DNA from: Lachnospiraceae bacterium
GTDB taxonomy: Bacteria > Bacillota > Clostridia > Lachnospirales > Lachnospiraceae
Direction of reading: 5' to 3'
Length of the DNA stretch: 64,000 bases
Assembly (NCBI GenBank): GCA_017624835.1
Contig: JAGAMG010000054.1
Span: forward strand, 51,799 to 115,798
The position numbers and the translations under genes are program-made. Positions 1 through 64,000 of the stretch are shown piece after piece. The notes beneath the pieces were generated by a model, which was given only the letters and a program-made list of their open reading frames with translations, made no database searches and was not told the DNA's origin. The number at the start of each line of letters is the position of its first letter. Within the stretch, counting starts at the first letter, position 1.

Positions 1-547
1 CATATTTACGATTGGCAGATTCAAAGGAATAGCCTCGGGGTTGAATCATCGGCTCACACTGCTCCCTGACTACCAGTAAAATCATCTGCATTAAATATGC
101 CTTAAGCATAAAATATTTTCCCTGCCTGTATACAGCATTTTCAGCTTCCATAGAAGAACATATTTTGAACAACTTTTGGCGTAATTCCCCTGTGGTATGA
201 ATGATATGTCCCCCATCGGACACCGGAAGAAAATTGGTAGGAAAACCATCTAATTGTATGTCCGTAAATCCCACAAAAAATTCTGTAGTGGGTTGCTCTC
301 CTTCCGGAGAATCAATTGCCTGATGATGCACACCCGGATTAATAATCAGGAGATCTCCCTCCGTTACTTCATAGACCTTGCCCTCTATATGATATCTTCC
401 TGCTCCGGAAAGCACAAATGCAATCTCCGGGAAATCATGACAATGATACTTGTCCCCGCTATTCATCCGGGTTCCCTTCCAGGTAAACAAAAAAGTGGGA
501 TTCAAATCTTCAATTTTCAAATCCGCCCTTGTCACATCCCTTTCCAT
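1..547 (-). CDS. AraC-family transcriptional regulator, N-terminal part (runs off the window)
   Basis: The minus strand is open from an ATG at 547 to the window edge (182 codons), and AGGAGG lies about 8 bases before the ATG. The translation is a cupin-type sensing domain: HCHDFPEIAFVLSGAG, then YEVTEGDLLIINPGVHH, the pattern of the arabinose-binding-like domain of AraC/XylS regulators. The C-terminal helix-turn-helix would lie to the left of the window and is not seen. The gene is transcribed away from the ABC exporter genes that begin at 762, so it is a plausible regulator of that exporter or of a neighbour to the left. A stand-alone cupin is the alternative, because the DNA-binding half is missing here. 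Confidence 0.8.
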   Translation of the reverse strand, partial: MERDVTRADLKIEDLNPTFLFTWKGTRMNSGDKYHCHDFPEIAFVLSGAGRYHIEGKVYEVTEGDLLIINPGVHHQAIDSPEGEQPTTEFFVGFTDIQLDGFPTNFLPVSDGGHIIHTTGELRQKLFKICSSMEAENAVYRQGKYFMLKAYLMQMILLVVREQCEPMIQPRGYSFESANRKY

Positions 548-683
548 GATTTCTGCCCTCCTGTTTCATATAAGGTCTATTTTACCTTTTTCCCTATAAA
601 ATGTAAAATGTATTTTTGTTTATCATGCCCTCTATTTTGACAACATTCCACATCTTTGTTGCAAGATACTCCATTTCTTTTTA

Positions 684-708
684 TACCCCATTTCGTAAAA
701 TGGGGGTA
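684..708. promoter_or_regulatory. Inverted repeat in the divergent intergenic region
   Basis: TACCCCATTT and AAATGGGGGTA form a nearly perfect inverted repeat around a short CGTA centre. It lies about 55 bases upstream of the exporter start and about 140 bases upstream of the AraC-type start. A regulator operator is likely; a small leader hairpin is the alternative. A TTGACA sits at 637-642, but no -10 with good spacing was found. Confidence 0.45.
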
Positions 709-761
709 AATACAACGATGCAGAAAGCGACCTGCATACACATCCTACAGGAGGTATTTTT

Positions 762-2558
762 ATGACTGCAATAAAATGGTTTTTATCCTTTTTGAAAAAG
801 TATAGCGGCTTAATGATATTGGGACTTTTTCTTACTACCATTATTGCCGCTCTATCCATCGTCAATCCCTACCTATCCGGCATTATAGTAGACCATGTCA
901 TTATCGCCGGTAATTACGACCTATTACCTATCTTGGTTGGGTGCCTATTGGGCGTTACCTTAGTTACAGGAGTCCTACGTTTCCTGTATCAGGTTGTTTT
1001 TGAGACAGCCTCACAGGGTGTTCTTTATAACATGCGCGACAAGGTATACCGTAAGCTTCTTCAGGAGGACTTCGCCTTCTATAATAAGAAGAGAACCGGT
1101 GACCTGATGAGCCGGCAAACAGGTGATATGGATGCCATCCGACATTTTGTGGCTTATGTCATTTATGCGGTTTATCAAAACATCCTGTTGTTTCTTTTTG
1201 CACTAATGATGATTTTTACAGTAAATACCAAGCTGGCACTTTGCATGCTGGCTGTACTGCCCTTTACCGCCCTTGCGGCTTATAAACAATCCAAGGAAGT
1301 AAAACCAGCCTTCCGTCGCAACCGGGAATGCTTTTCCTCCCTGAATGCCTTTGTACAGGAAAATGTCAGCGGCAACCGTGTGGTAAAGGCATTTGCCAAG
1401 GAAGATTATGAAATCGAAAAATTTCAGAAGGAAAATGACAAATTTAAAAGTGCACAGATTAACGCCTCACGGGTGTGGATGAAATATGTGCCAATTTTTG
1501 AAATCTTATCCTACTCCCTTACCATTGTACTGATGATTTACGGTGGATATATGGTAGTACAGGAGCAAATCACTCTGGGTGACCTGGTAAAAGTAAATGG
1601 CTACCTCTGGATGCTGAATGTTCCTCTTCGTATGGCAGGCTGGTGGATTAATGATATCCAGAACTTTATTGCTTCCATAGAAAAAATATATGCCACCTAC
1701 AGCGAAGAGCCCCATGTGAAAACTCCTGTTTGTAAAGACAACAACGGAAATACCATTCCTTATCCCCGCACCCCCATCCGCGGCGATATAGAATTTCGCA
1801 AGGTGTCCTACCGAGCCGATGATGAGGATATTGTGATGGATATTAACTTTAGCGTAAAGGCAGGACAGACGGTAGGTATTATCGGCTCCACCGGTGCAGG
1901 CAAGTCCACTCTGATGAATCTGCTCTGTCGCTTCTACGACACCACCTCCGGAGAGGTATTGGTAGATGGTAAAAATGTAAAGGAAATGGATCTCTACAAC
2001 CTTCGCGACCATATTGGAATGGCCATGCAGGATGTATTCCTCTTTTCGGATACCATTGAAGGAAACATTGCCTATGGCAGACCAAACTGTACCTTTGAGG
2101 AGGTTAAAAAAGCTGCCATTATGGCAGATGCCAACCACTTTATCAGTGCCTTACCGGAAGGCTATGACACCATCGTGGGCGAACGTGGTGTGGGACTTTC
2201 CGGTGGACAGAAACAACGCATTTCCCTGGCAAGAGCGCTGTTGAAGAATCCTTCCATATTGATTTTAGACGATACCACCTCGGCGGTAGATATGGAAACC
2301 GAAAGCTATATCCAGACACAGCTAAAAAATATAAAGAAGGACTGTACGGTATTTATTATTGCCTATCGTATTTCTTCTATAAAAGATGCGGATTTAATAT
2401 TGGTAATGGACAACGGGCGTATTATTGAGCATGGTACCCATGACTCGCTGCTTTCCCGGAATGGCTATTATGCCCATGCTTTCCGCAACCAATATGGCGA
2501 GATCCCCTATGATTTATTAGAAGAAGAAAAGAACAATGCACAGAAGGGAGGCAGATAA
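762..2558 (+). CDS. ABC exporter half-transporter with degenerate ATPase site
   Basis: This 598-residue half-transporter has an N-terminal six-helix exporter domain (about residues 15-320) and a C-terminal nucleotide-binding domain. Visible motifs are Walker A GSTGAGKST near 376, signature LSGGQ near 479, and Walker B ending LILDD. The catalytic glutamate after Walker B is Asp504, and the switch histidine is Tyr535 (IAYRIS instead of IAHRLS). This matches the degenerate subunit of heterodimeric exporters such as BmrCD, LmrCD and TM287/288, which export drugs or lipophilic compounds. Its partner starts 3 bases after its stop. CAGGAGG precedes the ATG. The substrate cannot be told from sequence. 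Confidence 0.93.
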   Translation: MTAIKWFLSFLKKYSGLMILGLFLTTIIAALSIVNPYLSGIIVDHVIIAGNYDLLPILVGCLLGVTLVTGVLRFLYQVVFETASQGVLYNMRDKVYRKLLQEDFAFYNKKRTGDLMSRQTGDMDAIRHFVAYVIYAVYQNILLFLFALMMIFTVNTKLALCMLAVLPFTALAAYKQSKEVKPAFRRNRECFSSLNAFVQENVSGNRVVKAFAKEDYEIEKFQKENDKFKSAQINASRVWMKYVPIFEILSYSLTIVLMIYGGYMVVQEQITLGDLVKVNGYLWMLNVPLRMAGWWINDIQNFIASIEKIYATYSEEPHVKTPVCKDNNGNTIPYPRTPIRGDIEFRKVSYRADDEDIVMDINFSVKAGQTVGIIGSTGAGKSTLMNLLCRFYDTTSGEVLVDGKNVKEMDLYNLRDHIGMAMQDVFLFSDTIEGNIAYGRPNCTFEEVKKAAIMADANHFISALPEGYDTIVGERGVGLSGGQKQRISLARALLKNPSILILDDTTSAVDMETESYIQTQLKNIKKDCTVFIIAYRISSIKDADLILVMDNGRIIEHGTHDSLLSRNGYYAHAFRNQYGEIPYDLLEEEKNNAQKGGR

Positions 2559-2560
2559 TT

Positions 2561-4345
2561 ATGGCACGTAACCGATATGATATGGATGAAGTTCTGGAGG
2601 ACAGCTTTGACCTCAATCAATTAAAGCGTCTTGCCAAATATATCTCCCCTTATAAAAAGAAAATGGTGGGAATCATTTTCCTAATGCTCAGTGCTTCCGC
2701 ACTTACTATGCTGATTCCTATCTTTTTCCAGCGGATTATGGACTACTACATTCCGGGCAAAAATATGAAAATGATTGTAACCATGGGACTTATGACTCTG
2801 GCTGTTGCAGCTTACTCCGCAGTCAGCCTTGGGCTGAAAATCAAAACCATGAGCGTAATTGGTCAAAACATTATCCATGCCATCCGCAATGATATTTTCT
2901 GTCATTTGCAGGAGCTTCCCTTCTCCTATTACGATGACAGACCTCACGGCAAAATTCAGGTGCGCGTGGTTAACTATGTAAACAGCATCAGTGATTTGCT
3001 AAGCAACGGTATTGTAAATACCATAACTGACCTTTGTAACCTGTTTTTCATTATTATCTGTATGCTTTATTATGATGTACGCCTGACACTGCTTTGCCTC
3101 TGCGGTCTGCCTCTTCTTGCTCTGGTTATTGTTTTCATCAAGAAAAAGCAAAGACGCGCCTGGCAGGTACAATCCAACAAGCAAAGCAACCTGAATGCCT
3201 ACATTGCAGAAAGCATTAACGGCATCTGGGTTACCCAATCCTTTGTACGTGAAGAGGAGAATACTGGTATTTTTAATCATTTAAGCAGAAACTACCGCCA
3301 ATCCTGGATGCGCGCTGTAATGTTTAACTTTACCATGGGACCCAGCGTTGATATGATTTCTGCCATTACTACTGCTTTTATCTACATTTTAGGAATCCGC
3401 TGGATACTTGCACCGGATACTACCCTCACAGTAGGTGTATTGATTGCTTTTACGGCTTATATCAGTCGTTTCTGGGCACCCATCAATACCCTGGCAAACT
3501 TTTACAACTCTCTGCTCACCGCCATCTCCTACCTGGAGCGTATTTTCGAAACCATTGATGAGCCTGTCAATGTAAAAGATGCCAAGGATGCCACTATAAT
3601 GCCACCTATTGAGGGCAAGGTAGAATTCAAGGATGTATCCTTCAGCTATGAAGAGGGACAAAAGATATTGAACAAAATTAACTTTACCGCCCAGAAAGGG
3701 GAGACCTATGCCATTGTAGGTCCTACAGGCGCCGGAAAATCCACCATTGTAAACCTAATCAGCCGTTTCTACAATGTAGATTCTGGACAGATTCTGATTG
3801 ATGGGGTGGACATTTCCAAGGTAACCATCCGATCCCTTCGCACCCAGATGGGCGTTATGATGCAGGACAGCTTTATCTTCGCCGGAACTATTATGGACAA
3901 TATCCGCTATGGAAACCTAAGCGCCACCGATGAACAGGTGGTGGAAGCAGCAAAAACCGTCTGTGCCCATGATTTCATTTCCCAGATGGAAAACGGCTAC
4001 TATACAGAGGTCAACGAGCGAGGGAGCCGTCTCTCAGCAGGTCAGCGCCAGCTCATATCCTTTGCAAGAGCACTGCTTGCTGACCCCAAGATACTGATAT
4101 TGGACGAAGCAACCTCCAGCATCGACACCGAGACGGAAACCCTCCTCCAGAAAGGACTTAACCGCCTTTTAGAAGACCGCACCTCCTTCATCATTGCCCA
4201 CCGCCTATCCACCATCAAAAATGCTGACTGCATTATGTATGTGGATAAGGGAGATATCTTAGAACGCGGAAATCACGAGGAACTATTAGCAAAGAAGGGA
4301 GAATACTACCACCTCTATATGTCACAGTTCGATTTCCTGAAATAA
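2561..4345 (+). CDS. ABC exporter half-transporter with consensus ATPase site
   Basis: This is the 594-residue partner of the preceding gene, with a GGGAGG ribosome site overlapping that gene's end. Six membrane segments are followed by a nucleotide-binding domain: Walker A GPTGAGKST, signature LSAGQ, Walker B LILDEATS with catalytic Glu516, and switch His547 (IAHRLSTI). In a heterodimer this subunit's Walker motifs pair with the canonical LSGGQ of the first subunit to form the active site. Its altered LSAGQ pairs with the partner's degenerate Walker site. That split is the diagnostic pattern of asymmetric multidrug-type exporters. Transcription probably ends at the hairpin at 4352-4381. Confidence 0.93.
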   Translation: MARNRYDMDEVLEDSFDLNQLKRLAKYISPYKKKMVGIIFLMLSASALTMLIPIFFQRIMDYYIPGKNMKMIVTMGLMTLAVAAYSAVSLGLKIKTMSVIGQNIIHAIRNDIFCHLQELPFSYYDDRPHGKIQVRVVNYVNSISDLLSNGIVNTITDLCNLFFIIICMLYYDVRLTLLCLCGLPLLALVIVFIKKKQRRAWQVQSNKQSNLNAYIAESINGIWVTQSFVREEENTGIFNHLSRNYRQSWMRAVMFNFTMGPSVDMISAITTAFIYILGIRWILAPDTTLTVGVLIAFTAYISRFWAPINTLANFYNSLLTAISYLERIFETIDEPVNVKDAKDATIMPPIEGKVEFKDVSFSYEEGQKILNKINFTAQKGETYAIVGPTGAGKSTIVNLISRFYNVDSGQILIDGVDISKVTIRSLRTQMGVMMQDSFIFAGTIMDNIRYGNLSATDEQVVEAAKTVCAHDFISQMENGYYTEVNERGSRLSAGQRQLISFARALLADPKILILDEATSSIDTETETLLQKGLNRLLEDRTSFIIAHRLSTIKNADCIMYVDKGDILERGNHEELLAKKGEYYHLYMSQFDFLK

Positions 4346-4351
4346 GCAACA

Positions 4352-4381
4352 CAAGAGGATGCGCCTAGACGCATCCTCTTG
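4352..4381. terminator. Hairpin between convergent genes
   Basis: A 12-bp perfect stem (CAAGAGGATGCG / CGCATCCTCTTG) with a 6-base loop lies 7 bases after the exporter stop and before the end of the MATE gene on the other strand. The following T-rich stretch is interrupted, so termination strength is uncertain. It could serve both directions. Confidence 0.7.
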
Positions 4382-4397
4382 ACAATTCCCTTCCTTT

Positions 4398-5855
4398 TTA
4401 TTCACATGTTTTTTCTTCCCCCTTAAGTAACCTCCATGCAGTACAGAAGAACAACGTAACTGTAGCACACACTGCCAGGAAATCTGACACCGGCTCTGCC
4501 AGAAATACCGCAAACACCTTATCCTCTAAAAATGCCGGCAAAATGTAAATCATGGGAATCAACAAAATTATCTTACGAAGTACAGCCAAAAACAGGGAAT
4601 GAACTGCCTTTCCCAATGCCACAAAGGTCTGCTGACAGGCAATCTGTGCACCAAAAAGACAAATTGCTCCCATATAAATACGCATTGCCCAGCCCGCATA
4701 TTGTATCAAAGTTTCATCCGTAGTAAAAATACCCGCAAGAGTCTTTGGCATCAGCATGGCTGCTCCCCACATCAGCGTAGCATATCCCAGACAGCATGCC
4801 AATGTAAGCAGAAACGCCTTTCTGACTCTGTCCATATTTTTTGCACCAAAATTAAAACTTACAATGGGCTGCATTCCCTGACAAAGTCCGCTTAGCGGCA
4901 TCATTGCCACCTGCATAACGCTGGACAGAATCGTCATTGCTCCCACTGCAATATCTCCTCCATACTTCTGTAAAGAGGTGTTAAAGCAAACAGACAGCAG
5001 ACTCTCCGTGGACTGCATAATAAAGGGAGATGCTCCCAATGCAAGCACCGGTCCCATCACACTTAAGCTGCAATGCAGATTTTCTTTTCGAATGCGCAGT
5101 ATAGTCTGTTTCCCGCTCAAAAAGCGTAATACCCAGATTGCAGACACTGCCTGTGACAGCACTGTAGCAACCGCTGCTCCCTGTACTCCCATATGAAATC
5201 CAAAGATAAATATGGGATCCAGCACCAGATTTAAGCCGGCGCCAATCATAACTGTTTTCATTCCCACATTAGAAAAGCCCTGAGAAGTAATAAACGCATT
5301 TAATCCCGTAGTAATCTGCACAAAAATGGTTCCCAGCACATATATCCGCATATAGGGAAGAGCATAAATAATGGTCTCCTCACTTGCGCCAAAGGCATAT
5401 AAAACAGGCTCTGCAAAAATGGAAAAGAACAGGGTTAAAATCACTGCCAACACACAAAGCGTACAAACACAATTGCCCAATATCTTTTCTGCTGTCTCAT
5501 TATCTCCCTTGCCCATGGCAATGGATGCTCTGGGTGCACCACCAAAGCCCACCAATGCTGCAAACGCAGCAATCAACATAATCACCGGAAAAGTAATGCC
5601 TAAACCGGTTAATGCCATGGAGCCCTCCTCCGGAATATGCCCTATGTAAATACGATCCACCATATTATATAGAAGATTTACAATCTGTGCTGCTATGGCA
5701 GGCATGGCAAGAGAAAACAAGAGCTTTCCCACAGGCATTACCGCCAGCTTATTTTGCTGTTCCGTTTCTGTGCCATCCATTTCCCTAACATTCATTTCTT
5801 TTCCATCTACTTCTTTTCCATCTACTTCTTTTCCATTCATTTCTTTACCACTCAT
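4398..5855 (-). CDS. MATE family multidrug efflux transporter
   Basis: A 485-residue polytopic membrane protein with about 12 hydrophobic segments. It has the typical MATE opening (GKLLFSLAMPAIAAQIVNLL, then YNMVDRIYIGHI) and a second half beginning near GASPFIMQSTESLL. Members export cationic drugs in exchange for Na+ or H+. The first ~30 residues are an unusual hydrophilic extension made of imperfect GKEVD/GKEMN repeats. They come from 15-base tandem repeats at about 5800-5850, and the true start may be at one of several in-frame ATGs there. A weak AAAGG precedes the first ATG. The gene stands alone between two hairpins. Confidence 0.92.
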   Translation of the reverse strand: MSGKEMNGKEVDGKEVDGKEMNVREMDGTETEQQNKLAVMPVGKLLFSLAMPAIAAQIVNLLYNMVDRIYIGHIPEEGSMALTGLGITFPVIMLIAAFAALVGFGGAPRASIAMGKGDNETAEKILGNCVCTLCVLAVILTLFFSIFAEPVLYAFGASEETIIYALPYMRIYVLGTIFVQITTGLNAFITSQGFSNVGMKTVMIGAGLNLVLDPIFIFGFHMGVQGAAVATVLSQAVSAIWVLRFLSGKQTILRIRKENLHCSLSVMGPVLALGASPFIMQSTESLLSVCFNTSLQKYGGDIAVGAMTILSSVMQVAMMPLSGLCQGMQPIVSFNFGAKNMDRVRKAFLLTLACCLGYATLMWGAAMLMPKTLAGIFTTDETLIQYAGWAMRIYMGAICLFGAQIACQQTFVALGKAVHSLFLAVLRKIILLIPMIYILPAFLEDKVFAVFLAEPVSDFLAVCATVTLFFCTAWRLLKGEEKTCE

Positions 5856-5914
5856 TTTTACGCCTTTCTGAATCTTTACTTACACACAGTCCCCACCTAT
5901 AAGTAAATATCATA

Positions 5915-5943
5915 CGGGATGCCTTATCAGCATCCCGCTTTTT
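5915..5943. terminator. Terminator hairpin at the end of mgtE
   Basis: CGGGATGC / GCATCCCG with a 7-base loop lies a few bases beyond the mgtE stop. The T run is on the plus-strand side (CTTTTTT); the minus direction continues TATGATATTT. It most likely terminates the mgtE transcript. Confidence 0.65.
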
Positions 5944-7292
5944 TATATCCCAAGTATCATACTTGCAAATCTAAAATACAATAATAATGACACCGCATCC
6001 AATATGGTAGTAATAAAGGGACTTGCCATAACCGCCGGGTCAAAGCCCAGACGCTTTGCTCCCACCGGCAAAATGCATCCCACAAGCATTGCCACCAACA
6101 CTACCGCAACCAAGGTCAGACTTACCACCATTGCCACTGCCAAGCCCAAATGGTCAAATAACAAAAGCTTTGCAAAATTTGCTGCTGACAGACAAACGCC
6201 GCACAAAAAGGCAACTCTGATTTCCTTCCAGACAACCTTGGGTACATCCCTATACTCTATTTCTCCCAAGGACAAGCCACGAATTACTGTTACACTTGCC
6301 TGCCCACCGGCATTACCACCGGTACCCATCAGCATGGGAATAAAAGCTATCAACGCCGCATGTACACTCAAAGCCTCCTCAAAGGAAGTAATAATGGCCC
6401 CGGTAAATGCTGCTGATACCATCAGCAATAAAAGCCAGGGGATTCTCTTTTGAAAAGTTTCCCACACACCGGTACGCATATAGGGCTTATCGCTGGGCAC
6501 GATAGCCGCCATCTTTTCCATATCCTCGGTATTTTCCTCTTCCACGATATCCACAATATCGTCCACCGTAATAATACCTACCAGACGATTCTCATTATCC
6601 ACTACGGGCATTGCCGTAAAGTCATACTTTTTAAACTGCCCGGCAACCTCTTCCTGATCCATAAGGGTGTTGATAGAGATTACATTTTCATGCATAATAT
6701 CCCCAATAATATCATCATCCTCACTAAGCAGAAGATATCTCAGTGCTACGGTTCCCAATAACTTCCTTTGGGCATCCAACACATAGCAGATGTTAATGGT
6801 CTCACTGTCCACCCCCACCTTGCGAATGCGCTCAATTGCCTGACTTACCGTCAGATGCTCCTTTAAATCCACATACTCCACCGTCATAATACTTCCCGCA
6901 GAATCCTCCGGGTAACGAAGCAAATGATTGATATCCCTGCGGGTTTCAGGATTGGCATTGGCAAGGAGCTTTTTTACCACATTTGCAGGCATTTCCTCCA
7001 ACAAATCCACCGCATCATCCGCCATCAGATTATCAATAATCGTTGCCGCTTCCTTATCGGACAGGGAGGTTATAATCAGCTGCTGATTCTCCACATCCAA
7101 ATAGGAAAAGACATCCGCTGCCAAATCCTTGGAAAGTATGCGAAATACCTTCAGCATATCCTCCTGGGGAAGCTCCTCCATCATAGCTGCAATGTCCGCC
7201 TCATTAAACTCAGTAAGATATTGGCGGAGTCTGGTGTACTGCTTACTTTGCAGGAGTTTCAGTAATTCTTCCAATTCCATAATCTGTTCCAT
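5943..7292 (-). CDS. mgtE: Magnesium transporter MgtE
   Basis: A 449-residue protein with the full MgtE layout. The cytoplasmic N-terminal superhelical domain spans about 1-130 (EADIAAMMEELPQEDM). Two CBS domains span about 130-255 (including YDFTAMPVVDNENRLVGIIT). Five membrane helices span about 278-449, with the signature GTGGNAGGQASVTVIRGLS in the pore region. MgtE is a Mg2+-gated Mg2+ channel of the cytoplasmic membrane, and its N and CBS domains sense intracellular Mg2+. GGAG lies 8 bases before the ATG. A short ORF starting at 7390 overlaps this start in another frame and may be a leader ORF. Confidence 0.97.
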   Translation of the reverse strand: MEQIMELEELLKLLQSKQYTRLRQYLTEFNEADIAAMMEELPQEDMLKVFRILSKDLAADVFSYLDVENQQLIITSLSDKEAATIIDNLMADDAVDLLEEMPANVVKKLLANANPETRRDINHLLRYPEDSAGSIMTVEYVDLKEHLTVSQAIERIRKVGVDSETINICYVLDAQRKLLGTVALRYLLLSEDDDIIGDIMHENVISINTLMDQEEVAGQFKKYDFTAMPVVDNENRLVGIITVDDIVDIVEEENTEDMEKMAAIVPSDKPYMRTGVWETFQKRIPWLLLLMVSAAFTGAIITSFEEALSVHAALIAFIPMLMGTGGNAGGQASVTVIRGLSLGEIEYRDVPKVVWKEIRVAFLCGVCLSAANFAKLLLFDHLGLAVAMVVSLTLVAVVLVAMLVGCILPVGAKRLGFDPAVMASPFITTILDAVSLLLYFRFASMILGI

Positions 7293-7390
7293 CGCATTTC
7301 TCCTTTGATGATTTCTTTATGCTGTTTTCTCATATACATACAACTTCGCCCGGGTCCGGGATTGTCAGTACTACACTTACTACTCTTCAT
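7259..7390 (-). CDS. Possible short leader ORF overlapping the mgtE start
   Basis: An ATG at 7390 follows AAAGGTGGTGG at good spacing and opens a 43-codon frame. It begins MKSSKCSTDNPGPGRSC and ends 34 bases inside mgtE, in another frame. The first ~30 residues look like a real peptide: two cysteines, an NPGPG turn, and a basic middle. The reading frame across the mgtE start ends in Trp-rich sequence typical of an out-of-frame read. It may be a translated leader controlling mgtE, as proline-rich leader peptides do for Mg2+ transporters in enteric bacteria, but no homology to them is claimed. Alternatively it is a chance ORF. Confidence 0.45.
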   Translation of the reverse strand: MKSSKCSTDNPGPGRSCMYMRKQHKEIIKGEMRWNRLWNWKNY

Positions 7391-7432
7391 AAAAAAACCA
7401 CCACCTTTCATCATGCCGGAACAGAATCCGTT

Positions 7433-8077
7433 TTATTCCTTATTAATATAGTACAGCTCCTGTATTTTTTCAAGCTTTACCTTTCCACAGGTAGCCTCCA
7501 CCATTGCCTTACTTAATTCCTCTTCCATTTGCATGGGAATTACAAGCCGCAAGGTTACCACATCCGTATAGCTGCTGTCAGTCGGTGTAATTCCCCGCTG
7601 CCCCAACAAATACTGAATTTTGCCAATTCCATTATAATCCGTCACAACCTCTAATTCACAGCCATAGCACATGCTTCCAATCACAGAATTTTCAAGCCCT
7701 ACCTTTACAGCCTGAGTATAGGCACGCACCAAGCCTCCCGTGCCCAAAAGCACACCACCGAAATACCGAGTCACCACCACTGCAATATTCCGAACACCTT
7801 CCCCCAACAGCACCTCCAGCATGGGTCTTCCCGCGGTTCCGCTGGGCTCCCCATCATCACTGCAACGGGTAAGCTCCCCCCTGCTTCCAATCACAAAAGC
7901 AGAGCAATTGTGTCTGGCATCCCAATACTTTTTCTTCATTTCCTCAATAAAGGCTACCGCTTCCTCTTCTGTTTCACACTTTCTGACAGTCGCAATGAAG
8001 CGGGATTTTTTTTCTACGATTTCGCCCTCGCCGCCTTCCAGCAGCACTCTATAGGAATCCAACTTATTTTCACTCAT
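7433..8077 (-). CDS. YigZ/IMPACT family protein
   Basis: About 214 residues from the chosen start MSENKLDSY; an in-frame ATG at 8095 is the alternative. The N-terminal UPF0029 domain carries the family motifs EKKSRFIATV, HNCSAFVIG, DDGEPSGTAG and VVTRYFGGVLLGTGGLVRAY. A C-terminal domain of the DUF1949 type follows (about 135-205). Bacterial YigZ is related to eukaryotic IMPACT; its role in bacteria is not firmly known, with proposals around translation or peptide processing. It sits alone between mgtE and the PBP promoter. Confidence 0.93.
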   Translation of the reverse strand: MSENKLDSYRVLLEGGEGEIVEKKSRFIATVRKCETEEEAVAFIEEMKKKYWDARHNCSAFVIGSRGELTRCSDDGEPSGTAGRPMLEVLLGEGVRNIAVVVTRYFGGVLLGTGGLVRAYTQAVKVGLENSVIGSMCYGCELEVVTDYNGIGKIQYLLGQRGITPTDSSYTDVVTLRLVIPMQMEEELSKAMVEATCGKVKLEKIQELYYINKE

Positions 8078-8202
8078 ATCCTTATCCCATCTCAATCATT
8101 TCTAACCTTGAATTAACGCCATTTTTCCTCAAAATAATCCCTCTACAGTTTAGCATAAATCCTTAAAAATGTGAAACAATTCTTAATAGTACAAAGAAAA
8201 CC

Positions 8203-8231
8203 TTTATTTACCTATTTTTTTTTGGTATAAT
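8203..8231 (+). promoter_or_regulatory. Promoter of the PBP gene
   Basis: An extended -10, TGGTATAAT, ends at 8231. A weak -35 (TTTATT, 8203-8208) lies 17 bases upstream. The predicted transcript start near 8238 rules out the upstream in-frame GTG at 8234 as the PBP start. Confidence 0.6.
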
Positions 8232-8269
8232 AGGTGCGTCTGAAACACAGACAGAAAGGTGAAAGCTTT

Positions 8270-10978
8270 ATGAATTATGGAAAAAAAGGTGTCCGCGCTA
8301 AGCAAAAGGCACTGAATTCTAAATCTATGAAGTGGGGACGAAAAATTGCCCTGACCATCGTAAGGGTATTTTTTATAGCAATTTTAGGACTTGGTATCTG
8401 CGGTGTTGCAGCAGGTTTGGGTGCCTACAAGGGTATCCTTGCCACCACTCCTCAGATTCGTTTAACGGATGTAGTGGCATCCGGTCAGGCAACCATTGTT
8501 TATGACCGTGAAGGGAATGAAATCGACCAATATGTCAGCACCAACTCCAACCGTATTGAGGTGGATATGGATCAGATTCCCGAAAATCTGGCACATGCCT
8601 TTGTTGCCATTGAGGATGAACGTTTCTACCAGCACAACGGTATTGACTTTAAAGGTATTCTCCGTGCAGGATTTACCTTTATTACCTCCGGTGGTGAAGA
8701 AGCTCAGGGTGCAAGTACCATTACCCAGCAGTTATTAAAAAATACCATCTTTACGGAATGGACCTCCGAGGGTGACAATGTTATCAAAAAGGTAAAACGT
8801 AAGGTGCAGGAGCAGTATCTGGCATTGGAAATTACCAAACGCTTTACCAAGGATGAGGTACTTTTGCGCTACATGAATGCCATCAATCTGGGACAGAATA
8901 CCCTAGGTGTGGAATCCGCTTCCCTGCGTTATTTCGGTAAGCACTGCAGTGAGCTGAATCTGTCAGAATGTGCGGTTATTGCCTGTATTACCCAGAACCC
9001 TTCCAAATACAATCCGCTCCGCCATCCGGAGGAGAACGTAAAACGTCGTGAAAAATGCTTGAACAACATGCTAAGGCTGGAATTTATTACCCAAGCAGAG
9101 TATGATGAAGCAATGGCTGATACGGAAGCAGTATACGAGCGTATCGGTTTATACGACACCGATTATCAAGTTGGTAATACCACCTCCGGCTCCTATTTCT
9201 CCGATGCTGTTTATGAGCAGGTTATGGCGGATTTGGTAAATAAAGCCGGTTACTCCGAATCACTGGCTGAAACCCTTATGACCTCCGGTGGTTTGCGTAT
9301 TGAATCCACCATGGATCCTACCATTCAGAAAATTATGGACGAGGAATTTGCCAACCCGGATAATTTCCCGGAAAACGTAAAATGGTATTTAAATTATGCC
9401 CTTACCATCAAGGATAAGGACGGGGAAAAACATAATTTCAGTAAGGAAAACATGATGACCTGGTTTAAGGCAAATCAGGACTCCAAGTTTAATCTGATTT
9501 TCTCCTCCCAGGATGCAGCAAACGAAGCCATTGTGGTTTATCGTACCACAATGCTACAGGAGTTGGGCGTAGCAGATAATGCGGATAATTATGAAGAAAG
9601 TATCTCCATGACTGCCCAGCCTCAGGCAGCAATGGTAATTGAAGAACAGGATACTGGCTATGTGGTAGCCATGGTAGGCGGTAGAGGTGCCAAGGAAGGA
9701 CGAAGAACCTTAAACCGTGCAACCTCCTCCAACCGTTCCCCCGGCTCCACCTTCAAGGTACTTGCTTCCTTTGCCCCTGCATTGGACAGTGCCGGCAAGA
9801 CTCTGGCAACGGTTTATAACGATGCTCCCTTTAATTACGATGATGGTCGTCCGGTAAGCAACTGGTACGATACCGGTTATCGAGGAATCAACTCCATCCG
9901 TAAAGCAATCGAGCAATCCTATAATATTATCGCAGTAAAGAACCAGACAGTTATTACGCCCCAGCTTGGATATGATTATTTATTGAACTTTGGATTTACT
10001 ACCCTTACAGATGGTGTAGAAATTAATGGAAAGATGTTTACTGATGTGCGCCAGCCCATTGCATTGGGTGGTTTAACCTACGGTGCTTCTCCTTACGAGT
10101 TAAACGCCGCCTACGCCGCCATTGCAAATAAGGGACTGTATATAAAGCCAAAGCTGTATACTAAGGTTACTGATGCTGATGGAAATGTTATTTTGGACAA
10201 TACTACTGCTGAAACCCGCCAGGTTATCAAGGAAACCACAGCATTCCTCTTAACAGATGCCATGGTGGATGTTGTTACTATGGGAACCGGTACCAGATGT
10301 AATTTCCGCAGCGGTATGGCAATCGCAGGAAAAACAGGTACCTCCTCCAATTATTGGGATTTATGGTTTTCCGGGTACACCCCCTATTATACAGCTACCA
10401 CCTGGAGCGGTTACGATAACAATGTAAGCATGAGCTCTAAGAGCAACAATAATGAACAGGCCATTTCCAAAACCCTATGGCATGTTATTATGGAACGTGT
10501 TCACGAAAACCTGCCCAACAAGCAGTTTAGTGTTCCGGAAGGCATTGTACAGGCAACGGTTTGCTCCCGTTCCGGTAAATTACCCATTCCTGGATTATGT
10601 GATGCACATCTTTTCACCGAGTACTTTGCAGACGGTACTGTACCTACGGATAGCTGTGATGTTCATTACCAGGGTTATGTTTGTCCTTATGACAATCTTC
10701 CTGCAAGCCCGGAATGTCCATTCTGTTATGAAGGAATTGCAGAGTTCCAGTTAACCGAGGATCCTGCTTTGGTTAGCGGCTCTACTACCATCATCGACAA
10801 CCCAGATGGTACACAGACTATCATCGTTCCCAATACTAGAACACAATGTCAGCATGATGCAGCCTTCTTTGCAAATCCTGATTATGAATCTGTTCTAAAC
10901 ACTCAGATTTGGGAAATGGAACAGTTAGGCATCCACATTCATTACGATGAGGATGACGATGAGGATGACGAAGACTAG
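8270..10978 (+). CDS. Class A penicillin-binding protein (transglycosylase/transpeptidase)
   Basis: A 902-residue bifunctional cell wall synthase. A basic cytoplasmic N-terminus is followed by one membrane anchor (about residues 22-50). The GT51 transglycosylase domain has EDERFYQHNGID near residue 115. The transpeptidase domain has STFK with catalytic Ser493, then SYN, and KTGT at Lys688. The tail after about 770 has several cysteines (CDAHLF, CPFCYEG) and ends in a run of Asp/Glu. The start at 8270 is chosen because AGAAAGGTG precedes it and the promoter lies just upstream. It polymerises and crosslinks peptidoglycan on the outer membrane face. The gene is monocistronic and ends at a strong hairpin. 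Confidence 0.95.
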   Translation: MNYGKKGVRAKQKALNSKSMKWGRKIALTIVRVFFIAILGLGICGVAAGLGAYKGILATTPQIRLTDVVASGQATIVYDREGNEIDQYVSTNSNRIEVDMDQIPENLAHAFVAIEDERFYQHNGIDFKGILRAGFTFITSGGEEAQGASTITQQLLKNTIFTEWTSEGDNVIKKVKRKVQEQYLALEITKRFTKDEVLLRYMNAINLGQNTLGVESASLRYFGKHCSELNLSECAVIACITQNPSKYNPLRHPEENVKRREKCLNNMLRLEFITQAEYDEAMADTEAVYERIGLYDTDYQVGNTTSGSYFSDAVYEQVMADLVNKAGYSESLAETLMTSGGLRIESTMDPTIQKIMDEEFANPDNFPENVKWYLNYALTIKDKDGEKHNFSKENMMTWFKANQDSKFNLIFSSQDAANEAIVVYRTTMLQELGVADNADNYEESISMTAQPQAAMVIEEQDTGYVVAMVGGRGAKEGRRTLNRATSSNRSPGSTFKVLASFAPALDSAGKTLATVYNDAPFNYDDGRPVSNWYDTGYRGINSIRKAIEQSYNIIAVKNQTVITPQLGYDYLLNFGFTTLTDGVEINGKMFTDVRQPIALGGLTYGASPYELNAAYAAIANKGLYIKPKLYTKVTDADGNVILDNTTAETRQVIKETTAFLLTDAMVDVVTMGTGTRCNFRSGMAIAGKTGTSSNYWDLWFSGYTPYYTATTWSGYDNNVSMSSKSNNNEQAISKTLWHVIMERVHENLPNKQFSVPEGIVQATVCSRSGKLPIPGLCDAHLFTEYFADGTVPTDSCDVHYQGYVCPYDNLPASPECPFCYEGIAEFQLTEDPALVSGSTTIIDNPDGTQTIIVPNTRTQCQHDAAFFANPDYESVLNTQIWEMEQLGIHIHYDEDDDEDDED

Positions 10979-10984
10979 TAGAAA

Positions 10985-11030
10985 AAAGAGCTTTTCAAGT
11001 AAATCACAACACTTGAAAAGCTCTTTCATT
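10985..11030. terminator. Bidirectional terminator after the PBP gene
   Basis: A 16-bp stem AAAGAGCTTTTCAAGT / ACTTGAAAAGCTCTTT with a 10-base loop lies between the convergent PBP gene and the small gene at 11040. A-rich and T-rich flanks fit use from both sides. Confidence 0.85.
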
Positions 11031-11039
11031 TCTTATTTA

Positions 11040-11318
11040 TTATATTCCTTTTATCTCTTTAATTCTCTCCTGCAAAGCCTCCACTCCGGTCTGTGCATTC
11101 CGAATAGCACGGCACTGCTTCTCAAAGGGTTCCTCAGGCATGTCTCCGTACAATTCCAGGTATTTCTTACCTATCTCCATATAATTCTTTTTGATAACCT
11201 CCTCGCAGGTAGAAATCTGACTTCTCAGATTCGCAATCTCAGCCACTTCCTTTGCCTTATCTGCTGCTTCTTTACCCTTTATGATTATGGTATCACCAAT
11301 TTTTTCAATAAAATCCAT
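11040..11318 (-). CDS. Small coiled-coil protein of unknown function
   Basis: A 92-residue protein starting MDFIEKIGDTI, with AAAAGGAG eight bases before this ATG; two upstream in-frame ATGs are less well placed. It is almost entirely charged and alpha-helical (KGKEAADKAKEVAEIANLRSQ, then a second helix pair). It resembles a common Clostridia type of short protein with a helical N-terminus, sometimes fused to a zinc ribbon, which is absent here. There is no signal peptide or membrane segment. It is convergent with the PBP gene. The function is unknown. Confidence 0.75.
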   Translation of the reverse strand: MDFIEKIGDTIIIKGKEAADKAKEVAEIANLRSQISTCEEVIKKNYMEIGKKYLELYGDMPEEPFEKQCRAIRNAQTGVEALQERIKEIKGI

Positions 11319-11425
11319 CGTACACATCTCCTTTTCCATTACTTTTTTTGATAATTTTATTGCTTATCCCCTCATTTTTTATAAGAATAGTATATTATTT
11401 TCACACTTTCAAAGCAAGCATTTCA

Positions 11426-11454
11426 TTGCATATTTTAGAAATTTGTGCTATACT
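11426..11454 (+). promoter_or_regulatory. Promoter for the 95-residue orphan gene
   Basis: TTGCAT (11426-11431), a 17-base spacer and an extended TGCTATACT -10 (ending 11454). It implies an untranslated leader of about 120 bases, which contains a small hairpin (GTCTGC / GCAGAC at about 11493-11508). The stretch 11319-11580 holds nothing else that was recognised. Confidence 0.6.
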
Positions 11455-11580
11455 AGGTGCTAAAGAAAAAACAAGCACCGGTACAAGCAAACAGTCTGCG
11501 AAGCAGACGATAAAGCATATAGTGCGAGTTTGCGAGTTTACATCATTACGATAAATATCATATCACGGGGGAAATTCCTT

Positions 11581-11868
11581 ATGCAATCATTGTATACTAC
11601 ATTAAAAGTAAATAATGAAATAGAATTGTGCGAAGTAGCCGATATGGAATGCAAAATGTTAATAGAGCGTGAGTTTTTATGGAATCACATTTCCTATTAT
11701 ATTCGTTGGCCCAAGCCATCATTATTTGGTCACAAGCGCAACACCTGTATCATTTGTGTACATGGTGATGCCAGTGAATTTGCAGAAGAAATTGTTCGGG
11801 CTATTTGTGACGAAAGCGGATACAAGGTACGTTTCCTTTTCAAAAAATCACAGAATACATACCTGTAA
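11581..11868 (+). CDS. Hypothetical protein, 95 residues
   Basis: The ATG at 11581 follows ACGGGGGAAA at good spacing; the same frame is open from 11530, but that ATG has no ribosome site. The protein begins MQSLYTTLKVNNEIEL and has no signal peptide, membrane segment or recognised motif. Its centre (CIICVHGDASEFAEEIVRAI) looks like a beta strand followed by a helix. It has its own promoter and its own terminator, so it is probably a real, independently expressed gene. The family is not recognised. Confidence 0.65.
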   Translation: MQSLYTTLKVNNEIELCEVADMECKMLIEREFLWNHISYYIRWPKPSLFGHKRNTCIICVHGDASEFAEEIVRAICDESGYKVRFLFKKSQNTYL

Positions 11869-11883
11869 TTTTACTTTTAAAAA

Positions 11884-11940
11884 AGCAAATAAATTAGGAG
11901 GTCGGTAACGATTTACCAGCCTCCCTTTTATTTGCCTTTT
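11884..11940. terminator. Long terminator hairpin
   Basis: GCAAATAAA ... GGAGG..GGTAA / TTACC..CCTCC ... TTTATTTGC forms a long interrupted stem, followed on the plus strand by CTTTTAT. It ends the plus-strand orphan gene and lies close to the end of the minus-strand galactan operon, so it may serve both. Confidence 0.75.
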
Positions 11941-11959
11941 ATGATATTGTCAAAACATT

Positions 11960-12178
11960 TTAATCAAAATCAAACTTGGTATAGCGTTTTGCCATAGCAC
12001 CATAACGGAATCTTACCATCTCGTTTTTCTCAAGTACATCCTTTTCATTTCCTCTGTACTGGCAACGAATGCAGTAAAATTCATCCGTTTCCTTCTGATA
12101 GAACATATCAATATCCAAATCCCTCATAAAACAGGAAGGACATCTATAATTTAATTTGCCTTTTCCAGCTTGAGCCAT
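11960..12178 (-). CDS. Small zinc-ribbon protein
   Basis: A 72-residue protein with two CxxC pairs, CPSCFMRD and CIRCQYRG, spaced as in a zinc ribbon, followed by a basic/aromatic tail. AAGGAGG lies 10 bases before the ATG. The start overlaps the last 28 bases of the upstream gene in another frame, so the two are probably translationally coupled. It is the last gene of the galactan operon. Zinc ribbons of this size often bind nucleic acid or a protein partner, but no specific function can be assigned. Confidence 0.8.
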   Translation of the reverse strand: MAQAGKGKLNYRCPSCFMRDLDIDMFYQKETDEFYCIRCQYRGNEKDVLEKNEMVRFRYGAMAKRYTKFDFD

Positions 12179-13989
12179 GTTGCAATTACCTCCTTATCTT
12201 TAACCTGTGCGGTATAGCCTAATGTAAACATAGGTGAGAAAGCATAACCTTCCTTCACATAACCAACTGCTGTCTCTGCGTTAGAACGCATGGAAACTGC
12301 CGTCTCAATCTGAGGCACAATTGCTCTGACCTCGTCCGCTCCTGCCATTTCAATATCACGGCACTTATATTCATAGGAAAGGGACTGAACCTCTTCACCC
12401 TTCTTTGCAGACAAGGTAATGCCTGTCATATCCTCGGAATATTCAGTAGTACCATAGCAAGCTACCATGTACTCATTGATTTCCACCTGTGCCTCAGGAT
12501 TGCTCATCTCTAAGATTCTTCTTTCAATCTTAATATCGGAGCTTCCTTCCTCAAAGGAAATCACGGACTGCAGCTTTACAGTTAAATCATAGAACTCAAT
12601 GTCTACAGGGTCTAAGGTCAATACTCTGGTATTACCCTCCTGGGAGAAATGAGCCTTAGTACGGCAGAGACATAAATCAACCTCTTCTCCATTGTATTTC
12701 AGCTTTGCACTTCTTACAGTACCTTCCCCTGCATAGTGTGTGAAGTATCCTGCACGGTACTTTTCCTGAATCAGGAAAGGATAGGAAGCATCGGTTACAT
12801 GCTTTGTACCAATACCTACAGGCCACTCCAGCTTTGCAGCATAAGGACGCAAATCAACAATGGCACCACCCTGATCCATATTCACACAGGCTCTCATGTA
12901 AGGGTCACAATACCAGAATAACTGCTTGTCAGAGCCATAAAGAATGTCTCTCCAAAGAGCACATTCCGGCTCAGTATAGGTCTTCTTCTGACGATAGTAA
13001 TCAGCAAACTCAGCCATGGTCATATCGGTGAGCTTACCCTGCTCCTTCAGTTCGCCATAGTACTTCATACCATCCTCATAGCTCTTTGCAAGCAATTCAT
13101 AGGGAGCTTCCCAGCGTCCCATCTTGTTCAACCAGCCGGGTCCAACAAACATCATATTGTATGCATAACCATTATTGTATTTTTCCAAATCACGATACTG
13201 GTCAATCAAATTGTAAAGATAAGGATAATCCCATGTTTCGGTATCATAAATCATACCACGAAGTACGTTCTGGGGATGAGTACCGAAGTTGGAACCATTA
13301 CCGTCATAGCATGCAAGCAAGTCTCTGGAAAGATGAGGAATTGCTACAATACCGCTATCCTCCGCTTCATTTGCTGCAGGTGCATGGCTGTTCTGCTTGG
13401 AAGGAATCCAAGGATTCCATGGACCACCATCCATAAAGGTATACCAGGAATTATTACAGGTATGATATGCCTTGGGACCTTCCTCCCAACAGGTAGCAAC
13501 TGCACATTTCACACTGGGATAAGCTTCCTTTACATAATTAATCAAATCCGCATCCATATAATAAGAACCGGTGGACTCAGGATAAAATCCAAAAATGTCA
13601 TAGAATTTTCCAAACACATCATCCACAATAGATTTCTTATCTTCCATGGAGAACATCCAGATACAGAAATCCTTGGTCTTATACTTCTCACGGAACTCCG
13701 TACAAGGAAGTCCAAGCAAAGACAATGCAATTTCATCACCATACTTCTCATGATGCTCCTTTGCAATCTGTACAGCCTCTTCATTAAATAAGGATGCATA
13801 GGTCATCTGAATGGTGGTCTTTAAACCATATTTGTGAGCCATTTCCTGCTGGAATTTGAAAATATCCAGGGACTCGGTCAAAAGTGCTTTTCTTCCGATG
13901 TCCTCTTCTTTTCCATGTCCTGTTACCTTTTCCGCATATTCAGGTACCATTTCAGGACGATGAATAATGTTTACGATAAATTTATCCAT
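12151..13989 (-). CDS. Large protein of unknown function in the galactan locus
   Basis: A 612-residue protein from MDKFIVNIIHRP; AGGAGAGG precedes this ATG, which is preferred over one 39 bases upstream. It has no signal peptide or membrane segment, so it is probably cytoplasmic. The first ~330 residues are rich in Trp/Tyr/His/Asp motifs (WNPWIPSKQN, YDTETWDYPY, FVGPGWLNKMGRW), and the last ~250 look beta-rich. That layout, a catalytic-barrel-like front with a beta-sandwich tail, is common in glycoside hydrolases and polysaccharide deacetylase-like proteins, but no family signature was recognised. It follows the GH53 gene by 62 bases in the same operon, so a role in galactan or oligosaccharide processing is an inference from context. 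Confidence 0.75.
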   Translation of the reverse strand: MDKFIVNIIHRPEMVPEYAEKVTGHGKEEDIGRKALLTESLDIFKFQQEMAHKYGLKTTIQMTYASLFNEEAVQIAKEHHEKYGDEIALSLLGLPCTEFREKYKTKDFCIWMFSMEDKKSIVDDVFGKFYDIFGFYPESTGSYYMDADLINYVKEAYPSVKCAVATCWEEGPKAYHTCNNSWYTFMDGGPWNPWIPSKQNSHAPAANEAEDSGIVAIPHLSRDLLACYDGNGSNFGTHPQNVLRGMIYDTETWDYPYLYNLIDQYRDLEKYNNGYAYNMMFVGPGWLNKMGRWEAPYELLAKSYEDGMKYYGELKEQGKLTDMTMAEFADYYRQKKTYTEPECALWRDILYGSDKQLFWYCDPYMRACVNMDQGGAIVDLRPYAAKLEWPVGIGTKHVTDASYPFLIQEKYRAGYFTHYAGEGTVRSAKLKYNGEEVDLCLCRTKAHFSQEGNTRVLTLDPVDIEFYDLTVKLQSVISFEEGSSDIKIERRILEMSNPEAQVEINEYMVACYGTTEYSEDMTGITLSAKKGEEVQSLSYEYKCRDIEMAGADEVRAIVPQIETAVSMRSNAETAVGYVKEGYAFSPMFTLGYTAQVKDKEVIATWLKLEKAN

Positions 13990-14051
13990 GTTTCCTCTCC
14001 TTTTCTTATGGCTTTCTAAGCCATTCATTTGCTTTTTTATGTTAATTTATC

Positions 14052-15161
14052 TTACATAAACTCCTTTATGACCTGCAGTGCCGGCAAGGCATTACCATCA
14101 TAATCAAATAATGCCTGATTTGCCCACTCATTACCACCCGGTCCGGGGTCTTTGATGTACTCCAGGGACTCCTTATTTGCCCAGCCACAGCCCGGAACAG
14201 GAATCCATGCAGGTTCCCAATAATAGAAACCTTTTCCCCTGCCATCCGGTATCTGCTTGATACGCTCCATGACTTCCTGCATAAAGTCAGCCTGCCCCTG
14301 AGGAGTCATAGGATATTCCACTGCTTCTGCCAGATGGGGCTTGGTAGCCATTCCCTTTCTCTCGCTGTCAGACAGTTTTTCGTACTCCTTGTAATCCTCC
14401 ATGGTAAATCCCATGGAAACCTCTGCCACAATAATATCCTTGTTGTATCTTGCCGCCAAATCATTCATATTATTGGTTAAATCATCAATGGTTCCATGCC
14501 AAAAGGGGTAATAGGACAATCCGATAATATCAAAATCCTCTCCTCCATTGGCAATATAGGCGTCAAACCACTCACGGCACCGGGCATTATTGCCACCGCA
14601 ATCCAAATGAAGCATTACCCGGCTATCCGGGGAAAACTCACGCACAGCCTTAACACCAGCACTGATAAATCTTGCAATATTCTCACTGCACTCCCACTTA
14701 CCATGGGGCCACATAAGACCGGCTGTAACCTCGTTTCCCACCTGCACCAGCTCCGGAAGCAAATTAAGCTCCTTTAACTTAAGCAGAAGCTCCCTTGTAT
14801 ACTCATATACCTTCTGCGTAAGTTCAGTGGCATCCAATCCTTCCCACTCCTTGGGAACATACTGTTTTCCCGGGTCTGCCCAGAAATCACTGTAATGTAA
14901 ATCCAGTAAATAGCTGTAACCAAGCTTTTTTCCTTCGGAAGCCAACTTAACCAATTTCTCAAAATCATTGGTTCCCGCACCATAAGGCTTCCCATCCACT
15001 GTATATGGATTGTTCCACAACCTGATACGAAGAGAATCCGCACCATATTTCTTCAAAATCTCAAGTGCCTCTCCCTCAACGCCACCATCATAATACTTAG
15101 CGCCAAGTTCTCTCTCCTCTATTAAAGTGGAAACATCCATACCCTTTATAAATTCTCTCAT
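14052..15161 (-). CDS. GH53 endo-beta-1,4-galactanase, intracellular
   Basis: A 369-residue glycoside hydrolase family 53 enzyme. Landmarks are KGMDVSTL at the start, LRIRLWNNPY, LLDLHYSDFWADPGKQ, QVGNE with the acid/base Glu144, and VAEVSMG with the nucleophile Glu247. The chain ends with ALPALQVIKEF. GH53 enzymes hydrolyse beta-1,4-galactan side chains of pectin. There is no signal peptide, so it should act in the cytoplasm on galacto-oligosaccharides brought in by the adjacent ABC importer. It lies 13 bases after the second permease gene. Confidence 0.95.
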   Translation of the reverse strand: MREFIKGMDVSTLIEERELGAKYYDGGVEGEALEILKKYGADSLRIRLWNNPYTVDGKPYGAGTNDFEKLVKLASEGKKLGYSYLLDLHYSDFWADPGKQYVPKEWEGLDATELTQKVYEYTRELLLKLKELNLLPELVQVGNEVTAGLMWPHGKWECSENIARFISAGVKAVREFSPDSRVMLHLDCGGNNARCREWFDAYIANGGEDFDIIGLSYYPFWHGTIDDLTNNMNDLAARYNKDIIVAEVSMGFTMEDYKEYEKLSDSERKGMATKPHLAEAVEYPMTPQGQADFMQEVMERIKQIPDGRGKGFYYWEPAWIPVPGCGWANKESLEYIKDPGPGGNEWANQALFDYDGNALPALQVIKEFM

Positions 15162-15174
15162 TTCTTCACCTCAA

Positions 15175-16017
15175 TTATCCCTTAACCGCACCACCGGTAA
15201 TTCCTTCTACATAGAACTTCTGCATAATAATAAACAGTACAGAAATCGGGATGGATACCAATACACCACCTGCACAGAACTGTGTAAAGTAGGTGTTAAT
15301 CAAGCTCTTATCCAGCATATTAAACAGACCGATGGCAACTGTCCACTCGGAAGAAATACCGGAGTTTAACATCAGCTTCGCCATAACAAAATCCATCCAG
15401 GGTGCCAGGAAGGAACTGATAACTGTATACACGATAATGGGGCGGCTCATGGGGATTACCACCTTAAAGAAGATGGTTGCTTCACTTGCACCATCCAAAT
15501 ACGCAGCCTCACGCAGGGAATTGGGAATGGTATCAAAAAATCCTTTTGCAATCAGATATCCCAATCCTGCACCCGCAGAATATACGATAATCAGACCCAC
15601 ATGGGAATTGGTCAGATTTAGCATCTTCAAAATAAAGTACACTGCAATCATGGAAAGCACACCCGGAAACAGATTAACAATAACCGCCAGATTCATCAAC
15701 GCTTTACGTCCCTTAAATCTCATGCAGGAGGTTGCATATGCCACCATCAATACGAAGGAAGCTGAAATAATACAGGAAAAGATTGCAATAATAAAGGTAT
15801 TTTTAAACCAATTGGGGAACTGCGCTACCGTATCTGCTGCAAACAGCAAATTCTTATAGTTATTTAAGCTCCATTCCTCAGGGAAGAAGGTGCTGGTATT
15901 AATACCCGTATATGCACTAAAGGAAGTTACCACCAGCCATACAATGGGAACCAGCCAGATAAATGCCAAAATTGCCAACAATACATTATGCCAAATTGTT
16001 TTCATAAGCTTTTTCAT
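15175..16017 (-). CDS. Sugar ABC transporter permease (MalG-like)
   Basis: A 280-residue permease with six membrane helices and the cytoplasmic EAA loop EAAYLDGASE..., which docks the ATPase. It belongs to the carbohydrate-uptake CUT1 group, and the C-terminus (KFYVEGITGGAVKG) is typical of MalG/GanQ proteins. Its start codon shares a base with the stop of the MalF-like gene, so the two are co-translated. With the preceding permease and the binding protein it should import galacto-oligosaccharides. No ATPase gene is in the cluster; a shared MsmX-type ATPase elsewhere is the usual solution. Confidence 0.93.
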   Translation of the reverse strand: MKKLMKTIWHNVLLAILAFIWLVPIVWLVVTSFSAYTGINTSTFFPEEWSLNNYKNLLFAADTVAQFPNWFKNTFIIAIFSCIISASFVLMVAYATSCMRFKGRKALMNLAVIVNLFPGVLSMIAVYFILKMLNLTNSHVGLIIVYSAGAGLGYLIAKGFFDTIPNSLREAAYLDGASEATIFFKVVIPMSRPIIVYTVISSFLAPWMDFVMAKLMLNSGISSEWTVAIGLFNMLDKSLINTYFTQFCAGGVLVSIPISVLFIIMQKFYVEGITGGAVKG

Positions 16018-17462
16018 TATCTGAACGCCTCCTCTCTGTCACCCTTGGTAAATTTGGTAAAGGTTACCAGGGTAAATACTGCACATATGATAAATACCAT
16101 AATACCAATTACGGAAGCCATCTTGTAATTGTAATAGTTCTGAGTCAGTCGATACAGCCAGGTAACCAGCAAATCCACCTCACTTGCCTGAGAATTTGCC
16201 ATCAACTGGTCCGTGGTGGTATATACATTCTCAGACAACAGGAAAATAACGTTAAAGTTATTAATATTCTTTACAAAATCAGTAATCAATGCAGGACCGG
16301 TAATAAAGAGTACATAGGGCATGGTAATGTGTACAAATACCTGTCTGGGTGTTGCGCCATCGATTCTTGCACTCTCCAGCTGATCCGTAGGAATATTCAT
16401 CAATACACCGGTTGCAATCAGCATCTGATAGGGTACACCAATCCAGATATTAATCAAAATAATCATTACATGCGCCCAGCCCGGTGCTGACAGGAAAGGT
16501 ATATAGCTGGTGCTAATCATACCGATATCTCTAAGCCAATCCGTCAAACCAATGCTTGCACAGAAGGTATTAAAAATACCATTATTTGCAAAGAAGTTTC
16601 TAACCAAAAGTAAGGAAACAAACTGTGGAACTGCAATGGTAATTACAAAAAGCGTTCTCCACATTTTGGGAAATTTCGTTTTCTTATTATTAATCAGTAA
16701 GGACAAGAGGATACCACCAAAATATGTGGTTATGGTTGCAAAAAATGCCCAAACCAAAGTCCATACCAAAACCCTGCGAAATGCATAGCCAAAGGTAATT
16801 GTCAAACCACCGCTGGCAAACAGACTTTTAAAGTTATCAAAGCCAACCCAGGTAAATAAAGAACTGGGAGGCATATGCTGCTGGTCATAGTTAGTAAATG
16901 CTACGAATATTAAGATAATCAAAGGTACTATTGTAAATAGCACAACACCCAATACAGGAAGAGAAAGTAAGGTAATATAGAATTTCTGATTCTTATATTC
17001 TACCAAGTCCTCCGCAAAGGTATTAATATGTTCTCCTGCCTCTGCCTTCTTTTGCAGCTTATAGCAGTTTACGATACTTCTCATATAAATGAACAAAAAT
17101 GTTGCCCATATTACAAAGGTGATTACCGAGAACAATAAAATCATAAATGAATGATCATAATCATTAAATTCATTCTGCATGGTGGCAAGATTAAAGATTG
17201 CCTCCTGCTGAACAGTTCCAAGAGTGCCAAACTTAGTCACATAATCCATGGCAAAGCCCACACTATACAGTATAACTGCCACCTCAAGTAATGTCATTAA
17301 TATACCTTTAATGAACTGCTTTCTCCTAATGTAACCGGCACCCATCCAAATCAGGGAAAGCTTTACGAACAAGTCGCCTTTTGCAACAGCCTCTCCGAAT
17401 TCACGGAAGAAACTCCCGATTGCTCCAAAGAATGTTTTTAGTCCCTCTTTGACCGTACTCAT
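16017..17462 (-). CDS. Sugar ABC transporter permease (MalF-like)
   Basis: 481 residues from MSTVKEGLKTFF; GGAAAGGAG precedes this ATG and an upstream in-frame start is less likely. The long N-terminal part has extra membrane segments (about 55-170), as in MalF/GanP proteins. The six-helix core has the EAA loop SARIDGATPRQVF. It pairs with the MalG-like subunit. A hairpin between the binding-protein gene and this gene (17502-17549) may lower its expression relative to the binding protein. Confidence 0.92.
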   Translation of the reverse strand: MSTVKEGLKTFFGAIGSFFREFGEAVAKGDLFVKLSLIWMGAGYIRRKQFIKGILMTLLEVAVILYSVGFAMDYVTKFGTLGTVQQEAIFNLATMQNEFNDYDHSFMILLFSVITFVIWATFLFIYMRSIVNCYKLQKKAEAGEHINTFAEDLVEYKNQKFYITLLSLPVLGVVLFTIVPLIILIFVAFTNYDQQHMPPSSLFTWVGFDNFKSLFASGGLTITFGYAFRRVLVWTLVWAFFATITTYFGGILLSLLINNKKTKFPKMWRTLFVITIAVPQFVSLLLVRNFFANNGIFNTFCASIGLTDWLRDIGMISTSYIPFLSAPGWAHVMIILINIWIGVPYQMLIATGVLMNIPTDQLESARIDGATPRQVFVHITMPYVLFITGPALITDFVKNINNFNVIFLLSENVYTTTDQLMANSQASEVDLLVTWLYRLTQNYYNYKMASVIGIMVFIICAVFTLVTFTKFTKGDREEAFR

Positions 17463-17501
17463 CCTCTGCCACTCCTTTCCTTCTCTAAAATTTGTTGATA
17501 A

Positions 17502-17549
17502 AAGGCGCCCCTCCACTACGCATCTTCTTCCATAGTTTCAGGACGCCTT
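17502..17549 (-). terminator. Attenuator-like hairpin after the binding-protein gene
   Basis: On the minus strand AAGGCGTCC pairs with GGGCGCCTT (one mismatch, about 30-base loop), followed by TTATC. It lies between the solute-binding protein stop and the MalF-like start. Such hairpins commonly stabilise or partly terminate the more abundant binding-protein mRNA. Confidence 0.45.
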
Positions 17550-17597
17550 CCTTATTTTATCCATTTCACGGTACACGTAAACGGATATTGTACTTTT

Positions 17598-18941
17598 TTA
17601 TTCTGCAGGTACGGATACACCTTCTACCAAAGTATCAAGTGCTGTCTGAATAGCAGCTTCGTCATCCTTAGCTAAAGTACCCTGTGCAATCATTTCACCG
17701 AAGGTCTTGGAAGGATCCCAGAACTTACCGCCAACATTCTGTACTACACCGAATGCAGACTGCTCACCAAGAGCTGCGATAGCCATATTTGCCTTAACTG
17801 CATCGGATGCTGCTGCATTGATGTTGGAAGGTCCGATTTCTCTCTGGTCAAAACGGATACCCTGATTTTCTTCATTGGTAATCCAATCTGCTAACAGAAC
17901 TGCCCAACCGGCATTTGCAGAGTTAGGATTAACACCTACAAGCTTGAAGCCTGCTACTGAACCCTGCTGAATCTGCTTGTCACCACAGGTATAGGTAGGA
18001 AGCTTGGTTGCTGCATAGCCTTCACCAAAAGCGGTCTGAGCTGCGGTTGCATCCCATGTACCGGAAACTACTGCTGCAAGAGTACCGGAAGCAATCTGGT
18101 TAGAAATGTCACCATCAGCAATTGCTAAGAATGCACTGTTACCGGCAATGTCAAGCATGGACTGAACAACCTGAACACCACTTACATCTGCGGTACCATT
18201 CCAATCCATAGCAGTACTGCCGTCTGCATTCAAATCGGTAGTAAATCCGGCACCATAGAAGAAGGAAGCATTGTACCAACCGGATGCTAAGGTCATACCA
18301 ACCTTCTTACCTGCTGCATCTGCTGCTGCAAGAAGAGTATCCCAGCTACCGGCCTGCTCGGGGGTAATTACGGTAGAATCATAGTATAAGAAGTATCCGT
18401 TATCAGCACTCATAGGGAATGCATACATCTTATCTTCATAAGTTGCAGCGCCTACGGAACTTGCTACGTTTGCTGCCTGAACATCTGCAAGACCTTTGCC
18501 TGCATATGCCTGCAATGCTGCATCATACTGGCTAAGCTCTGCTAATGCACCAGCCTTTACAAGGTCAACAATCTGGTCGGATGCAAATGCATATACATCC
18601 GCTGCTGCCTCAACGTCTGCTAAAATAGTATCCTTTGCAGTAGACTCGGACTGAACACCTAACTGAATATCAAAGTTTGCATAATCTGCATATTTGGTTT
18701 TGAAGGTATCAATCATGCCCTGAAGCATTGCCTGATCCTCTTCTGCTCCCCACATGGTAAGAGCTACATCCTGCTTCTCAGCGGGTGCTGCCGGAGCAGC
18801 CTCACTGGATGCTGCCTGGCTCTGTGCAGGCGCGCTCTGGCTGGCATCGTTTCCGGTAGAGCCCTGAGAATCAGAGCCTCCACAAGCTACCATAGAGAAC
18901 GCCATCGTCATTGTCATAAGTAATGCGACTAACTTTTTCAT
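17598..18941 (-). CDS. Sugar-binding lipoprotein of the galacto-oligosaccharide ABC importer
   Basis: A 447-residue extracellular solute-binding protein. It has a lipoprotein signal with lipobox MVACGG (Cys about residue 20) and a low-complexity Ser/Ala/Gln/Pro linker to about residue 58. The family-1 binding fold follows (VALTMWGAEED, then MYAFPMSADNGYFLYYD, and FKLVGVNPNSANAGWAVLLADW). It is first in the operon with the two permeases and the GH53 gene, so its ligand is probably a beta-galacto-oligosaccharide. AGGAGG lies 8 bases before the ATG. The promoter just upstream carries LacI-type sites. Confidence 0.94.
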   Translation of the reverse strand: MKKLVALLMTMTMAFSMVACGGSDSQGSTGNDASQSAPAQSQAASSEAAPAAPAEKQDVALTMWGAEEDQAMLQGMIDTFKTKYADYANFDIQLGVQSESTAKDTILADVEAAADVYAFASDQIVDLVKAGALAELSQYDAALQAYAGKGLADVQAANVASSVGAATYEDKMYAFPMSADNGYFLYYDSTVITPEQAGSWDTLLAAADAAGKKVGMTLASGWYNASFFYGAGFTTDLNADGSTAMDWNGTADVSGVQVVQSMLDIAGNSAFLAIADGDISNQIASGTLAAVVSGTWDATAAQTAFGEGYAATKLPTYTCGDKQIQQGSVAGFKLVGVNPNSANAGWAVLLADWITNEENQGIRFDQREIGPSNINAAASDAVKANMAIAALGEQSAFGVVQNVGGKFWDPSKTFGEMIAQGTLAKDDEAAIQTALDTLVEGVSVPAE

Positions 18942-18981
18942 TTTTTATCCTCCTGATTTTGTTTTCGCAGTTTCGCGCTTT

Positions 18982-19036
18982 TTGCGCAACCGCTTGTCTG
19001 TGATTACAGTTTAACAACAATTGCGCACCTTGTCAA
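18982..19036 (-). promoter_or_regulatory. Galactan operon promoter with overlapping LacI-type operators
   Basis: On the minus strand TTGACA (19036-19031), a 17-base spacer and TAAACT (19013-19008) form a strong promoter. A TGCGCAA element lies in the spacer (19021-19027), and a perfect TTGCGCAA palindrome lies at 18982-18989 in the leader. The positions fit repression by the adjacent LacI-type regulator. Confidence 0.75.
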
Positions 19037-19090
19037 TTTATAATAATGACTGATTATCATTTTTATTTTTGTGCACTTTATACAATTTTT

Positions 19091-20101
19091 CTATTTTGTT
19101 GACTCTTTCAGTATAATTTCATAGTCCAAAAGCGTCATATCCGGTACTATTTTATTGTTAATACTGTCTAACAAAATTTGGCAGGCTCTTCTGCCAAGCT
19201 CCACAATATCAAACTTCAGTGATGTAATCGTTACCGGATAATTATCCAACACTCTGCTGTAATGACAGGATGCCACCTTCATTTGTTCCGGAATCTTGAT
19301 TCCCTCTCTTGCAAGCTTCCTCACCACTTCGTCACAAATAAAGTCATCCTCACAAAGGATACAGTCCACATCCCGTAAAAGCAAATCTTCCACAGCCTTT
19401 TCCACCAACACCTTGGTAGTCAGATTCTTGTAGATTATATCCTCGTTTATCTCTCTTTTTGTTCTTTTATGAGCTGCCACATAACCTTCCAAGCGACTGA
19501 TATTTACCATCTGCTCCATATTGCCGCCCAGATATGCCATTTTTTTTATTCCCTTGGAAAACAGAACCGTTACCAATTCCCTACAGGCACCGGCATTATC
19601 ATGATCCACCTGTATCATATCAGCCTCTCCGGTCTTTCCCACTGTTACAAAAGGAACCTGATGCTCCTTTAAAAATTTTGCAAAAAAATCATTTTCATAG
19701 GTTCTGGTCAAAATCATGCCGTCCACCTTACGGTTCATAATAATTCTTTCCAGATTTTTGGTATCCTTTCCATTGGTAATAATTACAATAATATCGTAAT
19801 CATTAGCCTGGGCAACCTCCTCAACCCCATACATACAGGTATGGAAAAAAGGCATATCCACCAGGGTTTTTACCTCCGGCAGAATAATGGCTATATTATT
19901 GGTCTTTGCCTGAGCCAGACTTTGGGCTGCTGCATTGGGATAAAAGCCATGCTCGTCTATATATGCCTGTATTCTTTTTCTGGTAGCTTCTCCGATTCGT
20001 CCCTTACCGGAGATTGCTCTGGAAACAGTACTGGCAGACACCCCCAATTCTCTCGCCACATCATGAATGGTCATTACTTTTTCGATGTTTTCATTAGCCA
20101 T
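19091..20101 (-). CDS. LacI-family transcriptional regulator of the galactan locus
   Basis: 336 residues from MANENIEK; AGGAG precedes this ATG, while the upstream in-frame ATG has no ribosome site. The N-terminal LacI helix-turn-helix (MTIHDVARELGVSASTVSRA) is followed by the hinge and a periplasmic-binding-protein-like sensor domain (NNIAIILPEVKTL; YLGGNMEQM). Proteins of this type repress sugar operons until an inducer binds. Position directly upstream of the galactan operon, and repeated TTGCGCA sites at both promoters, suggest it controls that operon and itself. Confidence 0.95.
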   Translation of the reverse strand: MANENIEKVMTIHDVARELGVSASTVSRAISGKGRIGEATRKRIQAYIDEHGFYPNAAAQSLAQAKTNNIAIILPEVKTLVDMPFFHTCMYGVEEVAQANDYDIIVIITNGKDTKNLERIIMNRKVDGMILTRTYENDFFAKFLKEHQVPFVTVGKTGEADMIQVDHDNAGACRELVTVLFSKGIKKMAYLGGNMEQMVNISRLEGYVAAHKRTKREINEDIIYKNLTTKVLVEKAVEDLLLRDVDCILCEDDFICDEVVRKLAREGIKIPEQMKVASCHYSRVLDNYPVTITSLKFDIVELGRRACQILLDSINNKIVPDMTLLDYEIILKESTK

Positions 20102-20142
20102 AGTATATGTAACTCCTGTTTTTTTCATTCTTGCAACGCCAC

Positions 20143-20195
20143 TTGCGCAATCGATTGCTTTGTTTTATCTTATCATTTTGCAACAAAAGAAACAA
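20143..20195 (-). promoter_or_regulatory. lacI-type gene promoter with operator
   Basis: On the minus strand TTGTTT (20195-20190), a 17-base spacer and TAAGAT (20172-20167). Just downstream are TTGCGCAA (20143-20150) and the overlapping 12-base palindrome GCAATCGATTGC (20147-20158). This fits autoregulation. Confidence 0.6.
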
Positions 20196-20284
20196 TTCAC
20201 TATTTTGCCTAATTTTATCTCTTTTTTCTATTAAATATATCCAAAAAGGAACTGAACTATATATACGGAAGTCTCTTTCCCAAA

Positions 20285-20311
20285 TGCGCAATCACATAGA
20301 AGGCTTGCGCA
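20285..20311. promoter_or_regulatory. Inverted pair of TGCGCA sites
   Basis: AATGCGCAA and TTGCGCATT face each other about 13 bases apart, between the LacI-type gene and the GntR gene. They match the elements in the galactan promoter and may be an extra operator used in looping. Confidence 0.5.
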
Positions 20312-20344
20312 TTACCATATTTTCAAAATTTTTCCAAAATTATG

Positions 20345-20378
20345 TTGACAGCATAGTGTTAATAGTGTATATATAACA
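20345..20378 (+). promoter_or_regulatory. Promoter of the gntR-ABC operon
   Basis: TTGACA (20345-20350), a 17-base spacer and TATATA (20368-20373). An inverted repeat TGTTA / TAACA (20357-20361, 20374-20378) overlaps the -10, a reasonable site for the GntR-type regulator encoded next. Confidence 0.65.
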
Positions 20379-20416
20379 TATAAACAGTCTACAACAACAG
20401 CAAAGGCAGGTGTCAA

Positions 20417-20788
20417 ATGAAAATATTACAAAACTCAGATACCCCTATTTATCAACAGATAGCCCTTCAATTTCAGGAGGATATTATGGCTGGTAAATTA
20501 AAGCAGGGGGAATATCTTCCTTCTATCAGGGGATTGGCAAAGGAGCTTCGGATTAGTGTCATTACCACTATGAAGGCTTATGAAGAATTGGAGCGGCAGG
20601 GGCTGGTTACCGCCGTTCAGGGTAAGGGCTATTATGTAAATGCCCAGGACAGTGAAATGCTTAGAGAACAACATTTACGAAAAATGGAGGAGCATCTAAG
20701 CAACGCCATATCCGCCGCAAGAATCGGTGGGATTTCCAATCAGGAATTAATTCAGATTTTGGAAATGCTTTTAGAGGCAGACAACTGA
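20417..20788 (+). CDS. GntR-family regulator, YtrA type
   Basis: A 123-residue short GntR regulator. The winged helix-turn-helix covers about residues 8-75 (PIYQQIALQFQEDIMAGKL, GEYLPSIRGLAKELRIS, TTMKAYEELERQGLV). A short helical dimerisation tail follows, with no ligand domain. This YtrA layout is typical of repressors encoded first in ABC transporter operons that respond to envelope stress or antimicrobials. The downstream genes are an ABC ATPase, two membrane subunits and a CPBP protease, so it is likely their autoregulated repressor. Confidence 0.95.
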   Translation: MKILQNSDTPIYQQIALQFQEDIMAGKLKQGEYLPSIRGLAKELRISVITTMKAYEELERQGLVTAVQGKGYYVNAQDSEMLREQHLRKMEEHLSNAISAARIGGISNQELIQILEMLLEADN

Positions 20789-20851
20789 CAAAAAATATTA
20801 CATTCTAATTACATTCTATAAGAAACGTGAACGCGTAGAAATGAGGGTGAA

Positions 20852-21727
20852 ATGACAACAGAAGCAATTATCACAATGACAGATATTCAGAAAAAATTTA
20901 AGGGCTTTCAACTAGATATCCCTTTCTTACAGATACCTAAGGGCTTTGCCACCGCTCTGATTGGGGAAAACGGAGCCGGCAAAAGTACTCTTCTAAATAT
21001 TTTAGCAGGAATCCGTTTGGACTACAAAGGTAATATCTCCTTTTTTGATGGGGAAAAGGATGAATACAAAATTCGGGAAAACATCGGCTATACAAGCTCC
21101 ACCAACTATTTCCTGCCCCATTGGACCATCAAGGCAGTGGGAGAAGCAAGCGAGCTTCTTTTTGACCAATTCCATATGGAACGCTTTAGAAAGCTTTGCA
21201 CCGACTTAGGGCTTGATGGGGAAAGCAAGAAAATCTCCAATCTGTCCGATGGTATGCGTATGAAAACTGAGCTTGCTGCAGTATTTGCCCGAGATACCAG
21301 AGCATTACTTTTGGATGAACCGGCTTCCCCCCTGGATCCTTTGATGCGTGACAGACTTTGCACTATGATTCGGGAATATCTGGATGAGGGAAACGGAGAA
21401 AAAAGTGTACTCTTTTCCACCCACAACATTGCTGATATGGAAAATGTCACAGACTATGCCATTATTATGGAACAGGGCAAGGTTGTGGAAGAAGGCTTTG
21501 TGGAGGATTTAAAGGAAAAATATGTTTTGGTAAAGGGCGAAAATGCAGACGAAGCTGCTGCCAAACCTCTCTTGATTGGCTTTACCAAAAGTAATTACGG
21601 CTATGAAGGCTTATGCCTTTCTGAGAATCTGGATAAATTTGCAGGGATGGATATTGCCACAGAAGCTCCCACCCTTTCCCAAATCAGTGTTGCCATTATG
21701 AAGCAGTATACACAGCTTCGGGGTTAG
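20852..21727 (+). CDS. ABC transporter ATP-binding protein
   Basis: A 291-residue ATPase with Walker A GENGAGKST, a modified signature LSDGM, Walker B ALLLDEPASPLD and switch histidine STHNIAD. A C-terminal extension of about 70 residues follows the ATPase core. It should energise the two membrane proteins encoded next. GAGGGTG precedes the ATG. Operons of this layout (YtrA regulator, YtrB-like ATPase, two six-helix proteins) are linked in Gram-positive bacteria to cell wall stress or bacteriocin resistance; the substrate here is unknown. Confidence 0.93.
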   Translation: MTTEAIITMTDIQKKFKGFQLDIPFLQIPKGFATALIGENGAGKSTLLNILAGIRLDYKGNISFFDGEKDEYKIRENIGYTSSTNYFLPHWTIKAVGEASELLFDQFHMERFRKLCTDLGLDGESKKISNLSDGMRMKTELAAVFARDTRALLLDEPASPLDPLMRDRLCTMIREYLDEGNGEKSVLFSTHNIADMENVTDYAIIMEQGKVVEEGFVEDLKEKYVLVKGENADEAAAKPLLIGFTKSNYGYEGLCLSENLDKFAGMDIATEAPTLSQISVAIMKQYTQLRG

Positions 21728-21738
21728 GAGGAGCATTC

Positions 21739-22419
21739 ATGAAACAGTATATTAAAAGCTATCACCTCTTTTTAACCAGATGGTGGTTTCGAGGGATTAT
21801 TTATTTGGTTTATCCGGCGTTGCTGCTTTTGTTGGCAGGATTTTTAGGAAATAAAGTTACAGAATTTACTTGGATTTCCTATGAAAAAGCTCAAAGCTAT
21901 AGGCTGGTACTATTAGAATTACTCTGCTCTTTCATAGTATCTGTTGAAATCTTTTGTGATTATTTTATTTTTGGCGGCATTGCCACAAAGGAAACCAACA
22001 AACTGGAATATCTCAAAACATCTGTAAAGGGAATCCCCCTCCTTACCAAGGCATTGATTACAGATGGGATGAGACATCTACTGAGTATTGCAATTATTAT
22101 AGGTTTTGGGAGCTTATTATTGACGACTGCCCTTTCTCCCCTTGATTGCCTTCTAATTATAATATTTGTATTCGGCTTGGTGGAAGCCGGTCTTATTGTT
22201 ACCAGACATTTTTCCACCCTGCTGATTCAGTACATTACTTTATCCGTAATCACTTTTTTCCTACCGGCAAGCATAACCCTGCTTTTGCAAAAGACTATTG
22301 CATTCACAATTTGGCTTCCCCTACTCCTTGCCATCATAATTCCCTTCCTTGGAAGATGGCTTATCCTAAAGAAAGCGAGGAACAGCTATTATGACAACCG
22401 ACCTGAAAACAGTCTTTAA
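21739..22419 (+). CDS. ABC-2 type membrane subunit
   Basis: A 226-residue protein with six predicted membrane helices (first about 20-38, last about 185-205) and a basic C-terminus. GGAGGAG precedes the ATG, 12 bases after the ATPase stop. The sequence matches no family with confidence; position and topology make it a permease subunit of the YtrA-controlled transporter. Its end overlaps the next gene by 29 bases. Confidence 0.8.
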   Translation: MKQYIKSYHLFLTRWWFRGIIYLVYPALLLLLAGFLGNKVTEFTWISYEKAQSYRLVLLELLCSFIVSVEIFCDYFIFGGIATKETNKLEYLKTSVKGIPLLTKALITDGMRHLLSIAIIIGFGSLLLTTALSPLDCLLIIIFVFGLVEAGLIVTRHFSTLLIQYITLSVITFFLPASITLLLQKTIAFTIWLPLLLAIIIPFLGRWLILKKARNSYYDNRPENSL

Positions 22420-23047
22420 GCTGTTAAAATATACCTTCCAGTTAAAGACCAATTGTGTCTCCGCTACCATTATTACTATTTTGGGCTTCTTATTCCTGCT
22501 GGCCGCCCCTGATACCACATTATTCATGTTGGGAGGCTTCTATCTTGCCTTAGGACCACTTTGCATCCTGCAAATGCAATTTACCCTGCTGTATTCCAAT
22601 TTGGGTAAATCCTCTCCCAAGGCTCGTATGTTGGAAATCAGTTCCATTGATACTCTTTCTGCAATCAGTATTTTGATTTGCTATACCTTTGTTGCTATTT
22701 ATATCACAATACGCCATAGCAGTGCACCCACTGAATTTCCCATTACCTACCTGTTTACCACAGGACTTATGTATGCAGCCTTGCTGATCTATTTCAGCCT
22801 TGCCTACAAAACCTATATTTTCGGTATCATATTCTTAGTTATATGTACGATTAGTGTTTTTAGCTTTTCATTATTTATCATAGAATTGGGGATTTTGGAA
22901 TTACACCTAAACACCTTCACAGGTTATCTTTTTGGCTATGGATGCGTTTTTATCGGTTTGTTATTGTCAGGGCTTTTACGACGCCTGGTATACAAACGCC
23001 CCCTGTCCAAAATTGCAGCCGGAGCAAAGCTTCGCAAACAAATATAA
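22391..23047 (+). CDS. ABC-2 type membrane subunit
   Basis: A 218-residue six-helix membrane protein whose start lies inside the preceding gene (GAGGAA upstream of the ATG), so translation is coupled. It is similar in size and topology to the preceding subunit and may form a heteromeric channel with it. The short cytoplasmic tail is basic. Function follows from context only. Confidence 0.8.
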   Translation: MTTDLKTVFKLLKYTFQLKTNCVSATIITILGFLFLLAAPDTTLFMLGGFYLALGPLCILQMQFTLLYSNLGKSSPKARMLEISSIDTLSAISILICYTFVAIYITIRHSSAPTEFPITYLFTTGLMYAALLIYFSLAYKTYIFGIIFLVICTISVFSFSLFIIELGILELHLNTFTGYLFGYGCVFIGLLLSGLLRRLVYKRPLSKIAAGAKLRKQI

Positions 23048-23064
23048 GAAAGGATTTTATTATC

Positions 23065-23955
23065 ATGAAAAATTTTTGGAAAAAAACAGGCTGGACCTGC
23101 CTGACTATCTTACCCGGTATTGTCAGTCTTGTAACACAAATTTTAATGGGAGTGGTATTGGTAATTATTCTTGGCATAATTGTCGCTATGACTCCCGAAT
23201 TAATGGCTGATGCTGCCGCAGCAGAACAATTTTATATGGATGGTGCCACCAAATACAATGGTATTCTTATCTTTGCATACCACCTTATCTCCATACCTGC
23301 CTTTGGACTCTGGTACTACTTAGGCTGTGGCAGACCTAAGGCTACCAATCCCCTGCCATACTTTAAAGAAAAAGCGCTCCCTGTTACCATTCTGCTTTCC
23401 ATCAGCTTATGCTTCTTTGCCAATGCCTTTGTTTTAGTAGGACAATACGTGGCACCGGCTGCAATCGAAAGCTATATGGAGCTAATGGAAGCAGCAGGAC
23501 TTGGAGTGGATGCCTTTGCCATCTTTGCAAGTATTTTCCTTGCTCCTATAGGTGAGGAAATTGTCTGCCGCGGTATTACCTATCACTATGCAAAGAAAAT
23601 TGTAGCAGATATGAATAACCGTCGTGTGGCTTTCTGGATTGCCAATGCTCTACAGGCAGTTATGTTTGGCGTAATGCATGCAAATTTGATTCAGGGATTA
23701 TATGCATTCCTCTTAGGACTTGGTCTTGGCTGGCTGCGTGAACGCTACAACAGCTTATATCCTGCAATGCTGGCACATGCCATCATTAATTTCTCTTCCA
23801 CTTATGTGGTTGGATATCCCATTTCTCTTTTGCCGGAAAACATTGTTTCCTACCTGATATTAATGGTAGCCAGCATTGCTGTTATCGGTGCTGCTATCTA
23901 TATGGGGAAGGAATCCGAAAACAAGGATGGAAACTCACAGACTGTAGCATCCTAA
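23065..23955 (+). CDS. CPBP family intramembrane metalloprotease
   Basis: 296 residues from MKNFWKKTGW; AGAAAGGA precedes this ATG, and the longer reading from 22942 overlaps the previous gene too far to be the start. It is an integral membrane protein with the three CPBP (Abi/CaaX-like) motifs: GEEIVCRG with the glutamate pair, FGVMHANLIQ, and MLAHAIINF. Bacterial members are linked to bacteriocin self-immunity and membrane protein processing. As the last gene of the YtrA operon it probably helps protect against a membrane-active compound. Confidence 0.92.
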   Translation: MKNFWKKTGWTCLTILPGIVSLVTQILMGVVLVIILGIIVAMTPELMADAAAAEQFYMDGATKYNGILIFAYHLISIPAFGLWYYLGCGRPKATNPLPYFKEKALPVTILLSISLCFFANAFVLVGQYVAPAAIESYMELMEAAGLGVDAFAIFASIFLAPIGEEIVCRGITYHYAKKIVADMNNRRVAFWIANALQAVMFGVMHANLIQGLYAFLLGLGLGWLRERYNSLYPAMLAHAIINFSSTYVVGYPISLLPENIVSYLILMVASIAVIGAAIYMGKESENKDGNSQTVAS

Positions 23956-23981
23956 TTCTTTAACCTAAGTCTTCTGCTATC

Positions 23982-24029
23982 AAAAAAGCTGCGGATAGAA
24001 TCACATTCAATTCCTTTCCGCAGCTTTTT
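23982..24029. terminator. Bidirectional terminator
   Basis: AAAAAAGCTGCGGA / TCCGCAGCTTTTT with a loop of about 21 bases lies between two convergent operons. T runs are present in both directions, so it likely ends both the CPBP operon and the hybrid-kinase operon. Confidence 0.85.
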
Positions 24030-24055
24030 CTATTTATATCATTTTCTTCCCAATT

Positions 24056-24427
24056 TTAATTTTCGTTAAAAATTGCTCCCACTCTTTTTACTAATTCCTC
24101 CGGCAGGAAGGGCTTTGTCACATAACCGACTGCCCCCAGCTTAACTGCTTCCATTACATTATCAGAATCAACAGATGCAGTCAGGAAAATTACGGGAATA
24201 TTTTGCATTTCCTCATTTTCTCTGATAATCTCAAAGGTTTTCAAGCCACTCATAATAGGCATTTCAATATCCAACAAAACCAAATCCACAGGCTCATCCC
24301 TTAAAAATAGCAGGCACTCCATCCCTGATTCAACTTTACACACCTCATAATCTTCCTTTTTTAGAATAAACTCTGCCATTCTTAAATTCATTACATCATC
24401 ATCAACCACTAATATTTTCTTAGCCAT
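24056..24427 (-). CDS. Single-domain response regulator (CheY-like)
   Basis: A 123-residue receiver domain without an output domain: ILVVDDD at the start, phospho-acceptor Asp in LVLLDIEMP, FLTAS with the conserved Thr, and YVTKPF with the conserved Lys. AAGGAGG precedes the ATG, which lies 20 bases after the hybrid-kinase stop. It is probably the diffusible end-point or shuttle of the phosphorelay run by the upstream double hybrid kinase. Confidence 0.95.
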   Translation of the reverse strand: MAKKILVVDDDVMNLRMAEFILKKEDYEVCKVESGMECLLFLRDEPVDLVLLDIEMPIMSGLKTFEIIRENEEMQNIPVIFLTASVDSDNVMEAVKLGAVGYVTKPFLPEELVKRVGAIFNEN

Positions 24428-24446
24428 TCTTATCCTCCTTGTAAAT

Positions 24447-27400
24447 TTACTCATGCATCCTGTATTCACGATCTTCATCCATCATTTCCAGCATTATCAT
24501 TGCAAATACAGGATCAAATTGTGTTCCCATCTCTTTTCTAATTTCTTCCTTGATAACGCTCTGTGGAAGTACATCTCGATAACTCCTTTTGGATGCCATT
24601 GCATCATAGGCATCTGCCACGCCAATGATTCTGGCAATTTCAGGAATTTCCTCTCCTAAAAGTCCATCCGGATAACCCTTTCCATTATACATCTCATGAT
24701 GCCAACGGGCTCCAATGGACAATCCCGGAATCTCTGTCATATTCGCAAGAATATCTGCACCAATTTGGGGATGGGATTTAATAGTGGCATATTCCTCATC
24801 CGTCAAATGGCTGGTTTTGTTGATAATATGACTGGGAATTCCAATTTTACCAATATCATGGAGTAGTCCGATATAGTATATATCCTCCTGTTCCTGGACA
24901 GTTTTACCTGCACGTCTTGCAATTTCTCTTGCATATTCTGCTACTCGCAGAGAATGTCCGTTAGTATACTTATCTTTGGCATCTATGGTGTTGGCAAGCG
25001 TCAGCATAATCTGCAAGGATAATCTTTCTACCTTTTCTCTTCTTACCTCTGCACTCCGGGTTTGCTTCTTTACCTCGCTTTGAAGATTTTTCTGCAAACG
25101 ATCAAGCTCCAGAATACGTTTCACACGCTGCAGCATAATATCCGCAATAAAAGGTTTGGTAATAAAATCCAAAGCGCCCTCGTTAAAGCCCTTTACCTCG
25201 GTGTCCCTGTCATTATCCGCCGTTAGGAAAATTACCGGAATCTCACTAAGATACTTATCCTGTTTCATTCTCCTGTTTACTTCAAATCCGTCCATTTCCG
25301 GCATATGTAAATCCAGCAGAATCAGATTGGGAATTTCTTTCTCCAAAAATTGCAATGCTTCTGCACCGGATTTTGCACAGTCCACACGGAACATTTCCTT
25401 TAGCAGCTTTTCTGCCACATGCAGATTCATGGGGTCATCATCCACCACAAGAATGTGTTCCTGTACAGTTTTTAAATTTGCCGGCCACGCATCCATTGTG
25501 ACTGCATTTTCTGTTTCATTCCGGATTTCCACTGCTGTTTCTGTCTCTAAATCTTTATTTTCCAACACATTTTTTATTTTTTCAAGCAATTTCTTATATT
25601 CTGCCATGACTCTGTCATGATTTGCCTGAACATCTGCAATTCGACCTTCCTTGGCTGCCATCTCCAATGCCTTGGCATCCTCTGAAACAGCAGTTGCCCC
25701 AATGGAAAGGGAGGTACTCTTTAAAGCATGCACCAAAATACGATATTTATCCCAGCTTTCCTCCCGGTAATTCTTGCAGATTTCCTCATATTTGTTGGTG
25801 GAAAGATAGGAACCTACCATTTCCCGATAGAACTCTTCACTATTACAGCAATATTCCATACCGGTAGCAGTATCCAAAAAGCTTATGCGTTCCAGAAAAC
25901 TCTTTTCTGTGTTTTTACTGTTTTCGGCATCCTTTGCTTCCATAACAGCTTCCGTCTCTTGAACAATTGCTGCTTCATTGCACGCCTTAGTTTCCACCAA
26001 TTCCTTGGGCAAATATTTTTTAATCATGGCAAGCAGCAATCTACTCTGTATGGGTTTAGAAAGATAATCCCTGAAACCTACCTTTAAATATTCCTCTCGT
26101 GCATCTCCCACTGCATTGGCTGTGAGTACAATTACCGGAACATTTTCACAAAGCTTTTCTTCCTTCATCCTCTGTAGGGCTTCCACACCATCCATAACCG
26201 GCATCATGTGATCCATCAATATCATGTGATAGGATTTCTTGCGCATCATTTCCAGAGCCTCTTGTCCGTTTACTCCGGTGTCAATCTGCATTCGGGTGCT
26301 TCTTAGCATGCCCTTCAACAAATCCAGATTCATCATATTATCATCAACCACTAATACCTTCACATCCGGTGCTTCAAATTTTTCATTCTCAATAGCTTCT
26401 ATTAAGCTAAAGCTATTGACTCTTTGATATTTTCCAATAGGAGAAGCATCCACAATATCCTGAGACAATTGGAAGGAAAAAGTACTTCCCTTACCAAATT
26501 CACTTTCCACCTGTAGGCTACTTCCCATAAAATGTAAGAGCCTTGTTACTATGGTCAGCCCCAACCCAATTCCTTGAATATTTCGTGTCTGTTGGTTATC
26601 AAAACGAATAAAGCTTTGAGATATTTTTTGAACATCCTCCTGCTTCATACCAATACCGGAATCCTTCACACAAACTATAAGGTTCCCCCGATTATCGGTC
26701 TCCTGCTTCCAATGCAATGCCACCTCTACATAACCTTCATTTGTATATTTTACTCCATTGGATATCAAATTGTCCATAATCTGAGTAAGACGCATGGCAT
26801 CTCCCAACAAACGTTGGGGAATTTGTTCATCCACTGCTATCCGAAGCTCGAGCCCCTTCTTCTCGATATTATATTCTGCATAACTAAATATATCCTGTAA
26901 AACCTCCGGCATGGAGTAGGGTTCTTTTCTCAGCAGCAAATCCTTTCTTTCCAGATCCGTAAAATCCAGAATATCATTTACCAAAGACAATAAGGTTCTG
27001 CCGGCAGACTGCACATTTAAAGCATACTCTGCTGTCTGACTTTCCCGACTCTCCTTTATTATCATTTCGTTATAACCTAATATAGCATTAATAGGAGTCC
27101 TTATTTCGTGGGACATATTTGTAAGGAAATCACTCTTTGCTCTATTAGCACTCATAATCTGCTTTTTCTGCTTCTCGTAGACATAAGTCTGATATTTAAA
27201 AATCAGTCCGAAAATACAGGTCACAATAATCATGGACTGTATCAAATCCACATAAGCTGCTGCATTTCCTTCAATGGGAATAACCCATTCCGGATGCAGC
27301 ATTTCTGCCAAAATACATGCCATTATTGCAATCACATTCAATGAATATACAATAAAACATAAACTTCCTTTTAAAATCAGCCATGAGAAAATCATTCCCA

Positions 27401-29975
27401 AAACCATCCATATGGGCATACCGGAATACATTCCCCCATTTGCAAAATACATAACAGGGAAGATGACCGTATTTGCTACCAATGTCAATATAAGTGCTGC
27501 TAACTGTGGCTTTTTCTTCCCATTAGCAATCCATAGAGAAGCACCAACCACCGCAATCAATACCCCTGTGACTATTATAGCTCCCATGCTAAATCCAAGC
27601 AAAATACTTATTAACAAAGAAACGATGCCACCTACAAATGCCGCCATAAGAATCAGATTCAAAAGCTTATGTTGAATATCCATATCCTCTTTAATCAGAT
27701 TTCCGGTTAGCCGATTCATTTTGTCCCAAAGAGTCCCGGCATCCTTTCTCAATGTTTCAACTCTTTTTGTTTCTGCCTTTATGGTTTCTGTCCCGGCATC
27801 CGCCTGGGATTTTTTTGCAGGATATATTTTCTCTTCTACTTGCGCAGGCTTCAATGCTACACTGTCATTCTCCGCACTTTGTATTTTTTCTTGGGGTAAA
27901 TACTTCCGTAAAAGTTCTTCCAGCTTCTCAGCCACAATGGGCTTGCTCAAATAATCATCAAAGCCCTCTGCAAGATACATTTCCCGCACACCCAATATAG
28001 CATTGGCAGTCAATGCAATGGTAGGCGTATCCTTACACAAGCTGTTTTCCAAAGCATTTATCCGCTTCAGGGTTTCAATACCATCCATCTCCGGCATCAT
28101 ATGATCCAGCAAAATTACATCAAAATGCTTTTTACAAACCAATTCAAGTACTTTTTCTCCACTGTTACAACAGGTAATTTGTAGTTTTGTTTTCTTTAAC
28201 AGCTTCTCAGCCACAAACAAATTCATTTCATTGTCATCAACAATCAATACGTTTCCATCCGGCGCCACAAAGCTTTCGGTATATACCTTCAAGGATTGCA
28301 CATATTCACGGAAGCGGTCCTCAAAATTGCCAATGCATTCCATACCCATTACTTTTTGAGGCAGGAAAATGGTAAAGGTGGAACCCTCTCCGTATTCACT
28401 CTCTACTTCCATACGACCTTTCATCAAGGTTACCATCTTTGAAGTGATGGCAAGTCCAAGACCTGTTCCTTCTACCTTACGATTTTCCTTAAGGTCAAGA
28501 CGTTCAAAGCTTCCAAAGAGCTTTGCCATATCCTCCTTGCGGATACCAATTCCCGTATCCACAACAGAAATTTTCATTAACAGGCTTCCCTCTGACATCA
28601 TTTCCTTTTCTACATGCAGAGTTACACTGCCTTCCTTGGTATATTTTACGGCATTATTTAAGATATTTACCATTACCTGACGAATGCGTACCTCATCACC
28701 ATACAGCTTATCCGGCAGACCTTCATCAATTTTCATATGAAAGGCAATATTTTTTTGCTTTGCCTTCACCTGAATCATATTTACTACATCGTTCAAAACC
28801 CCACTGAGGGTATAATTATCCTCCACAATTTCCATCTTGCCCGCTTCAATCTTGGACAAATCCAAAATATCATTGATTAGGGAAAGCAGGGTTTTACTGG
28901 CACTTTGAATATTTACCGCATATTCCTTAATCTCCTCATCTTGGCATTCCCGGAGAATCATTTCATTCATACCCATAACTGCATTGATGGGAGTACGGAT
29001 TTCATGGGACATACTGGCAAGGAAATCACTTTTTGCCTTATTGGCAGAATCTGCAATCAGCTTAGCCTGACGCAGTTCATCACTTTCCCTTGCCTTTTCC
29101 TCTGCTCCAAACAAAAATGCCATACCGATTGCCAAAAGCAGCAATAGTAAGCCAAACACCCATAAAATCAATGTCAAAACATAGAATAGACCTTCCTCTG
29201 CTAGCTTTTGCGGAACCGAACCCACTACTACAAAATCATAATCCTGAAGCTCTGCCACAAAAAGATATTGAGAATTTTCCTTTTCCTTATATAGCGCACA
29301 GGCTGCTGTGGAAATATTCATTTGTTCATTGATAACAGAAAAGGTCTGAAGAACTTCTTCTTTTGCAAAGAAGTCCAGATCCTCATCCTTCCAATCCTTA
29401 AAAGGTACTACAATGAGCTCATTATTGGTAGCTATGAGCACTCTTCCCATTTCATTGTAACAGGTCATTCCATATTTCTGCCTGAGTAATTCCTCTTCCA
29501 CCAACTTATACAATACATACTTTACATTGCCATTGTGATAAATGGGCACTGTAAATAACAAACCGATTCCCTTTTTATAGCTTATGGCTTTGTTTCCGCG
29601 AAAGGATTCCTGTATGCCGGAAAAATCAACTACCTGTAAGGGTTCCCCATGAACAGCATGTCCTCCCAATTCCAAAACTCCCCAATTTACCTTTACACCA
29701 TCCTTGTCTGCCATACTTAACAACGCATCTACATCCGCTGTCTCGCTTTCTATGTACCAGGCAATATTCTCCAAGTTTTGCAGCTCTGCATTAAAGATTT
29801 CCTCTGCCAAATCTGCCAAAGCCTTTGCCTGTTGCGTCATCTGATTCTGAGCATAATCCTGCAAAAGCGTTTGCAGCCTTGCTTCCATCAAAACGCCCAC
29901 AATCCCTAAAACCACCACAAAGCTTGCAAGTATAATAAAAATTTTTGTTCTGCCTTTTTTCAGCTTATCCCTCAT
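24447..29975 (-). CDS. Giant double hybrid histidine kinase with HPt, third receiver and HD-GYP
   Basis: An 1842-residue multi-domain sensor. In order: membrane helix (12-32), extracellular Cache-like sensor (33-262), helix (263-289), HisKA with His324 (MSHEIRTPIN), HATPase (GTGLGLAI), receiver 1 with Asp624. Next comes a second membrane domain of about six helices (770-926), HisKA with His956, HATPase (GIGLGLTI) and receiver 2 with Asp1255. The chain ends with HPt His1416 (VHALKSTSL), receiver 3 with Asp1555, and HD-GYP with His1706-Asp1707 and HHEMYNGKGYP. All key residues look intact, so it may run a phosphorelay and hydrolyse cyclic di-GMP. It resembles two hybrid kinases fused to an REC-HD-GYP regulator. 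Its start overlaps the upstream BMP gene by 11 bases; GAGGGTG precedes the ATG. Confidence 0.96.
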   Translation of the reverse strand: MRDKLKKGRTKIFIILASFVVVLGIVGVLMEARLQTLLQDYAQNQMTQQAKALADLAEEIFNAELQNLENIAWYIESETADVDALLSMADKDGVKVNWGVLELGGHAVHGEPLQVVDFSGIQESFRGNKAISYKKGIGLLFTVPIYHNGNVKYVLYKLVEEELLRQKYGMTCYNEMGRVLIATNNELIVVPFKDWKDEDLDFFAKEEVLQTFSVINEQMNISTAACALYKEKENSQYLFVAELQDYDFVVVGSVPQKLAEEGLFYVLTLILWVFGLLLLLLAIGMAFLFGAEEKARESDELRQAKLIADSANKAKSDFLASMSHEIRTPINAVMGMNEMILRECQDEEIKEYAVNIQSASKTLLSLINDILDLSKIEAGKMEIVEDNYTLSGVLNDVVNMIQVKAKQKNIAFHMKIDEGLPDKLYGDEVRIRQVMVNILNNAVKYTKEGSVTLHVEKEMMSEGSLLMKISVVDTGIGIRKEDMAKLFGSFERLDLKENRKVEGTGLGLAITSKMVTLMKGRMEVESEYGEGSTFTIFLPQKVMGMECIGNFEDRFREYVQSLKVYTESFVAPDGNVLIVDDNEMNLFVAEKLLKKTKLQITCCNSGEKVLELVCKKHFDVILLDHMMPEMDGIETLKRINALENSLCKDTPTIALTANAILGVREMYLAEGFDDYLSKPIVAEKLEELLRKYLPQEKIQSAENDSVALKPAQVEEKIYPAKKSQADAGTETIKAETKRVETLRKDAGTLWDKMNRLTGNLIKEDMDIQHKLLNLILMAAFVGGIVSLLISILLGFSMGAIIVTGVLIAVVGASLWIANGKKKPQLAALILTLVANTVIFPVMYFANGGMYSGMPIWMVLGMIFSWLILKGSLCFIVYSLNVIAIMACILAEMLHPEWVIPIEGNAAAYVDLIQSMIIVTCIFGLIFKYQTYVYEKQKKQIMSANRAKSDFLTNMSHEIRTPINAILGYNEMIIKESRESQTAEYALNVQSAGRTLLSLVNDILDFTDLERKDLLLRKEPYSMPEVLQDIFSYAEYNIEKKGLELRIAVDEQIPQRLLGDAMRLTQIMDNLISNGVKYTNEGYVEVALHWKQETDNRGNLIVCVKDSGIGMKQEDVQKISQSFIRFDNQQTRNIQGIGLGLTIVTRLLHFMGSSLQVESEFGKGSTFSFQLSQDIVDASPIGKYQRVNSFSLIEAIENEKFEAPDVKVLVVDDNMMNLDLLKGMLRSTRMQIDTGVNGQEALEMMRKKSYHMILMDHMMPVMDGVEALQRMKEEKLCENVPVIVLTANAVGDAREEYLKVGFRDYLSKPIQSRLLLAMIKKYLPKELVETKACNEAAIVQETEAVMEAKDAENSKNTEKSFLERISFLDTATGMEYCCNSEEFYREMVGSYLSTNKYEEICKNYREESWDKYRILVHALKSTSLSIGATAVSEDAKALEMAAKEGRIADVQANHDRVMAEYKKLLEKIKNVLENKDLETETAVEIRNETENAVTMDAWPANLKTVQEHILVVDDDPMNLHVAEKLLKEMFRVDCAKSGAEALQFLEKEIPNLILLDLHMPEMDGFEVNRRMKQDKYLSEIPVIFLTADNDRDTEVKGFNEGALDFITKPFIADIMLQRVKRILELDRLQKNLQSEVKKQTRSAEVRREKVERLSLQIMLTLANTIDAKDKYTNGHSLRVAEYAREIARRAGKTVQEQEDIYYIGLLHDIGKIGIPSHIINKTSHLTDEEYATIKSHPQIGADILANMTEIPGLSIGARWHHEMYNGKGYPDGLLGEEIPEIARIIGVADAYDAMASKRSYRDVLPQSVIKEEIRKEMGTQFDPVFAMIMLEMMDEDREYRMHE

Positions 29976-31062
29976 AAAATCTTACACCCTCGACAAACCA
30001 ATCAAAATGCTCCAACAACTGCTCATCACTGATGGTTTCCTTTTCTCCACATCTCATAGCGCCTTCATTATCATATATCACTCCGGAAAAAACATCCTTT
30101 CCGGACAAAAACTCCGCTTTCGCTTTTTCCACTTCCTGCTTAATTTCCTCAGTAACCTCTCCGGAATAAGCAGACAAATCCACCGCCTCTACTTCCATAC
30201 CTATCCAATAATTATTCTTCACATTTGCCTTTCCTACCAGAAATTCTCTGATAATCTGTTCATAAACCAATTCCCAATGACAAATCACGGAAGTAAGGCA
30301 ATTCTCCGAGTATCCCTCTAAAGCCTCATGATAGCCTATGGAATAAACCTTCGCTGCTTCCGCTGCCGCAATCACATTGGTCTGATTTTGATGATAGGTC
30401 AACACATCACATTTTTCCTCTTCCATCAAAGTATTAGCGGTCCGAACCTCTTTTTCCTTATTATCCCATTCTCCGGTCCAGGTTACCACCACTTCTGCTG
30501 TGGGATTGACTCTTTTCACTCCCAGAGTAAATGCATTAATACCGCGATTCACCTCGTTATTTTCCATTGCCGCCACATATCCTATGGCGTTACTTTCCGT
30601 TTTCATACCGGCTACAATTCCGGCAAGATATCTGGCCTGATACATTCTGGCAAAATATGAGGTCATATTTGTATCATGATACTCTGAGGAATTCACATAA
30701 AATACGATTTCAGGATATTCCTTTACCAGTTCCTGAATCTCCTCCGCATAACCATAGCTGGACAGAATAATCATACCTGCCCCCTCTTTTGCCAATTCTC
30801 TGATTGCCTCCTGACATTGTCCGGTAAATTCCTTTACATGTTCCTTTACCAAAAGCTGAGCTCCAAGCTTCTCACAAGCAGTCTTTGCTCCCTCATAATG
30901 TTTACCGTTCCAGCCCTTTTCCTCCATTCCACCGGATAAAACAAAGCCTATCCTAGGCACATCACTTTTCCCTTGTCTTCCCCCAAAAACAATCATCAGC
31001 ATTATGATAACCACAATACCTACAGCACCAACTGCCGTCAGAATCATCCTACGTTTATTCAT
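29965..31062 (-). CDS. BMP-family (PnrA/Med-like) binding protein, membrane-anchored
   Basis: A 365-residue protein with one N-terminal hydrophobic segment (about 8-27) and no lipobox cysteine. The basic membrane protein fold follows: PRIGFVLSGGMEEKGWNGKHYEGA, NEVNRGINAFTLGVKRVNP, VTWTGEWDN, DVLTYHQNQ. Family members bind nucleosides or similar ligands outside the cell. No permease or ATPase is nearby; the gene overlaps the hybrid kinase start, so a sensory role as ligand-binding partner of the kinase is likely. It is a paralogue of the preceding gene. GGAAGGAG precedes the ATG. Confidence 0.9.
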   Translation of the reverse strand: MNKRRMILTAVGAVGIVVIIMLMIVFGGRQGKSDVPRIGFVLSGGMEEKGWNGKHYEGAKTACEKLGAQLLVKEHVKEFTGQCQEAIRELAKEGAGMIILSSYGYAEEIQELVKEYPEIVFYVNSSEYHDTNMTSYFARMYQARYLAGIVAGMKTESNAIGYVAAMENNEVNRGINAFTLGVKRVNPTAEVVVTWTGEWDNKEKEVRTANTLMEEEKCDVLTYHQNQTNVIAAAEAAKVYSIGYHEALEGYSENCLTSVICHWELVYEQIIREFLVGKANVKNNYWIGMEVEAVDLSAYSGEVTEEIKQEVEKAKAEFLSGKDVFSGVIYDNEGAMRCGEKETISDEQLLEHFDWFVEGVRFYEG

Positions 31063-32149
31063 GTATCACGACTCCTTCCACATACCAGGTAAATTCATTT
31101 AACATGGTATTATCCGGGAGATTTTCTCCGTCTTCTACACGCATTTTTCCCTTATTATCTATAATCGGACCATAAAAAACATCAAAAACTCCGCTTTCCA
31201 GTTGTTCTCTGGCTTCTTCCACAGTTTCTGCTATTCCCGGCTTTACATTTCCTGTAAGCGGAGCCAGACCTACTACTCCGGTGGAAGTTCCTTCCCAATA
31301 ATTATCTCCCTCAAACTTTCCTTGCAAGCATTTTAAAATATAAGGCTCATAGTATTTCTCCCACTGCCATACCGGAGCCGTCAAAAAAGTATTAGGAAAG
31401 GTTTCACTGTTATCAATGTTATATCCAATGGACCAAATCCCCTTTTCCTCTGCCAATTCTAATACCTTATTGGAATCCGAATGCATGGTTATGACATCAA
31501 TCTTTTCATTGGATACTAATTTTTCAGCCGCCGTCCGTGTTGCAGCATCATCGTTCCAAGACTCACTCCATTCCACATGCACACGTGCATCCGGATTCAC
31601 AGATCTTACCCCCAAGGCAAATGCATTAATACCACGATTTACCTCTGAAATGGGAAATGCTGCCACATAACCGATTTCATTGGTTTCCGTCTGCATACCT
31701 GCCACTATACCGCTCAAATAACGCATTTGATAGATTCTCCCAAAATAAGTTGCCAAATTTCTGCTTTGCATAATACCACTTGCATGGAAAAAATATATAT
31801 CAGGATTTTCCTCCGCTTTTAACCGGATCCAGGTTCCGTAATCATAGGAATTACAAATAATGATTTCACAACCTTCCTCAATCAGCTCGTCTATCACAAC
31901 CTTGCATCCGTCATCCGTAGGAACATTTTCCTTATAAATCACATTCAGGTTCAGCACCTTGGCAGTTTTTTCCATTGCTTCATAATGGGATTGATTAAAG
32001 CTTTTATCATCACGGCTTCCAATCATAACCACTCCCACCTTGGTCTGCCTGCTGGTAACATCGGTATTTTCTTTCTTTCCCTGAATCAAAAATATTCCGG
32101 CAATTACTACTGCCAATATCACTACGATTACACTTACAATCTTTTTCAT
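31055..32149 (-). CDS. BMP-family (PnrA/Med-like) binding protein, first gene of the signalling operon
   Basis: 364 residues from MKKIVSVIVVIL; an in-frame ATG 24 bases upstream is possible but has a poorly spaced ribosome site. A signal-anchor helix without a lipobox is followed by the BMP fold: VGVVMIGSRDDKSFNQSHYEAM, ISEVNRGINAFALGVRSVNP, VHVEWSESWNDD, DVITMHSD. It overlaps the next BMP gene by 8 bases and is clearly related to it, so the pair arose by duplication. It probably detects a small ligand at the outer membrane face and signals through the kinase encoded downstream. Confidence 0.9.
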   Translation of the reverse strand: MKKIVSVIVVILAVVIAGIFLIQGKKENTDVTSRQTKVGVVMIGSRDDKSFNQSHYEAMEKTAKVLNLNVIYKENVPTDDGCKVVIDELIEEGCEIIICNSYDYGTWIRLKAEENPDIYFFHASGIMQSRNLATYFGRIYQMRYLSGIVAGMQTETNEIGYVAAFPISEVNRGINAFALGVRSVNPDARVHVEWSESWNDDAATRTAAEKLVSNEKIDVITMHSDSNKVLELAEEKGIWSIGYNIDNSETFPNTFLTAPVWQWEKYYEPYILKCLQGKFEGDNYWEGTSTGVVGLAPLTGNVKPGIAETVEEAREQLESGVFDVFYGPIIDNKGKMRVEDGENLPDNTMLNEFTWYVEGVVIHE

Positions 32150-32191
32150 TGGTATTTTCCGCCCCCAAAGCATTCCTTCTCTTAACTTAAC

Positions 32192-32219
32192 AGTTTACCA
32201 CAAAAAAGTATTTATTGGA
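32192..32219 (-). promoter_or_regulatory. Probable promoter of the BMP-kinase operon
   Basis: On the minus strand an extended -10 TGGTAAACT (hexamer at 32197-32192) lies about 40 bases upstream of the first BMP start. The -35 region is weak (TTCCAA). It follows directly after the terminator of the gene upstream, as expected for a new transcription unit. Confidence 0.45.
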
Positions 32220-32243
32220 ATAACTTCCCTTATCTATTTGTCG

Positions 32244-32274
32244 AAAAAAAAACCACGGTAACACCGCAGTTTTT
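32244..32274 (-). terminator. Terminator of the beta-helix lipoprotein gene
   Basis: On the minus strand ACTGCGGT, a GTT loop and ACCGTGGT form a stem with two G-U pairs, followed by nine T residues. This is a clear intrinsic terminator about 50 bases after the stop at 32323. Confidence 0.85.
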
Positions 32275-32322
32275 TCTTTTTTATACCACAAGCTCTGTAA
32301 TGTTTTGTGTTCATATATCAGC

Positions 32323-34449
32323 TTAGTAGAACCAGAGTGCCTCATCCTCAAGATACAACGCAAGCCACATGGAGCCCTCTCCACTTCCCGGCAGGGCTCC
32401 GCCCTGGTCGGCGTAGAAACCGAAGTTTGCCTTAGCACCATCGTCGAAGGAAATCGCACAGGAATACTCATTGTTCATCTCATAGTTGAAAGGACGGCCT
32501 TTTTCATCATCTGTCCAGAAGCATCCTCTGCCATCCTCCTCAAATGTAAGGAATCTCACTTCGTCGCTCGTTTCAAAGCTCACTTCACCGTACTTACTGT
32601 CAATAATCTCGTACAGAATATAATATTCTTTTGCTGTCAGAACCTTTGCATCGAATGGGGCAACCTTAAGGCGCGTCATGTCCAGGGCGAAGAACACATT
32701 GTCTTCTTGCGATTCTCCGGAATAATCGGGGTACTCGGTAATTTCGGACCAAATGCAGTCCTCAGTGATGATCCAATCGTTGAAAACAAGGCTGTTGCTC
32801 TCCCCATCGCCGAAGGTGCAGCGGTAGAAATAGAACTCCCCGTCGGAGTCATCATCCGCGCAGAAATAGCCGCCACTGCCGGAGCCGGTCATCAAGCAGT
32901 TGAGGAACATCTGCCTGCTCTGCGCGAAGAATAAATCCAGCGCGCCGTTCTCGCAGTCACGGATCGTGGAATCGAAACAGGACAGGAGCCCGCACTCGCT
33001 TGTACCGATGCCGTAGACGCCGCAGCCGTAAAGATCCAGCCCGGAGAGTACAATATTGCTGCATTGGCTAAAAAACAGCACGTCTCCTGCGCAGTCGCCG
33101 GTATCACTATGACCCATGGTGATATCCATCATGCCCATATCGGAGCAGTTTTCAAAACGCAAAACGTTGGCATAACGCGAATCCGTCACAATCTCGGTAT
33201 CCGCTGCCGAGCCGGACTCCGAGGCGATGGAAAGCCCGCTCACACCGGTAACGACGAGCTCCAGACCGTCGTATGTCTCGTCAATGCGTACAAATTCCCG
33301 GCTCTCATTAAAGTGCCCTCCCTCCCGCGCATAGAGTGCGGTAAGTGTATCGCTCAGGTTGTATCTGCCCGGTTCAAGCAGTATCTGCGTATCCGGAGCA
33401 ATGTTTTCGATCATCTGCTCCATATTGGAGACGTGCACGACCCGCTTACCTGCCACGACCTCAAACCGGCAGTCTTTTCCAATCACAAAGTTTCCATGGC
33501 CCTTCAATTCCTCATTGAGGCGCTGGCTCTCCCAGCGGTCAAAGGAACAGCGTTCAAATCGCGCTCCGCTTTCGCTGCCGCGGTAGTAGTAGGCGGGAAG
33601 AAAATTGTCTCCCATGTTTGCGGTGAAGGAGCAGCCTTCGAAGCGGGCAAAGGAGCCACTGAGACTCAGCATGTCGAAGCCGCCGTTGTCTCTGAAAGCG
33701 CAGCCCTCAAAGACGGCGTCGCTGCATAGGTACAGGTCAACAATGCCGTAGCTGCACTCCCGGATAATGCAGTCCTTGAGCGCAATGCCCACCGTATGAT
33801 CTGCCGTCACGCCGTAGGTGCCGCAGCCGTAGAGATCCAGGCCGGAGAGACTGATTTTTTGGCAGTAATCAAACGTCAGCACCGCGCCCTCGCAGTTTCC
33901 CTGCTCAATGGTATGCCCGAAGGTGATGTTCTCAATAACAATATCGGAACAATCGTTGAAGTAAAGCACATCGCAATAGCGAGGCTCCACCACAACCTCA
34001 ACCTTGCCGCCCTTTGCCCCACGAATCGTCAGACTCTCGACCTCATGGATTTCTGCCTGCCAACCATCATTGAAGCTGCGGGAAACATAGTCCGAGACAT
34101 TATCGGATGCCTCATGGAGATACTCCGTAAGGTTATAGGTGCCCGGCGCTAGCTCAATGACCACGCCCGGGGCGATGGCCTCCAGGAACTCGCCTGCCGT
34201 GCTGACATAGAGCACTTCGTCCTCAACCACGGATTCTTCCGGTGGATTGGTGGGCTCCGGCAGAATCGGCGCGGGAGCGGCAGATGTCGTTCCCGGCGTC
34301 TCGGCAATTGTCTGTCCCGGCACCTCGGCGATTGTCTGTCCCGGTGTCCCGGCAGGCTCTCCTTTGTCGGAAGCCTCACCGCATCCGGCAAGCGACACGA
34401 GCAGTAAAAGTGCCAGCACAAAGGCGCAAATGTTCAACTTCTTATTCAT
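32323..34449 (-). CDS. Lipoprotein with two beta-helix modules, GC-rich
   Basis: 708 residues from MNKKLNICAF, AAAAGGA upstream. The lipobox is SLAGCG, followed by a Pro/Gly/Thr-rich linker containing PGQTIAE repeats. Two tandem right-handed beta-helix modules follow (about 80-350 and 360-610), each with an APGTYNL-type entry, a CSDIVIENITFGH-like rung, DLYGCG, and short Cys/Phe-rich turns. A C-terminal beta domain follows. The modules resemble pectate-lyase-like or parallel-helix repeat proteins, but no catalytic signature was recognised. The coding sequence is visibly richer in G+C than its neighbours, including its paralogue upstream, which suggests transfer from another genome. Confidence 0.88.
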   Translation of the reverse strand: MNKKLNICAFVLALLLLVSLAGCGEASDKGEPAGTPGQTIAEVPGQTIAETPGTTSAAPAPILPEPTNPPEESVVEDEVLYVSTAGEFLEAIAPGVVIELAPGTYNLTEYLHEASDNVSDYVSRSFNDGWQAEIHEVESLTIRGAKGGKVEVVVEPRYCDVLYFNDCSDIVIENITFGHTIEQGNCEGAVLTFDYCQKISLSGLDLYGCGTYGVTADHTVGIALKDCIIRECSYGIVDLYLCSDAVFEGCAFRDNGGFDMLSLSGSFARFEGCSFTANMGDNFLPAYYYRGSESGARFERCSFDRWESQRLNEELKGHGNFVIGKDCRFEVVAGKRVVHVSNMEQMIENIAPDTQILLEPGRYNLSDTLTALYAREGGHFNESREFVRIDETYDGLELVVTGVSGLSIASESGSAADTEIVTDSRYANVLRFENCSDMGMMDITMGHSDTGDCAGDVLFFSQCSNIVLSGLDLYGCGVYGIGTSECGLLSCFDSTIRDCENGALDLFFAQSRQMFLNCLMTGSGSGGYFCADDDSDGEFYFYRCTFGDGESNSLVFNDWIITEDCIWSEITEYPDYSGESQEDNVFFALDMTRLKVAPFDAKVLTAKEYYILYEIIDSKYGEVSFETSDEVRFLTFEEDGRGCFWTDDEKGRPFNYEMNNEYSCAISFDDGAKANFGFYADQGGALPGSGEGSMWLALYLEDEALWFY

Positions 34450-34496
34450 ATTTCTCATTCCTTTTCCTATTTCCTCCAATGGATTGATTACTTTCC

Positions 34497-36923
34497 CTAA
34501 TAAAGCCAGACAACCCTTTCATTCATCTGCATCATAAACCAGAGTCTTTCACAACCGTCCATCAGTTCCACATAAGGTGTCAAATAATGATATATTTCAC
34601 CTTCTAATGTCACAGTACCGTCTGATTCGCAATGCCAGGTAAACTCAAAATACTCATCCTCAGTCTCACACCAACCGATTCCATCTTCTAACACCAATGT
34701 AAAATAAGGATAATACTCTGTCTCACCGGATTGCTGATTCACAAACATATAAGCATAATAAGTACCCCCAAGGTTCCACTCATTGGCATCTACCGGAATC
34801 AAACTGTCAATATCAAGAACATCTTCTCCTTCCGGTTCCACATCAGGGTATTCTGTGATTTCTTCCCAATAGCAATCTGTAAATGTGGCATATTCATCAT
34901 AATACCAATAATTAGTCTCTTTATCGCCAAAATTACATTCTACGAAAGAAAGCTCTGCTCCATCTGCCGGCTCGTAATAACCACCGCCATTAGAACCACT
35001 TAGCCAGCAATTACGAAACTCGTATTTTCCTTTTGCTTCTGTTATGTAGAAAGGTCCGTCTTCGCAATCACGGATGGTACAACTCTGTACATAAATGTTA
35101 CCACTTCCCTGCATTGCGTCAAATCCATACATACCACATCCGTATAGGTCCATTGCAGTTAAGTAGACATTCGTAGTATTCAGAAAGGAAATCACACTGG
35201 AATCGCATGCTCCGTCCTGGGTATGTCCCATGGTAAGACCATGCAGAAAAATATTATTACAATCTTCAAAATTCAAAACAGCTCCGTCTCTTGTTTCCAC
35301 AACAAGCTCCGTGACCGCAGCTCCCTCCAAATCCGCAAAAATAGACAAATCCTGCACGTCCTGAATGGCAACCTCCATACCACCATCCCAGCACTCATAC
35401 AACTCAACATATGGATGCTTTTGGTTCCATTCTTCTCCCTGCTCACTCCATATTTTCTCAATATAATCACTCAGATTATAGTATCCGGGTTTAATCTTTA
35501 TGGTAGCTCCCGGCTGAATGGCTTCTAAAAAGTCCTCAACATTATCCACTTCCACAATTTCTTCCGTTAACTGTGTTTCCTCTGTCGAAGGAATAGGCAT
35601 ACCGTCTTTTCCCACCATATAAACTTCGAAATCCTGTGCACCGCTGTCATAATTATCCAAGAGCATATGATTGGGATCCAGAGGCAATAGGAACATATCT
35701 GAAGGGATGTAAGCCGGTCCAATATTCATATCACCAACTCTTGTAATTACACCATCATTTATGTTGTATACTACCAGCATCATCTGTCCCTGCACCTGAT
35801 TGCCCATTTCATTTTCCTCGCAGAACAAGTAAATATAATGGTTTCCATCCTCTGTCTTCACATAATAAGGTTGATAATCATATGCGAACAACTCTTCATA
35901 TTCATAACAACCATTTACATCTGTGTAAATTCCAAACTGAGTATAGAATCTGTCCGTTTCATTAAACAAACCGCTACAATTCACTTCCTCTAATGCTCCG
36001 TCACTATCCATATCCGTAAAGAAGGAATAATCTAACGGCAGTCTGACCATGTACGCTTCCGGTACATTCATATACTTCTCTGCAAATAACTCCGGATACT
36101 CCGCAAAAGAAATGGTTGCAGTCTTACCTACACTTGACATTTCTGTAAAATCATCATATCCAAAATAAAAGGTCACGCCATTATAATCCAATGACCAACT
36201 GATACCGTCCTCCGGCGTATTCTTAAAATACTCCTCCACTACTGTTTCAGGATAATCCAATCCTGCCCAAAGATGGTTGTTTAATTCTTTGCATACAACT
36301 GAGGGGACTGCATCCATATCGAGAATTACATCTGACAACAACAGTTCCTCCCCTGTCTGCACATCATAGTTGCGTCCCCAGATAGACCGGAAATCCTCAA
36401 TAAAGCCATAATCCGCATAAGAGTCTGTCACGTAACTTAACACCACACTATCCGCTCTTCTGACTTGTGCATTGGATGTAGATACCTGTGTTTCAAAATC
36501 CGTCAGGTCTCCGTCCAGCATTCCCATATCTGTGATAAAGCTTAGAATATTGTCTGCCTCATCCTCCATGGAACGTGCCAGCATACCTACAGTCTCTGAT
36601 AATACACGATCTATTTCAGGATATTTCTCAGCACCTTCCCACATCGTTACATTAGAGTATTCGCTATATAATAACCAAAGAGCATCCTGCCATTCATATC
36701 TGGTAGCGTATGTCTCCTTTAAAGACAAAATCTCGGGTGACTCGACTACTTCATCTTTTACGGTGGGTTCTTCTTTGGTCTCCTCCTTGCTTTCACTTGA
36801 AGGCTCTTCCTTTATCTCCTCTTTACTTTCACTTGGAGTACTTTCTTGTAGATTTTCCTTTCCGCATGCTGTAAATGTACCTATCAAGCATATCATCATT
36901 GTAATCAAAAGTAACTTTTTCAT
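34497..36923 (-). CDS. Lipoprotein with DUF3298-like and beta-helix domains
   Basis: 808 residues from MKKLLLITMMIC; AGAGGGAAAC upstream. The lipobox is FTACGK, followed by an acidic linker of ESKEE-type repeats. The middle part (about 130-290) resembles the DUF3298/RsiV extracellular fold (NYDVQTGEELLLSDVI, GVTFYFGYDDF). A calcium-type DMDSDGALEEV segment near residue 310 and one beta-helix module (about 480-690) follow. The helix module shares GATIKIKPGYYNLSDYIE, DLYGCGMYGF and ITEYPD motifs with the next gene, so the two are paralogues in that part. It is anchored on the cell surface. The function is unknown. Confidence 0.87.
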   Translation of the reverse strand: MKKLLLITMMICLIGTFTACGKENLQESTPSESKEEIKEEPSSESKEETKEEPTVKDEVVESPEILSLKETYATRYEWQDALWLLYSEYSNVTMWEGAEKYPEIDRVLSETVGMLARSMEDEADNILSFITDMGMLDGDLTDFETQVSTSNAQVRRADSVVLSYVTDSYADYGFIEDFRSIWGRNYDVQTGEELLLSDVILDMDAVPSVVCKELNNHLWAGLDYPETVVEEYFKNTPEDGISWSLDYNGVTFYFGYDDFTEMSSVGKTATISFAEYPELFAEKYMNVPEAYMVRLPLDYSFFTDMDSDGALEEVNCSGLFNETDRFYTQFGIYTDVNGCYEYEELFAYDYQPYYVKTEDGNHYIYLFCEENEMGNQVQGQMMLVVYNINDGVITRVGDMNIGPAYIPSDMFLLPLDPNHMLLDNYDSGAQDFEVYMVGKDGMPIPSTEETQLTEEIVEVDNVEDFLEAIQPGATIKIKPGYYNLSDYIEKIWSEQGEEWNQKHPYVELYECWDGGMEVAIQDVQDLSIFADLEGAAVTELVVETRDGAVLNFEDCNNIFLHGLTMGHTQDGACDSSVISFLNTTNVYLTAMDLYGCGMYGFDAMQGSGNIYVQSCTIRDCEDGPFYITEAKGKYEFRNCWLSGSNGGGYYEPADGAELSFVECNFGDKETNYWYYDEYATFTDCYWEEITEYPDVEPEGEDVLDIDSLIPVDANEWNLGGTYYAYMFVNQQSGETEYYPYFTLVLEDGIGWCETEDEYFEFTWHCESDGTVTLEGEIYHYLTPYVELMDGCERLWFMMQMNERVVWLY

Positions 36924-37012
36924 AAATGTTTCCCTCTCTTCTCCCCACAACGATGCTCTTCATTATCACTTGCACATCGCTATTCGAAAATGAAATTTTG
37001 CTTTCATGGTAC

Positions 37013-37624
37013 CTATGCCCACGCATCCTGTTCAGTAGGAATTCTAATATCTGCGAGACACTGAATATCATTCACAAACCACTGATTGGTAGAAGGCTTT
37101 CTACGCAGCTTAATGGGTCTGGGTGCATCTGCTCCGCCACTTGTTACATAAAGAGTAGCCCAATTCTCTTCATCAAAGGAATAGGGATTTTCACTCACTG
37201 TAATGGTATATGGGGTAGCAGGTGTATATCCGTTATCCGGTGTTGCTCCCTTAAAGAAAGATAATGTTTTATATTGTTTTCCTGCCAGACGTTCTTTGAT
37301 GAATGCCTTTTCTCTCTCATTTACGTCTTCCGGTCCCTTCAAATAATCCAGCATTTCCCATGTGGCATTTGCATCCTTTTCCAAATTACACAAAACTACA
37401 ATACAGAGTGCTGTTGTCTTGAATGCGGAGTCCAAAGAAGCCTCCGGCAATGCCTTTAATTGCTCTACATTTGTAGGCAAAGAAGTAAAAGTAAAGCTTT
37501 CCGTGTGATTTCTGCCCTTTGCAATAGCCTGAGAAGCACTTTGTGCTGCATTGTTTACCGCTTTTGACGCTTCTCTTTTTAATTGAGATGTAACTTGATT
37601 TTTAATTGTATCAAATAATGCCAT
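37013..37624 (-). CDS. DUF6935-like protein
   Basis: A 203-residue protein that starts with an amphipathic helical leader (MALFDTIKNQVTSQLKREAS). A conserved domain follows, with SLPTNVEQLKALPEAS, LDYLKGPEDVNEREKAFIKERL, GATPDNGYTPATPYTITV and the C-terminus RIPTEQDAWA. I recognise this as the DUF6935 type, found in Clostridia and of unknown function. There is no signal peptide. It is last in a three-gene run starting at 38767, 14 bases after its upstream neighbour. Confidence 0.8.
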   Translation of the reverse strand: MALFDTIKNQVTSQLKREASKAVNNAAQSASQAIAKGRNHTESFTFTSLPTNVEQLKALPEASLDSAFKTTALCIVVLCNLEKDANATWEMLDYLKGPEDVNEREKAFIKERLAGKQYKTLSFFKGATPDNGYTPATPYTITVSENPYSFDEENWATLYVTSGGADAPRPIKLRRKPSTNQWFVNDIQCLADIRIPTEQDAWA

Positions 37625-37638
37625 TTTCCTAATCTCCT

Positions 37639-38076
37639 TTACTGTAATCTCTCAAAACGAGTAGTTACCATTGTTAAAAATTCACCATCACCGCTAAACT
37701 GCTGGAGTTCCTCTGACATTCCCATGTTTACCCAAAGCTCACCATCTCGTTCCTGCCAATCATAAGGTTCATCAGTCATCATTCCCTCTCGAACTTTGAT
37801 TGCTCCTGCCTTTACTGCTGCATCCACTTCTTCCTGTGGCACACCCTCCGGCAAAGGCATTAAAACATATAACTTCCCATCCTCACATACCTCAAGAAGC
37901 GTACCTACAGTTCTTTTTCGCTCTTTTATTTCATCCGCAACTGCTTCTTCATCATTCTCATCAATATAAGGCATGGGAGAATTCATATATTCCTCTGCAT
38001 TCAGCCAAACCCTTTCACAAGTTTCCTCATCCACTGTTCCGATGGAATGAAACATCCATTTTCCCACATAACCCAT
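37639..38076 (-). CDS. Hypothetical protein, 145 residues
   Basis: A soluble acidic protein beginning MGYVGKWMFHSIGTVDE, with no signal peptide. The first ~60 residues hold an EEYMNSPMPYIDENDEEAV segment. The last part (LWVNMGMSEELQQFSGDG, MVTTRFERL) looks like a beta-rich ligand-binding or lipocalin-like end. It follows the upstream LRR gene with a 1-base gap and precedes the DUF6935-like gene. The family is not recognised. Confidence 0.75.
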   Translation of the reverse strand: MGYVGKWMFHSIGTVDEETCERVWLNAEEYMNSPMPYIDENDEEAVADEIKERKRTVGTLLEVCEDGKLYVLMPLPEGVPQEEVDAAVKAGAIKVREGMMTDEPYDWQERDGELWVNMGMSEELQQFSGDGEFLTMVTTRFERLQ

Positions 38077-38077
38077 A

Positions 38078-38767
38078 TCAATACCCTCCTGTTTCTTTCA
38101 TTTTTATAGAATAATCTGCTTGTTTTTGCTTTTCAAGGAACGCTTTTACCTCGGGGTTTTTGATGATCTGTTCGTAATAAACCGACGGGAACAGTTCCGC
38201 AAATTCCTGAACCGAGCAACCGGGGTAATATCCCCCCGGCATCTTTCTTGTTATGGTTCCGCCTCCGTTGTTGGAGGCCGCCCAGCCCGAAGTGATGTAA
38301 TCATACAGAATGTCCATTGACCCATCTTCAAAAAAACGCAACGTAATACTGGTTGATTCGTTGTATTCCTCGTTGTACCTCCAGGCGAGAAGAATGTTCT
38401 CAGGGTGGAATTCCAACCCGTTTTGTTCGGCAAATCTTTCCCCAAACGAGCCATGGGCCGCATGGATTACCGCCTTGTTTTGACCAAGCAGCTCCCGCAA
38501 ATCATCGGTCGTCTCGATAAGGGTTACCGACTTGGACAATATCAAACAGGACAAGTTTCGGAAGTTTTCAAGGAAACCTCCGGAAATTTCGGTAATGCTG
38601 CCCGCTATTTCAATCTGGCAAAAAGCGTCACACCAGTTTTCATCTGGGTTGTGTACCTCGATGTCCTCCTTGCAGAGGCTGTCCGCCCCACTGATCCTCA
38701 GCTTTCCTTCTTGCTCATTGATAAACCAAAGGCTGCTTTTATTTTTGGAATAGTAGACCTGCTTCAT
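38078..38767 (-). CDS. Protein with BspA-type leucine-rich repeats
   Basis: A 229-residue protein. Residues about 50-120 read as BspA/LRR_5-type repeats (GSITEISGGFLENFRNLSCLILS...; then AAHGSFGERFAEQNGLEF, the typical closing repeat). A separate C-terminal domain of about 100 residues with a Gly-rich stretch (NNGGGTITRKMPGGY) follows. No signal peptide is visible, unusual for this repeat class, which is mostly found in surface proteins. AGGAG precedes the ATG. It is first in a three-gene run, and its DNA is slightly more GC-rich than the next two genes. Confidence 0.72.
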   Translation of the reverse strand: MKQVYYSKNKSSLWFINEQEGKLRISGADSLCKEDIEVHNPDENWCDAFCQIEIAGSITEISGGFLENFRNLSCLILSKSVTLIETTDDLRELLGQNKAVIHAAHGSFGERFAEQNGLEFHPENILLAWRYNEEYNESTSITLRFFEDGSMDILYDYITSGWAASNNGGGTITRKMPGGYYPGCSVQEFAELFPSVYYEQIIKNPEVKAFLEKQKQADYSIKMKETGGY

Positions 38768-38793
38768 TGTTCTGTCTCCTGATGGTATTAAGA

Positions 38794-38916
38794 TTACTGT
38801 TTCAACGGACTTTTTCCGCCTTTTTCCTTGCTCATCATGTATTTGCCAGTGATTGTGCCCTCTCTGTCAAAATAGCGAAAGGGTATATTACATTTTTGTG
38901 CGAATGATGAGACATA
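38794..38916 (-). pseudogene. C-terminal remnant of an unidentified gene
   Basis: Between an in-frame stop at 38917-38919 and a TAA at 38794 the minus strand encodes 40 residues with protein-like composition (FAQKCNIPFRYFDREG, then TGKYMM, and a basic KGGKSPLKQ end), with no start codon or ribosome site. It looks like the 3-prime stump of a deleted gene, perhaps from a mobile element. The rest of 38768-38971 shows nothing else. Confidence 0.4.
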
Positions 38917-38971
38917 CTACTCCGCTTGCCTCAAGAACAATTCCAACAACTTCCTTTCATTATTGCCGATT

Positions 38972-40399
38972 TTACTGACGCACAAGCGGCATGTCTACAA
39001 CAGCTTCATTGGTAACGTACAAGGTGTCACCCTCTATTCTGATTATGAAACCGCCCTCTGAACCATCCTCATAGAAGAACTGCAAATAGTCGCTTCTAAG
39101 GAAATTATAGGTGATTGGGAATTCATAAAGCTCACCATCCACATAGCTGTACATACCGGTACCGTCCGCATTGAAGGTGAAGGTCTCCTGATAACCACTT
39201 TCCTCATCCACCCAGGTCGCCACAATCTCCTTGATATAGGGGTTCTCAGGCTCTGCTTCCACTGTTGCCTCAGATTCTTCAGTTTTTTCAGGCTCTTCGC
39301 TCTGTTCTATCTGTTTATCCAGCAGCAGTTCGTTGCCAAACTTATCTATCATGGTCAACAATTCTCCGTCAACGGAGATGGTAAAGTCTTCCTTGTCATC
39401 TTCCGCATAGGTCAAAGTCAGGACATCGACGTTGACAGCATAAGTAAATGGATACTCAGGACCGCTAATCAGCATACCTGTGCCATCAGCATTGAAAATA
39501 TATGTATTATCCCAATCGCTGTCCCTCTCAAGCCATGTGCCGAGCAGTTCGCCGGCATCCACATTAACAACAGGTGCCGTGGTTTCCTCGCCACTTGCTG
39601 CAAAGGGATTTGCAACGCCGGAGTCTACGCCGAAAAGTTCTCCTATAATCCACGCACATTTATCCTGTGTCAGCTCGTCCATGCCATATGAATACACATC
39701 AAAGCCGAAAAGTGCCTTCGTTGTAAGATTCTTGATTTCACCCGTACCCTGTTCAGCCTTCCAGTAGTCCAAATCATATTCAACACCTACAAAAAGCTCG
39801 GTCTGTTCACCGTAATCCTTAAATGTGTACTTGGTTTCAATCATAATGACATCATGTCCTTCCCATTTAAAACCAAGCGGTGTGACTTGCTGTGAACAAT
39901 TGCTGTTTTCTGCTGCAGTTTCAGCATCCAGTTCTCCGTCAAAATAAAGCTGTGCAATAATCGGATAAGCAGTCGGCTCGCTATTATATGCGTCACGATG
40001 CCAATGCATGCTGCTGGTAGCAGAATACTCATTGACTTCATCGTCCACCATCACTGTCATTACACTGCCGTCTTCTTCGTAAATCTGCAACGTTTTTTCA
40101 TCGAAAACTGCTCCTTCGGGACAAAAGATTTCTGATGTATACTTTTCCTCATCATCACTGCCCCAGCCATAGTAAACCATGACGCTGGATGCATCACTTT
40201 TACCCTCGCCAGCAGCTTTTGCTGTTTCTTCCGTTTTTGTTTCAGCAGGTGTTGCCGAATCTGCAGTTGTTGTCTTTTGGGAAGCAGCAGTTGCGCTTCC
40301 GGCAGTGTCCGTGCCTTCCGATGGCTTGTCACCTCCGCAGGCTGTTAAAGAAAATACCGTCATAACAGTTAAAATAATTACCAATAATCTTTTTTTCAT
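38972..40399 (-). CDS. Lipoprotein with two lipocalin-like (DUF5640-type) repeats
   Basis: A 475-residue surface lipoprotein: lipobox SLTACGG, Ser/Thr/Ala linker to about residue 70, then a domain to about 260. Two related C-terminal repeats follow: LLGTWLERDSDWDNTYIFNA... and IVATWVDEESGYQETFTFNA..., both with FNADGTGM and a later DGELL/GDTLY strand. Such repeats form small beta-barrels in many Clostridia lipoproteins. GAGGAGAG precedes the ATG. It is next to the zinc-ribbon gene at 40420 (20-base gap), probably co-transcribed. The ligand and role are unknown. Confidence 0.85.
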   Translation of the reverse strand: MKKRLLVIILTVMTVFSLTACGGDKPSEGTDTAGSATAASQKTTTADSATPAETKTEETAKAAGEGKSDASSVMVYYGWGSDDEEKYTSEIFCPEGAVFDEKTLQIYEEDGSVMTVMVDDEVNEYSATSSMHWHRDAYNSEPTAYPIIAQLYFDGELDAETAAENSNCSQQVTPLGFKWEGHDVIMIETKYTFKDYGEQTELFVGVEYDLDYWKAEQGTGEIKNLTTKALFGFDVYSYGMDELTQDKCAWIIGELFGVDSGVANPFAASGEETTAPVVNVDAGELLGTWLERDSDWDNTYIFNADGTGMLISGPEYPFTYAVNVDVLTLTYAEDDKEDFTISVDGELLTMIDKFGNELLLDKQIEQSEEPEKTEESEATVEAEPENPYIKEIVATWVDEESGYQETFTFNADGTGMYSYVDGELYEFPITYNFLRSDYLQFFYEDGSEGGFIIRIEGDTLYVTNEAVVDMPLVRQ

Positions 40400-40419
40400 T
40401 TTTACACACTCTCCTCATT

Positions 40420-41256
40420 CTATTTCTTAAAAAGTTTTCCAAAAAATCCTTGTCTTACTTTTCCCTCTTCAATATCATTTGCAGTTTCAATGCCCTGCTT
40501 TACTGCTTCTTCTACACTTCCGCCTGTTACCGCTGCCTTAAATGCTGCCGCTGCGGTATCGCCCAGATTACGCATCTGCATCTTATTCTTTCTTGCTTCA
40601 TCATACAGACCATTATTTAACCAATTAATCCGATCCTGATTGATTCTTTGTGCAAAATCATAAAATGCTTCTACTTCCTCTTCATTTCTGACATCTCCCT
40701 GCAGTTTGATTTCACGGATACAATCATTGTTATAGGGAATCACTACTGTACAAGAAGTCACTTTATTTTCCGCATCCTTACTTTCTTCTACGGTTACATA
40801 GTTTGCATTCATATTAGTAACTTCATTTCTTCTGCTATCCGCAAGAACCTGATTTTCAGCTTCAAATCGATAAGGAATCAGAGTGTCAAAATAAAAAACC
40901 GGAATATGCTCATAACGACTCATTGCATCCAAATTAATCTGAAATGCCCCTAATCGGGTATTACAACGGTAATGCACTCTTAAGCTTCCCAAATCCCATG
41001 TTTTAAAGCCTCTCTCTGCACTCTGAAAGCGATTCTCTGCATTATCAAAGCTTGCTTCAAAATCAGCTTCTTCCTGAACAAGTCCGTCCATCATTCCCTG
41101 TGCGGCATCCTTTGATGTATAATCCATTCTGGCAAAATAATTTGTCTTTCTTTTACACTCATTACAAATAAATTCCTTAGTTGCCAATTTGGAACGCTTT
41201 AACATTCCTACTTCCGTGTTACAAAAAGTACATGCTTCCTTACTAAATAATCCCAT
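40420..41256 (-). CDS. Zinc-ribbon protein, DUF4428-like N-terminus
   Basis: A 278-residue cytoplasmic protein. The N-terminal treble-clef-like ribbon has CTFCNTEVG and CNECKRK, as in DUF4428 proteins. A middle beta-rich domain (about 90-210, including FYFDTLIPYRFEAENQV and VTSCTVVIPYNND) follows, then a C-terminal helical region ending GFFGKLFKK. AGGAGG lies 10 bases before the ATG. A TATAAT on the minus strand at 41333-41328 may be its -10. The function is not known; similar proteins are common in Lachnospiraceae near secreted-protein clusters. Confidence 0.82.
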   Translation of the reverse strand: MGLFSKEACTFCNTEVGMLKRSKLATKEFICNECKRKTNYFARMDYTSKDAAQGMMDGLVQEEADFEASFDNAENRFQSAERGFKTWDLGSLRVHYRCNTRLGAFQINLDAMSRYEHIPVFYFDTLIPYRFEAENQVLADSRRNEVTNMNANYVTVEESKDAENKVTSCTVVIPYNNDCIREIKLQGDVRNEEEVEAFYDFAQRINQDRINWLNNGLYDEARKNKMQMRNLGDTAAAAFKAAVTGGSVEEAVKQGIETANDIEEGKVRQGFFGKLFKK

Positions 41257-41373
41257 TACTTTTACTCCTCCTATGTTGATATCATTATTTTTGAGAGCTG
41301 TATTCCTACTTCCTCAACCCTAGACTCATTATAATGGCATCTATTTTTATATACCCCCGCCATTTGGCTGGTT

Positions 41374-42003
41374 TTAAAATTTATCCTTTATCACAATCCC
41401 CAGACTTCTTGCCTCAGAAGCCAGCTCCGTCCGTGTATGAAAGCCGGTTTTTGACAAAAGGTTTTCCACATGATATTTTACAGTACTGGCAGAAATACCC
41501 AGCCGTTCCCCAATCTCTGTATTACTATCTCCGGTGGTCAGCTCCCGTAAAATATCCAGTTCACGCTCTGTAAACTCATGATTGGTACTATTGCCAATCC
41601 TAATAAGTGGTGTAGTATCCGGATAAATACTTTCCCCAGCCATTGTTCTGCTCATCACATCCAGAATTGCTGTCTTTTTACCATCCTTATACCAAAAGGA
41701 ATCCACTCCGATTTTTCTTGCTCGCTCCAGCCATGAATACTCCGGCATAGAAGTTACAATTATTATTTTAATTTTCGGAAATACCTGCTTAATCTCCGCG
41801 GCAGCATCCAACCCACTATGTCCCAACTCCGTCATCACATCCATCAAAATCAAATCCACCTGTTGGTTTCTGCACATGGATAATGCCAATCCCGCATTTG
41901 CTACGGAACCCACATGCATAAAATCCTCACTTGAATTAATAAAGATTTCAAAAAGCTGTCTGGGCATTTCCTGATCCTCCACCACCAAAACCCGATATGC
42001 CAT
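41374..42003 (-). CDS. LuxR/NarL-type response regulator
   Basis: 209 residues from MAYRVLVVEDQ; GGAAGGGAG precedes this ATG. The receiver domain has an acidic pocket VVEDQE, phospho-acceptor Asp55 (LILMDVMTE) and IVTSMPE. The C-terminal LuxR helix-turn-helix spans about 145-205 (FTERELDILRELTTGDSNTEIGERLG, VKYHVENLLSKTG). It is the DNA-binding output for the sensor kinase and partner encoded upstream in the same operon. Likely targets are the divergent genes at 45851 and beyond. Confidence 0.94.
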   Translation of the reverse strand: MAYRVLVVEDQEMPRQLFEIFINSSEDFMHVGSVANAGLALSMCRNQQVDLILMDVMTELGHSGLDAAAEIKQVFPKIKIIIVTSMPEYSWLERARKIGVDSFWYKDGKKTAILDVMSRTMAGESIYPDTTPLIRIGNSTNHEFTERELDILRELTTGDSNTEIGERLGISASTVKYHVENLLSKTGFHTRTELASEARSLGIVIKDKF

Positions 42004-42070
42004 ATTATTACTCCCTTCCATTTTGCGAATTTTTTTTTACTTAATTTACTTTCCCCTGCCAATTGCCTGA

Positions 42071-43303
42071 TTAAAATTCTAAAATCATATTAAACTGTTC
42101 ATTTATTTCTACTTTTACTTGTCCCTTCTTTTCTGCTACCATTCTTTTTATATTTGTCAGACCTCCGCCCATGGTTATTTTACCCACAGGAAGCTTTCCA
42201 TCATTTGAAATTCTAATGCACAATTTCTCCTCATTCTTATGTATTCCGATTGTAATGTTCTTTGCTCCTGCATGCTTCACTGCATTTGCAATTGCTTCTC
42301 CGGCAACCATTATAAATACTTCTCTTATAGAATCCGGTATACTCCGGGGTTGCTCCCCTTGCCAAATTAATTGGATACCTAATAGCTCAGCTAATTGGTT
42401 AATTTCTGAAATATCCATATTCACTCGAGTCTTATCCGAATCACTTCCCAGAAGAATTGCGTTATTTCTCCACAAAGTTAAAATCTCTTTAAATTCCTCC
42501 TCCGACATAGGCATCTCTGCATTGGCTGTTGTCACAAGCATCAGGCGATTCATCTCATCATGTATATAAACCTTTGTATCCAATATTTCCTGTTTTCGCA
42601 CTGTTTCCTCAATATTTTGATTATACCGTTTCAAGCTCTCATTCATTTTCTGTAAGCTTATTGTTTCCTGCTCCAACAGTTCATTTTTCTTATAAAGCTC
42701 TGTTACATCAGCAGCCACCAATTCATGTATTTGTTTATCCTCAAATTCCACCTGATTATGAAAAAAATATTTTATGGTTCCATCCGGCATGGGCATACAC
42801 TCCGATACTATGCATTGATAAAATTTCTCTCCATTCAAAAGCATCTCGCCGGAAAGTGCCAGGCATATCTCATCCATCTTCCTATTAGATAATATAATTC
42901 TTCCTCCGTCCTCCCAATAACATAGTCCGGCATGCAACGTATCAATACTATCCTTTACAGACATAGGTGTAATGTGTTCTTCCTTCCAATGCTTAAAGAA
43001 GGATGCCAGCGTAATACTGATAACCAAGATTCCCACAGTCAAAACAATCCACCCTATAACAGGAATGTGACCTAATATGTAACTAAAATCCGCGTTTTCT
43101 TTTCCGGCTCGTCTATGCAAAATATCCGATATTACCTGAAGTAAAAAGTACTCTGCTACAAGTAATACGGTCGAAATCACAATATGCTTTGTTCGTTTTA
43201 CCTGCACGGAATGAAACAAATTGCATAGTCCCAAAATAAAGATCCCTATTAGCCATACAAACAGAAAGCCCCTTGCCTCATCAGGCATGTCTCCAAAATG
43301 CAT
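42071..43303 (-). CDS. Sensor histidine kinase (NarX/LytS-like HATPase)
   Basis: A 410-residue kinase with three N-terminal membrane segments (about 10-30, 40-60, 82-105) and a PAS-like or linker region. A dimerisation helix carries the probable phospho-acceptor His in YIHDEMNRLM. The ATPase domain is AGEAIANAVKHAGA (N box) and TMGGGLTNI (G box). Unlike classic kinases it lacks SHELRTP, which fits partners of LuxR-type regulators. It starts 5 bases after the multi-pass partner gene and is followed by the response regulator. Confidence 0.88.
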   Translation of the reverse strand: MHFGDMPDEARGFLFVWLIGIFILGLCNLFHSVQVKRTKHIVISTVLLVAEYFLLQVISDILHRRAGKENADFSYILGHIPVIGWIVLTVGILVISITLASFFKHWKEEHITPMSVKDSIDTLHAGLCYWEDGGRIILSNRKMDEICLALSGEMLLNGEKFYQCIVSECMPMPDGTIKYFFHNQVEFEDKQIHELVAADVTELYKKNELLEQETISLQKMNESLKRYNQNIEETVRKQEILDTKVYIHDEMNRLMLVTTANAEMPMSEEEFKEILTLWRNNAILLGSDSDKTRVNMDISEINQLAELLGIQLIWQGEQPRSIPDSIREVFIMVAGEAIANAVKHAGAKNITIGIHKNEEKLCIRISNDGKLPVGKITMGGGLTNIKRMVAEKKGQVKVEINEQFNMILEF

Positions 43304-43308
43304 CCACC

Positions 43309-45618
43309 CTACACCTCCTTAGTTAACCGAAAACGGATATAGCTGATTACATCCTCGTGCTTTATGGTTACGGGAATACCCATCTGAAATAATTTGTCTT
43401 TTGCATCCTCGGTTAAAAATGCACAGACCCCTTCCAAAGTGATTTTAAGAACCAGCCCTGCCCTATCCTCCATTTTTACATATACAGCCTGAAGCTTTGG
43501 CAAATTATCCTCCACAAGCCTTTCAAATATTTCATATAGCAAAATAACATCATCTGTCGGAAGCTTCACCTCTCCATTTCCTACATACATGCATGGAATA
43601 TTCATATTTCCCAGATAACGCAAGGACTCTGCAATGGCCATTCCCAATTCAGCCGAACTCATCACAGGTTCATTTTCTGCCAACAACATCAAATTGGCAT
43701 AACGCTTAATATAGGCACCCAAAAAGCAGATATAACCGACTTGATAGCTTCTAATTCCTGCCTCTTTTTCCTCAAGAGCTTCCTCTGCTAATTTTGCAAT
43801 CTGCTTAGATTGTGTTAATGTCCTGCTATTGATTAATTCATACAATTTAGTTCTTTGTTCAATGGATACCTGTCTCTCCTTCAGTTCATTCTCCAATCGT
43901 ATTAGCTCTGTTTCCTCTGCCAAAAGGGAATGAACCTCTTCCAGTCTTTTATTGATCTCATTTAATTCTGAAATATCATTTTGCCAATAGGTATAACCTC
44001 CCGAAATTTGTTCACAATACAGTTCTGTATTTTCATCCAAAAGAATGGGCTCCGTCCTATTTTTATGGATATCTTCAAGTTCATTTGCTGAGATAGATTT
44101 ATAAATTGTTTTTCCATTCTTATCCGTTATTTGCAATGCTAATGAAGAAACCTTCATTAATTCCCCGTAGCCTTTATTGGTTGGAATTAATCCGATTCGA
44201 ATACAGCACTCCCAAAAAAGCGCTATCATAAAGCATACTGCTTCCGGAAAATTAATTACCATAAACCCATTTATTTTAGGCATTTCCCCAAGGGCAATTA
44301 AAAGCTGCATTGTAATTCCCAGCACAAAGGGAATCAAAGTAATCCACCATTTCCTTTTCACTTTGGAAAGTCTGCACTTTCTGAACATCACAACAATTGA
44401 AAATGCATATAAAAAGTAAGTCCATGCAATGACTACAAAATATCCAAATCCATGGGTATAATCCCTATCCCAATTTGAAAAACCTTCACGAAAACAAAAT
44501 ACTTTTTGATGAAAATCATTTGACAATACAGATAGGAACAATAAAAAAGTAATTGCTCCAAACACAAATTTTACTTTAGCAAATTCTCTTTTCGCTTCTC
44601 CTTCAATGCATAAGGTTGCATAAAATGTACAAAGCGGAATGTACAGCATAGGCAAATAATATAAATACCATGTATATCTTGCTAAGGCAGAATCCGCCGG
44701 AAATGCTTCGTATTTCACCATTCTGCAAAACATAAATAACACAATTAACCATGCACAAAACAACATCCAACGCTTTAGCTGTCCTCTGTCCGCAATTCTT
44801 TCCGCAAAATAAATTACAAGCAATACTCCTAATGCCAGAAAATAAACACTGGAAATCATTCTCCAGGGAAAAACATCCGGAATAATATCTACCTGCGCAA
44901 AAAGGCACAAAATTAATAAAAAGAAATAGAGCAAAATGCTATGAAGAATATCATTTTCATTTTCCACGGTAAATAATATGCCGGATAGGCATAAAGCCTC
45001 TATGGAAAGCTGAAGCAATATGGTAGGGACAATAATCTGAAAAACAACTGCTACCAGACTCGCCGTAAGAAACAAATATACCGTTGCCTTTTTTGCAAAC
45101 CTTACTTCCTTTCCATACCGCATCATCAGATAATAATTAAAAATCATATATAAAAGTGCATTGGCATAAAGTACAATCATTCCCCAATCATGGGTATAAA
45201 CCCTGTTTGAATCATAATAAAACACCTCTCTTATAAAGTGATTCAAAAACAGCAATATCACATCCACTACATAGGGAATTGATAAGCCTATATGAAACAA
45301 GCGCCTTTGCCTTTTGCTCAAATTCTTATCCAAATCAATCAGAAATACTATGTACAAGCAAAAGAAATAGGGCATTACATTTTGAACCGCAAGATATCCA
45401 TAATTTAATACATCCCGCAAACCATATGACCATTCCACAATATAAGAATTGCCAATTGAACTTAAGATATCCAATAAGGATGCTACAAAAGTTGCCACAA
45501 GCAAAATAAACAAAATAAAATTTTGTCTTTTCCAAAAATCTTTTTTGGTAAATGCCAGAATAATCGAAAAGAAAGAAATTATAACTGCAAAAACATCAAA
45601 ATATACATTATATATCAT
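43309..45618 (-). CDS. Multi-pass membrane protein with degenerate kinase core
   Basis: 769 residues from MIYNVYFDVFAV; GGAAGGGGAG precedes this ATG. More than ten membrane helices fill residues 1-490. The first block resembles the seven-helix N-terminal domain of some histidine kinases, followed by a PAS-like stretch and a coiled coil (about 550-640). The end (about 645-765) has a helix bundle GYICFLGAYIKRYANLML and an ATPase-like fold without recognisable N, G1 or G2 boxes. It is probably a sensory pseudokinase that pairs with the active kinase encoded 5 bases downstream. A partner role is inference. Confidence 0.78.
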   Translation of the reverse strand: MIYNVYFDVFAVIISFFSIILAFTKKDFWKRQNFILFILLVATFVASLLDILSSIGNSYIVEWSYGLRDVLNYGYLAVQNVMPYFFCLYIVFLIDLDKNLSKRQRRLFHIGLSIPYVVDVILLFLNHFIREVFYYDSNRVYTHDWGMIVLYANALLYMIFNYYLMMRYGKEVRFAKKATVYLFLTASLVAVVFQIIVPTILLQLSIEALCLSGILFTVENENDILHSILLYFFLLILCLFAQVDIIPDVFPWRMISSVYFLALGVLLVIYFAERIADRGQLKRWMLFCAWLIVLFMFCRMVKYEAFPADSALARYTWYLYYLPMLYIPLCTFYATLCIEGEAKREFAKVKFVFGAITFLLFLSVLSNDFHQKVFCFREGFSNWDRDYTHGFGYFVVIAWTYFLYAFSIVVMFRKCRLSKVKRKWWITLIPFVLGITMQLLIALGEMPKINGFMVINFPEAVCFMIALFWECCIRIGLIPTNKGYGELMKVSSLALQITDKNGKTIYKSISANELEDIHKNRTEPILLDENTELYCEQISGGYTYWQNDISELNEINKRLEEVHSLLAEETELIRLENELKERQVSIEQRTKLYELINSRTLTQSKQIAKLAEEALEEKEAGIRSYQVGYICFLGAYIKRYANLMLLAENEPVMSSAELGMAIAESLRYLGNMNIPCMYVGNGEVKLPTDDVILLYEIFERLVEDNLPKLQAVYVKMEDRAGLVLKITLEGVCAFLTEDAKDKLFQMGIPVTIKHEDVISYIRFRLTKEV

Positions 45619-45757
45619 TTTCTTTCTCCCCTTCCTATGTATATTTTCCAATTTTCCCAACGGTCAGTGCCATTGACTCAACCCAAACCTTATGCGATAA
45701 TACAAATGCAACACCTAAATCGCCGATGATATATTATCAATTTTTATTGCACTTCAC

Positions 45758-45831
45758 CCCACCCTAACCGGTCAAATTGGGTGGGAGATAAAAAAACTTT
45801 AAAAAAAGGGTGGGGATTTGGGTAGGATACT
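45758..45831 (+). promoter_or_regulatory. Regulatory region with repeated GGGTGGG elements
   Basis: CCCACCC (45758-45764) and GGGTGGG (45779-45785) form an inverted pair. A third copy, GGGTGGGG, and a partial GGGTAGG follow at about 45808-45826. A GATACT -10-like hexamer ends at 45831, about 20 bases before the lipoprotein start. G-rich direct repeats without a good -35 recall activator-dependent promoters controlled by LuxR/MalT-type proteins. The stretch 45619-45757 also has an AT-rich palindrome (TGATATATTATCA) at about 45727. Confidence 0.5.
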
Positions 45832-45850
45832 ACTTTTAAAAGGATACAGA

Positions 45851-47215
45851 ATGATGAAAAGAATCATAACAATCATAATTTGTCTTATAAATATAATAAC
45901 TTGCTTTTCCGCCTGTGCACAGCCCAAGGAACCAAGCCCCAAGAACCCCGTGGCACTTACCATGTGGCATGTTTACGGCAGTCAAACCACCTCCCCCTTA
46001 AATACTGTCATAGACGAATTTAATCAAACCCTTGGCAAAGAAAAGGGCATTACCATTAATGTGGTTTCTGTTACAAGCTCCTCTGCAATTGACAAAGCAT
46101 TATCAGCAGCTGCTGGCGGGGAACCCGGAGCCGCCAGCTTACCGGATTTATTTACTGCATATCCACGTGTTGTAGAAATTATTGGGGAGGAAAATCTTCT
46201 CATATGGAATGATTATTTTACCGAAGAAGAGCTCTCTGCCTTTCATGATGACTTTTTATCGGAAGGATATTTTGATAGCAAATTACTGATGCTCCCCATT
46301 GCCAAATCAACGGAAGCCCTTTTTGTCAATCAAACCTTGTTTAACCGTTTTCGTTCGGATGTTACTGTTTCCATCAATGACCTCTCTACCTTTGACGGTC
46401 TTTTTGAAGTTGCAAGAAAATATTATGACTGGTCCGGCGGACAACATTTTCTTCAGCTAAATGATTACTATAACTATGCATATATTGGCATGAAATCATA
46501 TGGTAGCGAGTTTGTCAGAAACAATCAATTAAATCTTCATGATGAAGCCTTTGAACATATTTGGATGCCTTTAGCAAAAGCAGCCATTTATGGTGGTATT
46601 TGTTTGGATGATGGATATGCTGCCGCAAAATGGAAGACCATTGACATCATCGCCAACACAGGCTCTACTGCGGATGTGTTATACCAGCCCGAAGAAGTAT
46701 TTTACCCTGATAACACTACGGAAGCCATTACTACCTTAGCATTGCCATACCCTTTATTCACTGATGACTTTTCTGCCGTTGTTCATCGCGGCGGCGGACT
46801 TTTTGCTATCAAAAGTGACAACGAACTGAAAAATCAGGCCGCTTACCTATTTGCCAAGTGGCTTACCGAACATGATAATAATCTGGAATTTGTAACACAG
46901 GCCGGTTATCTTCCGGTTACTGACAATGCCATTAACTCTCTTTTTAATGACATTACTATTGTTAAAAACGAAAATTATCGCGGTACTTATGAAGCAGTTG
47001 CTAAAATGAACCGGGAATACTCCTTTTATCCGCTTCCTCTTTACAACGGTGCCTCCGATACTCAAAACAATTTTGAAAATAATGTCAAAGCAGTGTTACG
47101 TACTGCTCATATTCAATATGATAAACGTGTCTCAAACGGAGAAGATGCTGAACTTGTTTTAAACGAACTTGCAAAGTCTTCCCTTGCCGAACTCAGAAGT
47201 CTGTCAGAGAAATAG
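45851..47215 (+). CDS. Orphan extracellular sugar-binding lipoprotein
   Basis: 454 residues from MMKRIITIII; AAAAGGA precedes the ATG. The lipobox is CFSACAQ. The mature part is a family-1 solute-binding protein: VALTMWHVYGSQT, LFTAYPRVVEIIGEEN, LMLPIAKSTEALFVNQTLF, AAYLFAKWLTEHDN. No permease or ATPase gene accompanies it; instead a membrane-tethered LuxR regulator follows 17 bases later and a sensor-kinase operon lies divergently upstream. It is therefore likely a ligand receptor for signalling, or it feeds a distant transporter. The ligand is unknown; the fold suggests an oligosaccharide. Confidence 0.9.
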   Translation: MMKRIITIIICLINIITCFSACAQPKEPSPKNPVALTMWHVYGSQTTSPLNTVIDEFNQTLGKEKGITINVVSVTSSSAIDKALSAAAGGEPGAASLPDLFTAYPRVVEIIGEENLLIWNDYFTEEELSAFHDDFLSEGYFDSKLLMLPIAKSTEALFVNQTLFNRFRSDVTVSINDLSTFDGLFEVARKYYDWSGGQHFLQLNDYYNYAYIGMKSYGSEFVRNNQLNLHDEAFEHIWMPLAKAAIYGGICLDDGYAAAKWKTIDIIANTGSTADVLYQPEEVFYPDNTTEAITTLALPYPLFTDDFSAVVHRGGGLFAIKSDNELKNQAAYLFAKWLTEHDNNLEFVTQAGYLPVTDNAINSLFNDITIVKNENYRGTYEAVAKMNREYSFYPLPLYNGASDTQNNFENNVKAVLRTAHIQYDKRVSNGEDAELVLNELAKSSLAELRSLSEK

Positions 47216-47232
47216 GGAGAATTCAAGAAAAT

Positions 47233-48909
47233 ATGAAATTTTTAAACCGCGTTAGTTTCAAAGCAATTATAAACCAATTCCAAACAGAAAGCATTTCCAT
47301 GCGTAGACGCTTTTATTTTTTTGTTATATCCGCAATTGCGATTATTTTATGCCTCATTCTCCTGCTATTCAATTTGTTTGGGATTATGAACCCCACAAAC
47401 CGACAAATAATGGAGATATTAGATACACAACTACTGTCTTATACGGACAATATCAAGGATGATTATAATAAAATTGCCGCTCATGCAATTTCATTTTCCG
47501 AACAGCTGGAAACTTCTATTCAACACTATTTAACAGAAAACAACATAACCTTTGATGAGTTAAAAAACAATCAGGATACTCTGAACGATTTGCAAAATCA
47601 TTTGTATGATATTGTGTATTTAAATATGCAGCTTGCACCATCAAGCGGAGCATTTTACATCTTGGATACTACTGTTAATAATCTCTCCGAAACACCTTAT
47701 TATAATGGTATCTATCTGAAATATATTAATATTTATTCAGAAAATACTGTAAACAATGAAATCTCTCTTTATCGTGGTTCCTACACCACCGGAAAAGAGA
47801 ACCATCTGACCTTTCACAGTGGTTGGCAAAATGAAATGCAAACGGACTTTTTTAACAATAGCAACTCATTATTTGCAGACAATCCTCACTATATCCTGAG
47901 TCCTACCATCGAAATACCGGAAACCTGGGAAAGAGCAAGATATGTATATGTTCCCATCCATGATTTGAAGGATAATATAATAGGCATCTGCGGTTTTGAG
48001 GTAAGTGACTTATATTTTCAATTGTCCGAGAAGGTAAGCGACGACAAGCTGGGTCCGCTTATTGGTGCTTTACTTGATAAAACGCAAAACATGTACTCCG
48101 GACAGTTTAACATAAGTCAATATAATATTGCTAATGCTAATATTCAGGCTTTGGAAAAAAGGAATATCACTGAATTTGACTTCAGCACGGAAAAATGTAT
48201 CGGCAAAACACAAACCATCCAATTAGGTAACAATAGCTTTACTGTAGCGGTAATGCTCACAGAAGCACAATATAAAAGTTTACTTGAGAAAAACCAAATT
48301 AAAACTGCCTGCGTTATACTTTTTGTAGTCCTTTTTGCATTGATATACAGCATTCTCATAAGTAAAAAGTATATTTCCCCCATCATCAAAAGCCTTGAAC
48401 AAATTAAATCAAATGAGGGAACCGGAAACAATTTAAAAATACGTGAAATAGATGATTTAATTGCTTTTTTGGAAGAAAAAGATATTCTTTATGAGCAGAA
48501 GCTGCGAGAATTGGAAGCATCCCAAAAAGCTGCTGAGGAAGAAGCTAAGCGAACCAAATTAGCATATGAAAAAGCACTAGAAGAATATACCTTAGCTCAA
48601 AGTGAGATACAACATCTTTCCAACGAACATAAAAAAGAAATTGTTTTGGAAGATTACGAATTCTTCCTTTGCAATCTAAGTACACTCAGTCCCGCGGAAT
48701 ATAAAATATATGAATTGTATTTATCCGGAAAAACTGCCAAGGAAATTGTAGATATTTTAGGAATCAAAGAAAATACTTTAAAATATCACAATAAAAATAT
48801 CTACAGCAAACTTGGCATCTCTTCCCGAAAACAATTACTACGTTTTGCAGCATTAAAACAACATCAGGATAAAATAGGAACTTCAAAAGAAGGGGCTGTC
48901 GAGAAATAG
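47233..48909 (+). CDS. Membrane-tethered LuxR-type transcriptional regulator
   Basis: A 558-residue one-component regulator. In order: membrane helix (about 27-50), extracellular Cache/PDC-like sensor (about 51-350), helix (about 357-377), HAMP-like linker, and long coiled coil (about 415-470, many Glu/Lys/Ala). The C-terminal LuxR helix-turn-helix runs SPAEYKIYELYLSGKTAKEI then ENTLKYHNKNIYSKLGISS. DNA binding by a protein still anchored in the membrane is rare but known (for example ToxR-type proteins). It is co-transcribed with the orphan sugar-binding lipoprotein, which may be its ligand donor. Confidence 0.9.
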   Translation: MKFLNRVSFKAIINQFQTESISMRRRFYFFVISAIAIILCLILLLFNLFGIMNPTNRQIMEILDTQLLSYTDNIKDDYNKIAAHAISFSEQLETSIQHYLTENNITFDELKNNQDTLNDLQNHLYDIVYLNMQLAPSSGAFYILDTTVNNLSETPYYNGIYLKYINIYSENTVNNEISLYRGSYTTGKENHLTFHSGWQNEMQTDFFNNSNSLFADNPHYILSPTIEIPETWERARYVYVPIHDLKDNIIGICGFEVSDLYFQLSEKVSDDKLGPLIGALLDKTQNMYSGQFNISQYNIANANIQALEKRNITEFDFSTEKCIGKTQTIQLGNNSFTVAVMLTEAQYKSLLEKNQIKTACVILFVVLFALIYSILISKKYISPIIKSLEQIKSNEGTGNNLKIREIDDLIAFLEEKDILYEQKLRELEASQKAAEEEAKRTKLAYEKALEEYTLAQSEIQHLSNEHKKEIVLEDYEFFLCNLSTLSPAEYKIYELYLSGKTAKEIVDILGIKENTLKYHNKNIYSKLGISSRKQLLRFAALKQHQDKIGTSKEGAVEK

Positions 48910-48953
48910 ACCGTTTTTTATCAGTTGTAACTTATATTTTTTTATTTTTCAGC

Positions 48954-48982
48954 TTGTTTGTCAGTTATAAAAGTGATACAAT
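48954..48982 (+). promoter_or_regulatory. Promoter of the DUF4143 ATPase gene
   Basis: TTGTTT (48954-48959), a 17-base spacer and TACAAT (48977-48982) lie 34 bases before the start codon at 49016. GGGGAGG (49000-49006) is the ribosome site. Confidence 0.6.
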
Positions 48983-49015
48983 CGACATATAATAAATTGG
49001 GGAGGTATAAATGCT

Positions 49016-50230
49016 ATGATTAAACGTGAAATATATATGAACAGAATACGTCCTTTTATTAACACTGAACTAATCAAAGTTCTTACCGGCATCAGGCGCT
49101 GTGGCAAATCCGTCATGCTTGAATTGATACAGGAAGAGCTTATTGCTAACGGAGTATCTGCCTCACAATTTATTTCTATTAATTTTGAGAAAATGAGTAA
49201 TGCCAGATTATGCACCGCAGAAGCTCTGCATCAAGAACTAGCAGAACGTATTTCTAACAGTTCCGGGAAAGTATATCTTTTCTTTGATGAGATTCAGGAA
49301 GTAGAAAATTGGGAAAAATGCATTAATTCCTGTCGAATTGATTTTGACTGTGATATATACATTACCGGTTCCAATGCAAAGCTTTTATCAGGAGAGCTTG
49401 CTACCTATCTCGCCGGACGATATGTAGAATTTGTAATTTATCCATTTTCCTACTCAGAATTTCTGGAAATGAGAAAGCAACAAGAACCTAATCCGGATTT
49501 CTCCAAAACCTTTAGGGAATATTTGCTTCTGGGCGGTATGCCTTTCCTCTCCCATTTGATAACGGACAAGGATGCCTGCTTACAATATCTGAAGGATGTC
49601 TATAATTCCGTTGTATTAAAGGATATCGTGAAAAGAAACAGTATTCGGGATGTGGACCAATTAGAACGCATTATTACCTACGTTCTGGCAAACATAGGAC
49701 ATTCCTTTAGCGCTACTTCCCTTTCCAAATTCTTTAAAAGTGAAGGAAGAACCATTGCACCGGAAACTATTTTAAATTATATCAAAGCTTGTACAGATGC
49801 TTTCCTTTTTTATAAGGTTAATCGCGAGGATTTAATTGGCAAAAAAATTCTGACTGTAAACGAGAAATATTATATTGCAGACCATGGCCTGCGTGAAGCT
49901 GTTTATGGACAAAACAACCGTGATATTGAACTAGCCTTGGAAAACATTGTCTTTATGGAGCTTCTCCGGCGCGGTTACTCTGTTACAGTGGGCAAAACAA
50001 ATACCAAAGAAATCGACTTTGTTGCACATCTAAATGGCACAAAGCTTTATATACAGGTTGCCTATCTGCTGGCGACTCCCGAAACAATTGACCGGGAGTT
50101 TAACACCTATTATACCATTTCTGATAACTTCCCCAAATATGTGGTTTCCATGGATGAATTGGATATGAGTCGGGATGGAATTAAGCATTTTAACATTCGC
50201 GAATTTCTTCTAATGAAAGCTTGGGATTAG
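49016..50230 (+). CDS. AAA ATPase with C-terminal DUF4143
   Basis: A 404-residue protein with Walker A TGIRRCGKS (24-32), Walker B VYLFFDEIQEVENW near 90, and sensor-like YITGSNAKLLSGEL. The C-terminal part has the DUF4143 pattern: LGGMPFL, LKDIVKRNSIRD, and near the end VGKTNTKEIDFVA, which resembles a PD-(D/E)xK-like nuclease core (E-x-D, then IQVAY). This is a common family of prokaryotic ATPases, often in accessory DNA and of uncertain function. It has its own promoter and terminator and borders the accessory region. Confidence 0.92.
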   Translation: MIKREIYMNRIRPFINTELIKVLTGIRRCGKSVMLELIQEELIANGVSASQFISINFEKMSNARLCTAEALHQELAERISNSSGKVYLFFDEIQEVENWEKCINSCRIDFDCDIYITGSNAKLLSGELATYLAGRYVEFVIYPFSYSEFLEMRKQQEPNPDFSKTFREYLLLGGMPFLSHLITDKDACLQYLKDVYNSVVLKDIVKRNSIRDVDQLERIITYVLANIGHSFSATSLSKFFKSEGRTIAPETILNYIKACTDAFLFYKVNREDLIGKKILTVNEKYYIADHGLREAVYGQNNRDIELALENIVFMELLRRGYSVTVGKTNTKEIDFVAHLNGTKLYIQVAYLLATPETIDREFNTYYTISDNFPKYVVSMDELDMSRDGIKHFNIREFLLMKAWD

Positions 50231-50250
50231 TCCCAAGCTTTCAGCATTTT
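50215..50250 (+). terminator. Terminator overlapping the end of the DUF4143 gene
   Basis: GAAAGCTTGGG / CCCAAGCTTTC is an 11-bp perfect stem with a 6-base loop that contains the stop codon, followed by a CAGCATTTT tail. Stem quality is high and the T run is short. Confidence 0.7.
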
Positions 50251-50261
50251 CACATATTACA

Positions 50262-50483
50262 CTAATTCCCCGAGCTCTTATAATATCGGATACTGTACCG
50301 CCAGAATGCATACGCTGCCAGGTACATCCCCACACCCACAACAGGCGTCAGATACATGTAGTACTCCGGGTAATTTGCCATATCCGCTTTGTGCAGAAAA
50401 AACTGTGCCGGAAAATAATTTACAAAGGCAAAGGGTACCACATAAATCATACAAATCTGAACTGCCTTAGGGAAAATATGTTT
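50262..50483 (-). pseudogene. Truncated 3-prime end of an ABC-2 type permease gene
   Basis: The minus frame from 50483 to 50262 reads IFPKAVQICMIYVVPFAFVN and continues YFPAQFFL, ending in a membrane helix and KSSGN. This matches the C-terminal quarter of six-helix ABC-2 permeases, which often carry the YP..IFPK.....IPFAFINY pattern. The expected upstream ~200 residues are missing: the frame is stopped at 50484 and unrelated genes follow. The gene has been cut by insertion or deletion near 50480. An ATG at 50450 could give a 62-residue peptide, but this is not a functional permease. Confidence 0.7.
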
Positions 50484-52188
50484 TCATCTCGCGCTGAAAT
50501 GAAGAATGTCTTGGAAACTTTTTCTTATATTCAGCATAAATTTGTTGTTTTGCTCCTCTTTTCCTCATATCTTCTTTTATTTCACCTACAATTGCTAATA
50601 ATTGTGCTGATTGACCATAATGGTTTCTGTGTTGACCACCTACAATTGCATCTGCTCTGCTATATACAATCTTTTCTGCCCACGTAAGGTATGCTTCCCT
50701 CTCCTGTTGTTCCATGGGAAAATATGACTTCCATCTTTGAAAATAATTCCAAAACATACTCGTCTTATATTTACAGCTCTCCTCTAATACATCCCTTTCA
50801 AAGCCCATTATCAATTCTGAACTGTCTGCATCCTGAAAGCCAACATAAGCAGCTATCCCAGCTGCCGCTTTAGATGGAAGCGGTCTATCATATAAATATA
50901 ACAATATCATTCTAATACCATGCGGAATAAATCCTCCGCTCCATCCTAACGAACCCTTGGGATTTTTAGATGCTTCCTTTACCTTCGCAAAATTACCCAC
51001 ATAAAAACACATTTTCAGATAATTGTAATCTCCAAGGGAATTCTGTTGTAACTCAATGTCTCTCGTATAGCTTTCTGCTCTTCCTTTTTTACAATTATGT
51101 ATGATTTCTTTCCCTTTGAGACCATACTTCTCCGCCATTTCTCTCATCCCAAATAGGCGTAAAAAGTTCCTATCTGTTGAATCAGACCGAAATCCTTCCC
51201 AACAAAAAGCCATCATTTCTTCCGTATGTCCTAAACAATCTGCAGCAAATGCTGCCTTTAAGGCAATTTTGCTTCTGATAACCATATTGCAATCTATTTT
51301 TTTCACTGCCTTTTGTCCTATTGCTTCAATCTGTGAATACTCATGATTTTTATCATATTCCTTCATTGCAGTCAGATACAGCATAGGATGTGCATTTGCA
51401 TTTTCATCAGCAGCACTTATCAATCCCTGTATCCCTTCACAATACAATACTGCTTCCTGCAAAAGTCTGCCTGCCACATCGCCGCGTTTTGTTTTCAGCA
51501 AAGCCATCCAATCCTTCCAGAACCGCTCTGTGCCTGTTAATTGCTCACGTCCTACATGAAATATTTCCTCAATATGTAGCTTCTGAAACGTATGCATTCC
51601 AAAGTACAAAAACAAATTCTCTGCCCTATTTTCCGGTCGCTGAATCTGATAATCTGTGTATAGGGTCAAAAGTGCCAGTTGCTTCATATCTGTTTTTATA
51701 ATCTTATTCTCCGCAAGCACTTCCAAATCAACCGTTTCGTCAAACTCACTATCGGTACTAACAACCATTGCCCACAACCATTCATAAATAAAGCGAGCCT
51801 CCTCATATCTTCTATCGTCCACACAATCCTTGGCAAATCGTATTGCAGACATTATTTTTTCTCCAATGCCCTGATTATCATAGTATTCTGTAATCCAATC
51901 TGCATCCCAATATCCACTGGAATAATCCTCATACTCCTCTGTATCCAGATACAATTCCCCTTCCACAATTTGTCGCATCCAACCTTTAATCTGCTCTAAT
52001 TTCCCCTCTACCAACTCCTGAGACATCCGAACCACTACAGGACATTTCTCTTCTATTGAATTATCTGTTGCAGCTTCCGCAATCATCTTTTCCAATTCCA
52101 GATACTGCTCCTTCGGCAAAATATCCGCTACTTTACATAATATTTCTACAAGCTTTTCCCGTTTCAAATTCTTTATCTTCTGTTTCAT
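50467..52188 (-). CDS. Large helical protein of unknown function, SEC-C partner
   Basis: 573 residues from MKQKIKNLKREKLVEIL; AGAGGGCAT precedes this ATG, and the in-frame start at 52281 overlaps the previous gene. The sequence is helical throughout, with repeat-like stretches (DDRRYEEARFIYEWLWAMV, MVIRSKIALKAAFAADCLGH) that suggest a TPR or HEAT-type solenoid. No catalytic motif was recognised. It starts 17 bases after the SEC-C gene and is probably co-transcribed. The last codons lie on the junction with the permease remnant, so its C-terminus may have been altered by the rearrangement. Confidence 0.75.
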   Translation of the reverse strand: MKQKIKNLKREKLVEILCKVADILPKEQYLELEKMIAEAATDNSIEEKCPVVVRMSQELVEGKLEQIKGWMRQIVEGELYLDTEEYEDYSSGYWDADWITEYYDNQGIGEKIMSAIRFAKDCVDDRRYEEARFIYEWLWAMVVSTDSEFDETVDLEVLAENKIIKTDMKQLALLTLYTDYQIQRPENRAENLFLYFGMHTFQKLHIEEIFHVGREQLTGTERFWKDWMALLKTKRGDVAGRLLQEAVLYCEGIQGLISAADENANAHPMLYLTAMKEYDKNHEYSQIEAIGQKAVKKIDCNMVIRSKIALKAAFAADCLGHTEEMMAFCWEGFRSDSTDRNFLRLFGMREMAEKYGLKGKEIIHNCKKGRAESYTRDIELQQNSLGDYNYLKMCFYVGNFAKVKEASKNPKGSLGWSGGFIPHGIRMILLYLYDRPLPSKAAAGIAAYVGFQDADSSELIMGFERDVLEESCKYKTSMFWNYFQRWKSYFPMEQQEREAYLTWAEKIVYSRADAIVGGQHRNHYGQSAQLLAIVGEIKEDMRKRGAKQQIYAEYKKKFPRHSSFQREMKTYFP

Positions 52189-52204
52189 CAAGATGCCCTC
52201 TTTA

Positions 52205-53239
52205 CTACTTCTTTCCACAACATTTCTTATATTTTTTGCCACTACCGCATGGACATGGGTCATTCGGATAAATCTTCGCATCCTTCACAACCGGCTGCTG
52301 AACCGGCATAGAAAAATCATCATACAAATCATTATAATAATCCGCTCTTTCCATGGATTCCTTAAAAGAGTTAAGCTGCTTTTCAATCTTTTTCAAATCT
52401 TCCTCTAGATTCAGATGCTTCGCCAGAATCTTTGCTCTTTCAAATAGCACATAATTATGTATTGAGCATGCATTTTCTACCACATCTCTTCGAATCAACT
52501 GATATGCTTTCTCTGCACCCTCATTTTCCTGAATACACCAACTGTATACACATAAAGCACTCTCATTATGTGGTTCCTTTTTCAACCACTCCGCAAACCA
52601 GTTCTTACCCTCTTCTATTTTTCCTGTCGCATAGAATTCCTCGCCAATTGCACATCGGAAATTATCTCCGTCATCATATGTCCAATCAAACATCTCCAGC
52701 ACTTCCACACAAAATTCCATACGTTTTTCATGCTCACCGACATTTCCAAGCTCCATTTCCAAATCCTGCAGCCATGCATCTATGGGATATTCGTAGTCCT
52801 GTGATTCCATTACGCCACTAACACTCATTTTCATTTCTGCATGCTTCATAATTTTCTGAAATATCTGCCATGCTTCCCACCAGCAGGAAATCATCTGAGA
52901 CTCATTTCCTTTTTCCTGCGCTTCATAACCACACTGCACCAATTCATCCCATTTATCCCACTCAGTCAAAATTTTATCTGTACTTTCAAAATCAATGCAC
53001 TGCTGAAGCATCTCTTTCAAGGCATTTGTATATCGTTCTTCATCATAGGGCTGATTTTCTTTCATTACATCATAAATTTCTGTCAGTACTACGGCTCCGA
53101 TTTTTTCTTTTGCTTCCCTTACGGAATATTCTGCTTCCAATAACTTCTCATACACTTCTTTTGTAATTGGTGGATTATTGTCCCTTAATTGATTATTCAC
53201 TACTTCCAATATCAGTTTCTTTAATCGTAAATTTGCCAT
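52205..53239 (-). CDS. SEC-C motif protein with helical repeats
   Basis: A 344-residue helical, acidic protein with a C-terminal SEC-C zinc-binding motif: [18 protein letters not shown]. The motif is known from the SecA tail and from many proteins of unknown function, where it mediates protein binding. The preceding part contains TPR-like helix pairs ([33 protein letters not shown]). It is first in a two-gene unit with the large helical protein. The ribosome site (GGAG) is somewhat distant. Confidence 0.88.
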
Positions 53240-53312
53240 ATTTCATTAATCTCCGTTCCATAAATAATATGCTGCTTTATCCGCGAAATTCTTTCCCCAC
53301 ACATTCCCAAAA

Positions 53313-53391
53313 CTATAGAAAAAAGCAGACTACCCACTTGGTATACTCTCCGCCACACACAACGCTCCCCAGCCCTTTAAAATCAATCATT
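53313..53391 (-). repeat. Intergenic repeat, copy A, containing a 25-codon ORF
   Basis: On the plus strand the copy runs GCAGACTACCC, then CTTGGTATACTCTCCGCC, ending in AGCCCTTTAAAATC. It shares a core of about 45 bases with copies at 55041 and 58512. On the minus strand an ATG at 53390 follows GAGGAG at good spacing and opens a 25-codon frame ending at 53313 (MIDFKGLGSVVCGG...). Whether this is translated is unknown. The rest of 53240-53476 shows nothing recognised. Confidence 0.6.
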
Positions 53392-53476
53392 TTATTCTCC
53401 TCAATTTTCATTATAAGCTCGATTTATTAGGTAATGTATTCTTTCAAACTCCTCAGTGTTTCTATTAATATACAAA

Positions 53477-54916
53477 TTATACTTTCACAAATTTTTGTTT
53501 TGAACTTTTAGGTTTTTCTGGCAAAGTAAGTTTCAATTTACCACTATCAATAAGCGGTTGCACCATTTGTGTCATTGTATAGGTTCTAGATTTTCCTGTA
53601 AATGCAATCAACTCCGCCCTTGTTCTTGGTGTACAACAAAATTCCACAATAGAATCCGATATTGACTGTGCTTCTTTATTGTATCCATTCCTCATAACCA
53701 CTTTAAATTCTCCATGAACAACCGAAAAAATCGGCGCCGGCAAACCGGCATTCAGAAACTCCATTCGCATAGTTGGAATTCCCGAATATCTATTTTCTGT
53801 TACCTTTAATAATTCAAGAATATTTGCCAATACAGCATTTCTTGTTTCCGGATGCACCTTTCCAAGAGCATCGATAGAAATTTTTCCATATAGCCCACCA
53901 CTATTCATAATTTCCATGCGATCGCGATACATTTCAATACGTATTGGTACATTTTCCGTATGAATGCTATAATCACGATGAACCAAGGCATTAAGGATCG
54001 CCTCACGTACTGCTTTAATTGGATATTCTGCTTTATCATTTCGATGACCTGATTCATCTATAATGGTTTTTGTACGACTGTTTTTTCTAACAAATTCAAC
54101 AGCCTCTTCTAACATATCCGGAATAGATCCGGTAATTCTCTTATTATCAATAAAACGTTCGCCATCATCCCCAACAGCCCCCATTTCTGTTCCCGGAAGT
54201 GCCACTGCCGTAATACATAATTGTGGAAAATAGGTTTGCGGATATTTTGAAAAAGTCATAAGGCCTGCGAGCGTTGGTGTTCCATCAGCAGTAATCCCCA
54301 TCAGTTCCATAATTTCTTCGTTCGAAACATTCTCTGCCAGATTTTTTCTTTCATCTTTTACTGCATCCAAGTAATCTTTCATACGTTTTTCATCAAGTAA
54401 CTGCATTTTGGAATTAATTATTGTTCTGATGTCATCACGTATTCTCTTACGAAAGGCCTCATAACTATATATTTCATATTCACTCATAGGTTCATCTGAC
54501 TCACCCACTCGTACATAGGAACCTTTTATCCGTCCAACTCCTTTGTAAAAAACCGGACGTTCTGAAATATCCACTCCCGGAATCTCAGCAGAAACAATTA
54601 TTTTCTCCTCAATTTCGCAAATAGTAAATAGTGCACGAACTGTAGGTTCCATTTGTTTACATTGCTCAGTAACTTTTTTTTGCAAATCCTGCGAATCATA
54701 GACTCCCTTTATAGCAAAATCCTCTTTTTCGTCTAATCCAAAAACAATTACGCCACCTTCATCTTGATTGGAAAAAGAAGACAATGTATCAAAAAGACGA
54801 GTAGGGCATCCCTTTGTTGCTGCTTTTACTTCAATATTTTGTGACTCAGATTGTTTATTACAAATATCCATCACTAATTTTTTTAAAGCATCCGTCTGCA
54901 TATCACTAATCTCCAT
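53477..54916 (-). CDS. Schlafen/AlbA_2-domain ATP-binding regulator
   Basis: A 479-residue protein. The N-terminal AlbA_2 (Schlafen-type) domain has ESQNIEVKAATKG, LSSFSNQDEGGVIVFGLDE. The middle GHKL-like ATPase segment (HATPase_c_4 type) has REAILNALVHRDYSI and DRMEIMNSGGLYG. A C-terminal winged-helix-like end (PRTRAELIAFTGKSRTYTMTQ) follows. The family is common in mobile elements and often called a putative transcriptional regulator. AATGGAG precedes the ATG, and a strong promoter with duplicated elements lies directly upstream, which suggests autoregulation. Confidence 0.92.
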   Translation of the reverse strand: MEISDMQTDALKKLVMDICNKQSESQNIEVKAATKGCPTRLFDTLSSFSNQDEGGVIVFGLDEKEDFAIKGVYDSQDLQKKVTEQCKQMEPTVRALFTICEIEEKIIVSAEIPGVDISERPVFYKGVGRIKGSYVRVGESDEPMSEYEIYSYEAFRKRIRDDIRTIINSKMQLLDEKRMKDYLDAVKDERKNLAENVSNEEIMELMGITADGTPTLAGLMTFSKYPQTYFPQLCITAVALPGTEMGAVGDDGERFIDNKRITGSIPDMLEEAVEFVRKNSRTKTIIDESGHRNDKAEYPIKAVREAILNALVHRDYSIHTENVPIRIEMYRDRMEIMNSGGLYGKISIDALGKVHPETRNAVLANILELLKVTENRYSGIPTMRMEFLNAGLPAPIFSVVHGEFKVVMRNGYNKEAQSISDSIVEFCCTPRTRAELIAFTGKSRTYTMTQMVQPLIDSGKLKLTLPEKPKSSKQKFVKV

Positions 54917-54934
54917 TCCATAGAATATGATTCT

Positions 54935-55017
54935 ATATTATCCAAAAAAATTTGTTACGTCAAGTTTTGATAACTACTTTTCAAAATTTGTTAAGTAAAA
55001 ATCAAATTTTGATAACT
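54935..55017 (-). promoter_or_regulatory. Promoter with tandem operator-like repeats upstream of the Schlafen gene
   Basis: On the minus strand TTGACG (54963-54958), a 17-base spacer and TAATAT (54940-54935). Two direct copies of an element of the form AGTTATCAAAA(C/T)TTGA...TAACAAATTT lie at 54948-54975 and 54984-55017; the first overlaps the -35. Confidence 0.65.
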
Positions 55018-55040
55018 TTTTTTGTTTTTTAGTTTTCAAA

Positions 55041-55130
55041 CTCCCCCCTTGGTATACTCTCTGACACGCAAAGCTTCCCCCAACCCTTTAATGTCAAGTT
55101 ATTGCTAAGAACTTTTTTAACTTTTTTTAA
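55041..55130. repeat. Intergenic repeat, copy B
   Basis: The plus strand reads CCCCTTGGTATACTCTCTGA, then CACGCAAAGC and CCCCCAACCCTTTAATG, followed by TCAAGTTATTGCTAAGAAC. The first part matches copies A and C; the second matches a segment near copy C (58680-58705). The remainder of 55131-55220 shows nothing recognised. Confidence 0.6.
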
Positions 55131-55220
55131 AGAAATTCTCTCTAACCCGCATATCTTTGTTGGGGTAATGGTAAATGTCTGCTAAGTTCAGTAAAAATTG
55201 ATGGGAAGTTAATGTTAAGT

Positions 55221-55252
55221 AAAAAAGCCAAGGAACCGCTCCTTGACTTTTC
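55221..55252 (-). terminator. Terminator of the AAA/DUF6414 operon
   Basis: On the minus strand AAGTCAAGGA, a GCGG loop and TTCCTTGGCTT, then TTTT. This is a good intrinsic terminator about 30 bases after the DUF6414-like gene's stop. Confidence 0.85.
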
Positions 55253-55281
55253 AACATCATTAAAGATTGTTATAATTCAAA

Positions 55282-56184
55282 CTATCTACCATAATAAATA
55301 GCAATCGGGTGTATAACACATAAATTATTTTCGCTCGTCGGTAGTAATTTTCTCAACACTTCATTTGCTGTAAACTGCACTGTAGCAAAAATGTTATTTT
55401 CATCATTAGGATTTGTGTCTTCTCCTATTATGTTTGTAATCATTCCAACACATGTAATTTCTCCACCATACTTAAATCCTAAGTCTAAAGGATCCACTCG
55501 GAAATACTTTGTGTTTAACGGCACCAGATATCCATCACTAGAAATCAACATTCGATTGTATGGTATTAAACCTCGCATAGCTTTTATGATTACCGCAATA
55601 TCATCATATTGTTTATTATTTGCATCAATCGCCTTTTTTATTTCCTGCTTAAAATTTATGCCTGCTTTACGCAATTGTTCTCTATTGTGCCCTTCTTTAA
55701 CTTTTTCTGCTTCTGCTTCAATTTGTTCTGCTGAAGTTTTCTTAATAAATTCAATTATACCGTCTTTTTCAAAAAGTTTCTCAAGATAATCCAAATCAAC
55801 AAAATCAAATACTCTTGTTAATTCAACATAATTACCTGTCTCATCATTACTTTGACTTTGTAACTCAATTTCAGATGGACTAATGTATGCATATGCAATA
55901 TCAAAAGCCGCATCATGTAGTGTTTTACTAATAATCTGTCGTGAAGTCGATGATAAACTTCCCCCTTCAATACTCTCTAAGCTTCCAGAAAGATTTGCTT
56001 CTGCTTTAGCCAATTTTACTATCGAGCCACCAATCGTTCCTGTACCTTTTATAGACGCATTTAAACTGTCTGTTTCCGTTTCAGTAGAAACTTCCTCATC
56101 AGACAAACTTTGTACAAGACCTTTCTCTGTTTGAGCAATAATTGAATTAATAATATCTGTATCAAGATACAAAAATTGTTTCAC
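55282..56184 (-). CDS. DUF6414-like protein
   Basis: A 300-residue soluble protein beginning MKQFLYLDTDIINSIIAQTEKG, the opening I associate with DUF6414 proteins. A Ser/Thr/Gly-rich segment (about 35-85) is followed by a helical middle (about 135-200) and a beta-rich C-terminus (RGLIPYNRMLISSDGYLVPL; GGEITCVGMITNI). No membrane helix is visible. The function is unknown; family members are often found near defence or mobile genes. It is last in a three-gene operon with an AAA ATPase and a possible TOPRIM protein, 42 bases after the latter. Confidence 0.75.
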   Translation of the reverse strand: MKQFLYLDTDIINSIIAQTEKGLVQSLSDEEVSTETETDSLNASIKGTGTIGGSIVKLAKAEANLSGSLESIEGGSLSSTSRQIISKTLHDAAFDIAYAYISPSEIELQSQSNDETGNYVELTRVFDFVDLDYLEKLFEKDGIIEFIKKTSAEQIEAEAEKVKEGHNREQLRKAGINFKQEIKKAIDANNKQYDDIAVIIKAMRGLIPYNRMLISSDGYLVPLNTKYFRVDPLDLGFKYGGEITCVGMITNIIGEDTNPNDENNIFATVQFTANEVLRKLLPTSENNLCVIHPIAIYYGR

Positions 56185-56226
56185 TTGCTGATCACCTCTT
56201 TTTATTTAGCTATACAATACTGTATT

Positions 56227-56754
56227 TTATCGTAACAAATCCCATATCGTCATCTCATCAGCTCTGACCTTTGAAACTCTCCGATATTCATGTAATGCAT
56301 TCAATAAAACCTGCATATCCGAAAAATATTCTGTTACAAAATCATAACTTTTTACATTATTAAACTTTAATATTGACTTACAATAAATGCTAGGCTTTAA
56401 TCTTGGATTTTTTCTTGCTTCTCTTTCGTAATCTTTATACTTTTTCTCATTGCAAATAATTAGTTTCTCGATTTCCGGAGCCGTTATGACATTTTTCACA
56501 TCTACTTTTTGCATGTATGCTTTACTCAAATTGAATCTCTCACTACGCGAATCCAAAATACGATAAATGGTAATTTTATCTGTAAATCCTTTTCTTAAGT
56601 ATCTTTCCTCAAATTCCTTACCACTTCTGCACCTTAAGACTTCTTCCTCTATCAACTCTTTGCGTTCGAAGATCAATTTGTGATTATCAAGTAGCAAATC
56701 TAATATTGCTCTTTCTGCACCACCTTCACAAATACAGGCAACATATCTTCCCAT
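56227..56754 (-). CDS. Possible TOPRIM-like partner of the AAA ATPase
   Basis: A 175-residue protein beginning MGRYVACICEGGAERAILDL, a strand-loop-helix with an acidic CEGGAE that resembles TOPRIM motif 1 of RloB/OLD-type nucleases. YRILDSRSERF could carry a second metal-binding acidic residue, and TAPEIEKLIICNEKKY forms a later helix. It starts 12 bases after the AAA ATPase stop, so the pair resembles two-gene ATPase-nuclease systems (RloA-RloB, AriA-AriB) in layout. No exact family match is claimed. Other small helper proteins remain possible. Confidence 0.6.
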   Translation of the reverse strand: MGRYVACICEGGAERAILDLLLDNHKLIFERKELIEEEVLRCRSGKEFEERYLRKGFTDKITIYRILDSRSERFNLSKAYMQKVDVKNVITAPEIEKLIICNEKKYKDYEREARKNPRLKPSIYCKSILKFNNVKSYDFVTEYFSDMQVLLNALHEYRRVSKVRADEMTIWDLLR

Positions 56755-56766
56755 ACTACAGCCCCC

Positions 56767-57924
56767 TTACTTTACACTAATTAGTACTTTTTTCAGAGCC
56801 ATGTATGCTTCATATGCCGGCACAGTGCCTCCAAGATAATCACTATCATATACTTCACTTTTTTTAATATCATTTCTTTTCAAGATATTAGACAAATTTT
56901 CTACTCCAATTCCCTCTTTGTTTCTAACAACATAAATGCTATCATTTCTATCGAATTCGTCTAATAATTCTGAATAATGCGTTGAAAATAGAATTGTTGC
57001 TCCATTTTTATTCACTTTTTTATCCATGAAAAACCGAATTAATGTAGCTACAATTTCTCTATTAAAATGATTCTCGATTTCATCAATAATAAGATATCCT
57101 CCTTCAATAAAAGCGAATGTCGCGCTCATAAAGACCCCTAAACCTTTTATCGTTCCTGATGAAAGATAATTTTCCAAAATTCTTGAACTATTAATAACTA
57201 TTTCTTCTTTTCCGTAAAACTTCAATCGAATATCAACTTTCTTTTCCTTCAAACTACATTCAAGATATTCTATACTAGGATCCAGAAAAGTTAAAAGTTC
57301 TTTAGGAAATCTCCCCAGAACATTTAAAATATTATGATCTGTCCACTCCAACATATCGCAGATAAAAATACTCATATTTTTTTTCTTATTCTCTGCAACA
57401 ATAATACTAACATCATCCATTAAATATTGCTCATCACTATCCCTTTTTTCCTTTAAATCAGAGTCAGCAAAATCAAACATATTCTTCTTTGTTTTTATTT
57501 TACCAATTTCTTTTGACCATAATTTTTCATCTCGTATAATCAGCTTTTCACTACCATCTAGGACATTTACTTCTTTTTCAATGAAAGACTCTAACTTATT
57601 TATATATGTCCCATCAAAGAAAAAGGATGTGATAATAACTTGCTGTTTATCATCAAGGTCATCCATAATTGTTTTTGCTTGAATATTGTTTATTGACTCA
57701 TTATTCAACATTTTCATAACAAATGAGATAGCTTTCAATATTGTTGTTTTTCCAGATGCATTAATACCAATAAATGAAATCGCTTTATTTACATATATAT
57801 TGGAAAACACATTGCACAGCCGCTCTTTGTCATCATCATCAACTCTTTGCTGTGCTACAAAATCAATATCCAAAACATCCTTAAAATGTGGCAGACCATT
57901 TACTGTTATTTTTAAAAGTTTCAT
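56767..57924 (-). CDS. AAA (AAA15-like) ATPase
   Basis: A 385-residue SMC/RecF-like ATPase. Walker A is GINASGKTT (53-61) after an N-terminal strand set (LKITVNGLPHFKDVLDIDF). An insertion of about 130 residues precedes a signature-like SSGTIKG, then Walker B YLIIDEIENHF near 280 and a switch LFSTHYSELLDEF. This is the RloA/OLD-like ATPase layout seen in several antiphage and abortive-infection systems. GGAGG precedes the ATG and a strong promoter lies upstream. It is first in the operon. Confidence 0.88.
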   Translation of the reverse strand: MKLLKITVNGLPHFKDVLDIDFVAQQRVDDDDKERLCNVFSNIYVNKAISFIGINASGKTTILKAISFVMKMLNNESINNIQAKTIMDDLDDKQQVIITSFFFDGTYINKLESFIEKEVNVLDGSEKLIIRDEKLWSKEIGKIKTKKNMFDFADSDLKEKRDSDEQYLMDDVSIIVAENKKKNMSIFICDMLEWTDHNILNVLGRFPKELLTFLDPSIEYLECSLKEKKVDIRLKFYGKEEIVINSSRILENYLSSGTIKGLGVFMSATFAFIEGGYLIIDEIENHFNREIVATLIRFFMDKKVNKNGATILFSTHYSELLDEFDRNDSIYVVRNKEGIGVENLSNILKRNDIKKSEVYDSDYLGGTVPAYEAYMALKKVLISVK

Positions 57925-57968
57925 AACGACCTCCGTTTTTATTTACAAATAATACGTTTTTATTTTAT

Positions 57969-57997
57969 ATTATACCAACACTTCGAAATATATTCAA
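57969..57997 (-). promoter_or_regulatory. Promoter of the AAA ATPase operon
   Basis: On the minus strand TTGAAT (57997-57992), a 17-base spacer and TATAAT (57974-57969). Three short AATAAAAACG direct repeats surround it (about 57936, 57953 and 58017), a possible binding site. Confidence 0.7.
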
Positions 57998-58026
57998 TAT
58001 TTTTTTACAGTTTTTCCGTTTTTATT

Positions 58027-58305
58027 TTATATATGTATCTCCGCAAGATGTCTCAAATACTCTTCCATCTTATCATCAATACTTGGACCTTCCTCCTGAA
58101 ACCTTACTTTCACTACATAATCACCAATTCTATGAATATACAAATTATTTGTCTGCTCTGCGAATAATCGCAATTTCTCCTCTACCGGTAATTTTGTATC
58201 AATTTGTATATCTCTCAAATCTGTTAATTCTTCAATATTTACCGTTCGTACATCAACCTCCTGCATTCTTTTTAAATCCTCTAATGTTAATTCTTCGTAT
58301 TTCAT
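58027..58305 (-). CDS. DUF6870-like small protein
   Basis: A 92-residue acidic protein: MKYEELTLEDLKRMQEVDV, DLRDIQIDTKLPVEEKLRLF, then a strand pair ending KVRFQEEG. I recognise the DUF6870 type, small proteins repeatedly found beside serine recombinases in Clostridia elements; their function is unknown. AGAAAGGAAG precedes the ATG. It lies about 500 bases downstream of the recombinase operon on the same strand. Confidence 0.8.
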   Translation of the reverse strand: MKYEELTLEDLKRMQEVDVRTVNIEELTDLRDIQIDTKLPVEEKLRLFAEQTNNLYIHRIGDYVVKVRFQEEGPSIDDKMEEYLRHLAEIHI

Positions 58306-58405
58306 AAATAAACTTCCTTTCTACTCTTTTGGACAAACCAGCAAAACCTCTTGACTTTATAGGTTGACTAACCATTTTTATTCTAAAATATTCTGCTAAA
58401 AATGC

Positions 58406-58441
58406 AATGGGTAAGAAATCTTATCAGACTTCTTACCCATT
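58406..58441 (-). terminator. Strong hairpin downstream of the recombinase operon
   Basis: AATGGGTAAGAA and TTCTTACCCATT form a 12-bp perfect stem; the minus strand continues GCATTTTTAG. A terminator for leftward transcription is likely. Confidence 0.65.
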
Positions 58442-58511
58442 ACTAAAAAGTTGAAGAAAACATATTGTATCTTATAAAAGAACAGAATTTCTCCTTGGTT
58501 ATCATAAAAAA

Positions 58512-58720
58512 GGGCAGACTACCCCCTCGTTATACTGTCCGCAAGGCAAAGCGCACCCCAACCCACTCTTTCATTAGGATACCGCATTTCCCCCCTTAAG
58601 GGTCTTGCTCCTCTTCTCAAGTAAGCCTTCACCTTCTCCCCATACAAAAAGGCATCATTGCCCTGGATAATCCCCTCTGGTGTCAAGTAGTTGCTACAAA
58701 CTTTTTTTATTATTTTTCCA
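58512..58720. repeat. Intergenic repeat, copy C, extended
   Basis: GGGCAGACTACCCCC, then TCGTTATACTGTCCGC and AAGGCAAAGCGCACCCCAA (58512-58567) match copies A and B. About 110 bases later GGTGTCAAGTAGTTGCTACA followed by AACTTTTTTT (58679-58708) matches the second half of copy B. On the minus strand the piece between is open for about 65 codons (ending GWGALCLADSITRG) without a plausible start, so it may be a decayed gene end. The rest of 58306-58511 has only the hairpin above. Confidence 0.6.
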
Positions 58721-58748
58721 ACTCTTTTTCAGCCAAAACTCATAGGGT

Positions 58749-58833
58749 GGTGTTATGTTGATGCTATAAAGAACAACTGCTGGTGTAACACAACTGCCAC
58801 AATACTTTATGGCTAGTGTTATGTTGTTGCCAC
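58749..58833. repeat. Short direct repeats at the 3-prime end of the recombinase gene
   Basis: GGTGTTATGTTGATGC (58749-58764) and AGTGTTATGTTGTTGCCAC (58815-58833) are near-identical direct repeats. A related GGTGTAACACAACTGCCAC lies between them at about 58782-58800. The second copy contains the recombinase stop codon. Confidence 0.5.
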
Positions 58834-60408
58834 ACCATCGCTGCTACACTCAAACTGATTATTGAATGTCCAGTGAATATCAATGTTCAAATTTCCGTCA
58901 ATTTCAATATGATCCACAAAAGCTTCTATCATTTCTCTGGTCAGTTGTTCCATTCCTGAATAGCACAACAGACCTTCGCAGTCTTTTGGCGATTTATTCA
59001 ATGTTTTCATTTGCTGCTCTACTTCTTTTTTCTTCATCTCATACTCGGATTTCATATCTTTGATCATCTGAGCAATCTCGTTACGCCTTTCTCGAAACTG
59101 TTCCTTATTCAATGCTCCGGCATGATAATTTTCAAGACAAACAGCCTTTTGTTCCATAAACTCCTGTAGCTTCTTCTCCAAACTCACCAAGTCTTTCTCC
59201 TGCTCTTTTATCCGCTCCGCTCTCATCAAACGAGTATTCTGTAAAATAATACTCATATCTGACAGAAAAACAAGCTGCCTTTTGATTTCCCTTAAAACTA
59301 TGCTCTCCAGCTTCTCATTGCTGAATGACTCTGCCATGCACTCTGCACTGCTGCTGATTTTTTCATTCGGACAATAGAAAAATAATTTTTCTCCTGCCAG
59401 CTTCATCACCTTCAATGTTCGTTTGCAATATCCACAAAATACCTTCCCTTTCAATGGGTACTCTATACTCTTTCTTGCTGAAACCTTTCTTTGGTTGAAT
59501 TTTGCCTGAACTATCGCAAACACATCTTTGTCAACAATCGGCTCATGGTGATTTTCAAACACCTTCCACTCTGCTCTTGGCTTTACAATCTGTTTTCCAG
59601 AACCCACAGCAGATTGTTCCGTTTTATCATAAACCATGTTTCCGATATAACTCTCATTTGTCAAAATAGTTCTTACTGTTCCAGCCTGCCAAAGCTTGGT
59701 TGTACGCTGTAATTCTTTACGGTTCTGCTTTTTTCTCAGATTCTTGTACTCTAAAGGAGTCATAATTTCTTCATCATTCAGTTTCTTACAAATCTGAGTT
59801 AAATTGTTACCCGAAACCGATAACCGAAAAATATATCGAATTACCTTGGCTTCTTCCGGAATAACAATCAGCTTATAAGGATCATCCTTATCCTTTGCAT
59901 ATCCAAAAGGTACAAGACCTGTAGAATATTTTCCCTGCTTACGCTTTGCCTCTAATGAACTTTTCACTTTAGCTGAAACATCTTTGCTATAAAAATCTGC
60001 CAACAGACTCTTAAATGCAATATCCATATCGGCAGTACGACCAATATAGTCCTTGCTGTCATAGCGGTCAGTGATTGCAATAAAACGGATACCCATAAAA
60101 GGAAATATCTGCTCCATGTAAGTCCCCAGCTCAATATAGTCTCTGGAAAATCTGGATATATCTTTCACAATTACTGCTTGGATTTCATTATTTCTGATTT
60201 GCTCAAGCATTTCCTGCACTCCCGGTCTGTTCATTGTCGTTCCGGAATATCCATCATCATAAAACTCACAATACTCATACTGACTCAATTCTGTGTCCTG
60301 TGAGACAAATTTTTTTATAAGCAACCTCTGATTTGTAATACTGTTGCTTTCAACTTTTATATCATCATCCTCCATAGAGAGACGATAATATCCAGCAATT
60401 TTCTTCAT
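58819..60408 (-). CDS. Large serine recombinase
   Basis: 529 residues from MKKIAGYYRLS; GGAGGG precedes this ATG. The N-terminal resolvase catalytic domain has GYYRLSMEDD with the catalytic Ser, SNSITNQRLLIKKFV, YDDGYSGTTMNRPG and VIVKDISRFSRDYIELG. A recombinase domain (about 165-290), zinc ribbon (CGYCKRT ... YCPN ... ECMAE) and long coiled coil follow. It catalyses site-specific integration or excision. It is the last of three adjacent recombinase genes, with a 1-base gap after the second. Confidence 0.95.
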   Translation of the reverse strand: MKKIAGYYRLSMEDDDIKVESNSITNQRLLIKKFVSQDTELSQYEYCEFYDDGYSGTTMNRPGVQEMLEQIRNNEIQAVIVKDISRFSRDYIELGTYMEQIFPFMGIRFIAITDRYDSKDYIGRTADMDIAFKSLLADFYSKDVSAKVKSSLEAKRKQGKYSTGLVPFGYAKDKDDPYKLIVIPEEAKVIRYIFRLSVSGNNLTQICKKLNDEEIMTPLEYKNLRKKQNRKELQRTTKLWQAGTVRTILTNESYIGNMVYDKTEQSAVGSGKQIVKPRAEWKVFENHHEPIVDKDVFAIVQAKFNQRKVSARKSIEYPLKGKVFCGYCKRTLKVMKLAGEKLFFYCPNEKISSSAECMAESFSNEKLESIVLREIKRQLVFLSDMSIILQNTRLMRAERIKEQEKDLVSLEKKLQEFMEQKAVCLENYHAGALNKEQFRERRNEIAQMIKDMKSEYEMKKKEVEQQMKTLNKSPKDCEGLLCYSGMEQLTREMIEAFVDHIEIDGNLNIDIHWTFNNQFECSSDGVATT

Positions 60409-60409
60409 C

Positions 60410-62077
60410 CTACATCCCTCCATCTGAGAATTTATATACAATATCAATTACACCATCAGAAAAAACAATGATTTTTTCGATTAGTGCTTCTACCAACTGA
60501 ATATTGAGTTTTTTGCATTTCTCCACTTTCAGAAGGGAACGCAAAAATTTATTCTCTTCTTCTGCCCTACTCTTAGCTTTTCTAATCTTTCGCTTAATTT
60601 CCTCTAATCTTTTTTCTGCGAAATAATCCTGTTCTTTTTTATTTTGTTTTAAGACATCATACTCCGCTCTGGTTATCACTCCTTCTTTATACTGCCCATA
60701 TATGATACCTGCTTGTTTTTTCATATACTCACATTCTTCAGCAATTTTCTTTTCCTCAAGTTCATATTCAGCAATTTTGCTTTCATACTCCTCCATATTC
60801 AGCTTTGTCAAATCTTTTGCCTTAACCTGCTGCTCCTTTAAAACATTACGCAGCTGTTCCAAAACAAAGGCAGTAATCTGTTCTTCTCTGATATAATTCT
60901 TTTCACACTTTCTTTCATCAATCAGATATGCGCTCCGGCAATAATACGCATAATGCCGCTCATCCTTTACCCTGCTCTGGTAATAAGTTGCATGCATTAC
61001 TTTTCCACAGCACCCACAACACAAAATATTACGATAAATATTCTCTGTGTTTTTATTCTTATATTGAATTTTAGTTTCCGACTTACCACCTGACTTTCGT
61101 TCCTTCACTCTTTCAAATAATTCCTGATTAATAATCGCTTCATGTGTGTCCCTTACTGTTACCCAATCTTTTTCCTCCGCAAAAGATACACCTTTTTGCC
61201 CTTCATACAGTCTTGATTGCGATTTACATTGCTGCAGATTTCCCAAATAGTTTGTATTTTGGAGTATTCCTGAAATAGAGCCTTCGCTCCACTGATGCAG
61301 TATCTCCCCCTCCTCACAATAAACATGACCATACTTTTTGTAATCACTGATTCTATGCACTTTATCTGAATACAGCTGGGTAATAATATCCCTAATAGTT
61401 ATTCCCTGAGCATATAATTCAAAGATATTTCGCACAACTTCCGCACATTCTTCATTAATTTGAAGCTTACGAAGCCCCTGAACATGAACCACCTCATAAC
61501 CGTATGGTGCGAAACTACCGATAAAGGAACCACTTTCCGCTGACATTTTTCTTGCAACCGCTACTCTTTTTGAAATATCCTTCGCATACATATCATTTAC
61601 AAGGTTTTTAATATTCATTGCAAGCTTACTTTCATTTACATTTGCTGCCATGGAATCAAAATGGTCCGCTACCGCAATAAACCTACATCCTAAAAACGGT
61701 AATATCTTTTCTATCAAATTTCCGGTTTCAAGATAATCCCTTCCAAAACGTGACAAATCTTTCACGATAATACAATTTACTCTATGCTCTTTTACATCCT
61801 GCATCAGTCTCTCAAAACCGTTTCTCTCAAAGGAAGTACTTGATATCCCTCTGTCTATATAAGTATCATATACTACCAGCTCCATCTCCCTGTTCGGATT
61901 GGAATTATTGTCAAAAATGAACTGATTTATAATATCAATCTGATTTTCAACAGACTCGGATTTTCGGTCATGATTATCTACAGACAATCTGCTGTAAACA
62001 CCAACATAATAACTTAGTTTACCATTCGCCCTAAGCCCGTTATTGGTGTCCTTATATCTCTTTGCCGTTCTTGCCAT
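60410..62077 (-). CDS. Large serine recombinase
   Basis: A 555-residue large serine recombinase: GVYSRLSVDNHDR catalytic motif, ESVENQIDIINQFI, DTYIDRGISSTSFERNG, VKDLSRFGRDYLETG, recombinase domain with a zinc ribbon (CCGCCGKV ... YCRSAY ... CEKNYI), then a coiled coil (about 420-520). GAGGTGG before its ATG lies inside the end of the upstream recombinase gene, so translation is coupled. It differs clearly from its two neighbours, so the trio is not a recent tandem duplication. Confidence 0.95.
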   Translation of the reverse strand: MARTAKRYKDTNNGLRANGKLSYYVGVYSRLSVDNHDRKSESVENQIDIINQFIFDNNSNPNREMELVVYDTYIDRGISSTSFERNGFERLMQDVKEHRVNCIIVKDLSRFGRDYLETGNLIEKILPFLGCRFIAVADHFDSMAANVNESKLAMNIKNLVNDMYAKDISKRVAVARKMSAESGSFIGSFAPYGYEVVHVQGLRKLQINEECAEVVRNIFELYAQGITIRDIITQLYSDKVHRISDYKKYGHVYCEEGEILHQWSEGSISGILQNTNYLGNLQQCKSQSRLYEGQKGVSFAEEKDWVTVRDTHEAIINQELFERVKERKSGGKSETKIQYKNKNTENIYRNILCCGCCGKVMHATYYQSRVKDERHYAYYCRSAYLIDERKCEKNYIREEQITAFVLEQLRNVLKEQQVKAKDLTKLNMEEYESKIAEYELEEKKIAEECEYMKKQAGIIYGQYKEGVITRAEYDVLKQNKKEQDYFAEKRLEEIKRKIRKAKSRAEEENKFLRSLLKVEKCKKLNIQLVEALIEKIIVFSDGVIDIVYKFSDGGM

Positions 62078-63733
62078 TTACACCACCTCCTGCTTCAAAA
62101 TATCATTCTGAACCATTTGGTTAATGACTTTCAATTTCTCTAATTCGTTGGAAAAGCGAAAAACAATATCCAGTTTTTTACCCTCATGAACATATACTTT
62201 GCTGACCATTGTAACCAGCAATTCCCTTGTCAGCGCACCCAAGTCTTTTGATTCTTTGTATTTATCCAACTGTGTTTTTGCTGCAACTCCATTTTGAAAC
62301 ATTTTTTTCACAAGGTTTTTCTGATTACTGATTGCAAGCTCAAGTTCATCACATTTTTTGGTATAAAGATTATGGAACTCTTCAAATTCTTCCTTATCTA
62401 TCAATCCCTCTTTCAAATCAGACAACAGACCGCTTTTCAAGCCATAATACTTATTGTATTCACTTCTCAATACGCTAATCTGCGAATCATACTCTACTAC
62501 CTGTTCATAATTTACATTCATTTCGTCCATCACATCCATAATTTCAGAGTATGATGCCATCAGGTCTATCCATGTTTTTATCTCTTTCAATAAAATCTTC
62601 TTTAACACGTCTTCCTCTATACTATGACGGCTGCATCCCAATGACTTATTCTTTGTCTGACATATATAAAAGACCCGCTTCTTTCCTTTATAAGTGTTGA
62701 CTCGTTTAATCATGGGTGTTTTACAATCTGCACACAGAAGAATCCCACTAAAAAGATTCGCTGTATCTGTATCAGCAGATGTTCTTCCATCAAACTTTAG
62801 CAATTCCTGAACCAAATTAAAATCCATTTCAGAAATAATGGCTTCATGAGTATTTTTTACCTGTATCCATTCTTCTTCCGCCTTTATCACTCGCTTCTTT
62901 ACCTTATAGCTTATTTTCTCCTGCTTTCCCTGCTCCATATAACCGATGTATACCCTGTTTGTCAAAATACGTTTTACTGATACAGCAGCCCATTTTGCTG
63001 TTCCTGCACTTTCAAATCCTGTTGAAAACTTTATGCCTAATGATTTTTTATATTCCATAGGCGATAATATCCCAAAATCATTGAGCTTATTTGCAATCGC
63101 TCCTAAGCTCATTCCTGCAATCTTCCATGAAAATATCTTTCGTACCACATCTGCTGCATATTCATCTATAATCAGTTGGTTTTTATCATCCGGATTTTTC
63201 AAATAACCATATACTGTAAATGCAGATATACACTTTCCTTCCAGACGTTTTACTTTTTGATGTGCCTTAACCTTCATACTAATATCCCGGCAATAGCTGT
63301 CATTCACGAAATTTTTAACAGGCAATACCAATGCCTGATCTGTCTTATCCGCTGACAAACTATCATAATTATCAGTGACCGCAATAAAACGCACATTAAA
63401 AGCCGGGAAGGTTTTCTGAATAAACCGCCCGGCTTCAATATAATCTCGTCCAAATCTTGATAAATCTTTTACGATGACACAATTCACTTTTCCGGCACGA
63501 ATATCTTCCATCATTCGCTCAAATTCCGGTCGATTAAAATCTGCTCCTGAATAACCGTCATCAATATAAATATCGAAAATTTGTAAATCATCATGACTTT
63601 GAACATATGCTCTCAATAAATCACGTTGACTACTTATACTATTACTTTCTGTTTTATTTCTGCCATCAATGTCTGTGTCATCTCTGGAAAGACGCAGATA
63701 AAGGGCAGTATCATAAATATTCTTTTTACTCAT
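62078..63733 (-). CDS. Large serine recombinase, first of the trio
   Basis: 551 residues from MSKKNIYDTALYLRLS; AAGGAG lies 7 bases before this ATG. Catalytic motif LYLRLSRDDTD, SNSISSQRDLLRAYV, YIDDGYSGADFNRPEFERM, VIVKDLSRFGRDYIEAG. The recombinase domain, zinc ribbon (CADCKTP ... ICQTKNKSLGCSR) and coiled coil follow. The promoter is at 63821-63849. Together the three recombinases probably form the integration-excision module of the accessory region to the left, or of an element that extends beyond the window. Confidence 0.95.
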   Translation of the reverse strand: MSKKNIYDTALYLRLSRDDTDIDGRNKTESNSISSQRDLLRAYVQSHDDLQIFDIYIDDGYSGADFNRPEFERMMEDIRAGKVNCVIVKDLSRFGRDYIEAGRFIQKTFPAFNVRFIAVTDNYDSLSADKTDQALVLPVKNFVNDSYCRDISMKVKAHQKVKRLEGKCISAFTVYGYLKNPDDKNQLIIDEYAADVVRKIFSWKIAGMSLGAIANKLNDFGILSPMEYKKSLGIKFSTGFESAGTAKWAAVSVKRILTNRVYIGYMEQGKQEKISYKVKKRVIKAEEEWIQVKNTHEAIISEMDFNLVQELLKFDGRTSADTDTANLFSGILLCADCKTPMIKRVNTYKGKKRVFYICQTKNKSLGCSRHSIEEDVLKKILLKEIKTWIDLMASYSEIMDVMDEMNVNYEQVVEYDSQISVLRSEYNKYYGLKSGLLSDLKEGLIDKEEFEEFHNLYTKKCDELELAISNQKNLVKKMFQNGVAAKTQLDKYKESKDLGALTRELLVTMVSKVYVHEGKKLDIVFRFSNELEKLKVINQMVQNDILKQEVV

Positions 63734-63791
63734 GTGCATCACTCCTTACTTTAATGTCGTTAATGCGAAACTTCACAAACATACGATTAAA

Positions 63792-63817
63792 GTCAGGAAT
63801 CCGCTTTCAATCCTGAC
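63792..63817. promoter_or_regulatory. Leader hairpin of the recombinase operon
   Basis: GTCAGGA / TCCTGAC with a 12-base loop lies just downstream of the promoter, in the untranslated leader of the recombinase transcript. It could be an operator, an attenuator or part of an attachment site. Confidence 0.45.
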
Positions 63818-63820
63818 CTT

Positions 63821-63849
63821 AGATTAACATAACTTTTTCATTCTGTCGA
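63821..63849 (-). promoter_or_regulatory. Promoter of the recombinase operon
   Basis: On the minus strand TCGACA (63849-63844), a 17-base spacer and TAATCT (63826-63821), about 90 bases before the first recombinase start. Farther right a plus-strand terminator-like hairpin AAGGAAT / ATTCCTT (63943-63959) precedes TTT. No gene was seen in 63850-64000. Confidence 0.6.
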
Positions 63850-64000
63850 GTCATTTTAATCTTGAGTTTCCGCAGTTTTATCCACAGAACCCTGTTTTTA
63901 TGAACTTCACTATAAACATCTTTCAAAAAACACCCAAAATATAAGGAATCTCATTCCTTTTTGATGTAAAATAAAGTCACCACAACAATTATCCACTAAA

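Follow-up and report, generated by a model that had tools for sequence, protein, structure and literature searches.

A 1842-codon histidine kinase gene in Lachnospiraceae that looks like a fusion of two tandem phosphorelay genes, and the binding-protein genes linked to its sensor

Introduction

Can one protein hold two histidine kinases, a shared phosphotransfer domain and a second-messenger enzyme, or does so long a gene point to an error in its sequence? A 64,000-nucleotide window from a Lachnospiraceae bacterium (the whole stretch of DNA analysed here, from contig JAGAMG010000054.1) raises this question with an open reading frame of 1842 codons on the reverse strand (24447–29975), which runs from ATG to TAA with no internal stops. 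The predicted chain ends in an HD-GYP domain; enzymes of this type usually break down a second messenger of bacteria. A preliminary description of the locus read the chain as a self-contained phosphorelay that may integrate two signals into second-messenger turnover. In the survey of Williams and Whitworth, hybrid kinases with two transmitters number 51 of 4650, and its passages on TodS and Red describe a second transmitter that acts as a phosphotransfer domain (PMC3018481). A two-core hybrid kinase is therefore unusual, not new.

Results

Domain content of the long chain

From its N terminus the frame encodes a first sensor (sensor 1), a kinase core (HK1, H324), a receiver (REC1, D624), a second sensor embedded in the membrane by about six helices (sensor 2), a second kinase core (HK2, H956), a second receiver (REC2, D1255), an HPt domain (H1416), a third receiver (REC3, D1555) and the HD-GYP domain (Table 1). 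Pfam matched two HisKA, two HATPase_c, three Response_reg and HD_5/HD domains above their cut-offs, and the Hpt profile fell slightly below its own (24.3 against 24.6 bits). Both kinase histidines stand in an HEIRTP motif, D624 and D1255 in DHMMP, D1555 in DLHMP and H1416 in HALKS, and both cores retain their ATPase G-boxes. At the C terminus, LLHDIGK begins at residue 1704 and GKGYP at residue 1765; alignment with the solved structures 5z7c and 4mcw shows the HD, HHE and GYP motifs and the conserved histidines to be present. Motifs and Pfam thus place the two cores, three receivers and HPt at exactly the residues given in the preliminary description, and its HD-GYP with intact motifs is borne out as well.

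As assembled, the chain is a two-transmitter hybrid kinase, with two full HisKA-HATPase cores and three receivers, and it holds every step of a His-Asp-His-Asp phosphorelay (H324/H956, D624/D1255, H1416, D1555), its Hpt match lying just below the Pfam cut-off. Hydropathy agrees with the two membrane sensor regions proposed before: peaks at residues 21 and 275 flank an outer domain of about 240 residues in sensor 1, and eight peaks within residues 776–917 read by eye as about six helices in sensor 2. Given an even helix count there, both kinases may face the cytoplasm. Codon-position GC is coding-like over most of the gene, including the junction at residues 661–780, and flat at residues 841–900, in the membrane part. 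REC1 also contains a 17-nt direct repeat (28200–28216 and 27921–27937, 279 bp apart).

Because the best solved match of the HD-GYP part by E-value is 5z7c, named a 3'3'-cGAMP phosphodiesterase, we regard the domain as a putative cyclic-dinucleotide phosphodiesterase and keep both c-di-GMP and 3'3'-cGAMP as candidate substrates. A profile search of the source genome returned 15 GGDEF and 13 HD_5 matches, so cyclic-dinucleotide signalling is likely present. Two other contigs of this genome (C35, locus L255, and C37, locus L254) carry further kinase, HPt and HD-GYP genes, among them a 1250-aa HK-REC-HPt-REC-HD-GYP chain and adjoining HK-REC-HPt and HD-GYP-REC genes.

Table 1. Features of the long gene and its neighbours, in window coordinates
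Feature	Position	Strand	Basis
BMP/PnrA-like binding protein a, 372 aa by mechanical start, although translation may really begin at a later in-frame ATG	31055..32173	(-)	Pfam Bmp 194.8 bits
BMP/PnrA-like binding protein b; shares 8 and 11 bp with the genes on either side	29965..31062	(-)	Pfam Bmp 164.2 bits
Sensor 1, residues 1-290: TM, extracytoplasmic domain of ~240 residues, TM	29106..29975	(-)	hydropathy; family alignment of 18
HK1 core, residues 305-545, H324, G-box 503	28341..29063	(-)	Pfam, motifs
REC1, residues 573-692, D624	27900..28259	(-)	Pfam, motifs
Linker, residues 693-752: traces of HPt1 and of the tail of gene A; HPt1 core absent	27720..27899	(-)	alignment with L009 and G183; three-frame translation
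Sensor 2, about six membrane helices, residues 753-938	27162..27719	(-)	hydropathy; relatives in samples
HK2 core, residues 939-1180, H956, G-box 1135	26436..27161	(-)	Pfam, motifs
REC2, residues 1205-1322, D1255	26010..26363	(-)	Pfam, motifs
HPt, residues 1375-1476, H1416; counterpart of gene B's HPt2	25548..25853	(-)	Pfam Hpt 24.3 bits; 61% to L009 HPt2, 43% to L009 HPt1
REC3, residues 1505-1625, D1555	25101..25463	(-)	Pfam, motifs
HD-GYP domain, residues 1630-1842, and stop	24447..25088	(-)	Pfam HD_5 104.7 bits; alignment with 5z7c and 4mcw
Free receiver REC4, 123 aa; best start 24427, 19 bp past the long gene's stop	24056..24427	(-)	anti-SD duplex -11.4; Response_reg 104.9 bits

Relatives with two genes in place of one

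Two relatives carry this content in two adjacent genes, A and B. In Lachnospiraceae RGIG8970 (JAGBBP010000021.1; locus L009) the operon order is BMP, BMP, A, B, REC. Its A (833 aa) has the order sensor 1-HK-REC-HPt and is 58% identical to the long protein over residues 1–700; its B (1077 aa, counted from the start that overlaps the stop of A) has the order helices-HK-REC-HPt-REC-HD-GYP and is 59% identical over residues 724–1840. Genome G183 shows the same five-gene order with A (820 aa) and B (892 aa) separate, and in each relative the split pair stands between two BMP genes and a free receiver. In both relatives the start of B overlaps the end of A, with B in phase 2 of A. Operon order and domains are shared with the locus of the long gene; the relatives differ in making two proteins, in an A that keeps its own HPt (HPt1) and, for G183, in a B that has a DHp in place of a full HK and lacks HATPase_c. 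The two-gene state, the two BMP genes upstream and the free receiver downstream had all escaped the preliminary description.

Alignment with these relatives shows HPt1 to be mostly gone from the long gene, its core being absent between REC1 and the helices. In L009, HPt1 and HPt2 are 43% identical, the median identity to all 174 HPt domains in our set being 37–38%. Similarity follows A's frame up to W750 and B's frame from residue 751, and the residues RKDAGTLW before the join (743–750), in A's frame, resemble the tail AKEGNTIW of A in G183. The join lies near 27728, at the old stop/start overlap, its exact place being estimated from a short alignment. Two changes are implied by this comparison, the loss of most of HPt1 and a frame change of about one base at the overlap. 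Since the offset A and B frames of the relatives are merged here by about one nucleotide, the gene should be either a recent fusion or a base error, and judged by these alignments it most likely is derived, a fusion of two tandem genes. B alone could still be made from internal starts close to residues 753 and 765, where the anti-SD values are −4.0 and −5.2, compared with −6.4 at the first start.

Real fusion or sequence error

As assembled, the fusion is known from one genome only, and we consider it probable that it is real. A base-level error is the rather unlikely alternative: there would truly be two genes, an A without HPt1 (sensor 1-HK1-REC1) and a B, coupled by their stop/start overlap, and an error of one base in a brief stretch of G at the join would have produced one chain. 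The phase of B in L009 and G183 and the change of frame after W750 accord with this, as does the assembled sequence itself, in which three-frame translation finds a stop in another frame overlapping the ATG of residue 753. No second fused chain turned up in our overlapping samples, which comprised 397 family, 138 genus and 392 order genomes. On the other side, if the reads were short, a single-base mistake among three consecutive G would be rare, and the frames elsewhere in the source genome look sound, with stop-free matches for 22/22 HisKA, 13/13 HD_5, 14/15 GGDEF and 60/60 listed ABC_tran; this test detects stops, not frame shifts as such, and the 60 listed ABC_tran matches are the stronger ones of 94, so that broken genes would sit among the other 34. 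The preliminary description had raised the possibility that two genes were joined, and this holds by half: relatives do have two genes, and the join here rests on about one base. A gross chimera of two unrelated loci is highly improbable and was rejected, for although the draft genome is in 55 contigs, L009 and G183 show the same arrangement of both halves together with the BMP genes and the free receiver, and the 17-nt pair inside REC1 is the only exact repeat of at least 14 nt in the gene.

Sensor 1 occurs in 20 of the 397 family-sample genomes, 12 of the 138 genus genomes and five of the 392 order genomes (own genome counted, samples overlapping), and relatives of sensor 2 in 65/397 and 50/138 of the family and genus samples. 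Three long open frames, G004:C50 (1809), G503:C16 (1816) and G104:C20 (1828), were fetched and proved to be separate neighbouring genes; besides the latter two, no further match in the samples lay in an open frame long enough for a fusion. We then compared 249 kinase chains from the fetched loci (longer than 300 aa, differing in their first 200 residues, cut copies counted): two H-boxes were found in the long gene alone, and two full HK profiles only in it and its cut copies. Two complete kinase cores thus occur only here among the fetched loci, and the other counter-case of the preliminary description, many proteins with the same architecture, was not encountered in them. Five chains (L041, L070, L075, L121 and L246) showed a short second DHp-like stretch in a profile scan, placed before a full core of HK-REC-HPt type; in L246, Pfam gives two HisKA matches with dCache_1 between them and one HATPase_c, the second ATPase being absent. 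L181 and L245 were rejected as two-HK chains, one core having been split into two hits. A search of open-licence papers by title or abstract start found no description of this domain order.

BMP genes accompany sensor-1 kinases

The closest solved relatives of the two BMP proteins are 6pi5 and 3s99 for protein a and 3s99 and 6pi5 for protein b, with Med (2hqb) and 7x0r ranking lower. Protein a has no Cys in its N-terminal 45–60 residues and is probably a membrane-anchored co-receptor. Further upstream lies a gene for a 718-aa protein with a right-handed beta-helix match and a mechanical TTG start (32323–34479, reverse strand).

Comparing kinase genes across the same loci, we found a BMP gene directly upstream of 41 of the 46 sensor-1 kinase genes with at least 1200 bp upstream (long gene included) and of none of the 154 other kinases, which gives these kinases the conserved neighbouring binding-protein gene of a binding-protein-coupled kinase. 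Of the five exceptions, one is in L025 and the others are four sensor-1 hybrid kinases that stand in tandem at L028:6356–18358 with no BMP gene directly upstream. Two BMP genes precede 20 of the 32 sensor-1 kinases with at least 2400 bp upstream. Counted from mechanical starts, 44 of 61 distinct BMP proteins have no Cys in their first 45–60 residues, so the majority do not resemble classical lipoproteins; the listed sequences start with a hydrophobic stretch. We infer that these proteins are dedicated co-receptors rather than transporter parts.

Sensor 1 of the long protein has no confident Pfam match. We do not claim it as an ordinary Cache domain: dCache_1 matches weakly in 4/18 members (best E 0.00036; the long protein itself 0.099), and comparison with the PhoR sensor 3cwf gave E 0.076.

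Pyrimidine and folate genes neighbour the split operons and are a possible hint of a nucleoside ligand. In L009, dihydroorotase-like and orotidine decarboxylase genes flank the operon (4508–5797 and 14217–15091), and in G183 (L229:9686–11067) thymidylate synthase and DHFR genes follow it. These genes were named by Pfam in L009 and G183; in 14 loci, the first 60 residues of the flanking genes, compared by eye, showed no common neighbour, so the hint is a lead only. The BMP link to sensor-1 kinases is more general than the fusion itself and is the part of this work most likely to last.

B-type genes, HPt placement and the HD-GYP neighbourhood

A B-type gene (HK-REC-HPt-REC-HD-GYP) lies in one stretch with a sensor-1 kinase in six cases: L009, L021, L022, L033, G183 and G308 (L231). 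The ATPase domain is absent from four of these six genes (G183, L021, L022 and L033), with the DHp His and the REC2 Asp kept in all four. Such a DHp would need a phosphoryl donor outside its own chain, A being the simplest candidate, and this suggests a B that relies on a partner kinase. In L021, L022 and L033, B (at about 10253–13160) has an HPt without its His, and a separate REC-HPt gene follows, with HALKSS in that of L021 and L022; we accordingly rejected these loci, where an A without HPt stands beside B, as a split copy of the long gene's layout. HPt placement is fluid among sensor-1 kinases: an HPt is borne by 26 of 32 complete chains (the long chain counted by its HPt2), and for four of the six others (L244, L021, L022 and L033) it lies in another gene of the same stretch.

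HD-GYP genes were found in 12 of 32 sensor-1 stretches of at least 7 kb (the long gene's included) and in 32 of 86 around other kinases, against a background that is high since the loci were partly chosen through HD-GYP-bearing matches. By subset, the counts for sensor-1 and other kinases were 5/16 and 19/66 in L009–L088 and 6/15 and 13/20 in L229–L262. With no enrichment, we rejected HD-GYP as a typical partner of sensor-1 kinases; the output is therefore particular to the layout of L009, G183 and the long gene, not to sensor-1 kinases generally. An HK1-HK2 heterodimer within the chain, suggested by DHp similarity, was likewise set aside: their DHp similarity of 58% is the best value for HK2 among 13 other cores of the set examined, and this is not special enough when the 91 pairs reach 66%.

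Discussion

The long chain shares features with several known systems. TorT-TorS and LuxP-LuxQ pair a binding protein with a hybrid kinase, and here too the gene for a binding protein immediately adjoins one for a hybrid kinase that has an extracytoplasmic domain; the differences are that these binding proteins are of the BMP/PnrA type, mostly without an N-terminal Cys, and that sensor 1 lacks a confident Pfam match. RpfG-type phosphodiesterases are REC-HD-GYP proteins, as is the C-terminal REC3-HD-GYP part, which, unlike them, is covalently joined to its phosphodonor. The transmitter-receiver-HPt order of the ArcB/EvgS type, named in PMC4321377, recurs in the relatives' gene A and in the HK2-REC2-HPt part; the long chain differs in carrying its own HD-GYP output and in having another kinase fused ahead of that part. 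According to the same source, TodS likewise has two transmitter cores with a receiver between them in one chain, but it has PAS sensors, no transmembrane regions and a separate output regulator, TodT; its passages on TodS name no HPt, second or third receiver or HD-GYP, all of which the long chain has (PMC4321377). With no PAS domain among its Pfam matches and with a fused HD-GYP, the long chain departs from the TodS type in sensor and output.

We tentatively favour, at close to an even chance, a recent fusion of two tandem phosphorelay genes in which both kinases converge on H1416 and REC3 switches the HD-GYP domain. Sensor 1, together with two membrane-anchored BMP co-receptors, would control HK1, and the multi-helix sensor would control HK2. 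H324 would pass its phosphoryl group to D624 and H956 to D1255, and both receivers would then pass it to H1416, the sole remaining HPt, so that the loss of HPt1 would have left the two branches sharing one phosphotransfer site. From H1416 the group would reach D1555, and REC3 would switch the HD-GYP phosphodiesterase in one direction or the other; H1416 probably also phosphorylates the free receiver REC4 as a second acceptor. Two inputs to one HD-GYP domain remain the best reading of the domain content, as first proposed, and the relay parts with intact motifs stand; 'self-contained' was too strong, given BMP genes upstream and a free receiver downstream. The HD-GYP comparison removed one argument for this mechanism, yet the mechanism does not rest on HD-GYP enrichment. 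Several findings speak against this explanation: at 43% identity between HPt1 and HPt2 in L009, REC1 may not suit HPt2; the fusion was not seen in a second genome of the samples, and its join is about one base, which an error could supply; B's HPt has no His in L021, L022 and L033, where a separate REC-HPt gene occurs; HD-GYP genes are not enriched near sensor-1 kinases; and internal starts could still yield B alone.

An unlikely alternative is a TodS-like linear relay in one chain, H324 to D624 to H956 to D1255 to H1416 to D1555, in which DHp2 would take the phosphoryl group from REC1. The second transmitter of TodS acts as a phosphotransfer domain and T2 of Red receives from R1, in the passages on these proteins (PMC3018481, PMC4321377); the ATPase-less B partners keep the phosphoacceptor His and Asp in 4/4 cases, and REC1 has lost its own HPt. 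HK2 here, however, retains HATPase_c and its G-box and so may be a kinase itself. Also unlikely is the most far-reaching reading, a six-acceptor H-D-H-D-H-D relay in one membrane protein, born by about one base, that would turn a BMP-sensed ligand and a membrane signal into cyclic-dinucleotide breakdown, with paired membrane-anchored BMP proteins and sensor-1 hybrid kinases as a widespread sensory system in gut Lachnospiraceae and their relatives.

The link between BMP genes and these kinases suggests that gut Lachnospiraceae and their relatives have a ligand-sensing system of this kind; BMP-coupled hybrid kinases were not found described by title or abstract start among open-licence papers. 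If the fusion is true, the long gene would show two converging relays just after joining, with one phosphotransfer domain already mostly lost, and would offer a natural test of why some relays stay split and others fuse. The split relatives, with or without HPt1 and the second ATPase, form a ready series for asking which steps matter.
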